IMG/VR virus record: IMGVR_UViG_3300030085_003572
Location: 1 to 39,129 of that record
Direction: 5' to 3' (one strand)
From: a virus
Length of the DNA stretch: 39,129 nt
Translations under genes and position numbers: made by a program
Part shown: one piece after another, positions 1 through 39,129 of the stretch
How positions within the stretch are numbered: the first letter of the stretch is position 1
Layout of the letters: the number at the start of each line of letters is the position of its first letter
The notes under the pieces: generated by a model
Database searches by the model: none
What the model saw: the letters and a program-made list of their open reading frames with translations, nothing else
What the model was told of the DNA's origin: nothing

Positions 1-19
1 TTCAGATTGTGAAGTCATA

Positions 20-326
20 ATTCGCCCGTTGCCGGGCGAAGGTAGCTTTTGAGCATTATTCGAGTCGCTTCAGCCATCTTGTCAAAAGAGATTCAATTTA
101 CATTGTCGGAGGCGGTTGACCTGTATCCTCCTACTCTAGCTTCGTCATATCAACGGAAGGCAGTTATTCCCTAACAAGCGAAAACACTTACCCTGTGGTT
201 GCTTTTTCTCAGAGCCACAATCCTTTAAAACCTATCGTATGTTTCTTCACGCGAGCATACCACACCACCGGCCACGAGCATTACCTCGGCTGGATCTTGG
301 ATTTTTTTCAGAGCTCGTTATATAGC
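20..326 (-). ncRNA. Candidate structured RNA (family not recognised)
   Basis: This is the only stretch over 300 bases without a supported gene. It is about 47% GC by hand count, against roughly a third in neighbouring genes. Going along the minus strand I can pair: 318-313 with 279-274; 290-285 with 278-271 (two-base bulge); 260-256 with 241-237; 220-215 with 198-193; 190-185 with 180-175; 170-167 with 158-155; 131-127 with 112-108; 88-82 with 52-46; and 40-33 with 28-21. The last is a perfect 8-bp stem closed by a GCAA (GNRA-type) loop on the minus strand. The 190/175 and 220/193 helices need G.U pairs that become A.C mismatches on the plus strand, which favours the minus strand. I looked for tmRNA, RNase P, group I/II intron and tRNA signatures and found none. 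The RNA may extend past base 1. A fast-evolving or broken short gene remains possible. Confidence 0.42.
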
Positions 327-752
327 CTATTTGTGTTCTAGTAGTGCCTGGCGTAGTTTGTTTGAACCACCAACTCTTACATTGATGATGCCGTTGTAGT
401 ATTCGTCTGTTTCTAATACTCGCCTATCAAACTGTTCTCGTGCTTCAATGTAACTCATCTCTGCTCTGCTTTTGCAGTAGTAAAGTATTTCACGAGTAAA
501 GTTTTTTTCGCCTAGTTGTTTTACATCTTCGTTCAGTCTATCTGAACTTCCCCAGTATTCACGCCAATCGCTTTCTTTGTAGCCTCGACGTTTGTTCTTT
601 TTGCCTTTCAATGGTGGCTTGGTTGTTTTAAATTTTGCTAACTTCTTGCCTACGTATTTTTGTTTCGTCTTTTTGTTTGTTATCAGATATACAAAGCCTT
701 CGTATTCGTCAGGTATTGATTCTACTTTTTTACCTTTGTACGTCCAATGCAT
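327..752 (-). CDS. GIY-YIG-like nuclease
   Basis: A 141-residue protein whose N-terminal part has the two-strand signature of GIY-YIG nucleases: VYL at residues 21-23 and YVG at 33-35, followed by a lysine-rich segment (36-55). Candidate downstream catalytic residues are R64 in a WREYWGSS motif, E103 in a YIEAREQ helix, and N120 or N124 in the YYNGIINVRVGG segment. The family cuts DNA with a divalent metal. It includes homing endonucleases and the T4 host-DNA nuclease DenA, but this protein does not resemble DenA outside the core. It is the last gene of the leftward 47-46 unit, 3 bases after the 79-residue gene, with no visible Shine-Dalgarno, so translation may be coupled. Whether it acts on host DNA, spreads itself or helps recombination cannot be told. 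The fold call is fairly safe; the role is inference. Confidence 0.72.
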   Translation of the reverse strand: MHWTYKGKKVESIPDEYEGFVYLITNKKTKQKYVGKKLAKFKTTKPPLKGKKNKRRGYKESDWREYWGSSDRLNEDVKQLGEKNFTREILYYCKSRAEMSYIEAREQFDRRVLETDEYYNGIINVRVGGSNKLRQALLEHK

Positions 753-755
753 AAA

Positions 756-995
756 CTATGTATACGGATGTTTTCTATTTGTTTGCCATTTCTGGTTTTC
801 TCTGTAGCCTTTTAGTACCTCTTGATATTTTTTTGCTATCTCTTCTTGTCTTGCCTTTGCTAGTTTAATAAGATTTCTAAGTTCTCTTCTAGCACTGCGT
901 TTTGTTGCTTCACTAGGACTTTGTTCAAACTTTTCGTTTGCCTTGAAATATTCAAAATATGCCTTTGCTAGTTCATCGTGTGTGTCGTCGTTCAT
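756..995 (-). CDS. Small basic helical protein of unknown function
   Basis: A 79-residue, strongly charged protein with no recognised domain. Residues about 30-65 are rich in Arg, Lys, Ala and Leu and look like one long amphipathic helix; the C-terminal tail is basic (KWQTNRKHPYT). There is no signal peptide or membrane segment. Its ATG overlaps the gene 46 stop codon in an ATGA arrangement, which suggests translational coupling, and the GIY-YIG gene follows after 3 bases. Position and charge suggest a nucleic-acid or nuclease accessory protein of the gp46/gp47 machinery, but that is inference from context only. Confidence 0.62.
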   Translation of the reverse strand: MNDDTHDELAKAYFEYFKANEKFEQSPSEATKRSARRELRNLIKLAKARQEEIAKKYQEVLKGYRENQKWQTNRKHPYT

Positions 996-2767
996 TCTAT
1001 AATTTCAACATCGTTTTCGTATGATGTAAATCCATTTTCTTTTATAACTTTCATTACGTGATTCACTCTACCAACAAGTTCGTCTTTGTGCGAAATAAGG
1101 AAAACATTTTTTCTACGTTCTCTACCCATTTTCTTTAGCACAGCCAAACTATGTTCAACACCAGCAGTATCCATACCACTGTCAATAAGTTCATCAATGA
1201 ATAATAAATTTACACCTTGATACAATGATTCCCAAACATCTCTGAATGCCCAACTCATACCTAATATTAGCCTGTTGCGTTCGCCTCTGCTCAAGTTATC
1301 AAAGTCTAAATCTTGTCCTAGTTGTGTAATCTCAACTGACAAATCGTTTTGGAACTCTACTTGATGTGGTAAGCCTAGTTTGTCTAAATAATATGTAAGC
1401 CTGTTGTTCAAATATGCCAAATTTTGATCAATTATCTTTTTGCGTATAAAAGAATCTTTGTTTGTCAACAGTTTCAAAAGAAACTCTTGGTGTTCTTTTA
1501 CATTAGTCAAGTCATTTACACTTTGCCAATCAATTTCTTGAAGAGCTGTGTCTGTTAAATCGTCAATCTGTGCTTGATAAGGATCTTCTTCCTGCTGTTT
1601 ACTTACCAAACTTTGACGAAAGTTATCTACATTGTTTCTATGTTCATAAGCTTCTTTTGCACTTTCATAAAAAGTATCTGGTCGTCCGTTAATTTCGCCT
1701 ATATCTGTTAGCAAACTCATTGTAGTTTCTAATTTATCTGCAACTTCTGTTTGATATGCAAGTGCATCGTTCAATTCTTTTGTTTTTTTCTTTTCAATTT
1801 CAGCTTTTTTATCTGCGTGTAGCTCTTGTCCACAGGTATAGCAAATAGCATCAACTAATTCTTCAATATCTTTCTCTGCTTTGTCAACACTTTTGGTTGC
1901 TCTCATAAGTGCAGTTTCGAGTGTTGCTTTTTCTTTATTAAGACTTGTAACACGATTGTTTAATTCAGTCCAATTCACTAATTTGTCGTGTGCATCTAGT
2001 TCTGCTTCAATATCTAACTTTTCTAGTTCTTCAATTGCTTTATCTAGTTTTTCTATATCTTGTTTTTGTTTTGCAAACCACGCTTTTTGTCTTCCTGCAA
2101 GCGTTTCAATGCTCTGTTCAATCTTTTTATTACTTGATTCAATAGCATTGATCTTTAATGTTTCTTCTGTGATATATTCTTTTGTTTGTTTAACTTTTTC
2201 TTTGAGTAAATCTGCTTTTTCAGTAAGAATAGTAATACCAAGTAACTGTTCAATGATTGCACGTTGATCATTTGCTCGCATACTTAGGAAAGGTTCTGTA
2301 TATGTGTTCAATGCAACAACGTGTTTGAACATATCGTGACTCATATTCAACAAATCATCTATATCTTTTTGTGTTTGTCTACTATCACCCTGTGATTCAT
2401 TGATATCTTCTTGCTGTTCGTGGTCATTAATGAAAAACTTCAGCACATTAGGCGATCTACCGCGTTCGATACGATATTTGTTGTTGCCTTTTTCAAAATT
2501 TAGTGTAACCAACATACCTTTGCTGTTAGTTTTGTTAATCAAGTTGTTTCTCTTGATATTAGTTAGTGCTTGGCCGTACAAGGCGTAGGATAATGCATTG
2601 ATTATCGTTGTTTTACCTGTACCGTTGCGTGATCCTGTATCGTCACCTCCTTGGTCTAAGTTTTCACCAAGCACTAGAGTAAGTTGCTCCTTGTTGAAGT
2701 CAACTGCTTGGGTAACATTACCCACACTCATAAAGTTTTTTACTGTGAGATCTTTAATTTTTATCAT
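992..2767 (-). CDS. 46: gp46 recombination nuclease, Rad50/SbcC-like ATPase subunit
   Basis: A 591-residue SMC-type ATPase, close to the size of T4 gp46. The Walker A loop is SRNGTGKTT at residues 46-54. Long charged helices with coiled-coil character flank a zinc hook, C309-Y-T-C312. The ABC signature LSRGERNRLIL starts near 492, Walker B is LLFIDE with D525 and E526, the D-loop is SGMD, and the switch histidine H560 lies in LISHKDE. In T4, gp46 and gp47 together process DNA ends to give the 3' single strands used by UvsX for recombination-dependent replication, and they also take part in host DNA breakdown. The ATG overlaps the gene 47 stop by 4 bases, and its own stop overlaps the next start by 4 bases, so the three genes look translationally coupled. 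All key ATPase residues are intact. Confidence 0.95.
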   Translation of the reverse strand: MIKIKDLTVKNFMSVGNVTQAVDFNKEQLTLVLGENLDQGGDDTGSRNGTGKTTIINALSYALYGQALTNIKRNNLINKTNSKGMLVTLNFEKGNNKYRIERGRSPNVLKFFINDHEQQEDINESQGDSRQTQKDIDDLLNMSHDMFKHVVALNTYTEPFLSMRANDQRAIIEQLLGITILTEKADLLKEKVKQTKEYITEETLKINAIESSNKKIEQSIETLAGRQKAWFAKQKQDIEKLDKAIEELEKLDIEAELDAHDKLVNWTELNNRVTSLNKEKATLETALMRATKSVDKAEKDIEELVDAICYTCGQELHADKKAEIEKKKTKELNDALAYQTEVADKLETTMSLLTDIGEINGRPDTFYESAKEAYEHRNNVDNFRQSLVSKQQEEDPYQAQIDDLTDTALQEIDWQSVNDLTNVKEHQEFLLKLLTNKDSFIRKKIIDQNLAYLNNRLTYYLDKLGLPHQVEFQNDLSVEITQLGQDLDFDNLSRGERNRLILGMSWAFRDVWESLYQGVNLLFIDELIDSGMDTAGVEHSLAVLKKMGRERRKNVFLISHKDELVGRVNHVMKVIKENGFTSYENDVEIIE

Positions 2768-3777
2768 ACTAACTCGTTGTAAATGTCTAATAACAGTTTT
2801 TTGTTGAACTGTTCGCTGTCAATTGCTTGGATTTCGTTACTTACAATCTGATCTACGCTTTCAAACTGTTCGATATCCAAGTCTGTGTTAATTTCTTCGA
2901 TGTGTTTTTGTGGAATAAGTGTTATTTCTCTACATTTATATTGTTCCATAAACGTTTCTTTGATATAACTAGCTTCTTCATAACTAATATCAATGTCAAG
3001 TGTTACTCGCAAGTACATACTTGGCTTGATTAATGTATCTTTTTCGTCAATTAACTGTGATAACTTGACTGTTCTATACTTTGGACAGTCTGGCCAATTG
3101 ATATACTCTGGTTCTGCATCGTTCTCACGGTCCAATATCATCATACCACGGTCATCATCCCAAGCATCTGCATAGTTGTGTGGAAAAGCATTACCTATGT
3201 AGTGGATCTTACCCTGTTGTTGCCGCTTGTGAAAGTGTCCTGAGAACACATACTCTTGATTCTTGAAGTGTTCGCTTTTTAAATCACCGTGGTCTGGCAT
3301 TTGTACCATTGCATTCATATAGAAACTAGGCAGTTCAAAGTGTCCAAACAAGTATTTAGATTGTAACTTCTCAATTCTACGCCATTCATCACCTACTAAC
3401 CACGGAACCAATGCTACATCTTCAATAACTTGTATTTCGTCTACCACTGTTATGTTAGGAATGTGCTTTGCAAACTCAGTTGACTTTACATCACGCTTGT
3501 CTTTGTAGTACAAGTCGTGGTTACCTGCAAACATATAGAACTTTTCAAACGATTCACCTAGTTTTTCTAACAACTTGATGGTTGTATCCATAGTTGTAAG
3601 ATTCAAACTGTTTCTATTATGGTGCCAATCACCACAAAAGATACCTGTTTCGCAGTTATTTGCTTTTGCTGTTTCAATATACCAATCAATATATAACTCA
3701 CAGTCCTGATTATGAACACGTGAGTTACCTTTCATACCTAAATGTATGTCGGTAAACACTGCTGCCTTTTTAAACAC
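2764..3777 (-). CDS. 47: gp47 recombination nuclease, Mre11/SbcD-like subunit
   Basis: A 337-residue calcineurin-like metallophosphoesterase, matching the T4 gp47 length (about 339). Metal-binding motifs are in order: D10-I-H12, G49-D50-W-H52, G85-N-H87-D88, H146 in FGHFE, and G180-H181-F-H183. It is the nuclease partner of gp46 in the end-processing complex. The start is GTG at 3777-3775, chosen because GGAG lies 7 bases upstream and the first strand (KKAAVFTDIH) follows at once. A sigma70-type promoter sits just ahead, between the gene 55 stop and this start, so 47-46 can be transcribed apart from 55. No key residue is missing. Confidence 0.95.
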   Translation of the reverse strand: MFKKAAVFTDIHLGMKGNSRVHNQDCELYIDWYIETAKANNCETGIFCGDWHHNRNSLNLTTMDTTIKLLEKLGESFEKFYMFAGNHDLYYKDKRDVKSTEFAKHIPNITVVDEIQVIEDVALVPWLVGDEWRRIEKLQSKYLFGHFELPSFYMNAMVQMPDHGDLKSEHFKNQEYVFSGHFHKRQQQGKIHYIGNAFPHNYADAWDDDRGMMILDRENDAEPEYINWPDCPKYRTVKLSQLIDEKDTLIKPSMYLRVTLDIDISYEEASYIKETFMEQYKCREITLIPQKHIEEINTDLDIEQFESVDQIVSNEIQAIDSEQFNKKLLLDIYNELV

Positions 3778-3799
3778 GAATATTCTCCACTTCTCTAGC

Positions 3800-3828
3800 A
3801 GTATAGCTTAATTTTTATAGAAAATCAA
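3800..3828 (-). promoter_or_regulatory. Sigma70-type promoter for gene 47-46 unit
   Basis: Reading the minus strand, TTGATT (3828-3823) and TATACT (3805-3800) are separated by exactly 17 bases. The site lies in the 53-base gap between the gene 55 stop and the gene 47 GTG. This matches a host sigma70 promoter at 5 of 6 bases in each element and indicates early or middle expression. It is a sequence match only. Confidence 0.68.
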
Positions 3829-3830
3829 CC

Positions 3831-4655
3831 TTATTTCTGCTCTGATTCTCTACGTAATGCTGCTTCCCACTCGCCTGAGTGTTGTCTTGTGTGTGAAGGA
3901 TTAAGATTATTCATTTCTAATATGTCATCTCTTATGTTTTGATTTCGTTTTTCTAAATTAATGACCCGCACAAAGCTATTAGTAACAGCAGCGGTATAAT
4001 AAGCAAAAGGATTGTTGGATTTACTTTCATCAAACTGTAGTCCTATCTGTGATAATTGAAGGATTGCTTGTCCTTTCATTTCATCATTATACGTATATCC
4101 ACGTACATTACCTCTAGTTGCATATCTATCAACTAGTTTCATCCACATACGAGCTAGTTCGTTTGTTGCTTTGCCGTGAGTTTTATCAAAATGTCCATTT
4201 TCCATTCCACCTTGCCAGTGGCTTTTACCTACACATACCAAATTGTCATTTTCGTCAAACTTATAGTGCTGAAAAGGAGGAAAATTTAGTTTTGTTTTTG
4301 TATCTGCTATTGTTTTAGGTGTTTTTTTACGTCCAGGTTCATCTGGAATGTGATCAAACATCATAACTCTAAAAATTAATGAACTTTTTTCGATAGTTCT
4401 GTAGTCAACTTCGTACTCTGACATCTTTACTTTTTTGTTCACTGCTTTAGCTGCTTCGTATGCTTCAGTTGACATCTTTTTAGCACGATTTCTTTTAGCT
4501 TCTGCAATAGTTCTTACATTAATCTTTTCAATGCTTGGTAATATAATATCATATACAGCATATACAGGATCAACATAACTACAAAATGTAGCTTTGCTTT
4601 TGTGTATTTCTTTTAACATATCTTTGTTATTAAGATAATTGATTCTTTTGGCCAT
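3831..4655 (-). CDS. 55: gp55-like sigma factor for late transcription
   Basis: A 274-residue protein; T4 gp55 has 185. The C-terminal half (about 165-255) carries the sigma region-2-like part: helices from ATNELARMWMKLVDRY through a YTYNDEMKGQAILQL stretch to NNPFAYYTAAVTNSFVRVIN, the usual gp55 core that binds polymerase and the TATAAATA box. The N-terminal 150 residues are lysine-rich and have no counterpart I can name. In T4, gp55 acts with coactivator gp33 and the sliding clamp gp45 to open late promoters. The start codon ATG at 4655 has AAGGA 6 bases upstream. A consensus sigma70 promoter lies ahead, so the gene should be read by the unmodified host enzyme. The neighbouring virion genes carry TAAATA motifs that this factor would be expected to use. 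Confidence 0.88.
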   Translation of the reverse strand: MAKRINYLNNKDMLKEIHKSKATFCSYVDPVYAVYDIILPSIEKINVRTIAEAKRNRAKKMSTEAYEAAKAVNKKVKMSEYEVDYRTIEKSSLIFRVMMFDHIPDEPGRKKTPKTIADTKTKLNFPPFQHYKFDENDNLVCVGKSHWQGGMENGHFDKTHGKATNELARMWMKLVDRYATRGNVRGYTYNDEMKGQAILQLSQIGLQFDESKSNNPFAYYTAAVTNSFVRVINLEKRNQNIRDDILEMNNLNPSHTRQHSGEWEAALRRESEQK

Positions 4656-4677
4656 AATTATTCCTTTACTTAATTCT

Positions 4678-4706
4678 ATTATAAACTACGCACTTATTTT
4701 TGTCAA
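4678..4706 (-). promoter_or_regulatory. Consensus sigma70 promoter for gene 55
   Basis: On the minus strand, a perfect TTGACA (4706-4701) and a perfect TATAAT (4683-4678) are separated by exactly 17 bases, about 22 bases ahead of the gene 55 ATG. It lies in the 76-base divergent gap between genes 55 and 48, and its -35 box directly abuts the rightward late motif at 4707. Confidence 0.85.
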
Positions 4707-4713
4707 CTAAATA
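4707..4713 (+). promoter_or_regulatory. Late promoter motif (CTAAATA) before the baseplate operon
   Basis: CTAAATA lies 18 bases ahead of the ATG at 4732, with AGGAG at 4720-4724. It resembles the T4 late consensus TATAAATA read by gp55. The same core recurs ahead of four other virion genes in this window. Confidence 0.65.
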
Positions 4714-4731
4714 CATTATAGGAGTATCACT

Positions 4732-5559
4732 ATGGCAATAGATCCAATTACAGGTATTGACACTAACGTTGGCAGTGAAAATAATATACAAAACAAACAG
4801 AGCATATCTGACTTCTTGACCAATGTAAACCAGTTTATGAGTAACCTACGTAGACGTAATTTATCACCAGGTGCAGAACCAGCAAGTGCAAAATATGCAA
4901 CTGCTAATTTTAAACCTAGCAACGAATCCGTAGGAGAAGACTGGCGAGTTCGTATCAGTGTTCCAGACATTAGCACGTTTAGATCAAGTCCTATTTTGGC
5001 ACCACTTGCACAAACAGCAAACAACGTTGTGTTTCCGCTTGTGCCTAACATAACATTTCAGCATACAGCAAATTATAGTCTAAGTGCTCCTACACATAGT
5101 AATTATCCCTTTCCAATATATGAAAATAGTAGTGTTGAACCTTTTGTTATAGCCGGAGAATTTCCAGTACAAACAGAAGAAGACGGAAGATATTGGATTG
5201 CAGCGGTGCATTTTTTCAAAAGTGTGACAAAAATGGCGTTTGGCGAAACAAGCAACAAAGGATCGCCGCCTCCTTTGGTAAAAGTCAACGGTTATGGACA
5301 ATATGTTTTGAACAATGTTCCTTGTACAGTACAAAATTTTAATTATAGTTTAGAAAACGGCGTTGACTACATTAGGGTACCGATAAGAAATTCATTTAAT
5401 GGTACACAAAATACACAAAGCGCAGAAGAATACAGTTGGGTGCCAACATTATCTACTATGAGTGTTACATTACAGCCAACATACAGCAGAGTTAAAGCCG
5501 CACAATTTAGTTTAGACAAATTTGTCAACGGCGATTTGAAAAATGAAGGATTTCTATAA
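4732..5559 (+). CDS. 48: Baseplate tail-tube cap protein, gp48-like (possibly gp54)
   Basis: A 275-residue soluble protein. The middle (residues about 70-190) carries the stretch seen in T4-like tube-cap and initiator proteins: WRVRISVP, PNITFQHTANYS, YPFPIYENSSVEPFVIAGEFPVQ, RYWIAAVHFFKSVTKMAFG, PPPLVKVNGYGQY and NNVPCTVQNF. In T4, gp54 and then gp48 cap the hub and nucleate the tail tube; their folds resemble the tube protein gp19. The ATG at 4732 has AGGAG 7 bases upstream. It is first in the rightward virion block, and its TAA overlaps the gene 53 ATG by one base. The assignment to 48 rather than 54 follows gene order and general motif memory, so it is less certain than the baseplate call itself. 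Confidence 0.68.
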   Translation: MAIDPITGIDTNVGSENNIQNKQSISDFLTNVNQFMSNLRRRNLSPGAEPASAKYATANFKPSNESVGEDWRVRISVPDISTFRSSPILAPLAQTANNVVFPLVPNITFQHTANYSLSAPTHSNYPFPIYENSSVEPFVIAGEFPVQTEEDGRYWIAAVHFFKSVTKMAFGETSNKGSPPPLVKVNGYGQYVLNNVPCTVQNFNYSLENGVDYIRVPIRNSFNGTQNTQSAEEYSWVPTLSTMSVTLQPTYSRVKAAQFSLDKFVNGDLKNEGFL

Positions 5560-5864
5560 TGCCAGTTAGCTATGCAAAAACAAGTCCTTGGAATAAAACA
5601 ACTGTTACAGAATCAGGCGAACTAGGAATATTAGAAATAGTTCCCATTCCTGCAGAAGACGATGATCTTTTGTACGAAATAGAGCCTCAATACAATCACA
5701 GACCGGATTTACTTGCATACGACTTGTATGGCACTGCAAAATTATGGTGGGTGTTTGCACAACGCAATATGGATCTTATAAAAGATCCTGTGTTTGACAT
5801 AAAATCAGGAACAAAGATATTTTTACCTAAGCAAAGTAATCTTAAAGAAGAATTAGGACTGTAA
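5559..5864 (+). CDS. 53: gp53 baseplate wedge protein
   Basis: A 101-residue protein with the core of T4-like gp53: HRPDLLAYDLYGTAKLWWVFAQRN (residues about 47-70), then DLIKDPVFDIKSGTKIFLP, which resembles a LysM-like fold. T4 gp53 is longer (196 residues); the short form is usual in marine T4-like phages. It links neighbouring baseplate wedges around the hub. The ATG overlaps the upstream stop by one base, and the next gene begins immediately after its stop codon, so it is translated within a tight virion operon. Confidence 0.86.
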   Translation: MPVSYAKTSPWNKTTVTESGELGILEIVPIPAEDDDLLYEIEPQYNHRPDLLAYDLYGTAKLWWVFAQRNMDLIKDPVFDIKSGTKIFLPKQSNLKEELGL

Positions 5865-8198
5865 ATGGCCAAAGAGATTAATCCGTTACACGTTTATTCA
5901 AGTTATAATAGTATTTTCACTTTGGCAGTATTGACAAAAGAGGAAATAAATTATCCTGACGAAACATACATTGACGGTACAGCTCAATTAGAAATTTTAC
6001 GCAGCGGAGGCAAGAGTGAAAACTATGTATCAACTGTTTTTGAAGATCAAATAGGCGGCAAACTAGAATATTATATTGAAGATGTAAGTATAGAAGCAAT
6101 TGTTGTTCCTAATACAAAAACAAGATTAACAAATGCAACTAATATTGAGTTTCAAGTTACAGAACCTTACAGTATGGGTTTGTTTTTACAAACTTTACAG
6201 ATTGCTGCTTTACAAGCAGGTTTTACAAATTATATACAAGCACCTTTTTTGCTTACAATTGAATTTGTAGGATTTGATGACGATGGTAATCCTGTTACTG
6301 TTGATACTAAAAATTTACAAAGAAAAATTCCTATGAAACTTACCAATGTTGAATTTAATATTGGAGCAAGTGGCACAACTTATCAAGTTACTGCTATTCC
6401 TTGGAACGAACAAGCACTTATTGATCAAATAGATAGAACTTACAGCGATATTACTGTAACAGGAAAAAATGTTGTAGAGATTTTGCAAACAGGACCTGAA
6501 AGTTTAACAACAATTGTAAATGGACGATATGAAGAACTTAGAAAAGAAGGTAACTATCCTGTTGCAGACGAAATAATTATATCTTTTCCAAATGACATTA
6601 CATCAAGTGTCAGTAATTCACAAAAAACAAACACAGTTGATAGAGGAGCTACTATAGCACCAAAACGATCACGCAATCCGTTGTTTGGTAATCTTGCAAA
6701 AGGTGTTATAGGCGGTGTTGTTGCAGGCGCACTTGCAGGAGAAAAGAATCTTGGCAGGGCTGCACTCGGTGGCGGCATAGTTGGAGCCTTAGGTGGAGCA
6801 TTTGGCGGTAGTAATTTTGGTGCTCTAAATGGAGTGCTTAATGCATTTAGATCCGGAGACATTAATAGTGTGTTTCAAAGTATCACAGGATTCTTAGGAG
6901 CTCAAGCGCCACAAGATTTTGATGCATTTCTTAGCAGCGTAACTGGATTAATTTTTAGTAAAAGCAGTATAGGCGAAGGACTTATAAAAATTGCACAAGA
7001 ACCTGGCAGTGTTAACATTATTGGTAATGCAGATATTGCAAAAAGTTATAATGACAGCGGTAAAATACCAATGGGCAAAAGTGGACAACAATATGATAAG
7101 AAAAACAAAGTTTATACTAGAGGAAAAAATGTAGTTGATCCTGTGCAACGTAGTTTTACTTTTGATAGTGATACAAAAATAACAAGAATGATTGAAGAAG
7201 TCGTTACAACCAGTAGTTGGGCTCAACAATTAAAAGATAAACCAGCAGATGCTAACGGAATGATCGAATGGTTTAAAATTGATGCACAAACTTTTGTCAA
7301 AGAAGGTGCTGCTAGAGAACAACAAGACGGTGTTACTGCAAAAACTTATCATTACAGAGTTGTGCCTTACAAAGTACATAGTAGTGCATTACAAAAACCT
7401 TCAGATCCTGGTTTAAGTTATGCACAACTTAGAAGTCTTGCAAAAAGAGAATACAATTATATCTACACAGGACAGAATGTAGATGTGTTAAGTTTTGATA
7501 TTCAAATAAATGCTGCATTTTTCAAAAGTATTATGTCAGATATGGGACAAAATAACCTTGATAGAAAAGGCGGTGGGTTAGTACAAAGTATTTCACAACA
7601 AGGCACTGATGCATATATTATTAATCAAGCAACAAACAGTTTGAGTGGTACAGGTTTCTCACAACAGTTTGCTAGTTCAAGAACATCACTACAAGGTGGC
7701 GGAGGTGCTGGAATAGATAACAGCAAAATTAGAATTGCAAAAATGTTTAACGATAATATTATCAATAGTTTTACAGATTTAGTAATGTTAGATTTAGAAA
7801 TTGTAGGCGATCCATACTTCTTATTTGACAGTGGTATGGGTAATTTTACATCTACAACAGTAGAATTTAATTCCACTGCAAATCAATCAATGGAATATCA
7901 AAGAAGCGAAGTTGATGTAATTGTAAACTTCAGAACACCAATAGATTATAATGAAGATGCTGGCAATATGATATTCCCAGAAGAAACTATTCCAGTTGAT
8001 AGTTTCAGTGGGTTGTATAGAGTTACAACTTTGACCAATACATTCGACAAAGGAGAATTTAGACAAAGATTAAAATTGTTGCGTAGACCAAATCAGCCCG
8101 AAGACACAAGACAAACTGGCACAAGTGATCAAAAGAACAAAGTTAAAGATGCTACACCTGATCAAAGAAGTTATTCACCTTATGGACAAGCTCAATGA
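5865..8198 (+). CDS. Putative baseplate hub/virion structural protein with glycine zipper
   Basis: A 777-residue protein I cannot place in a named family. It begins at once after gene 53 (AGGA 6 bases ahead of the ATG) and its stop overlaps the gp5-like start (ATGA). Residues about 1-200 are beta-rich (YIDGTAQLEILRSGGK, KIPMKLTNVEFNIGASGTTYQV). Residues about 275-325 form a striking Gly/Ala run (GVIGGVVAGALAG, GGGIVGALGGAFGG) with GxxxG spacing. The last third (about 530-745) is again beta-rich and includes LDLEIVGDPYFLF and VIVNFRTPIDYN. Lying directly before gp5 it could be the gp27-type hub ring that holds the spike, but this is positional inference. The C-terminal 30 residues are polar and probably disordered. 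Confidence 0.72.
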   Translation: MAKEINPLHVYSSYNSIFTLAVLTKEEINYPDETYIDGTAQLEILRSGGKSENYVSTVFEDQIGGKLEYYIEDVSIEAIVVPNTKTRLTNATNIEFQVTEPYSMGLFLQTLQIAALQAGFTNYIQAPFLLTIEFVGFDDDGNPVTVDTKNLQRKIPMKLTNVEFNIGASGTTYQVTAIPWNEQALIDQIDRTYSDITVTGKNVVEILQTGPESLTTIVNGRYEELRKEGNYPVADEIIISFPNDITSSVSNSQKTNTVDRGATIAPKRSRNPLFGNLAKGVIGGVVAGALAGEKNLGRAALGGGIVGALGGAFGGSNFGALNGVLNAFRSGDINSVFQSITGFLGAQAPQDFDAFLSSVTGLIFSKSSIGEGLIKIAQEPGSVNIIGNADIAKSYNDSGKIPMGKSGQQYDKKNKVYTRGKNVVDPVQRSFTFDSDTKITRMIEEVVTTSSWAQQLKDKPADANGMIEWFKIDAQTFVKEGAAREQQDGVTAKTYHYRVVPYKVHSSALQKPSDPGLSYAQLRSLAKREYNYIYTGQNVDVLSFDIQINAAFFKSIMSDMGQNNLDRKGGGLVQSISQQGTDAYIINQATNSLSGTGFSQQFASSRTSLQGGGGAGIDNSKIRIAKMFNDNIINSFTDLVMLDLEIVGDPYFLFDSGMGNFTSTTVEFNSTANQSMEYQRSEVDVIVNFRTPIDYNEDAGNMIFPEETIPVDSFSGLYRVTTLTNTFDKGEFRQRLKLLRRPNQPEDTRQTGTSDQKNKVKDATPDQRSYSPYGQAQ

Positions 8199-9883
8199 AC
8201 GATATACCTAACAAAAATGAAGTAACACGTGGTAGCGACAATGCTGTTGCATCAAGAAATCCTGGTCCTTATATTGCAAGGGTTATAGAACATCTTGATA
8301 GTTTATACCTTGGAGGATTGCGTGTTGAATTGTTGAAAACAGCAGAAGCTGGCAACATTGGCGAAACACTTGGACAAACTGTTGAAGTTTATTATGCAAG
8401 TCCATTTTATGGTACTACCAACAGTCAAAAAGGACCTAGCAAAAATAATGATTATGCAAGCACACAAAAAAGTTATGGCTTTTGGGCAGTACCACCGGAT
8501 CCTGGTACATTAGTGCTTGTAACTTTTGTAGAAGGCAGTAGAGATTTTGGTTATTGGTTTGCTTGTATACCAGAAAAAGGTATGACATTTATGACACCAG
8601 GCGGACAGCCTGCAACTGAACAACTTACTGGAGATGTTCCTAGCGAATTAAAAGGTAAAAGGTTACCAGCAGGAGAATACAATAAAGCAATTACAAAACC
8701 AAACACAAACAATGTTATAAAATACAAAAGACCAGTAAATGATGAGTTTGTTGATAAACTTGTAGAGCAGGGATTGGTTGAAGACGATATAAGAGGTATT
8801 ACAACAACTAGTGCTCAAAGAGAAACACCTAGTGCAGTAGTAGGTTTTAGTAGTCCAGGTCCTTTAGATAAACGTGGCGGTAAGCCAACAGCACCAGTTG
8901 GACTGAAAGAATCAAAAGCGAATATTCCTACAAGTAGATTAGGTAGTAGTAGTATTGTAATTGATGACGGTGATGACAAACTTATTAGAGAAGGCTCACC
9001 GAAAGATACACCTTACAAATATATTAACAAAGAAGCAAGTGAAGGCGGCGGTGATGTAACAATGCCTCACAATGAACTTATAAGATTGCGTACAAGAACA
9101 GGCGCACAAGTTTTAATGCACACAAGCGAAGATTTAATTTACATCAATAACAGCAATGGAAGTTGCTGGATAGAAATGAGTGCTAATGGTAAACTTGATG
9201 TATATGCACAAGATAGTATAAGTTTTCATACAGAAAATGATATGAATTTTACAGCAGACAGAGATATAAACTTTGAAGCTGGCAGAAATATTAATATGAT
9301 TGTAAATGAAAACATTTATCAAAGTGCAGCCAAAAATTATGAATTGTTAGTTGGTATAGACGGCAAAATAAAATGTAAAAATAATTTAGAAACAACTGTT
9401 ACAAATGATATGAAAACAACTGTGTTAAATGACAAACAAGTATTAGTTACAAATAATTTTAGTGCAACAGCTGAAAACGATATTAGTTTGTATGCTGAAA
9501 ATGCAATGAATTTAACAGGTGACGAAGGTGTTGGTGCATATGCTGGCAAAGATATAAAATTTACAGCAGCAGGAGATACTCATATCAGTGCTACTCGCCA
9601 TTATGAAACTGCAAGTAGAATTGATATGAATGGTCCACCAGCTAAAACTACAAATCCAGGCGAAAAAGCAACAGAGGCAACTTTACCTATTAAGGCTAAA
9701 TTTCCACAACGTATACCGCAACACGAACCGTGGCAAGGACACGAAAATTGGAACCCTGTTGAAACTGCTCCAGACAAAACAGAAGCAGTTGATACAGAAA
9801 GCCAAGACAAACATTTTGAAAATAGGACTGTGCAAACAGATAGAACTCCTATGAATGAATTAACACCTGAAGAGGAAGAATAA
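8195..9883 (+). CDS. 5: gp5-like baseplate hub/tail spike, without recognisable lysozyme domain
   Basis: A 562-residue protein. Residues about 25-150 look like the OB-fold of gp5/VgrG: GPYIARVIEHLDS, GGLRVELL and GFWAVPPDPGTLVLVTFVEG. A polar linker (150-290) follows where T4 gp5 has its lysozyme. Residues about 305-475 are a VgrG/gp5-type triple-stranded beta-helix with short repeats (DVYAQDSISF, NDMNFTADRDINFEAGRNINM, NDISLYAENAMNLTG). The tail has RIPQHEPWQGHENWNP, typical of marine T4-like gp5, and ends in four glutamates. It should form the membrane-piercing spike at the centre of the baseplate. I see no lysozyme catalytic motif, so this spike appears purely mechanical. Its start overlaps the preceding stop. 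Confidence 0.86.
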   Translation: MNDIPNKNEVTRGSDNAVASRNPGPYIARVIEHLDSLYLGGLRVELLKTAEAGNIGETLGQTVEVYYASPFYGTTNSQKGPSKNNDYASTQKSYGFWAVPPDPGTLVLVTFVEGSRDFGYWFACIPEKGMTFMTPGGQPATEQLTGDVPSELKGKRLPAGEYNKAITKPNTNNVIKYKRPVNDEFVDKLVEQGLVEDDIRGITTTSAQRETPSAVVGFSSPGPLDKRGGKPTAPVGLKESKANIPTSRLGSSSIVIDDGDDKLIREGSPKDTPYKYINKEASEGGGDVTMPHNELIRLRTRTGAQVLMHTSEDLIYINNSNGSCWIEMSANGKLDVYAQDSISFHTENDMNFTADRDINFEAGRNINMIVNENIYQSAAKNYELLVGIDGKIKCKNNLETTVTNDMKTTVLNDKQVLVTNNFSATAENDISLYAENAMNLTGDEGVGAYAGKDIKFTAAGDTHISATRHYETASRIDMNGPPAKTTNPGEKATEATLPIKAKFPQRIPQHEPWQGHENWNPVETAPDKTEAVDTESQDKHFENRTVQTDRTPMNELTPEEEE

Positions 9884-9884
9884 A

Positions 9885-11183
9885 ATGGCAGACACTTGGC
9901 CCGTAAGTAAAGGATCAGTTGGCACAAAGGGCAGTGCTAATAAAGTATCATCACTTACTACAACACAAAAAAGCGGAGGCACCGGATTTACTTCACAAGA
10001 TGCACGTAATGTTGAAGCGTTAAGACAGTTTAATGAAGATATAGGCGGCGGCCCTGCACAGGCTCAACTTACTCCGGGAGAACGTAGATATGCTCAGAGT
10101 AAAGGTTATATCGGCGGCGGTACAAACGCAGGAAAACAGCCTAAGCAATATGATGATGCAATTTTAAGAGCGGCTAGAAAAAATACTTCTACTGACGAAC
10201 CTTATGATGATGCAATTTTAAGAGCGGCTAGAAGATCAAAAAGCGCACCGGCATCAGACAATCCTGCAAATGCTAATGCCGAAAGTGGCAAAACTTTTGC
10301 AGGTACAACTCCTGCACCAAAAGAAAACTTTTTACCTGAGAGAACATCTATTGAAAATTTACTACAAGAAATTGTGCAAATTACAACAGACAGTTTTTTG
10401 CAAGGTTTACCTGGAGGTTTAAGTAGTATTATTGGCGGAGCAGTGCAAGGACTTACAAACTTACTACCAGGTGTAATGGGTAATTTGTTGAGTACAACAA
10501 GTTTAACAAATGTATTTGGTAATGTATTAAGCACAGTAAGTGGTGCTGTCGGAGATGCTTTAGGTGGATTGGCAAATGGACTAGTAGATGCTGGTAAAGC
10601 ATTGTTTGAAGACATAGGTGGTGCAATATCAAATATTCCAGGCTTAGGTCCTATTGTACAAGACTTTTCTGGTGCCGTAAAAGGTTTAGGCGATACTTTA
10701 TCAACTGCATATAAAGGATTAGACCCAGGATTAAAAGCAATTGTTGATGGTTCAATTGCAGGTGTAGGTGCAAAGGTTTTAGATAAAATAGGTTTACCTA
10801 GCATTGATCCTACAACAGCAGGACTTATAGCAGGTGGAATAAGTTTTGCTACAAATCCTGCAAACAACATCAGAGCTATTGCTGGAACATCTAGACAAAT
10901 GGATGCAAAAATATTTCCTCAAACAGGAAATAATACATTTGGTAGTTTAGCTGCTAGTGCAGAACTTGCTGCAAATGAACTTGATAAAGTTTTAACTACT
11001 GATAGCGGAAATATTTTTTCATTAACAAACGCACCAGTTGATAGTATTAATGATATTAGATCTGTAATAAACGGTGCAGTAGCAGATATTATACCAGAAG
11101 GAGCTAGACTGTTTGACGGTATTATATTTGGAAATGAAAGAGTAAAATTTATAAACGGCAAAACATATGTTTTACCTAGGTAA
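9885..11183 (+). CDS. Glycine-rich hydrophobic virion protein of unknown function
   Basis: A 432-residue protein with no recognised family. Residues 1-130 are polar and low in complexity and contain a duplicated YDDAILRAAR motif (residues about 89-98 and 107-116), a tandem DNA duplication. Residues about 168-325 are hydrophobic and rich in Gly, Leu, Ala and Val (GGLSSIIGGAVQGLTNLLPG, GDALGGLANGLVDAGKALF, GLIAGGISFATNPAN), resembling membrane-active or tape-measure-like segments without charged breaks. The C-terminus (about 400-432) is ordinary polar sequence. The start has GAGGA upstream and follows the gp5-like stop by one base; gene 25 follows 17 bases later. Its place between spike and wedge genes suggests a baseplate hub component, possibly one that meets the cell envelope on injection. 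That role is speculative. Confidence 0.7.
   Translation: MADTWPVSKGSVGTKGSANKVSSLTTTQKSGGTGFTSQDARNVEALRQFNEDIGGGPAQAQLTPGERRYAQSKGYIGGGTNAGKQPKQYDDAILRAARKNTSTDEPYDDAILRAARRSKSAPASDNPANANAESGKTFAGTTPAPKENFLPERTSIENLLQEIVQITTDSFLQGLPGGLSSIIGGAVQGLTNLLPGVMGNLLSTTSLTNVFGNVLSTVSGAVGDALGGLANGLVDAGKALFEDIGGAISNIPGLGPIVQDFSGAVKGLGDTLSTAYKGLDPGLKAIVDGSIAGVGAKVLDKIGLPSIDPTTAGLIAGGISFATNPANNIRAIAGTSRQMDAKIFPQTGNNTFGSLAASAELAANELDKVLTTDSGNIFSLTNAPVDSINDIRSVINGAVADIIPEGARLFDGIIFGNERVKFINGKTYVLPR
10149..10233 (+). repeat. Exact 31-bp direct repeat, period 54
   Basis: Bases 10149-10179 and 10203-10233 are identical over 31 bases and encode the same YDDAILRAAR peptide. The 54-base period is 18 codons, so the reading frame is kept. 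Identity at every third position, including silent sites, implies a recent duplication or ongoing gene conversion. Confidence 0.93.
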
Positions 11184-11188
11184 GTGGA

Positions 11189-11196
11189 AATAAATA
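11189..11196 (+). promoter_or_regulatory. Late promoter motif (AATAAATA) very close to gene 25 start
   Basis: AATAAATA ends only 4 bases before the ATG at 11201. It matches 7 of 8 positions of the T4 late consensus. A start site at the usual distance would fall at or inside the first codon, so either the mRNA is leaderless or the motif does not serve gene 25. Confidence 0.48.
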
Positions 11197-11200
11197 CATT

Positions 11201-11641
11201 ATGTCAGTAAATGAAAAACCATTATACAAAAGTATTTCAGTAGGACAAAGTTCTACAAATCAACCTGTGACCTCAAAAAAATATAGAGGTATTAGCACAG
11301 TAGATAACATTGGTAATAATTTTGTAAAATATGATTTGGCTTTAATTAAACAAGACATAATAAATCACTTTCACATACGACAAGGTGAAAAACTTGAGAA
11401 CCCTGAATTTGGCACAATTATCTGGGATGTGCTTTTTGAACCACTTACTGATAGTTTAAAAGAAGCAATTATTAAAAATGTAACAGATATTATTAACTAT
11501 GATCCAAGAGTAAGTGTTAATAATGTTACAATACAAACATTTGAAAGTGGCATTCAAATTGAGTGTGCATTAACATATTTGCCATACAATATATCTGAAA
11601 GTTTACGTTTAACTTTTGACGAGTCTGCGGGTCTCATTTAA
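11201..11641 (+). CDS. 25: gp25 baseplate wedge protein
   Basis: A 146-residue protein; T4 gp25 has 132. It carries the gp25/lysozyme-like wedge core: KYDLALIKQDIINHFHIRQGEKLENPEFGTIIWDVLFEPLTD (residues about 47-88), with the conserved GE-(x)n-P-(x)-FGT pattern. gp25-type proteins are also part of contractile injection systems (TssE). In T4, gp25 stabilises the wedge near the hub and is the point from which sheath assembly starts. No strong Shine-Dalgarno is visible before the ATG; a late motif lies just ahead. A weak hairpin plus T-run starts at its stop codon. Confidence 0.92.
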   Translation: MSVNEKPLYKSISVGQSSTNQPVTSKKYRGISTVDNIGNNFVKYDLALIKQDIINHFHIRQGEKLENPEFGTIIWDVLFEPLTDSLKEAIIKNVTDIINYDPRVSVNNVTIQTFESGIQIECALTYLPYNISESLRLTFDESAGLI

Positions 11642-11659
11642 AGTGCGTACTTTATTTTT
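11639..11659 (+). terminator. Weak hairpin terminator after gene 25
   Basis: TAAAGT (11639-11644) pairs with ACTTTA (11649-11654) around a GCGT loop and is followed by five T. The stem starts in the gene 25 stop codon and is AT-rich, so termination is probably partial. A late motif for gene 6 follows 3 bases later. Confidence 0.4.
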
Positions 11660-11661
11660 CA

Positions 11662-11669
11662 GATAAATA
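11662..11669 (+). promoter_or_regulatory. Late promoter motif (GATAAATA) before gene 6
   Basis: GATAAATA, 7 of 8 to the T4 late consensus, lies 23 bases ahead of the gene 6 ATG, with AAGGA at 11681-11685. The spacing leaves room for a short leader carrying the ribosome site. Confidence 0.65.
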
Positions 11670-11692
11670 TTATATAAAATAAGGAATGGCAA

Positions 11693-14600
11693 ATGTCAAG
11701 TACAGAACGTCAAAATAGACTTCTTTTAGCAGAAGATTGGAAGACAGTTTATCAAAGTTTTAAGTATGCTGATTTCCAAAGTTACGACTTTGATAATCTT
11801 CGACGTACAATGATAAACTATATTAGGCAAAATTACCCAGAAGATTTCAATGATTACATTGAAAGCAGTGAATACCTTGCGCTAATAGATCTAATTGCAT
11901 TCCTTGGTCAAAATATTGCATTCCGTGCAGATTTAAATGCACGTGAAAACTATATTGAAACAGCAGAACGTAGAGAAAGTGTTCTCCGTTTAGCAAGATT
12001 AGTAAGTTACAATACAAAAAGAAATCAAACAGCAAATGGATTGTTGAAGTTTGAAAGTGTTGCTACAACAGAAGATGTTATTGACAGTAATGGAACAAAT
12101 TTAAGTGGACAAACTGTTATATGGAACGACAGCACTAACGCAGATTGGTATGAACAGTTTATTAAAATTCTAAACAGTGCCTTACCAACAGATGCAAAAT
12201 TTGGCAAAAGTATTAAAAAAGAAACAATTGATAGTGTATTAACAGAGCAATACAGATTAAATGCACAGACTGGCACAGGGTTGCCTATTTACAGTTTTAC
12301 AAAAAATGTAGATAGCATAACAACACAATTTGAAATTGTTAGTACAGCTATAGACAATGAAAAAATTTATGAAGAAGAGCCTTTAGCAGGTAACAGATTA
12401 GCTTTCTTGTATAGAGACGACGGCCAAGGTGCTGGATCAAATAACAGCGGATTCTTTTTACATTTTAGACAAGGCAGATTAGAAAACAATGTTGTGACTG
12501 TAAATAATCCTACACCTAACACAACAATCAACATTGATACAGACAATATTAACAACAGCGATGTGTGGTTGTATAAACTAGACAGCAATAGTTTAGAAAG
12601 TGAATTATGGACAAAAGTAGATAATGTTGAAGGAAATAATATTATCTATAACAGTATTAGTAAAAGTGTTAGAAACATATATGGTGTTCTTAGCCGTGTT
12701 CAAGATAGAATAAGTTTAATATTCAGTGATGGAACATTTGGTACACTACCAAAAGGAACATTCAAGGTATATTATAGAACAAGTAATGCTAGACAATATA
12801 AAATTGTGCCTAGCGATATGACAGGTATTACAATCAGTATACCTTACACAAGTGCTGCTGGCAAAATTGAAACACTATCGATTACAATGGAACTTAAATC
12901 TGTTATTGATAATAGTTCACCTGCAGAAACTAATGCGTCAATTAAAACAAATGCACCAAGTACATATTACACACAAAACAGATTAATCACTGGTGAAGAT
13001 TACAATGTAGGTACACTTGGTATTAACCAAAACATTGTTAAAACAAAAGCAGTCAACAGAACCAGCAGCGGCATTAGTAGATATTTTGATCTTAGAGATG
13101 CAAGCGGAAAATATAGTAACACCTTATTATACAGTGACGACGGTATTCTATACACAGAAGATGTGAACAACAAATACAGTTTTGATTTTGTAACTAGAAA
13201 TGACATTGAGTCAGCAGTGAACAATGTTATAACACCTGCAATCAAAGATACAAAATTATTAAATTTTTATTACAAAAACTTTCCTAGAAACACAAGTGTA
13301 AAAGCATTAGGATTTAGTTGGAAGTTTGAAACATTTGATACAAATAGATCAACAGGTTATTTTATTGACTTAGTTAACAATGTACCAGTAGCAGTATCTA
13401 GCTTTACAAAAAGTATTATGAGATTTGTAACACCAGGAGCACTAATTAAATTTGATGCTCCTACTAACTATTACTTTTTACCAAATGGAGATTTAGCGTT
13501 AGGTTCAGCAAGCACAGCAGGATCTGCAACTTACAAATGGGTAAAAGTTGTGAGTATTGAAGACAACGGAACAGTAGTCAATGCTGAAACAGGATTAGGA
13601 CCAATTGTACTAAATGACAAAATTCCTGATACTGCTGTTTTAGCAGAAATTATTCCTGTGTTAGATACCAGTATAACAGATGCAGTAAAAACACAAATTA
13701 TTGATCAAGCATTTGCATATAAAACTTTTGGATTGAGATATGATTTTGAAGCAAGTCAATGGCGTGTAATTATTGCAAACAATTTAGATACACGTAACGA
13801 TTTTAGTTTAGGTAAAACAGGCGATAGCACTAACACACAAAGTGATAATAGCTGGTTATTGTTGTTCGAAACTGACGGGCAAAAATACACAATTACCGCT
13901 AGAGGACGAAGGTATGTTTTTGAAAGCAATGATCAAATCAGATTTTTCTTTGATAGTACAAATAAAATTTATGACAGTAAATCTGGAACAATAGTTCAAG
14001 ATGTAATTAAAGTATTGAGTATTAACACTCAGCCAGATGCACTTAACCCGTTTACAGTTGATTGGCCTTGGCAAATTACAAAAGAATATAAAAATGATGC
14101 TGGTTATGTAAACAGTAAAAAAATTGAAATAAGTTTTTTTGATAGTGATAGTGATGGTGTAGTTGACGATCCTGATTTATTTGATCATATTGTTGCACCT
14201 GAAACAAATACAAATACAAAATACATCTATCAGAAAAAATCTACAGTAAACAAAACAGAAACATTTAATTATGTAGATGCAAATAAAGAACCAATTTATA
14301 CAAAAACAAGTCAAGGTGCTGTTGGTGCATTGAGTCAGTATAACGACGGAGATGTGTTTTACTTAATTGATAGAGATGTATTTTTGAAATTTAATAAAAC
14401 TGCAAACCAACTTGAGTTTACATCAGACTATCTTGCTTTCTTAGGTAGAACAGATATCAAGTTTGAATATTCACACGCAGCAGACGAACAAGCAAGAATT
14501 GATCCAAGCAGTAGCAATATAATTGATGTTTATCTTCTTACCAAGTCATATGACAATGATTATAGAGATTATATAAAAGGTAATGTATCTATGAAACCAT

Positions 14601-15247
14601 TACCGCCAAGCAGCGATAATTTATATTTAGATTATAGCCCAAGCATTAATGCTATCAAAAGTATTAGTGATGACGTAATATACCATCCGGTAAAATACAA
14701 ACCAATTTTAGGAAGCAAAAGTGACGTGGATTTACAAGCAACTATAAAAGTAGTTAAAAATACAGAACGTGTTGTAAATGATAATGATGTGAAAAGTAGA
14801 ATTATTGACGCTGTAAATTCTTTCTTTGCTTTAGAAAATTGGGATTTTGGTGAAACATTTTACTTTAGTGAACTAGCAACTTATATCATTAATCAATTAT
14901 CACCAGATGTTGTAAGTATTGTGTTGGTTCCAAAACAAGAGACACAAAGTTTTGGTAGTTTATACGAAATCAAAAGTGAAAACGATGAAATACTTATTAG
15001 CAGTGCAACAGTTGATGATGTAGAAATTATTGATGCAATTACTCAATCAAGACTGAAAGCATCTGGACTTGTTGTAACAAGTGATGATATATTAAATGTT
15101 GGAGTACAAAGTTCAGCAAATTCATCTACTGGATATACATTTGATACTTCATCAAGTCCAAATCCAAGTTCAGCTGCTCCTAGTGGATCTGGTGGATCCG
15201 GAGTAAGCGGAGGAGGTAGTTCCGGCGGTGGAGGCTACAGTTACTAA
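11693..15247 (+). CDS. 6: gp6 baseplate wedge protein, enlarged
   Basis: A 1184-residue protein; T4 gp6 has 660. The N-terminus has the gp6 signature: FKYADFQSYDFDNLRRTMINYIRQNYPEDFNDYIESSEYLALIDLIAFLGQNIAFRADLNARENYIETAERRESVLRLARLVSYN (broken here only by spelling, residues about 22-107). The C-terminal third (about 1000-1110) contains the J-like wedge segment with VDLQATIKVVKNTERV and DFGETFYFSELATYIINQL. The extra length lies mainly in the middle as beta-rich modules. The last 30 residues are a Gly/Ser run ending GGGGYSY. gp6 forms the inner ring of the baseplate and joins wedges together. The ATG at 11693 is preferred over 11686 because AAGGA sits 7 bases upstream. Its TAA overlaps the next ATG by one base. 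Confidence 0.88.
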   Translation: MSSTERQNRLLLAEDWKTVYQSFKYADFQSYDFDNLRRTMINYIRQNYPEDFNDYIESSEYLALIDLIAFLGQNIAFRADLNARENYIETAERRESVLRLARLVSYNTKRNQTANGLLKFESVATTEDVIDSNGTNLSGQTVIWNDSTNADWYEQFIKILNSALPTDAKFGKSIKKETIDSVLTEQYRLNAQTGTGLPIYSFTKNVDSITTQFEIVSTAIDNEKIYEEEPLAGNRLAFLYRDDGQGAGSNNSGFFLHFRQGRLENNVVTVNNPTPNTTINIDTDNINNSDVWLYKLDSNSLESELWTKVDNVEGNNIIYNSISKSVRNIYGVLSRVQDRISLIFSDGTFGTLPKGTFKVYYRTSNARQYKIVPSDMTGITISIPYTSAAGKIETLSITMELKSVIDNSSPAETNASIKTNAPSTYYTQNRLITGEDYNVGTLGINQNIVKTKAVNRTSSGISRYFDLRDASGKYSNTLLYSDDGILYTEDVNNKYSFDFVTRNDIESAVNNVITPAIKDTKLLNFYYKNFPRNTSVKALGFSWKFETFDTNRSTGYFIDLVNNVPVAVSSFTKSIMRFVTPGALIKFDAPTNYYFLPNGDLALGSASTAGSATYKWVKVVSIEDNGTVVNAETGLGPIVLNDKIPDTAVLAEIIPVLDTSITDAVKTQIIDQAFAYKTFGLRYDFEASQWRVIIANNLDTRNDFSLGKTGDSTNTQSDNSWLLLFETDGQKYTITARGRRYVFESNDQIRFFFDSTNKIYDSKSGTIVQDVIKVLSINTQPDALNPFTVDWPWQITKEYKNDAGYVNSKKIEISFFDSDSDGVVDDPDLFDHIVAPETNTNTKYIYQKKSTVNKTETFNYVDANKEPIYTKTSQGAVGALSQYNDGDVFYLIDRDVFLKFNKTANQLEFTSDYLAFLGRTDIKFEYSHAADEQARIDPSSSNIIDVYLLTKSYDNDYRDYIKGNVSMKPLPPSSDNLYLDYSPSINAIKSISDDVIYHPVKYKPILGSKSDVDLQATIKVVKNTERVVNDNDVKSRIIDAVNSFFALENWDFGETFYFSELATYIINQLSPDVVSIVLVPKQETQSFGSLYEIKSENDEILISSATVDDVEIIDAITQSRLKASGLVVTSDDILNVGVQSSANSSTGYTFDTSSSPNPSSAAPSGSGGSGVSGGGSSGGGGYSY

Positions 15248-18200
15248 TGGCATACAATGATGATCAAAACGAATTTCCGTTACCAGCAGGAAAAAATCCT
15301 AAAAGAAGTAGTGTAGAACAATTACCTAGATTTTTTAGAACACCTCAAAACAAAAAGTTTTTAAGCAGCACATTAGATCAATTAACCAATCCTGGTGTAA
15401 TTGAAAAAATCAATGGGTTTGTAGGAAAACGTGAAGCCAAAGCTGCAACAATAGAAGACAATTATGTTGAAGACATTTCTAAATCAAGAAATGATTATCA
15501 GTTTGAGCCAGTAAGTGTTTACGAAGATTTTTTAGGTAGTACAAAATATTACAGCGATTATAACGATTATATTGGCTTGCTAAAAACATATAATGCAAAT
15601 ACAGATAATCACAGTGCGTTGAATGAACAAGAATATTATGCCTGGAATCCAAATATTAATTTAGATAAATTTGCTAACTTCAGAGAATATTATTGGTTAC
15701 CTAATGGTCCACAGGAAGTTGCAATCAAAGGGCAAAGCAAAGAAGTTATAAGCACTTATAGACTTGAAGTATTAGAACAAGATAACGATATTAGTTTATT
15801 GTTTCATCCAGATGGATTAACAAAAAATCCTACACTAAATTTGTACAGAGGACAAACTTATAGATTTGAAATAAACGCACCAGGCAATCCTTTGAGTATT
15901 GCACTTTATAGAGGTGTTGATCCTAACGAACTTTTAGATGATAGTTCAATTTTGAATCAAACATATACCGAAGGTGTAACATTAATACCTGACACTGATG
16001 ATGTTTTGCTTAACCAAGACGATTTTGTTGCAGAAGATTATATAGAAAAAGGTATATTAGAATTCACTATACCAGATAATGCTCCAGATACACTTTACTT
16101 TATAAGCCAATATGATTTGAATATTAGTTCAAGATTACAAATTTCAAATATTGATGCTGCAAGTAAAATAGATGTTGAAAATGAAATACTTGATAAGAAA
16201 ACATACACAACATCGGATGGATGGGCTCTTAGCAATGGAATGAAAGTGTATTTTATAGGTGATGTTACACCAGCAAAATATGCAGAAGGTATTTGGTATG
16301 TAGAAGGTGTAGGCGATGAGATACGTCTTATTGCAGCAGAAGATTTACAAGTTCCTGCAATATTCACTAATGATAGTATTGTGCCATTTGATAAAAATGG
16401 TTTTGACAGAGTACCCTATGGCAATGCAAAAAGTTTTGCCGGCACCAAAGATTATATTGTAGTTAACAAATCAAGTCCAGATCGAAATCCTTGGGCACGT
16501 TATAACAGATGGTTCCATAAAGATGTTGTAACAAAAAGTGCTGAACTAAACGGACAAAGTTTTGACTTACCAGAAGAAAATCGTGCAAAGCGTCCTATTA
16601 TTGAATTTGATACAGGACTTAAATTATTTAACTTTGGTGCTAAAGCAAAAGATAATATCGATTTGATTGACACATATACAAATGATGTAAAATCAAAAAT
16701 TGAAGGACAACCAGGATACAGTGTAGATGGTGTAGAACTTTCAAATGGTATGCGTGTTATGTTTGTAAACGATACTGATAGTTTTGTTTATGGAAAAGTA
16801 TTTGAAGTTAAGTTTTTTGACTTTAAGGGCAATAGACAAATATCATTAGTTGAAACAACTGATACAATGCCAGCAGAAAATGAAACTGTGCTTGTTAAAG
16901 ATGGTAATGCAAATGCAGGTGCAATGTATTGGTACGACGGAACAACTTGGAAAAAAGCACAAGAAAAAACAGGTGTAAACCAAGCACCGTTGTTTGATTT
17001 ATGCGATGCTGAAGGAAATAGTTTCAGTGATACAATTACATATCCTGCCAGCGATTTTAAAGGTTGTAGAATTTTCAATTATGCTGTAGGTGAAGGTTCA
17101 AATGATGCCGAAATAGGATTTCCATTAACATATAAAAATATTAACAATACTGGAGATATTGTTTTTGACTTTAGTTTGTTAAAAGACAAGTTTACATACG
17201 AAGTAAGTAATCAAGTTTTTACTGTTGACACTTCAACAGGTTTCTTAAAAAAGTACGGACATATAGGAGATACTTTAGAATACGTAAACGGCTGGGTAAA
17301 AGCACCTACAATGAGCAAACAATACATTGTAAGAAAATTTACAGGACAAGAACGCACAAATAATTTTGTCATTGATGTTTACAAAGAAAGTGGATATATA
17401 AATGATTTGAAAGTAATTGTTTATGTAAACAATGAAGTCAAAACTGAAGGTGTAGATTTTAATTTTGCAATAGATTCAAATTACGACAAGCGTGTACAAT
17501 TTTTTAAAGATTTAGATGTAAATGATATACTCATTATAAAAGCACATTCTAAGACTGCAACAAAAACAAGTGTAGGTTATTATGAAACACCACATAACTT
17601 TGAAAGAAATCCACTTAATGAAGATATTACACAATTTACATTAGGAGAAGTTAGTGATCACGTAGACAGTGTTGCAGAAGAAGTTCCAAACTTTGTAGGT
17701 AAACAACCAGGTGCTAATAATTTACGTGACTTAGGAAATGTTAAAAAATATGGACGCAAGTTCGTACAACACAGCGGACCAATTAATTTACCCTTGTTTA
17801 GCATTAGCAACAAAGAAAATAATTTGATTGCTGCTATAAATTTTGCAAAAAATGAATACAGCAAATTTAAAAGAGCTTTTGTACAAGAAGCAGAAAACTT
17901 AGACTTATCTGGTTCAATCAAAGAACAAGTTGATACAGTATTATTAAGTTTAGTAAAAGATAAAAAATCTTCAATGCCTTTCTATCAAACAGATATGTTA
18001 GGTATTGGTGCAAACAAAAAAATAACACATACTGTGTTAGATACTGATATTAAATTTTATGCTTTAAGTGCGCCTTTCACTTTAACAGTGTTAAGTGAGA
18101 AAGCTGTAAATGTATATGTGAATGGAACACAAGTTTGTCATAATTTAGATTACACTTTTACAACAGAAGGCTTTGTGCAATTCGACACTGATTTCAATTT

Positions 18201-21200
18201 AGCAGTTGATGATGTTATTGAAATATATGAATACGAAACAACAAACGGTAGTTATATTCCACAGACACCAACAAAATTAGGATTATTTCCTGCATACAAA
18301 CCTGAGGTATTTGTTGATACAACTTATCAAGAAAATCAAACTGTAATTAGAGGACACGATGGAAGTATTATTATTGGTTATCAAGATTACAGAGACGACT
18401 TGTTGCTTGAATTTGAAAAAAGAGTGTACAATAATTTAAAAGTGCCTTATGATAGTAGTATTTTTGATGTATATGATTATATAAGCGGTGAATACAGAAA
18501 CAGCAAAGTATCAACTAAAGATTTAAACAGAATACTAATCAGTGATTTTGTAAACTGGTTAACAAAAGCTGGTAATGCTGACTATACAGAAAATACATTT
18601 GTTCAAGAAGCAGCAACTTTTACATATAACTATGGTTTTGGTAGCAGCAAAAACAATAAACCACTAGCAGGATTTTGGCGTGGTATCTATGTAAATGCAT
18701 ATGACACTGACAGTCCTAATTTACGTCCTTGGGAAATGTTAGGGTTTGCTGTTCAACCTACTTGGTGGGAAAGCAAGTACGGCCCTGCTCCATACACAAG
18801 TGATAATAAAGTTTTGTGGGAAGATTTAGAAAAGGGTATTATAAGATCTTCAGACTTAATACGTACAGATAAAAGATTTATACGTCCTGGTTTGACAAAA
18901 CATATTCCTGTAGATCAAAGTGGAAATATTCTTAGTCCTCTTGACAGCGGATATGTAAACGAATTTAGTTTTGGTGTACAAAATGGACAGCCTTTTAAAT
19001 TTGGTGATCACACACCAGCAGAAACTGCTTGGAGACGCAGCAGCGAATATCCGTTTGCTTTATTAAAAGCAATTATGATTAATAGACCAGCTCAAATTTT
19101 AGGTGTTGGTTTTGATAGATCAAGAATGAGTAGAAACTTAGTTGGACAACTTGTGTACAACGGTGTTACAAGCGAGCGTATAAAATTATCTAATCTTCTG
19201 TTTACAAACACAATAGTAAATGAACAAAATATTTTAACCGCAGGCTTTAACAATTACATATACGACTATATGTCTAGCGATATTACAACTCAGTACAGCA
19301 ACTTTACCACTAAGCTTAGAAACTTGAAACAAAAAATTGCTTTCAAACTTGGTGGTTTTGCAGACAAAGAAAAATTAAAACTTGTACTTGATAGTAAAAA
19401 TCCTAGTAACAAAGGAAATGTTTTTGTTCCTTTTGAAAATTATAAAATAGACTTAATACAAAGTTCGCCTCTTACAACTGTAACATACAGTGGCGTGATA
19501 ATTGAAAAGCGTTCTAATGGATTTAAGATAAGTGGATACGATAAAGAAAATCCAGTTTTTACATATAGTACACCTGTGTTATCGAGTAATGACATTAGTA
19601 TTAATGTAGGTGGCATAAGTGAAAGCTTTTTAAACTGGACTGAAGACAAACAATACATTGCAGGAAAGATTGTTAGATATGAAAACACATTTTATAGAGT
19701 AAATGTAAGTCATACAACAACAGAAGTTTTTGATAATAGTTTTTATACACCATTACGTGACTTACCAATTATTGGCGGCGCTTCTGCTACACTTAGAAAA
19801 AATTTCAGCAATATAACTGCTACATTAGATTATGGAACGGTTTTATCTACTGCTCAAGAAGTTGTAGACTTTATACAAGGATATGAAGATTATTTAAAAA
19901 AGCAAGGATTTGTTTTTGATTATTTCAACAAAGAAACCGAGGCTGTAGAAAACTGGACTTTAAGTATAAAAGAATTTTTATTTTATACAACACAAAATTG
20001 GGCAGTTGGTACAATCATAACATTAAGTCCATCTGCTAATAGTCTTAATTTTAGCAAAGACTATTTTGTAATAGATAATGTGCAAGAAAATATTTTTAAT
20101 TATAAAATATTAAATTTAGATGGTACTGCTGTTAAAGATATTAGTATTAGTATAAGTAGAGATGCTGGAAACAGTGTTGAAATACTACCTGCTAGTGGCG
20201 ACAGTGCAATTTACTTTGCAAAACTAGGCCTAATACAAAAAGATCACAGTGTAGTCATTGATAACAGCACAGTGTTTAATGATACAATATATAATCCTTC
20301 AAGTGGTTATAGACAAGAGCGTATAAAAGTTGTAGGATATAGAACAGACAATTGGAATGGTAATTTAGATATTCCAGGCTTCATTTATGATCAAGCAAAT
20401 ATAACTGAATGGGAACAATGGCAAGATTATGCACTTGGTGATCTAGTTAAGTATAAAGAATTTTATTATTCTGCAAATACATTTATTAGCGGACAATCTG
20501 TATTTGATAGTAGTCAATGGAATAGATTAGATGGAAAACCACAGAGCGGCTTGAAAACTAACTTTGATTATAAAGTAAATCAATTTGCTGACTTTTATGA
20601 TTTAGATACAGATAACTTTGACAGCGAACAACAGCGTTTAGCACAACATTTGATTGGTTATCAAAAGAGAGAATACTTAGATAATATAATAGAAGATGAT
20701 ATAAGTCAATATAAATTTTATCAAGGCTTTATACAAGAAAAAGGTACATTAAACAGTTTAACTAAATTCTTTGATAAACTAGGAAGTGCCGATCAAGAAA
20801 GTTTAGAGTTTTATGAAGAATGGGCAATAAGAAATGCACAGTATGGTGCTACTGATACGTTTGATGAATTAGAATATAAATTAGATGAAACTAAATTTAG
20901 AATAGAGCCTCAAATTATTGAATTAGTAGATGCTGTTAATAATAACAGAACAGATTTAGTATATGAAATTCCAGAATCAAAAGTTTATATCAAACCACAA
21001 GGTTACACAAAAACTCCATTTCCAAAAAAATACAGCACAGAAGAGTTTGCAAAAACTGCTGGATATGTTAGTTTAGATCAAGTTGATTTTCTTGCAAAAA
21101 CTCCAGATGATATTTTAGAATTAGATATTTCTAATGTTGCAGTTGACGACATAATTTGGGTTACATCAGAAAGAAATAGTTGGAACATTTATCAACATAT

Positions 21201-24200
21201 TACAATACCAAACAGAGTAGAAACATATACAAAAACTTCAACAGGATTTGATTTAAGATTTGATTCTATACCTGACCTTCAAGTAGGCGAAATATTTGGT
21301 GTGCAATTTGTAAATGATCTAGTTGATGGTTTTTATAAAGTAAGCAGTATTTCTAGCACACTTGTAAGTGTTGTTGCAGACATTACATATCCAGAGGAAA
21401 GTTTAGATTTAAGAGATAGCACTGCTGGCATTGTTACAAAATTATTATCAAAGCGTTATGATACTCCTACTAGTGTAAATGCAGACATTAATAAATTTGG
21501 GCTGAATGAAAACAACACTATCTGGATAGACAACGTAGCAAATGATAAGTTTGGTGTGTTTAAAAACAACAAAATTTTTAACAAAAAACAAGAATTATTC
21601 AACGTTGAAAGCGGAGATGGCGGTTTTGCAAGTAGTTTTGCAGTTAACGATGTTAACAGCATTTTTGCAGTTGGTAGACCTGATGATGAAAAAGTGTTTA
21701 TATACACTAGATCAAGCGAATCGCAAGATTTAAATTTTATACAAGAAATTGAAATGACTCCAGGCTTCCACGATAATGCTAGTGGGTTTGGTCAAAAAAT
21801 AAAGTTTTCAAATGACGGACAGTTTATGTTTGTTGCAGCACCACTTGCTAACAATGTAAAAACAAGATACAGAGGAGAAGCTGAATCAACATTTAACATT
21901 GTGAAGGATGATATTGTAAGCGATAGAGGTACTTTATGGAGAGCAAAAAGAGCCACCGACGATGATAGCAGTAGTATTAACACAAACAGCAGAGATTGGG
22001 AACAAGTTTACAAAATACCTGCAGATGATGAGGGCTACGTAAGCGGATTAAACAATCAAGGTTGTGTTTATGTTTACAAAAAACAACTAGATAACACTTA
22101 TTTTTTACTTGAACAATTTGTTTCAAATGAACCTACAGCAGACGAAAAATTTGGTATTGGTTTAGAAAGTGCATTTACAACAGACGAAACATATAAACTT
22201 TATGTTCGCAGCGAAGGCAATAACGGCAGAGTATATATGTTTGATACTACTTTTGCTCAAATGGAATTCAGAGGAACAATTGATCCTACATTTAGAGGTG
22301 ACTGGGACAACTTTCATTCTTATGTTACAGGGGCTATTGTACAAGAAGAAGGTCAATTGTACAAGGCAAAAGTTGACATTCCAAAAGGTGGCAACGGTCC
22401 TACTGACATAGCATTATGGGAAAGCATTGATGTAAATATTGACCGTTTTGGATATTTGCCATATGCAAGTACAATACAAGGTGACACTGATAGCACAGCA
22501 TTTAACAATACAACCAGTGCTGGTAAAAATATTGGTGTAAGCACAAATGGAGAAGTGCTATCTTTCACAGCGTTCAACAATTCAACAAATGAATTCCAAG
22601 TTAATGTTTATAGATTGCAAGAGGGTAGATATGCTTTCTATGAAGCAATAACATCTCCTAGCACTAATGTTTCTTGGGGTGCAAGTGTAGCACTAAGTGA
22701 TGATGGAAGTTATATCGCAGTAGGTGCTAATTTAGAAGATATAGTAACAACAGATGATTTAGGCATTGACAAAGGTATTGTTTACATATACAAATACAAC
22801 ACTAGTACTCAACAGTTTGAAAATACACAAACATTGCAAGCACCTGCTGCAACTAAAAATGAAAGATTTGGTTATAAAGTTGAATTTAGTAACAACAAAC
22901 TTTGTGTTATAGGTGTTAATGGACTTAATATTGGTAGCACATTATTTGACACAAATGAAACTACATTTGATAATAATTCTACAAAGTTATACGACTTTTC
23001 AACAAGAAGACCGCAAGCTTATACATATGAACTTTTAAACGATATCTATACAGTCAGCGAAGTTATAGATTACGAATCGTATTATGTAGACAACGGTTTA
23101 ACATTGCAAAGAGATTTAGCGTCTGCTAATGATGTTGAAGTAGTTTATCAAAATAATCATTTGTATTTAGGTTTTGACGGATTAGATACAGGTGATAGCA
23201 AGTTTGGTTTAATTTTTGATTTACGTCACGATAGAGATGTAACAAATTGGAATACACTAGGAGCAGCAACAGATTTTATTGATTATGAAAAAATGCGTGG
23301 TGCATTTTTATATGATAGTGTTACAAGTGATTTAATCACATATATAGATATTATTGATCCAATTCAAGGAAAAATTGCAAATGCTGCTGAAAGAGAAATA
23401 AATTATAAATTATATTACGATCCAGCAGTTTATAATATAGGAAACACAGACACAGGTATTGTCAATCCTTGGGGAGAAGAACGTGTAGGAGAACTTCTTT
23501 GGGATCTGAATGCAGTTAAGTGGTACAATCCTTATCAAAAAAATAGTGATTATAGTAGTAATACTTGGAATAAAATTATACCAGGATATACAATTGATAT
23601 TTACGAATGGGTATCAAGCACATTATTACCAGACGAATGGGACGCTGTGGCAGATACTACTGAAGGATTAGCAGATGGTATTAGTGGTTCTACAAGATAC
23701 GGTAACACACGTTATGTAAGAAAAAATGTTTATGATCCTGTAAGTGGATTGTTTTCTGCAAAGTATTATTATTGGGTAAAGAATACTAAAGTTTTACCTG
23801 CTGTTGAAAATAGAAATATCACTGCTGCTGCTGTTGCATCTCTTATTGAAGATCCTGCAGGAAACGGTTATAGATTCTTAGCAATGTTTGGTGCTGATAA
23901 TTTTGCTGTTTACAATTGCACTAATTTAATTAAAGATACTGATACTGTTTTACACTTTGAATATTACAACACAGATGAAGTTAAAATTAATAACTTGCAC
24001 AGGGAGTACAATTTATTAACCGAAGGGCTATCTACAAGTCAACCAAACGACAGACTAGTAGGTAAATGGATTGATAGTTTAGTTGGATATGATGAACAAA
24101 GAACATTGTTACCTGTTACTACTTTGAGTGTAGCAAGACGTTATGGTATTTTAGATGATCCATTACAAACTATGTTTGTAAACAAAACTGAAGCACTGAA

Positions 24201-27200
24201 GCAAGTAATTGAAAGAATAAATCTTGTATTACGCAAAAAACTCATTGTTGATGAATTTGATATTAGTGGATTGTCTGCAAAAGATCCACAACCTACAACA
24301 GTCTCAAGAGAATTTGATACTACTGTAGATGATCAAACTCTTTTAAGGTTTATTGGTACAAGTAAAATACAACAAGCTACATTGAGTGTAGATATTGTTG
24401 ATGGTAGATTAACAAATATTACAATTACCAATCCAGGTAGAGGATATATTGATCCTGCATACAACAGCTCAACTGATACTAAACGTAGAGGACCAAAAGT
24501 TACTATTACAGGTTCTGGTATGGGTGCAGAAATAGAAACATATATTAATAATTTAGGACAAGTTATTGAAGCAAATATTGTAAATGAAGGAAAGAATTAT
24601 AATCCAGCAACAACTACTGTTACTGTAAGACCTTTTACTGCACTTATAAAAACAGATACAACATTATTAGGATTTTGGGCAACATATATTTGGAACGCTA
24701 CTGAAAAAGAATGGGTGCGTATAAACAATCAAAATTACGATGCAAGTTTGTACTGGAAATATATTGATTGGTACGCAGAAGGATTTAGCAAAGAAACAAG
24801 TATTGATTATTTGGTTCCTGGTAGTTATGCATTAGGTGGTTTAGAAGACAACCTTGGTGATATTGTTAAAATTGAAAGTATTGGTTCCGGCGGTTGGTTG
24901 CTATTAAGAAAAATAGACAATCAGTTAGAAGTTGATTATACAGTAAATTATGAAACAATTGGTAGACAAAATGGCACAATTGAGTTTAGTAGTTTATTAT
25001 ACAACAACGATAGATTTGGTTTTGATAAAGCAGTTTATGATAGTGCTTTATATGACAGAGATGCTGGAGAAGAAGTTAGAATAATTTTACAAACAATAAA
25101 CAAATCTATATTCGTTGATGAACTCAAAGTAGAATGGAATAAATTATTCTTTAGTAGTGTACGTTATGCACTTGCAGAACAACCTAATATTGATTGGATA
25201 TTCAAAACAGCATTTGTAAAAGCAAAACACAATGTTGGATCATTAGAACAAAAAACAACATATAAGAGTGATAGTTTAGAAAGTTATAATCAATATGTTG
25301 CTGAAGTAAAACCTTACAGTACAAAGATTAGAGAATTCTTAAGTGCATATGAAAATATTGATCCAACTGCAACAAATGTAACTGACTTTGATTTACCTCC
25401 ACGTTACGATTTGAACGCACAAAAAATTGTTTCAGAGACTGCTAATGTTGTTGATAGCAAAATTAGAAACTATAGTGAATTTGTTACAACATATCCACAA
25501 CGTAATTGGTTTGATAATGTTGGCTTTGAAGTTAAAGAAGTTGTACTCACAGACGGCGGCAGCGGATGGACAAATGCACCTAGAGTAGTTATGAGTGGAG
25601 GCGGTGGTCCAACAGTGATTGGTTCTACTACTATTAACGAAGGCAGAGTTACAGGTATAGTAATTGACTTTGCAAACTTAAAATATATTACAGCTCCTAA
25701 TATAACTTTTGAAGGAGATCAAGGAAACGTTTCAACATCAACAGTCCAATTTAATGTCACTGTTGCAAGTGGCACGAATACCTATGGTGCAGGTAACAAA
25801 TATTATATCCAAGGATATGCAGATGTAAGTCCTATACTTACGTTGTTAGAAGGCCAAACTTATAGATTCGACCAGAGTGATCCTTCTAATGCAACCCATC
25901 AACTATTAATTTCAACTACTGCAAACGGTACTTGGGACGGCGGAGTAGAATACACAACTGGTGTTACCAAAGTAGGTACAGCAGGTAGTCCAGGTGCATA
26001 TACAGAAATTACTGTTCCAACTGGTGCTCCAACACTATACTATTACTGTATTAATCATAGTGGAATGGGAGGACAAGCAAATACAACAGCAGGCACACAG
26101 CAAAATTATAGTACTACAATTAAGCCAGCTAGAGCAACTGCTATTATCGGTAATGGTCCAGTAAGAGCAACTCATATGTTGATAAAGTTTGATCGTGTAG
26201 CAGGTGCTTATGTTGTTACTGATTTAGATGTTACACAGAATTTTACAGGCACAGGTTCTCAAGTTGATTATATTCTAAAATGGCCAATCAATGTAAAACC
26301 TGCAAATACAAAAATTACTGTAAATGGTGTTGAACAACTATCAAATGATTACACAGTAACAAATGTAAAAGATACAACTGCTAGTTATCCAAGATATTAT
26401 GGTAAAATTACTTTTACAAACGCACCTGCAATTAATGATGCAATTGTAATTGAATACGACAAAGATATTGATTACTTAACTGCATCTGATAGAATAAACT
26501 TTTTCTATAATCCAACCTCAGGACAATTTGGTAAAGATTTAGGACAGTTAATGGATGGTGTAGACTACGGAGGTGTTCAAATAGACACTGCTAGTTTTGG
26601 CGCATCACAGGGATTTAACAACGGTGATTTCTTTGGATCAACACCATTTGATAGATTTAGCACAAACAACGAAGATGAAGTTTTTATACTTGATGGTAGC
26701 ACACAATCTATTACTGTAAGCAAACCATTTGAAGCTGGAATAAAATACAATGTATATTTCAAAGCAAGCACAGCAGGCGTTGACGTAGATCCAACTAGAA
26801 TTGACAGTGAAGATTTTGGTACAGCTGAAGCACCCGAAACTGCTACAATGTTAACTATTGTTGGTGATGGTATTACAAGCACATTTATAATAGACGAAGA
26901 TTTACTTGTTACTAGAGATGGTGACACTATTATTGTTAGAAAAGAAACTAGCGATGGTGCAGTTACACCTAGTGGTGTTATTTTTGATACACAAATAAGC
27001 GGTGGGGATTTAACTAATGTAGCAGGACAATTTAGCACAGCAACAGGTATTGATGCAGCAAATATTGTTATTGACGGCGATGATTTTGTATCACCTACTA
27101 CAAGTAAAGGCACAGAAGAAAATGTACCAGGACAGATTTTAGATACACTTGACTTACAAGTTTTTGAACGTGTGAGTGACGGACAAGGTGCAATTACTGT

Positions 27201-29406
27201 ACAAAATTTCCAAACAGATGGTGTTAGTGCAGAATATTATATTGAAAGTTTACCTTCAAACGAAGATAGTGTAATTGTAAAATTAGACAACGTTGTTTTA
27301 GATACTTCACAGTATGAAATTGATTATGCTGAAAACGTATTAAGAATTAGCGATAGTAGTTTATTACCAGTAGGCAAGCATCTTTCACTATTGACAATTG
27401 GTACAAATGGGTCTAATATTATAGAAAGTGATACTTTTACTGGTGATGGAAGAACCAACAATTTTGTAACTTATTATAAGTTCGAACAAAACGTCACAGC
27501 AGTAGTTAGTGTAAATGGTGTAATTAGCACAACATTTGGATTAGATGCATCTGGACCAGAATATGGTGATAATGCAAATAAAATTATGATTGTGTTTGGA
27601 GAAACGCCTCCGGCAAATAGTATTATTACGTACACACTTTACAAAGGTTCAGGAAAACAATACAGTCAACTTGCTATTGATGATACATTTAACAGAACAG
27701 TAACTACAAACAGATCACACACGTTTGGTGTAAATGGCGCAGTGCCGTTACCATTTAACAAAAAACCATTTAGTCATAATATTTTAGTTAAAGTTGGAGA
27801 CGATTTCTTAGATGCAGGTTACGTAAAAAAACATACTTTGACAACTGCAAGAACTTATGAAATTGATAACTGGCAGTTTATTGACCAAACATTAATTAAA
27901 CAAAGCGATGTACTAATTTATATCAATGATCAAATAGTTGATCCAGTTAATTATGTGTTTAGCACTATTGATGGAAGAATTGAATTAACCACTAGAGAAG
28001 TAGGTAAAAGCGGAGATATAATGCGTGTTTACTTATTAAACGATAGTCAATACTTTTTTGTAGACACTGTGGTGAAATTAACAAATGCAGCAACTTTGTT
28101 TGAGTATGCTCCATTAGAAAAAATAAACTTTGAGCTTAATGACAGCACTAGTGTGATAGCAACTGTGCAAGAATACACAAAGTCTGGATCAGAAGTAACC
28201 ATCAAATTACAAGGATACGTTAGAGATTTAGTGTTACTTGCAGATAAAGATGACACACCTAGTTTGTGGGCAGATGATAGTACACAATTTAAAATAGATA
28301 GTATTAATATTGTTGAAAGTGATAGATTAAGTCTTAAGGATATTCCTAACGATGATGTAAAAATATATGTATTTTCTAATCACGACACAAATGAGTTTGA
28401 AAGACTTAGTTTACGTGTTGCCTATGAAGATGAAAATGCTCCTGCAGGTTCAGATAATTATCTTTCAAGAAATTTATTAAGCAAAGGCGAAATAAAACTT
28501 GATAAGAAAATACCGGGTCCAGAATATGCTTGGGTATTTTTAAATGGTAAATTTTTAACTTCGCAAGCAGATTATACACTGTCTGATAATAGAGAATATA
28601 TTATTCTAAGTGAACAGCCAATAAAAGATGATAGAATTGAAATACTTTATTTCACAGCAGATGTAAGTAAGAAAAAATTTGCATATAGAATTTTCAAAGA
28701 TGTGTTAAACAGATATCATTACAAACGCATTAATAGTGCAATGGAATATGAACTTGCAACTGATTTAAATTGGTATGATTTATCTATAAATCTAAAAAGT
28801 TCAGATGGATTAGACGAACCAAATCGAGAACTTGCTATACCTGGAATAATTTTTATTAATGGCGAAAGAATAGAATATTTTATCAAACAAGGAAATATTT
28901 TAAGACAATTAAGAAGAGGAACATTAGGTACTGGTGTAAAAGACGTGCATCCAAGACACAGTAGAGTATTCCATCAAGGTGTGAGTGAAACTATACCGTA
29001 TCAAGATACAACATACACACAAACATTCACAGGTGACGGTAGTTCAACAACATTTAACCTTAACTGGACACCAAATAGTGTAAACGAGTTTGATGTTTTT
29101 GTTGCTGGAACTAGATTAAGAAAAGCCACTCCAATTGTTAATGCTAATGATGGTATTGACTATAATTATTATGAGTACGATAGCACTTTAGATCAAGATA
29201 GTCCAGGAGGAGATGTAGTAGTTCCAGCAGAATTTACTGTTGAAAATAACATTTTAACACTAGTTACTGCACCTCTTGCTGATACAGAAGTAAGAATAAT
29301 TAGAAAAACTGGTAAAATTTGGAATGACGATGGAGTAAGTCTTGCAAGTAGTAAAAATACTATAAGCAGATTCCTAACAGATAGCACATATAAGCTCGCC
29401 CGATAA
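15247..29406 (+). CDS. Giant multidomain baseplate/fibre protein (4719 residues)
   Basis: One uninterrupted frame of 14.16 kb. It starts on the gene 6 stop (TAATG), the position of gene 7 in T4. The N-terminus (SSVEQLPRFFRTPQNKKFL, then VIEKINGFVGKREAKA) matches, from memory, large structural proteins of marine T4-like phages. Modules I can see: a degenerate cupredoxin-like fold (about 188-300); short VNG-type beta modules near 718, 950, 3684, 4008, 4221, 4426 and 4610; carbohydrate-binding-like W/Y modules near 1462-1507, 1719-1765, 2219-2256 and 2345-2395; FG-GAP-like propeller repeats (about 2101-2564); two G-x-G-x-x-x-x-P beta domains (about 3047-3130 and 3427-3500); and a cupredoxin-like domain with intact ligand pattern (about 3520-3615). 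No membrane segment or protease motif is seen. It probably joins the wedge to peripheral host-contact modules. That role is inference; virion location is well supported by context. Confidence 0.85.
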   Translation: MAYNDDQNEFPLPAGKNPKRSSVEQLPRFFRTPQNKKFLSSTLDQLTNPGVIEKINGFVGKREAKAATIEDNYVEDISKSRNDYQFEPVSVYEDFLGSTKYYSDYNDYIGLLKTYNANTDNHSALNEQEYYAWNPNINLDKFANFREYYWLPNGPQEVAIKGQSKEVISTYRLEVLEQDNDISLLFHPDGLTKNPTLNLYRGQTYRFEINAPGNPLSIALYRGVDPNELLDDSSILNQTYTEGVTLIPDTDDVLLNQDDFVAEDYIEKGILEFTIPDNAPDTLYFISQYDLNISSRLQISNIDAASKIDVENEILDKKTYTTSDGWALSNGMKVYFIGDVTPAKYAEGIWYVEGVGDEIRLIAAEDLQVPAIFTNDSIVPFDKNGFDRVPYGNAKSFAGTKDYIVVNKSSPDRNPWARYNRWFHKDVVTKSAELNGQSFDLPEENRAKRPIIEFDTGLKLFNFGAKAKDNIDLIDTYTNDVKSKIEGQPGYSVDGVELSNGMRVMFVNDTDSFVYGKVFEVKFFDFKGNRQISLVETTDTMPAENETVLVKDGNANAGAMYWYDGTTWKKAQEKTGVNQAPLFDLCDAEGNSFSDTITYPASDFKGCRIFNYAVGEGSNDAEIGFPLTYKNINNTGDIVFDFSLLKDKFTYEVSNQVFTVDTSTGFLKKYGHIGDTLEYVNGWVKAPTMSKQYIVRKFTGQERTNNFVIDVYKESGYINDLKVIVYVNNEVKTEGVDFNFAIDSNYDKRVQFFKDLDVNDILIIKAHSKTATKTSVGYYETPHNFERNPLNEDITQFTLGEVSDHVDSVAEEVPNFVGKQPGANNLRDLGNVKKYGRKFVQHSGPINLPLFSISNKENNLIAAINFAKNEYSKFKRAFVQEAENLDLSGSIKEQVDTVLLSLVKDKKSSMPFYQTDMLGIGANKKITHTVLDTDIKFYALSAPFTLTVLSEKAVNVYVNGTQVCHNLDYTFTTEGFVQFDTDFNLAVDDVIEIYEYETTNGSYIPQTPTKLGLFPAYKPEVFVDTTYQENQTVIRGHDGSIIIGYQDYRDDLLLEFEKRVYNNLKVPYDSSIFDVYDYISGEYRNSKVSTKDLNRILISDFVNWLTKAGNADYTENTFVQEAATFTYNYGFGSSKNNKPLAGFWRGIYVNAYDTDSPNLRPWEMLGFAVQPTWWESKYGPAPYTSDNKVLWEDLEKGIIRSSDLIRTDKRFIRPGLTKHIPVDQSGNILSPLDSGYVNEFSFGVQNGQPFKFGDHTPAETAWRRSSEYPFALLKAIMINRPAQILGVGFDRSRMSRNLVGQLVYNGVTSERIKLSNLLFTNTIVNEQNILTAGFNNYIYDYMSSDITTQYSNFTTKLRNLKQKIAFKLGGFADKEKLKLVLDSKNPSNKGNVFVPFENYKIDLIQSSPLTTVTYSGVIIEKRSNGFKISGYDKENPVFTYSTPVLSSNDISINVGGISESFLNWTEDKQYIAGKIVRYENTFYRVNVSHTTTEVFDNSFYTPLRDLPIIGGASATLRKNFSNITATLDYGTVLSTAQEVVDFIQGYEDYLKKQGFVFDYFNKETEAVENWTLSIKEFLFYTTQNWAVGTIITLSPSANSLNFSKDYFVIDNVQENIFNYKILNLDGTAVKDISISISRDAGNSVEILPASGDSAIYFAKLGLIQKDHSVVIDNSTVFNDTIYNPSSGYRQERIKVVGYRTDNWNGNLDIPGFIYDQANITEWEQWQDYALGDLVKYKEFYYSANTFISGQSVFDSSQWNRLDGKPQSGLKTNFDYKVNQFADFYDLDTDNFDSEQQRLAQHLIGYQKREYLDNIIEDDISQYKFYQGFIQEKGTLNSLTKFFDKLGSADQESLEFYEEWAIRNAQYGATDTFDELEYKLDETKFRIEPQIIELVDAVNNNRTDLVYEIPESKVYIKPQGYTKTPFPKKYSTEEFAKTAGYVSLDQVDFLAKTPDDILELDISNVAVDDIIWVTSERNSWNIYQHITIPNRVETYTKTSTGFDLRFDSIPDLQVGEIFGVQFVNDLVDGFYKVSSISSTLVSVVADITYPEESLDLRDSTAGIVTKLLSKRYDTPTSVNADINKFGLNENNTIWIDNVANDKFGVFKNNKIFNKKQELFNVESGDGGFASSFAVNDVNSIFAVGRPDDEKVFIYTRSSESQDLNFIQEIEMTPGFHDNASGFGQKIKFSNDGQFMFVAAPLANNVKTRYRGEAESTFNIVKDDIVSDRGTLWRAKRATDDDSSSINTNSRDWEQVYKIPADDEGYVSGLNNQGCVYVYKKQLDNTYFLLEQFVSNEPTADEKFGIGLESAFTTDETYKLYVRSEGNNGRVYMFDTTFAQMEFRGTIDPTFRGDWDNFHSYVTGAIVQEEGQLYKAKVDIPKGGNGPTDIALWESIDVNIDRFGYLPYASTIQGDTDSTAFNNTTSAGKNIGVSTNGEVLSFTAFNNSTNEFQVNVYRLQEGRYAFYEAITSPSTNVSWGASVALSDDGSYIAVGANLEDIVTTDDLGIDKGIVYIYKYNTSTQQFENTQTLQAPAATKNERFGYKVEFSNNKLCVIGVNGLNIGSTLFDTNETTFDNNSTKLYDFSTRRPQAYTYELLNDIYTVSEVIDYESYYVDNGLTLQRDLASANDVEVVYQNNHLYLGFDGLDTGDSKFGLIFDLRHDRDVTNWNTLGAATDFIDYEKMRGAFLYDSVTSDLITYIDIIDPIQGKIANAAEREINYKLYYDPAVYNIGNTDTGIVNPWGEERVGELLWDLNAVKWYNPYQKNSDYSSNTWNKIIPGYTIDIYEWVSSTLLPDEWDAVADTTEGLADGISGSTRYGNTRYVRKNVYDPVSGLFSAKYYYWVKNTKVLPAVENRNITAAAVASLIEDPAGNGYRFLAMFGADNFAVYNCTNLIKDTDTVLHFEYYNTDEVKINNLHREYNLLTEGLSTSQPNDRLVGKWIDSLVGYDEQRTLLPVTTLSVARRYGILDDPLQTMFVNKTEALKQVIERINLVLRKKLIVDEFDISGLSAKDPQPTTVSREFDTTVDDQTLLRFIGTSKIQQATLSVDIVDGRLTNITITNPGRGYIDPAYNSSTDTKRRGPKVTITGSGMGAEIETYINNLGQVIEANIVNEGKNYNPATTTVTVRPFTALIKTDTTLLGFWATYIWNATEKEWVRINNQNYDASLYWKYIDWYAEGFSKETSIDYLVPGSYALGGLEDNLGDIVKIESIGSGGWLLLRKIDNQLEVDYTVNYETIGRQNGTIEFSSLLYNNDRFGFDKAVYDSALYDRDAGEEVRIILQTINKSIFVDELKVEWNKLFFSSVRYALAEQPNIDWIFKTAFVKAKHNVGSLEQKTTYKSDSLESYNQYVAEVKPYSTKIREFLSAYENIDPTATNVTDFDLPPRYDLNAQKIVSETANVVDSKIRNYSEFVTTYPQRNWFDNVGFEVKEVVLTDGGSGWTNAPRVVMSGGGGPTVIGSTTINEGRVTGIVIDFANLKYITAPNITFEGDQGNVSTSTVQFNVTVASGTNTYGAGNKYYIQGYADVSPILTLLEGQTYRFDQSDPSNATHQLLISTTANGTWDGGVEYTTGVTKVGTAGSPGAYTEITVPTGAPTLYYYCINHSGMGGQANTTAGTQQNYSTTIKPARATAIIGNGPVRATHMLIKFDRVAGAYVVTDLDVTQNFTGTGSQVDYILKWPINVKPANTKITVNGVEQLSNDYTVTNVKDTTASYPRYYGKITFTNAPAINDAIVIEYDKDIDYLTASDRINFFYNPTSGQFGKDLGQLMDGVDYGGVQIDTASFGASQGFNNGDFFGSTPFDRFSTNNEDEVFILDGSTQSITVSKPFEAGIKYNVYFKASTAGVDVDPTRIDSEDFGTAEAPETATMLTIVGDGITSTFIIDEDLLVTRDGDTIIVRKETSDGAVTPSGVIFDTQISGGDLTNVAGQFSTATGIDAANIVIDGDDFVSPTTSKGTEENVPGQILDTLDLQVFERVSDGQGAITVQNFQTDGVSAEYYIESLPSNEDSVIVKLDNVVLDTSQYEIDYAENVLRISDSSLLPVGKHLSLLTIGTNGSNIIESDTFTGDGRTNNFVTYYKFEQNVTAVVSVNGVISTTFGLDASGPEYGDNANKIMIVFGETPPANSIITYTLYKGSGKQYSQLAIDDTFNRTVTTNRSHTFGVNGAVPLPFNKKPFSHNILVKVGDDFLDAGYVKKHTLTTARTYEIDNWQFIDQTLIKQSDVLIYINDQIVDPVNYVFSTIDGRIELTTREVGKSGDIMRVYLLNDSQYFFVDTVVKLTNAATLFEYAPLEKINFELNDSTSVIATVQEYTKSGSEVTIKLQGYVRDLVLLADKDDTPSLWADDSTQFKIDSINIVESDRLSLKDIPNDDVKIYVFSNHDTNEFERLSLRVAYEDENAPAGSDNYLSRNLLSKGEIKLDKKIPGPEYAWVFLNGKFLTSQADYTLSDNREYIILSEQPIKDDRIEILYFTADVSKKKFAYRIFKDVLNRYHYKRINSAMEYELATDLNWYDLSINLKSSDGLDEPNRELAIPGIIFINGERIEYFIKQGNILRQLRRGTLGTGVKDVHPRHSRVFHQGVSETIPYQDTTYTQTFTGDGSSTTFNLNWTPNSVNEFDVFVAGTRLRKATPIVNANDGIDYNYYEYDSTLDQDSPGGDVVVPAEFTVENNILTLVTAPLADTEVRIIRKTGKIWNDDGVSLASSKNTISRFLTDSTYKLAR
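15805..16146 (+). other. Degenerate cupredoxin-like domain in the giant protein
   Basis: Residues about 188-300 follow the same order as the later cupredoxin-like domain: TLNLYRGQTYRFEI, then YTEGVTLIP, then LEFTIPDNAPDTLYFIS. Where the later copy has Cys, His and Met, this one reads FISQYDLN, so a copper site is absent. The fold relation is inferred from the shared GQTYRF and P-(x)-APDTLYF pattern. Confidence 0.5.
21547..22938 (+). other. FG-GAP-like beta-propeller repeats with inserted binding-like modules
   Basis: Residues about 2101-2564 of the giant protein hold at least six repeats of the form FG-x-x-(V/I)-x-(F/L)-S-x-D-(G/N)-x-x-(F/I)-x-(V/A), for example SGFGQKIKFSNDGQFMFVAAP, WGASVALSDDGSYIAVGA and NERFGYKVEFSNNKLCVIGV. 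Two short W/Y modules resembling chitin/cellulose-binding CBM5/12 units (about 2219-2256 and 2345-2395) interrupt them. Confidence 0.55.
25804..26091 (+). other. Cupredoxin-like domain with type-1 copper ligand pattern
   Basis: Within the giant protein, LTLLEGQTYRFDQSDPSNATH leads to H3551. The domain closes with TLYYYCINHSGMGG, giving C3601, H3604 and M3607. His plus C-x2-H-x2-M is the ligand set and loop spacing of amicyanin-type blue copper proteins. The fold call rests on motif order; metal binding is untested. Confidence 0.55.
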
Positions 29407-29409
29407 ATA
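29402..29409 (+). promoter_or_regulatory. Late promoter motif (GATAAATA) before the 201-residue gene
   Basis: The motif overlaps the stop codon of the giant gene and lies 16 bases ahead of the ATG at 29426, with AAGGA at 29414-29418. It would restart late transcription after the 14-kb gene. Confidence 0.65.
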
Positions 29410-29425
29410 CAATAAGGATAGTATT

Positions 29426-30031
29426 ATGATAGAAAAAGAACATAACGGTGTACACATAGAGGGACATATAAAAATATATAACCCTGAATCAGGTTTTGTG
29501 TTTGTAGATAAACGCAATGCAATTCACTATGAAAATATGAGTATCAGTCTTGCAGAAAGTTTAGGCAATATTGGTCAAGGGTTTATTAGTGAAATGAGTT
29601 TTGGTAATGGCGGAACTATAGTTGATCCCACAGGTATAATTACATACCTTACTCCAAATTCAACAGGAACAAATGCAAGCTTATACAACCAAACGTACAC
29701 CAAGGTTGTAGATGCAAACAATGTTAATAATACTGATCCTACTAGAAATAAAATTGAAACTAGACACGTTAGTGGAACAAATTACACTGACGTTGTTGTA
29801 AGTGCTTTACTTGATTACGGTGAGCCAGACGGACAAGATGCGTTTGATACAGCAGCAGATACAGAACAACAATTTGTATTTGATGAGCTAGGTTTAAGAG
29901 GTTATAGTGCAAGCGGTACAGGAAGATTAATAACACACGTAATCTTCCACCCAGTACAAAAATCATTAAACAGATTGATTCAAATTGACTACACTGTAAG
30001 AGTACAAAGCCTTAGCGGAGGTAACAGCTAA
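29426..30031 (+). CDS. Virion structural protein of unknown function
   Basis: A 201-residue protein. The start ATG has AAGGA 7 bases upstream and a late motif. Recognisable segments are SGFVFVDKRNAIHYENMSISLAESL (residues about 26-50), FISEMSFGNGGTIVDPTGIITYLTPN (about 53-78) and a C-terminal strand pair, LITHVIFHPVQKSLNRLIQIDYTVRV. I have seen this pattern among structural proteins of marine T4-like phages but know no function. It contains no signal or membrane segment. The TAA overlaps the ATG of the first fibre gene by one base. Its place between the giant protein and the fibres suggests a connector at the baseplate rim. Confidence 0.75.
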   Translation: MIEKEHNGVHIEGHIKIYNPESGFVFVDKRNAIHYENMSISLAESLGNIGQGFISEMSFGNGGTIVDPTGIITYLTPNSTGTNASLYNQTYTKVVDANNVNNTDPTRNKIETRHVSGTNYTDVVVSALLDYGEPDGQDAFDTAADTEQQFVFDELGLRGYSASGTGRLITHVIFHPVQKSLNRLIQIDYTVRVQSLSGGNS

Positions 30032-32058
30032 TGGCATATGAGATTCCTTTTACAGATGAGGCAAACAAAGGTACTATTACTGTTGAAGATAGCAGTATTA
30101 ATACTGATACAAGTTTAGGCCTAATAGGTAGAAACCTAACAGATTACGGTAGTAGTGTAAACACAAACTTTTTGCAAATGTTAGAAAACTTTGCTAATGC
30201 AAATCCTCCAGGTAATCCTGTAGAAGGACAACTTTGGTATGACACAACTGCTGGTATAGATCAATTAAAAATTTATGACGGAACGCAGTGGGTATCTGCT
30301 GGAGGTGTAAAAAAATCAGCAGTACAACCTGCTGTTGATAACAGCACTGTAGGCGATATTTGGGTTGATACAGAAAACAGTCAAATGTACATTTACACAG
30401 GTAGTGGATATGTATTAGTTGGTCCTTCTTATAGCAGCGCAGAAATCACTGGTGCAATTTCAATACAGGTTGACAGAGCAGACGATCAACCAGCTAAAAA
30501 ACTTACAGCAATATATGCTGAAAATGTTATTGTTGCACTTATAAGTGATGAAGAATTTGCTCCTAAAGCAAATGTTGCAGGATACACATCAACCTTTCCT
30601 ATTAAAATTGGTATAAACCTAAACAGATCTCTAACAAGTGTTCTCAATGGTACAGCTGAAAAAGCAAACAATATGGTTATTAATAACTTGCCAGTTCCTG
30701 GAACAAGTTTTGTAAGGAATGATGCAGAAGCAGGTAAGCAAACAATTGATACGCCTTTGAGAATAAGTGATAATAGAGGAATAGATTTTGGACAAACAAA
30801 AACGTTAAGTGTTTTTGTAGAAGATTCAGATAGTGTAATTGAACACTCTGGTACTGGTACATTAGACTTAAGAACAACAATTACATCAACACCTGCAATA
30901 AGAGTTAAATCTGATGCTGTTGTAAATCAAATTGGTATTAACAATGCTAGTCCTACCGAATCACTAGATGTCACAGGTAACTTGTTAGCAAGTGGAACAA
31001 TAAAAACAACTGATACAACAAACTCGTCAAGTAGTATTACTGGTTCTATTACAACACCTGGTGGTATTGGTGTTGCATTAGATGCACATATAGGCGGAAC
31101 ATTAACAGTATCAAGCAATATTACAGCAGAAAATATTATACCTGAAAATGATAATACACACAATTTAGGTACTTCTTCATTGTATTATGATAATTTGTAT
31201 GCTAATAGAATTAACACAACTTCTATTCAACCAAAAGCAGGTAGTAGTCTAGCTATAACTGGGACATTGACAGGTTCGTCAACAAGTGCAGGCAAATTAA
31301 ATAGCGCAACTACATTTAGACTTGAAGGCGAAGTTTCAGCAGATAGTTTTACATTTGACGGACAAACAGGCGGACTTACTAAAACACTTGCAAATAGTGT
31401 AATTGATCCAACTTTTGTAACTAACAAAGGTGCATTACCTAGTTCTATAGTAGGTACAGATGAATTTTTAGTTGCAAGAGGTAGCGACTTATATAAAACA
31501 ACACAAAGTGATATCATTGGCAGTATACAAACTATTCCAATTGGCACTGTTACAGCATTTGCTGGCGGTGTTGCTCCGGCAGGATGGTTAATTTGTAATG
31601 GTGATGCTTATCAAGACACTGTTTACAATTTATTGTTTGCTATAATTGGTACAACATATGGTTCAGCTGGAGGCGGAACATTTAGAGTTCCTGACTTAGC
31701 AGGTAGACATCCAGTAGGCTTACTAGGAGTTCCGTCTAACAATAACAATAGAATCTTATCAGGGTCAGGCACTATAGGCGGTGTAAGTGGTAATCCTACT
31801 TCTACTATTGCTACATCTAACTTACCTGATCATACTCATTCACTTGATAGTGACACAGGAGATCAATTTTATGCAACTACAACTATTGCATCACAAACAG
31901 GTTCTAATACAAGCGCAGGTGGAGGCGCAGCTGATGGAGCAAACGGTAGTAAAATATCAGTTACAGGCGGCATACCAGGTGCAACTAATACTCCTTTAGA
32001 TACAACTGATCCATTTGTAGCAATGAATTACATTATTTACACAGGGCAGATAATATGA
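30031..32058 (+). CDS. Tail-fibre protein with C-terminal phage tail-collar domain
   Basis: A 675-residue protein. The N-terminal 130 residues (LIGRNLTDYGSSVNTNFLQ, then GQLWYDT, then LKIYDGTQW) are shared with the next two gene products and probably anchor to the baseplate. The middle is beta-structured, with NLGTSSLYYDNLYAN typical of fibre stalks. Residues about 501-590 are a tail-collar domain like T4 gp12: GTVTAFAGGVAPAGWLICNGDAY, LLFAIIGTTYGSAGGGTFRVPDLAGRHPVG. It is followed by DHTHS with H601-x-H603, then FVAMNYIIYTGQ at the end. In gp12 an HxH motif binds zinc in the receptor-binding tip. The function is probably host attachment. GGAGGT precedes the ATG by 8 bases; the stop overlaps the next start (ATGA). 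Confidence 0.88.
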   Translation: MAYEIPFTDEANKGTITVEDSSINTDTSLGLIGRNLTDYGSSVNTNFLQMLENFANANPPGNPVEGQLWYDTTAGIDQLKIYDGTQWVSAGGVKKSAVQPAVDNSTVGDIWVDTENSQMYIYTGSGYVLVGPSYSSAEITGAISIQVDRADDQPAKKLTAIYAENVIVALISDEEFAPKANVAGYTSTFPIKIGINLNRSLTSVLNGTAEKANNMVINNLPVPGTSFVRNDAEAGKQTIDTPLRISDNRGIDFGQTKTLSVFVEDSDSVIEHSGTGTLDLRTTITSTPAIRVKSDAVVNQIGINNASPTESLDVTGNLLASGTIKTTDTTNSSSSITGSITTPGGIGVALDAHIGGTLTVSSNITAENIIPENDNTHNLGTSSLYYDNLYANRINTTSIQPKAGSSLAITGTLTGSSTSAGKLNSATTFRLEGEVSADSFTFDGQTGGLTKTLANSVIDPTFVTNKGALPSSIVGTDEFLVARGSDLYKTTQSDIIGSIQTIPIGTVTAFAGGVAPAGWLICNGDAYQDTVYNLLFAIIGTTYGSAGGGTFRVPDLAGRHPVGLLGVPSNNNNRILSGSGTIGGVSGNPTSTIATSNLPDHTHSLDSDTGDQFYATTTIASQTGSNTSAGGGAADGANGSKISVTGGIPGATNTPLDTTDPFVAMNYIIYTGQII

Positions 32059-33950
32059 GTTATAGATTAAACAAAACTGACGGTACACTTTTAACCGAAC
32101 TTATTGATGGTAGAATTGATAATACTACAACTGACTTAACTTTTATTGGTAAAAATTATCAAGGCTTTGGTGAAATACTAAATGAAAATTTTATTAAACT
32201 GTTAGAAAGTTTTGCAAATGTATCTGCACCATCAAAACCTATCAAAGGACAAGTTTGGTTTGACACAGTTACTGACAGATTGAAGGTTTATGACGGCTCT
32301 ACATTTAGAAGCACAGATAGTAGTGTAGTAAGTGGTACTGCACCTTTGGAAAAAGTCGTAGGCGATATTTGGATTAACAGCGCAAACAATCAAGTTTATT
32401 TTTGGGACGGAACAGATTGGATATTAATAGGACCGTCATATACAAAAACACAAGGTCTAAGCGGAATAAAAGTAGATACTATAAAAGACACTTTTGGCTT
32501 AGATAAAGTAATTGTACTATTTTATGTAGCTGGTACACCATTAGCAGTATTAGCAAGAGAAAATTTTACACCTGGATTAGAGTTAGTAGGCTACACAGAT
32601 TTAAAATTAGGTTTGAATATAAACAGAGATTTTAGCACATTTATATTTGGTGGTATAGCAGACAAAGCACTTGCAATAACTGATGAATTTGGAGCAGAGT
32701 TTAGAATCAATGACTTTATAAGTGCAACTGATGCTGCTGGTGATGATATGGCAGGTAGATTGCGTATCAACAGTAATAATGGTTTGATTTTTGGTGCAAA
32801 CACAAATCACCAAATGAAAGTCACTGGTGGAACAATACAGTTTGTTAACAACAACACAAATGAAAATTATGAAATACGTTTGAGAGATTCAACCGCAGAA
32901 TATTCTGCACAATATTGGGACGCAGCAAATAAACGTTTAGGTATTTTAAATAACAATCCTTCTTATACACTTGATGTAGGAGGTGATTCTCGTGTTGCTG
33001 GAGATTTACTTGTAACTGGAAATTTACGTGTAGGTACAGTAGTGAACGAAGATGTTACAACATTAAGAGTAGCAGACAAAAATATTCAACTTGCACTACC
33101 AGAGGATAGCACACTTTTAGATAGTTCAAGTGAATTTATAGACGATGCTGGTTTATTAATTGAAACCACAGGCGGCAGTATAAAATGGACATATAGAATT
33201 GGCACACTAGCCTGGACCACTGAAGATAACATAAACATTGATGATGTAAATGGTGCTTATATGATGGACGGCACACCGTTGCTGACTAGAACAGCACTAG
33301 CTGCAACTGTTACAGATGCACCTGGACTAGTAAATATCGGTAGTTTAGCAGCTATAACAGTTGATAATATTAATATTGACTCAAACAGAATCACAAACTC
33401 AACAGCAGGTATTGAATTAGCATCAAACGGACCGATTGAAATTGTAGGCACACCAGTTGAAATACAAGGTGTAAAAACACCAATTAGTCCAAGAGCTGTT
33501 GCAGAAAATCCAGCACTTACAGAATCAGACAATGATGCAGTTACAACAAAGCAATATGTCGATACTGAAATCGGAGCAAAAACATTGGTTTTTGGTATCG
33601 ATGTTACTGGAATGACAATTACTATCAACAACGGAGCAGGTATAAACAATGATGTTTTAGGTGTATTAGAAGCACTAGTTGATCCAGTAACATTACCAGG
33701 CGGTACGCAAGCTGTTATACACGGTAGTTCAATTGCTCCAACTGGTACTGATACTGCTGATGTAAATGGACAATTAAATAAAAGTTTTACTGCTGTTGAC
33801 AGCGGCGGTACACAAAACGTTAGTGTGTTACAAGACTTTAGTGTAAGTCCTGTTCCAATTGCACCAACATTCACTGTCACAAGGTATACTATTAAATTTA
33901 GGGTAGTTGCCGGAACTTGGGAACACGTATCAACAGCAGCGTATCCATAA
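32055..33950 (+). CDS. Tail-fibre-like protein, second paralogue
   Basis: A 631-residue protein. Residues about 28-85 repeat the anchor of its neighbours: FIGKNYQGFGEILNENFIKLLESFAN, GQVWFDT, LKVYDGSTF; a second short repeat reads GDIWINSANNQVYFWDGTDW. The middle has RLGILNNNPSYTLDVGGDSRVAGDLLVTGNLRVG, the knitted-strand pattern common near the ends of phage fibres. There is no collar domain. The last 130 residues (VFGIDVTGMTITINNGAGI, then YTIKFRVVAGTWEHVSTAAYP) form a separate beta domain that differs from both paralogues and may be the variable contact part. The start overlaps the upstream stop by 4 bases; a late motif follows the stop. Confidence 0.8.
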   Translation: MSYRLNKTDGTLLTELIDGRIDNTTTDLTFIGKNYQGFGEILNENFIKLLESFANVSAPSKPIKGQVWFDTVTDRLKVYDGSTFRSTDSSVVSGTAPLEKVVGDIWINSANNQVYFWDGTDWILIGPSYTKTQGLSGIKVDTIKDTFGLDKVIVLFYVAGTPLAVLARENFTPGLELVGYTDLKLGLNINRDFSTFIFGGIADKALAITDEFGAEFRINDFISATDAAGDDMAGRLRINSNNGLIFGANTNHQMKVTGGTIQFVNNNTNENYEIRLRDSTAEYSAQYWDAANKRLGILNNNPSYTLDVGGDSRVAGDLLVTGNLRVGTVVNEDVTTLRVADKNIQLALPEDSTLLDSSSEFIDDAGLLIETTGGSIKWTYRIGTLAWTTEDNINIDDVNGAYMMDGTPLLTRTALAATVTDAPGLVNIGSLAAITVDNINIDSNRITNSTAGIELASNGPIEIVGTPVEIQGVKTPISPRAVAENPALTESDNDAVTTKQYVDTEIGAKTLVFGIDVTGMTITINNGAGINNDVLGVLEALVDPVTLPGGTQAVIHGSSIAPTGTDTADVNGQLNKSFTAVDSGGTQNVSVLQDFSVSPVPIAPTFTVTRYTIKFRVVAGTWEHVSTAAYP

Positions 33951-33954
33951 AACA

Positions 33955-33962
33955 AATAAATA
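33955..33962 (+). promoter_or_regulatory. Late promoter motif (AATAAATA) before third fibre gene
   Basis: The motif lies in the 31-base gap after the second fibre gene, 19 bases ahead of the ATG at 33982, with GAGGA at 33971-33975. It matches 7 of 8 to the T4 late consensus. Confidence 0.65.
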
Positions 33963-33981
33963 TACTATATGAGGAACAACG

Positions 33982-35490
33982 ATGGCATACATAATTAACA
34001 GATTTAGCGGAGAACAGCTACTATCGCTTGAGGACGGTACAGTTGATAATACAACTGACTTGAAATTAATTGGTAAGAACTATAGTGGATATGGTGAAGC
34101 GCAAAACGAAAACTTTTTGTTTTTACTAGAAAGTTTTGCAGGAGCAACTAGTCCAAGCAAAGCACTAAGCGGACAAGTTTGGTTTGATAGTTCTGTAAAT
34201 AAATTAAAATACTATACAGGAACAACTTGGAAAACAGCAGGTGGTGCAGAAGTAAGTTCTTCACAGCCAGCAGGTCTTGTTGAAGGTGACCTTTGGTATA
34301 ACAGCAATACAAATCAATTATTTGCAAGAACTAGTGCAAATGAATTTATTCTTGTAGGTCCACAAGCTGCTGGATCTGGTACAACACAATTATTAAGTAC
34401 AAACGTTGCAACTTCGCCATCAGATGTAACAGTACCAGTAATAATTGCATTAATTGATAATAATCCAATTTTTATGACCAGTGATGTTGCTTTTACACCA
34501 AGTAGTAATCAGCCTGCTTCGTTAGACGATTATGATATTCCAGGACATTTTCCAGCTGTGAAAAAAGGTATTACACTTATTAGAACACCAAGTACAGGTG
34601 TAACAGGTGTAGATGATGATACAGTTTTACCATACTTTTGGGGAAGCGCAAGTAACGCTCTTAAATTTGACGGATTAGATTCTAGTTCATTTATTAGAAG
34701 TGTAGGACCAGGTTTATCTGTAGACTTTCAAGACGATGCTGGTATCAAAGTTGGTGATAGTTTAGATTTCCAAATGCACGTTACAAACGGTAATGAAGCA
34801 ACACTATCAAACCTTATTGGAGATGAAATAAAATTCCAAACATATACTTCGGGTACTGGCTTACTGGAAATTGCAAGATTTACAAATGGCACAGATATTG
34901 CACTTGTACCAGGTATTGATAATGCATACAAACTTGGTACATCAAGTTTACGTTGGAACACAGTACACGCAACAACATTCAGTGGTACAGCGACAAAAGC
35001 TAATGCACTTGTTGTTGGAGGAAATGATCGTGTAGGATCAGTAACAAGTGATCCAGACACAGTAGCAGTTAGAGATTCAAATGGTAATCTTGTAGCGAAT
35101 GTTTTTACAGGTACAGCAACTCGTGCTAGATACGCTGACTTAGCAGAAAAGTATACAACAGGTGACGAAGAATTACCAGCAGGCACAGCAGTAGCAGTAG
35201 GATTAGATGATTGTTGCGAAGTAGTTCCTGCAAAGTCAAGTGATATGTGCATTGGTGTTGTATCAACTGATCCAGCTGTAATGATGAACAGTGAAGCAGA
35301 AGGTCAATACATTGGTTTAAAAGGTAGACTTCCGGTGCGTGTTAAAGGTCCAGTTAAAAAAGGTCAGGCAGTATATGCTTGGGAAGATGGTGTTTGCGGC
35401 ACTGTACAAACAACCGCACTTGTTGGAGTAGCATTAGAATCTAATGACAGTGAAGACGAGAAATTAGTTGAGTGTGTCTTAAAGACATAA
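33982..35490 (+). CDS. Tail-fibre-like protein, third paralogue, with peptidase-G2/chaperone-like C-terminus
   Basis: A 502-residue protein. Its N-terminus (LIGKNYSGYGEAQNENFLFLLESFAG, GQVWFDS, LKYYTGTTW) pairs it with the two upstream genes. The stalk includes YKLGTSSLRWNTVHATTFSG. From about residue 375 the sequence reads RYADLAEKYTTGDEELPAGTAVAVG, IGVVSTDPAVMMNSE and LPVRVKGPVKKGQAVYAWEDG, ending in VGVALESN. This resembles the intramolecular-chaperone (peptidase G2-like) domain at the end of some phage fibres, which trimerises the stalk and may cut itself off. Five or more cysteines cluster in this part (DDCCEV, DMCIG, GVCGT, VECVL), unusual for the window. GAGGA lies 6 bases before the ATG. 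Confidence 0.78.
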   Translation: MAYIINRFSGEQLLSLEDGTVDNTTDLKLIGKNYSGYGEAQNENFLFLLESFAGATSPSKALSGQVWFDSSVNKLKYYTGTTWKTAGGAEVSSSQPAGLVEGDLWYNSNTNQLFARTSANEFILVGPQAAGSGTTQLLSTNVATSPSDVTVPVIIALIDNNPIFMTSDVAFTPSSNQPASLDDYDIPGHFPAVKKGITLIRTPSTGVTGVDDDTVLPYFWGSASNALKFDGLDSSSFIRSVGPGLSVDFQDDAGIKVGDSLDFQMHVTNGNEATLSNLIGDEIKFQTYTSGTGLLEIARFTNGTDIALVPGIDNAYKLGTSSLRWNTVHATTFSGTATKANALVVGGNDRVGSVTSDPDTVAVRDSNGNLVANVFTGTATRARYADLAEKYTTGDEELPAGTAVAVGLDDCCEVVPAKSSDMCIGVVSTDPAVMMNSEAEGQYIGLKGRLPVRVKGPVKKGQAVYAWEDGVCGTVQTTALVGVALESNDSEDEKLVECVLKT

Positions 35491-35511
35491 GTATATAAAA
35501 GGTGAAAGTAT

Positions 35512-36693
35512 ATGGTAAATCAAATAATTTCTGCTGCAAGATACAATTTTTTACAAGCAAGAATTGGTAATCTTTTAGGAGTAGGTTCAGGAACTAGTGG
35601 ATATAATCAAGCGGTTAGCTCTTCTCAAGTTCCACAAGAAAATTTAGTCCTTGCCACTGAAATGAATGCTTTATACTCGGATCTAATTAAAATTAGAACA
35701 CATCAAATTGGTACAGAACCAACAGCATTGATTAAACAAGTAAAAGATAATGCTACACAAATCACTATTGCAAATGCTTACATTAACACCTCCAATAACA
35801 ATGTTATAACAATACAAACTAACGAACAGCATTTGTTGATTGAAGGTTTGTGGGTAGATTATATTATTGGCGTAAACGGAATGACACAACTTAACGGAGT
35901 CTCAGGATATGCAAAAGTTTTAAGTGCAACTGAATTTGAATTATATAATAATTATGATAGAACTTCAGGAACACCTTTAACGAATCCTATAGGAGATGTT
36001 AGTTGGGGAACTTATACATCAGGTGGGTCATTTTTCCACACAATCGGTGAAGAGTCTTATCAAACATATGAATCATTAACAACTATATGCGAAAACGCAA
36101 AATTTAATGTAGATTCTACACAAGCAGACCCAGCAGTAAAAGACTCTGTTTCACGCACAGATTTATGGGGCGGTACAGCTACTCCTCAACAAATTGTTCA
36201 CGAATTCACAGTAACTTTTCAAGACGGAAATAATCGTAGAGGATTTTTCAATGCAGGAGGCGAATTAAGATTTACAGCAAGCATTGTAAACTTACCTGGT
36301 TCAGGGGAAGATAATTATCAAAAAACAACAGACTGGGCAGCTATGCTCACAAATATGGGAACAATAAAATTTAATGCGTTTGATACTGTAAGTTCTAATA
36401 ATGTTGGTACTGGCAGTGCTATTGGTAATTATGACTTGACAAGTTCTTATCAAGTAATATATACTAAAACAGGTAGCGGCGTATATATTGAAAATGATTA
36501 TATAATCTATGCCAAAGAAAACAGTGCAAAACAAATACAAATCAAAATAGAATTTACAGATGACGCTAATGGCTCTGGAGGAGCTGACGAAAGAGTAGGA
36601 GGAGAGCTAACTAGTGTACTTTCAGAATATCGTGCAACAGGACCATATGTTGAAAATGTCACCCCTACAATTACGAGAATACAAAGTTTGTAA
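35512..36693 (+). CDS. FNAGG-type virion structural protein, first paralogue
   Basis: A 393-residue protein. The N-terminus (ISAARYNFLQARIGNLLGVGSGTSGYNQAV) and the core HEFTVTFQDGNNRRGFFNAGGELRFTASI (about 224-252) are of a type widespread in marine T4-like phages, where such proteins are found as tail or fibre components. Later segments WAAMLTNMGTIKF and KIEFTDDANGSGGADERVGG line up with the next gene product. No enzyme motif, signal peptide or membrane span is visible. AAAGGTG precedes the ATG by 8 bases. TATATAAA at 35492 is a poor late-motif match. It most likely decorates a fibre or the baseplate. Confidence 0.75.
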   Translation: MVNQIISAARYNFLQARIGNLLGVGSGTSGYNQAVSSSQVPQENLVLATEMNALYSDLIKIRTHQIGTEPTALIKQVKDNATQITIANAYINTSNNNVITIQTNEQHLLIEGLWVDYIIGVNGMTQLNGVSGYAKVLSATEFELYNNYDRTSGTPLTNPIGDVSWGTYTSGGSFFHTIGEESYQTYESLTTICENAKFNVDSTQADPAVKDSVSRTDLWGGTATPQQIVHEFTVTFQDGNNRRGFFNAGGELRFTASIVNLPGSGEDNYQKTTDWAAMLTNMGTIKFNAFDTVSSNNVGTGSAIGNYDLTSSYQVIYTKTGSGVYIENDYIIYAKENSAKQIQIKIEFTDDANGSGGADERVGGELTSVLSEYRATGPYVENVTPTITRIQSL

Positions 36694-36702
36694 GGAGTCT
36701 TA

Positions 36703-37788
36703 ATGCCAGTCGGAACACCAATACTTGCAGCAGACTATAATGGTATTCATAATCTTATGTCGCCAATTGTTGGCCCTACTACAAGTAATGTAAATCTTGG
36801 GTACGGAAGAAATCTTTTAAGCGGATTAGTTGTTGGCGGTAGTACACCAGGTGTAAGCGATGTGATTACCAGTTTACAGCAATATAATATTTGGAAAGAT
36901 TTACAAGCTGGCCATATACATCAGTTTGGCACAGATAACACAAGAATAGCATTGAATAGAGTTGATGTTGGCGATATAATTGAGTGGGCCAATATAACAG
37001 ATTTTCAATTGTTTGTCAACGATTTGACATCGTTTAATAGAGATACAACAGAATTTCCAGCTGCTAATTTTGACGAAGCAGGTATGTTAACAACCAGTAG
37101 CACAACTGTAACAAGCACAAGAAGCAGTGCGTGGGGTACAGGTGCTAGTTATAGGATAGGTCATAGAGTTACAGTAAGTTGGAGTAGTGCAAATGCACGT
37201 AATCATTACTTTAATGCAGGTGGACAAATACGTTTTGACGCTAGTTTGACAGGCGGTACAACTGGTACAGCAAACAGTAAAGATTGGGACTGGAATAGAA
37301 TACTTGCAGAAATGGGTAAAATACGTTTTTGGAAAAAAGCAACTAACTATTTTACAGAATCATTAGGAACAGGCGGCACAGGCAGTGAATATTCACTTGG
37401 TGCTATAAGCACAACCAGTACAACCAGTGGTGGATTTTTTAACAGTCCTACTAGATTATATACAAAACAAGGTGGCGGTGTTACAGGTGGTAATCCAGGA
37501 GGTGTTCCAGTTACTCAAATTTATGATGACAACGAATATCAAATCAATCTAGTGATACCAAATACTAGCCAAATGATATTTGAAATTATATTTGACGATA
37601 GTGATACAGGTACAGGGTTCCAAGACGAAGTAGGTGAAGCAGGTTCTCCTACTGATGAACAAGTCACAGGCACAGTTACAAGTAATCTTTATACATATAC
37701 ACCTAATAGTCAGTTTAATATTGGTGCAAGTACATTTGATGCAATAGTTCAAACAGCACCTACAGGTGCAGTAAATAGTTCACTTTAA
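36703..37788 (+). CDS. FNAGG-type virion structural protein, second paralogue
   Basis: A 361-residue protein related to its upstream neighbour. HRVTVSWSSANARNHYFNAGGQIRFDASL (about 165-193), WDWNRILAEMGKIRFWK and FDDSDTGTGFQDEVGE align with equivalent parts of the first copy, while the N-terminus (PVGTPILAADYNGIHNLMSPIVG) has diverged. Glycine/threonine-rich stretches (TSTTSGGFF, GGGVTGGNPGGVP) look like loops between strands. AAGGAG ends 5 bases before the ATG, overlapping the stop of the first copy. It is the last gene of the rightward virion block; a new sigma70-type promoter begins 4 bases after its stop codon. Confidence 0.75.
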   Translation: MPVGTPILAADYNGIHNLMSPIVGPTTSNVNLGYGRNLLSGLVVGGSTPGVSDVITSLQQYNIWKDLQAGHIHQFGTDNTRIALNRVDVGDIIEWANITDFQLFVNDLTSFNRDTTEFPAANFDEAGMLTTSSTTVTSTRSSAWGTGASYRIGHRVTVSWSSANARNHYFNAGGQIRFDASLTGGTTGTANSKDWDWNRILAEMGKIRFWKKATNYFTESLGTGGTGSEYSLGAISTTSTTSGGFFNSPTRLYTKQGGGVTGGNPGGVPVTQIYDDNEYQINLVIPNTSQMIFEIIFDDSDTGTGFQDEVGEAGSPTDEQVTGTVTSNLYTYTPNSQFNIGASTFDAIVQTAPTGAVNSSL

Positions 37789-37791
37789 CCA

Positions 37792-37820
37792 TTGACATTA
37801 CAAAAATTTAGTTATATACT
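37792..37820 (+). promoter_or_regulatory. Sigma70-type promoter for the right-end unit
   Basis: A perfect TTGACA (37792-37797) and TATACT (37815-37820) are separated by exactly 17 bases. Transcription would start near 37827, shortly before AGGAG (37836-37840) and the ATG at 37847. It implies early-type expression of the genes to the right, apart from the late virion block. Confidence 0.8.
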
Positions 37821-37833
37821 ATACATCGTATAG
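37819..37833 (+). promoter_or_regulatory. Operator-like palindrome over -10 and start site
   Basis: CTATAC and GTATAG (37819-37824 and 37828-37833) form a perfect 6-base inverted repeat with a 3-base spacer. It overlaps the last two bases of the -10 box and the expected start point. It could be a repressor site or a small 5' hairpin in the leader. Confidence 0.4.
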
Positions 37834-37846
37834 ATAGGAGATAATT

Positions 37847-38194
37847 ATGGACGAACGTCTTGAGAAAGCACTTGAAATTAGTAATTATATGGCAACTTTT
37901 GAAAATCACAAAAGGATATTAAAAGAACAATATAAAGAAAATCTTGTACTATATTACAAAGGCGGACAATTTTCTATCACACGTGAACTTATAAGTTTTT
38001 GTCAAAGTTTACTTTCGCTTGAACAAGAGTCAACAATTTTAATTGATGACAATGATATTCCTGTTGACTGTGATGATTTACAAGATTTTACAAATGCAAT
38101 TCTTAATAATTATCAATCATATTCAAATAGATACTTAACAGATTACAACAAACTTATGAATGAAAGATCAGTTGAAAGTATTATGAATTTATGA
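37847..38194 (+). CDS. Conserved small phage protein of unknown function
   Basis: A 115-residue, mostly helical acidic protein with no motif I can assign. Segments such as NYMATFENHKRILKEQYKENLVLYYKGGQF and ISFCQSLLSLEQESTILIDDNDIPVDCDDLQDF resemble uncharacterised proteins of marine T4-like phages, as far as I recall. It has no signal peptide or membrane span. AGGAG lies 6 bases before the ATG and a strong sigma70-type promoter lies 27-55 bases upstream. Its stop overlaps the next start (ATGA), so it is co-translated with the glycosyltransferase-like gene and may work with it. Confidence 0.75.
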   Translation: MDERLEKALEISNYMATFENHKRILKEQYKENLVLYYKGGQFSITRELISFCQSLLSLEQESTILIDDNDIPVDCDDLQDFTNAILNNYQSYSNRYLTDYNKLMNERSVESIMNL

Positions 38195-39009
38195 GCCAAG
38201 GCGTACTGCTATTTGCATTTAATAATGAAAGTATAAATTATGTAAAGCAAGCTATTTTTTGTGCAAATCGCATACAAAAATTTTTGCAATTACCTGTTAG
38301 TTTAGTTACCAATGTTGATGTTGACGAGGAGTGCTTTGATAAAATTATCAAAGTAGAAAATGGTATATCTAGTCGCAAAGCATATAGAGACGGATCGTTA
38401 AGTAAACGTGTGCTTTCTTTTAATAATTTTGGTAGAGAAAATAGTTTTGATTTATCTCCTTATGACGAAACTATTGTAATGGATACAGATTATATTATTG
38501 CTAATGATAATTTGTTAAATTGTTTTAAGCAAAATAAAAATATATTACTTTACAAAGACGCAACACATTTAGGAATACACGATGGTACTAGTGAATTTAA
38601 ATCTATAAGCGATAGCGGTATAGATTTTTATTGGGCTACTGTTGTATATTTCCGAAAAAATAATATTAGCAAAACATTTTTTGATTTAATAAAACATATC
38701 AAAGAAAATTATATGCACTATAGAGGTGTTTATCAATTTAAAAACACTGTATATAGAAATGATTTTGCATTTAGTATAGCAGTACATATACTTTCTGGAT
38801 ACACAGCAAATAATTTTGTTGGTACAATACCTGGTAAAAAGTTTTATTCTATTGATAGAGATATTTTACTTTCAATAAAAGATGATGCATTTCAAGTTTT
38901 AGTAGAAAAACAAGACAGACTTGGTGAATATACTTTTGTCAAATTCAAAGGCAGTAACTTGCACATTATGAACAAGTTTAGTTTGGAAAGAATAATAAAT
39001 GAGCAGTAA
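38191..39009 (+). CDS. Glycosyltransferase-like protein
   Basis: A 272-residue protein with a Rossmann-like start (GVLLFAFNNESINYVKQAIFCANRIQKFLQLPVSLVTN) and a DxD motif, D98-T-D100, in ETIVMDTDYIIA. This order, an N-terminal nucleotide-binding half followed by DxD around residue 100, is that of GT-A glycosyltransferases such as the GT8 type, where DxD binds the metal and sugar nucleotide. Residues about 140-160 (IDFYWATVVYFRKN) fit the acceptor-side strand. The substrate is unknown: it could be phage DNA bases, virion proteins or host surface glycans. Its start overlaps the preceding stop, and the next gene, a likely paralogue, starts 11 bases inside its end. The family call is from motifs and is not secure. 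Confidence 0.6.
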   Translation: MSQGVLLFAFNNESINYVKQAIFCANRIQKFLQLPVSLVTNVDVDEECFDKIIKVENGISSRKAYRDGSLSKRVLSFNNFGRENSFDLSPYDETIVMDTDYIIANDNLLNCFKQNKNILLYKDATHLGIHDGTSEFKSISDSGIDFYWATVVYFRKNNISKTFFDLIKHIKENYMHYRGVYQFKNTVYRNDFAFSIAVHILSGYTANNFVGTIPGKKFYSIDRDILLSIKDDAFQVLVEKQDRLGEYTFVKFKGSNLHIMNKFSLERIINEQ

Positions 39010-39129
39010 TTTTACAATGCTTGCACAAAATACCGATGTTGATTATGTACAACAAGCATATTTAAATGCTATGAGTATTCGGGCTACTAACGAAAATGCA
39101 AAAATATGTCTAATTACAAATGACAAAGT
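38999..39129 (+). CDS. Second glycosyltransferase-like protein, cut by window end
   Basis: An open frame from the ATG at 38999 runs off the right edge, giving 43 visible codons. The visible start (MSSNFTMLAQNTDVDYVQQA, then ICLITND) lines up with the start of the preceding protein (FAFNNESINYVKQA, then VSLVTN), so the two are probably tandem paralogues. It overlaps the preceding gene by 11 bases and is probably translated from the same mRNA. The DxD region, if present, lies outside the window. Confidence 0.6.
   Translation, partial: MSSNFTMLAQNTDVDYVQQAYLNAMSIRATNENAKICLITNDK

Follow-up and report, generated by a model that had tools for sequence, protein, structure and literature searches.

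A 4719-residue protein in the gene 7 position of a T4-like baseplate cluster is a probable wedge protein of a jumbo-phage lineage

Baseplate proteins of the closest described systems

In phage T4, baseplate genes 6, 7 and 8 follow one another and gp7 comprises 1032 residues. The much smaller gpI of phage P2 (Tail_P2_I, 176 residues) is encoded behind the gp6-type gene J and ahead of the fibre genes and displays a K-G-T motif followed by E-W. T4 gp8 and A511 gp105 possess a common fold and join receptor-binding proteins to the baseplate, as described in the Milano paper (PMC10811340), and gp105 is named wedge protein 3 in a Bacillus phage paper, which reports carbohydrate-binding modules added in one phage (PMC11406892).

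Cyanophages have giant proteins in the gene 7 slot. The gp7 of P-HM2 (4,454 residues) is located between gp6 and gp8, that of P-SSM2 has 5,195 residues and the "baseplate wedge initiator" of S-B05 has 4,024. A tblastn search with the start of the P-HM2 giant retrieved 493 records, and among the 50 listed many are annotated as "baseplate wedge initiator" or structural protein. According to one paper on pelagimyophages, gp7 is absent from cyano- and pelagimyophages, which have VrlC in its stead. The T4 gp7 profile matches P-SSM2 at 8e-5 and P-HM2 at 1.6e-3, and hhalign aligns T4-type gp7 with P-HM2 at the T4 gp7 motif (2.6e-4); judged from these sequence similarities, the presence of the motif in cyanophage giants disagrees with the published absence. 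The loci of cyanophage giants carrying the motif are L009, 9174-22538, and L180, 13980-29092.

In isolated jumbo phages, giants of the PHROG 10938 family are found in Phosso (4,555 aa), Atu_ph07 (4,449 aa), Paride (3,857 aa), SCTP-2 (3,807 aa), Vibrio 2.275.O (3,771 aa), CBB (3,340 aa), PBECO4 (3,333 aa), XaC1 (3,332 aa), and RaK2 (3,326 aa). Among the open-licence PMC matches listed, no title on a giant wedge protein of jumbo phages was found.

Reading frame, gene order and relatives of the giant

The window, that is, the whole stretch of DNA analysed here, consists of positions 1 to 39,129 of the metagenomic virus record IMGVR_UViG_3300030085_003572 (39,129 bases), a fragment of a marine phage. 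The + strand encodes a baseplate cluster resembling that of T4 (Table 1), and genes for a late sigma factor and for SbcC/SbcD are located on the opposite strand. A late sigma factor/SbcC/SbcD block also precedes the cluster in RaK2, PBECO4, XaC1, and Paride. Because the 201-residue protein encoded next to the giant has a gp8-type predicted fold, a separate gene 8 is read here and the predicted gene order is 25-6-giant-8-type-fibres, as in T4. Two observations concern the surroundings of the giant. The gp6-like protein has 1184 residues, compared with 660 in T4, and its C-terminal end forms a long Gly/Ser-rich tail. Past the fibre genes, at positions 35512-39009, four open reading frames (393, 361, 115, and 272 aa) gave no PHROG match at E 0.001.

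Table 1. Baseplate-cluster genes in the window and conserved blocks, sites and modules of the giant
Feature	Positions in window	Strand	Evidence
gp53-like protein	start 5559	+	
777-aa virion protein	5865-8198	+	
gp5-like protein	start 8195	+	
Protein with weak tape-measure similarity	start 9885	+	
gp25-like baseplate wedge subunit	11201..11641	+	phrog_261 9.8e-18, phrog_43 4.3e-13
gp6-like baseplate wedge subunit, 1184 aa	11693..15247	+	phrog_10646 2e-289, phrog_219 7.7e-22
Giant, 4719 aa, gp7 slot	15247..29406	+	phrog_10938 1095.7 bits
Conserved N-terminal block, aa 19-168	15301..15750	+	28-37% identity, giants of 8/8 jumbo phages compared
N-terminal cupredoxin-like domain, aa ~190-300, ligand motif lost	15814..16146	+	relative L210
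Best conserved core, aa 1002-1950	18250..21096	+	23-32% identity to jumbo giants
CBM5/12-like chitin-binding-type module, aa 1457-1511	19615..19779	+	PF02839 4.3e-7 at aa 1463-1491; VIA Z 6.9, chitin-binding modules
Second CBM5/12-like module, aa 1716-1762	20392..20532	+	Z 6.7, 45 residues, 1.2 A, Milano baseplate chain 8fqc_P1; PF02839 second stretch
K-G-T site, aa 1823-1860, candidate gp7/gpI-type core	20713..20826	+	weak profile similarity
FG-GAP-like propeller repeat, aa 2474-2515	22666..22791	+	PF14312 7e-4, 20.2 bits (below cut-off 23)
Conserved blocks, aa 2668-3000 and 3142-3424	23248..25518	+	24-32% identity to jumbo giants
GGxGY-type repeat module, aa ~3428-3486	25528..25704	+	hhalign 8.3e-5 to BUCT608 gp7 residues 218-276
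Second cupredoxin-like module, aa 3486-3612	25702..26082	+	H3551, C3601, H3604, M3607
201-aa gp8/A511 gp105-type connector candidate	29426..30031	+	phrog_11259; predicted-fold matches
Three fibre-type genes	30031-32058, 32055-33950, 33982-35490	+	tail fibre/collar and related PHROGs

The open reading frame of the giant, as given in the ORF listing, begins with ATG and has 4719 codons; it occupies 14,160 of the 39,129 bases (36%), and the final A of the TAA that closes the gp6-like gene doubles as the A of its ATG, which bears out a sequence-only reading of this DNA in which a single frame, starting on the gene 6 stop, took up more than a third of the window. An IMG/VR contig from another sample (L027) is 99.76% identical to window positions 6951-30646 and retains the giant frame intact. 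Scanning IMG/VR with residues 1-1800 of the giant revealed 559 related stretches, 80 of which were kept. In 60 of the 175 IMG/VR loci fetched with the giant or its relatives, the longest open reading frame is closed at both ends, and 55 of these 60 frames, with 2,613-5,064 residues from stop to stop, carry the conserved core.

In a profile search, the giant matches PHROG 10938 ("virion structural protein") over four stretches, and by this similarity it is a further member of the known giant baseplate protein family of jumbo phages. The giants of RaK2, 121Q/PBECO4, CBB, PA5oct/Paride, Atu_ph07, and Phosso types share with it the family, the place behind gp6 and the conserved blocks, whereas at 4719 residues it is longer than the giants of the nine isolates (3326-4555 residues), and its last ~900 residues and its second cupredoxin are nearly private to close relatives. 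When residues 1-900 were used in tblastn, 57 phage records were obtained, and nearly all of the 40 listed are jumbo phages; residues 901-1800 gave 59 phage records, all listed and nearly all jumbo phages. Identities were below 60% in every record of both searches. A phmmer search of the PDB with residues 1-1800 gave 0 hits, and IMG/VR scans with the giants of Vibrio 2.275.O and Salicola phage SCTP-2 revealed no relative. In nine isolate genomes the giant gene lies directly behind a large gene that is annotated as a wedge protein gene in most of them, and of the 167 IMG/VR loci in which 600 or more bases could be inspected, 164 have gp6 as the neighbour upstream. In SCTP-2 the gene upstream of the giant comprises 9,291 bases and is unannotated (L007, 8606-17896). 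A giant of this kind is not peculiar to the phage of the window, as giants fill the slot throughout the lineage and in the marine cyanophages.

Support for a virion location comes from relatives. CBB_236, which by its locus tag is the CBB giant, was detected in CBB virions with 21 unique peptides and 7.72% coverage (PMC5259590). In phAPEC6, gp245 (381.88 kDa) was detected with 17 unique peptides and is listed after the wedge protein gp244 (PMC7247149); its size and place suggest that gp245 is the giant of phAPEC6. A structural protein of 2,541 residues adjoining a wedge gene has been reported for RsoM2USA (PMC8504454).

Resemblance to gp7, conserved core, modules and the 201-residue neighbour

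By position the giant occupies the place of gene 7, as had been proposed from the sequence, between a gp6 recognised by PHROG and a gp8-type neighbour recognised by predicted fold. No gp7 profile matches the giant in PHROG or in Pfam, including its Gp7 domains, and NCBIfam and Pfam scans of residues 1651-2050 gave no gp7-type match. TIGR02242 matches phiM12 gp7 at 9.9e-6 and P-HM2 weakly but not the giant, and hhalign comparisons of the giant core with T4 gp7 and P-HM2 gp7 were not significant. The T4 gp7 family phrog_964 matches in 0 of the 12 jumbo-type records, and a full-length match to phrog_958 (gp10) was obtained in T4 only, T4-type gp10 being found neither merged nor separate in the other records.

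Within the core of the giant a K-G-T site was distinguished; its K and its G do not vary across an alignment of 83 sequences. When the giant was divided into 78 windows and compared with a block of T4 and cyanophage gp7 sequences, this site scored best (0.017), and it ranked 6 of 78 against P2 gpI, 11 against BUCT608, and 15 against phiM12. When an alignment of 96 sequences was employed, no other place in the core did better, whether the comparison was with the gp7 block, P2, or BUCT608 (0.009-0.04) or, by a narrow margin, with phiM12 (0.08), all of these values (0.009-0.08) being uncorrected and not significant. This alignment (A2) and a smaller one of 31 sequences (A3) were chosen from 167 and 35 usable sequences, respectively, plus the window. 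A PSSM scan was made with 80 of 89 collected giants, namely those that have 2,000 residues or more and in which the K-G-T pattern could be located; the site ranked first in 55 of the 80, which are related giants and so do not represent 55 independent events, and its median rank was 29 when the K-G-T triple was left out. With the same alignment method the gp7 block reaches only 0.086 against P2 gpI, no closer than the giant, and the K-G-T comparison is therefore weak rather than negative. P2 gpI has the K-G-T followed by E-W in common with the giant, whereas its overall similarity to the giant is not significant (0.025). The motif, which T4 possibly shares as well, is found at residue ~216 in cyanophage gp7 and at ~1830 in the giant. 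On these sequence comparisons the site bears a weak resemblance to the core motif found in gp7 and in P2 gpI. That the giant does the job of gp7 is likely from its position, direct similarity in sequence and fold being weak.

The cyanophage gp7 or "baseplate wedge initiator" (phrog_2885/701) occupies the same slot, has a similar size and has cupredoxin and GGxGY modules in common with the giant, whereas beyond these modules no common core was found by BLAST or hhalign. The hhalign match of BUCT608 gp7 to the GGxGY-type module of the giant was rejected as proof of orthology because this repeat occurs in many tail proteins.

Blocks common to the jumbo giants cover residues 19-168, ~300-917, 1002-1950, 2668-3000, and 3142-3424. 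An AlphaFold2 model of residues 1002-2010 had a mean pLDDT of 83.4. This core was searched whole against the PDB, and the rows listed, filled by matches to its two carbohydrate-binding modules, name chitin-binding and other unrelated chains and no gp7-type chain, which speaks neither for nor against a gp7 fold; a BFVD search gave giants of the same kind, which were the best matches, and other phage proteins, none of them named gp7.

The modules named in the earlier reading are present as two CBM5/12-like modules, supported by PF02839 and by the model, and as cupredoxin-like domains recognised by motif; of the propeller, an FG-GAP-like repeat was indeed seen, with a score below the Pfam cut-off. 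Residues 132-309 of the giant share 31.8% identity (2e-27) with a ligand-bearing domain of the relative L210. In this first cupredoxin-like domain the motif C-x2-H-x2-M is absent from the giant and from 75 of 75 near relatives with a located core, whereas upstream of the K-G-T site it is kept in 28 of 79 distant relatives. The second cupredoxin-like module contains the full His, Cys, His, Met set of type-1 copper ligands, and its C-x2-H-x2-M is kept in 46 of 47 HSPs, corresponding to 46 of 277 loci. From these motifs, both domains may be cupredoxins and the ligands may bind copper. The second module is 61% identical to a virion protein of cyanophage S-TIM5, an identity well in excess of that along the remainder of the giant, and it is absent from L045, whose giant is otherwise 75-79% identical, suggesting that the module was probably exchanged, apparently recently, between unrelated phage tails. 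It was found in 1 of 75 near relatives, a lower bound as many contigs end upstream of it. A search of PDB sequences with residues 3486-3612 gave 0 hits at E up to 10, and among the open-licence PMC matches listed, judged by title and start of abstract, none was found on a cupredoxin in phage tails. The chitin-binding-like and cupredoxin modules are genuine additions to the giant.

The AlphaFold2 model of the 201-residue neighbour had a mean pLDDT of 88.0. Its best match was a tail protein of HFTV1 (Z 9.7, Foldseek E 3.5e-4), followed by phiKZ gp139 and A511 gp105 (both Z 7.4), a phiKZ baseplate rim chain (Z 7.0), and 9f4a_A4 (Z 5.9), the gp8 orthologue of a T4-like Klebsiella phage. The first five VIA rows all belong to tail proteins of viruses and, although a Z near 7 may be due to chance, they are coherent with a candidate connector of the gp8/A511 gp105 type. 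The likeness to T4 gp8 and A511 gp105 concerns predicted fold and gene position, whereas the lengths differ (334 versus 201 residues) and no gp8 sequence profile (phrog_977, phrog_438) matches the neighbour; hhalign of its family against gp6-gp12, wac, and gp53 gave nothing. The family, phrog_11259, which is listed in PHROG as of unknown function, is found in 12 of 12 jumbo-type records, though not always adjoining the giant, and in none of the 3 T4/cyanophage records. A missing gp8, or one merged into the giant, as the earlier reading had it, is not supported, given this neighbour and its family. Matches to phrog_438 inside giants were rejected as merged gp8 because those of jumbo-type giants all fall on profile positions 185-301, a repeat of many tail proteins. 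Confinement of host contact to the giant is likewise not supported, three fibre-type genes following the neighbour.

Proposed role of the giant and its alternatives

With a probability of roughly 0.7, we consider the giant to be an enlarged wedge protein of the gp7 slot (wedge protein 2) with host-contact modules, belonging to a jumbo-phage lineage. This reading is favoured because the giant follows gp6 in the window, in the nine isolates and in nearly all IMG/VR loci inspected, because the next gene has a gp8/gp105-type predicted fold, and because cyanophage giants in the same slot are annotated as gp7 and carry the T4 gp7 motif. It is also favoured because no separate T4-type gp7 was found in the 12 jumbo-type records and CBB_236 is found in virions, and because the K-G-T site is the best window against the gp7 block and ranks first in most giants scanned. 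Counting against it are the lack of a gp7 profile match, the non-significance of the K-G-T site, its lower ranks against P2 gpI, BUCT608, and phiM12 and its rank once the triple is removed, and the published account of gp7 absence and VrlC use in cyano- and pelagimyophages. In each wedge, a small helical K-G-T domain of the giant would bind the gp6 pair, and the giant would contact the gp8-type connector, the separate 201-residue product of the adjoining gene, which would link wedge and fibres. Long arms with cupredoxin-like, CBM5/12-like, propeller-like, and GGxGY modules would reach outward from the wedge, where these modules may touch the cell surface, possibly binding host sugars, beside the ordinary fibres.

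Alternatively, the giant might be a peripheral adhesin encoded among wedge genes, another protein such as the gp6-like protein or the 777-residue virion protein doing the job of gp7. The nearly doubled length of the gp6-like protein relative to T4 gp6, the absence of a significant gp7 match from the giant and its wealth of adhesin-like modules would fit such an arrangement. However, the best conserved part of the giant is a core with few modules, unlike an adhesin, and the 6-giant-8-type order is kept across the lineage, and so we regard this alternative as unlikely while giving it some weight. Much more improbable is a polyprotein that is cut during assembly so that peripheral proteins come apart from a gp7-like portion: the size of the giant is suggestive and the low mass-spectrometry coverage of relatives (7.6% and 7.72%) leaves room for cutting, but no cut site or protease tied to the giant was found and the closed relatives differ in length by inserted modules, not by unit blocks. 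An artefact of assembly or annotation, conceivable for a metagenomic virus record, was rejected and has practically no probability left given the frame kept in L027, the 55 closed relatives and the comparable giants of isolate genomes.

As an extension of the wedge-protein reading, a single polypeptide might span the whole wedge, with its core on the side of the sheath and its rim towards the cell, uniting a gp7-type core with exchangeable adhesin modules, including a cupredoxin with an intact copper site that comes from cyanophage tail proteins; we offer this as a speculation of low probability. If it were true, wedge and first host contact would be one chain, a binding event at the rim could be transmitted directly to the gp6 ring, bypassing a relay such as gp9/gp10 of T4, and a metal- or redox-sensitive domain would sit in the trigger.

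For the largest protein of a widespread jumbo lineage (RaK2, 121Q, CBB, PA5oct, and Atu_ph07 types), the gene order and the gp8-type neighbour point to an identity as wedge protein 2, where PHROG 10938-type giants have so far been listed only as virion structural or hypothetical proteins. By its predicted fold, phrog_11259 now becomes linked to the gp8/gp105 connectors, and host-contact modules appear to be traded among the giant baseplate proteins that marine phages and jumbo phages encode.

Follow-up and report, generated by a model that had tools for sequence, protein, structure and literature searches.

A new cupredoxin-like and probably copper-binding domain family in the tail proteins of marine phages

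The described proteins closest to the domain reported here are amicyanin and plastocyanin (PF00127), together with the cupredoxin domains of copper nitrite reductase and the T1 domain of laccase and CueO, which are its nearest solved folds. In laccases, the T1 His sits in a His-Pro motif. Plastocyanin (petE) is moreover an auxiliary metabolic gene of cyanophages. For phage tails themselves, the Ferrojan Horse hypothesis proposes that iron in T4-type tail fibres acts via a metal receptor. Iron-binding HxH motifs have been described in the tail fibres of marine phages (PMC11705849). Titles and abstracts of the open journal literature yielded no report of a cupredoxin or copper domain in a phage tail or virion. 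We are aware of no earlier description of a blue-copper site in phage particles. Here we describe a domain of marine phage tails that we assign to a new cupredoxin-like family, probably able to bind copper.

The window, which is the whole 39,129-nucleotide stretch of viral DNA analysed here (IMG/VR record IMGVR_UViG_3300030085_003572), encodes on its plus strand a giant virion protein of 4719 aa (15247..29406) matching phrog_10938 'virion structural protein' at E=0. Genes for gp25-like, gp5-like hub/lysozyme and gp6-like wedge proteins precede it and tail fibre genes follow, a setting that corresponds to the baseplate and tail module of T4-like phages and puts the giant protein at the gp7 position. 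In phage P-HM2, a 4458-aa frame annotated as gp7, the baseplate wedge initiator, likewise contains the domain. The window protein possesses CBM_5_12 carbohydrate-binding modules above the Pfam cut-off (residues 1463-1491 and one further stretch) and a weak FG-GAP match (residues 2474-2515), and thus looks adhesive. Its composition includes 7 Cys, 36 His and 29 Met.

The putative metal ligands in this protein are H3551 (25897..25899, plus strand) and a C3601-x2-H3604-x2-M3607 loop of sequence CINHSGM (26047..26067, plus strand), with the codons of C3601, H3604 and M3607 at 26047-26049, 26056-26058 and 26065-26067, all in frame. H3551 aligns with the first His of plastocyanin and amicyanin, and the loop with the C-x2-H of plastocyanin, nitrite reductase and amicyanin. 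The C-x2-H-x2-M pattern occurs once in the 4719 residues, against 0.0003 occurrences expected from composition, and its Cys is one of only seven. The preliminary description had proposed these four residues as a possible blue-copper site on a phage tail; its residue numbers and frame are exact, and the gene neighbourhood bears out the baseplate or tail location. The interval it gave, 25804-26091, encloses the motif, but the real unit is bigger, an insertion of 126 residues.

This insertion (residues 3494-3619; 25726..26103, plus strand) has no counterpart in close orthologues of the giant protein. Orthologues with flanks 62%–93% identical lack the domain; the seven further orthologues compared at this site are all without it. 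G005 (flanks 93% and 89% identical) reads FEGDQG-EYST-NKPARA, and the window reads FEGDQG-[126 residues]-NYSTTIKPARA. Aligned in this way, the domain is a precise 126-residue cassette, gained or lost as a unit. Its closest relative elsewhere, among the best 80 of 455 related stretches in viral contigs, is 77% identical and lies in a 1476-aa frame of another contig. Given the seven orthologues without the domain and this relative in a different frame, we favour its acquisition by domain transfer into the giant protein. Since closely related phages do without the insert, it is not essential in them.

Within the cassette, a cupredoxin-like beta-sandwich domain (25747..26097, plus strand) was delimited by AlphaFold2, its Foldseek neighbours and an alignment of 34 family members. 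The AlphaFold2 model based on this alignment is a beta-sandwich with a pLDDT of 94.2 and a pTM of 0.86, in which H51 (H3551) lies just before a strand, C101 (C3601) at a strand end, and H104 and M107 (H3604 and M3607) in the next loop. Nearly all of the best 50 Foldseek matches in the PDB are laccases, CueO, three-domain nitrite reductase, AcoP and amicyanin, at E values of 0.008-0.05, TM-scores of at most 0.58 and probabilities up to 1.00; no PDB match reached E 0.001 or better. As modelled, the family is near the known cupredoxins, yet distinct from them, and the cupredoxin fold and metal site of the domain are supported, not proven. The model also matches the fold of small 'beta-sandwich proteins' of Pithovirus and Marseillevirus (BFVD A0A481Z6J5 and A0A481YVH3; E 8e-6 and 6e-5), so giant viruses, too, may possess cupredoxin-like proteins.

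The domain is common in marine phages. Besides the 455 stretches in viral contigs, the best 80 of which were carried forward, 266 cultured-phage records match at E 1e-3, from phages of Synechococcus, Prochlorococcus, Pelagibacter and Methylophilales; the hosts thus include cyanobacteria. Its carriers are tail fibres and proteins resembling gp7 or gp9; in phage PSS2 it makes up a small protein by itself. It falls inside several tail families of PHROGs, and none of the libraries searched, PHROGs among them, names it. In the 34-sequence viral alignment, H51, C101, H104 and M107 are invariant (34/34), and their His and Cys codons vary synonymously between CAT and CAC and between TGT and TGC. The motif is therefore not a chance occurrence, because the four positions persist in 34 relatives despite varying codons. 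A further set of 16 divergent copies, 27%–55% identical to the first row of their alignment, retains nine invariant columns, four of which are the ligands. Among 162 metal-type copies, the axial Met is kept in 160, the remaining two having a loop one residue longer, and 155 possess a single Cys, which led us to reject a disulphide role for the ligand Cys. The first His is followed by Pro in 134 of the 162, by Gln in the window, and by Pro, Gln or Gly across the family.

In cyanomyoviruses, gp9, the tail-fibre connector of the baseplate wedge, ends in a second subfamily of the domain, as seen in most of the rows sampled from 350 cyanophage-type records (loci L273, 553-1785; L274-L278; L280-L359). 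The N-terminus of cyanophage gp9 matches the T4 gp9/gp10 N-terminal family. Across 64 distinct cyanophage gp9 sequences, the four ligands are invariant (64/64), and the ligand Cys is the sole Cys in 61. One gp9 sequence alone matches nitrite reductase at E 0.005, and the gp9 domain alone matches amicyanin and nitrite reductase over most of its length at E 0.1-1.6. With a length of about 410 aa and mostly a single cysteine, gp9 is cheap to test and a better experimental target than the window's own copy.

The ligands are kept or lost together. Of the first His and the Cys, which lie about 50 residues from each other, 161 of 182 full-length copies have both and 20 have neither, whereas 1 retains only the His and none only the Cys. 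After clustering at 60% identity, the corresponding counts are 24, 9, 1 and 0 (Fisher P 2e-7), and at 50% identity the association still gives P 0.002. A tree of the copies implies about seven changes of state (up to 7), at least three of them required by branches with good support, and the two ligands change together; a sign test on the supported independent losses, only 3 pairs, gives P 0.25. Such joint keeping and loss is what a shared metal predicts. Ligand-less copies with the family framework include the PSS2 protein (Y-Y-Y-A-V-G-T-A-A-M), L248 (G-N-P-F ... Q-A-S-N-Q-A-G-M) and, among others, a second copy near the N-terminus of the giant protein itself (about residues 169-300; 15751..16146, plus strand). 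The latter was found by hmmsearch with the family profile at a conditional E of 4.7e-8, has I/L-S-gap-gap in the ligand columns and is conserved in orthologues. Its AlphaFold2 model is of low confidence (pLDDT 55), and this copy was left out of the fold claims; judged by its residues, it is a natural, presumably metal-free control.

At the sequence level, searches of PDB, Pfam and NCBIfam with the window domain alone yielded nothing useful, and the amicyanin model TIGR02657 gave no match to it at the NCBIfam equivalog cut-off. With a broad family profile, plastocyanin, pseudoazurin and nitrite reductase came up under the threshold, their ligands in register, and Pfam Copper-bind (PF00127) scored 13-17 bits against a cut-off of 21.2 bits. 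For a direct comparison by hhalign we used five cupredoxins: amicyanin, plastocyanin 1pcs and pseudoazurin 1paz, the sequences of which were confirmed against their PDB entries, and the poplar and Anabaena plastocyanins. The alignment places ligand on ligand with a P of 8.5e-6, or 1.2e-6 with bacterial members added, and scores 37-41 against a maximum of 16-19 over 200 column shuffles. Upon masking of the ligand columns, the score drops to 15-17, level with the top of the shuffles. The profile signal thus sits largely in the ligands, and masked hhalign against the five cupredoxins did not establish kinship outside the ligand columns. In addition, all five references have H-N at the first ligand, which is absent from the window domain with its H-Q. 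Of the amicyanin likeness suggested at the outset, the Cys-His-Met loop spacing stands and membership is not supported, given scores below the Pfam and NCBIfam cut-offs and the lack of Asn after the first His. The more general claim of a type-1-copper-like ligand set, here in a cupredoxin-like beta-sandwich, is supported by AlphaFold2 and Foldseek, by the in-register profile alignment, and by the linked conservation and loss. We also considered kinship to Ig domains from weak antibody matches and rejected it; in the alignments inspected, these matches end on a Y-Y-C stretch, whereas the family conserves metal ligands.

Outside phages, the family was detected at E 1e-5 in 11 of 296 Bacteroidota genomes, and the loci read have all four ligands except L159 and L082. 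Three proteins of 166-168 aa (L187, L188 and L191) consist of a lipoprotein-like signal sequence and the domain. These stand-alone copies look like ordinary secreted cupredoxins, and such lipoproteins may be the source of the phage domain. For a further Bacteroidota copy, L185, the match to Pfam PF25489 (At5g54830-like domain), at E 1.4e-5, falls barely short of the cut-off and makes a link to this plant protein domain possible. Contig NZ_RMVE01000006.1 (188 kb; filed as Nonlabens xiamenensis, G001; L082, L159 and L160) encodes phage structural proteins and tail fibres besides a 7352-aa frame, and resembles a T4-like phage that was either co-assembled with the bacterial genome or contaminates it. 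Given this gene content, L082, the one bacterial-genome match of the first scan, was discarded as evidence for a bacterial host, and the other Bacteroidota loci stay as such.

These data enable us to propose a putative role for the domain. Residues 3494-3619 would constitute a portable cupredoxin-like domain with about 110 residues of beta-sandwich, in which H3551, C3601 and H3604 together with the axial M3607 would form a type-1 copper site. It appears to have entered the giant baseplate protein at the gp7 position in one piece; its relatives lie in tail fibres, in gp7-like proteins and, as a constant element, at the gp9 C-terminus of cyanomyoviruses. Initially, virions would assemble with the domain metal-free and reduced in the host cytoplasm, which is nearly devoid of free copper. 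Upon release into host debris and sea water, each domain would take up one copper ion. The bound copper would then rigidify an exposed baseplate or fibre module for docking to the host surface, the joint between fibre and baseplate, or both. Copies that dropped this role would have lost the ligands together and persist as plain beta-sandwich spacers. We consider this explanation as a whole the probable one. In its parts, a conserved metal-type site of the cupredoxin kind is highly likely, and it is fairly probable that the metal is copper and that it stiffens the domain as an exposed part of the tail that serves for docking or as a joint.

A metal-free Ig-like or carbohydrate-binding beta-sandwich with an incidental motif might be supposed from the Ig and CBM entries among the weak matches and from the copies without ligands; however, it gives no reason for ligand invariance over copies 30%–40% identical, nor for the concerted loss of residues 50 apart, and the non-ligand columns F32 and G63 are still conserved in the ligand-less copies. 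This reading is very improbable. As to the identity of the metal, Zn, Hg and Ag can be taken up by cupredoxin sites in vitro, and the four residues might instead hold Zn, Ni or Fe, or the Cys might have a chemistry of its own. Against this stand the one Cys, two His and one Met at such spacing, a classic soft, copper-selective set, the copper proteins that are its fold neighbours, and, for the Cys, the single-Cys copies that make a disulphide unlikely; we regard another metal or a separate Cys chemistry as improbable.

Two further alternatives retain the metal and differ in its use. The tail-bound metal might be presented to a metal receptor of the outer membrane, in a form of piracy or of Trojan entry. 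This would accord with the presence of the domain in baseplate and fibre proteins and its accessory insertion in the window, as well as with the iron-binding fibres of marine phages (PMC11705849). However, such entry is unlikely, because no host receptor has been identified and the fixed place in gp9, a connector and not a tip protein, fits receptor binding poorly. Moreover, type-1 copper is generally bound tightly and released slowly. Alternatively, copper might cycle between Cu(I) and Cu(II), sensing or swapping electrons with the host surface, for instance as a baseplate trigger. The near-constant axial Met, which mainly tunes redox potential, and the cyanobacterial hosts would suit such a role, but no partner enzyme is known, the gp9 and fibre positions point to a structural function, and no sequence feature shows electron transfer, so that redox activity appears quite unlikely. 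We retain a copper-stiffened docking or joint module as the preferred reading.

The commonness of the domain in marine phages and the absence of the insertion from close orthologues go beyond what had been described before. So widespread a module suggests that many ocean phage particles may carry copper. Whether type-1 copper is a virion component of most marine T4-like cyanophages, as well as of many pelagiphages and related phages, through gp9, which joins the long tail fibres to the baseplate, and through portable fibre or wedge copies, with copper binding as part of tail stabilising or host engagement, is to us an evenly balanced question. If so, some of the sea's commonest viruses would have a metalloprotein among their core baseplate proteins; copper might then be needed for tail assembly or adsorption, and in sea water the phage particles would bind it.

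In comparison with the known systems, the phage domain is reminiscent of amicyanin and plastocyanin in its ligand order of His ... Cys-x2-His ... Met and in its modelled beta-sandwich, with a His preceding a middle strand and the loop of Cys, His and Met joining the last two strands; the short loop spacing is shared with amicyanin. It differs in being sub-threshold in sequence, in having Pro, Gln or Gly after the His in place of their Asn, and in forming part of large virion proteins, whereas amicyanin and plastocyanin are soluble electron carriers. The C-x2-H-x2-M of nitrite reductase 9cck is the same as that of the phage domain, and the laccase His-Pro resembles the His-Pro of the phage family; unlike nitrite reductase, laccase and CueO, however, the phage domain is single, without trinuclear or type-2 copper residues and without an enzyme context. 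Cyanophage petE is a blue copper protein encoded by marine phages, but it is a host-derived soluble photosynthesis protein, whereas the tail domain is a virion part of a separate family. With the HxH tail fibres (T4 gp37; Alteromonas phage R22Y, PMC11705849), the domain shares a putative metal site on a phage tail protein, and it differs from them in fold, ligands and probably metal.
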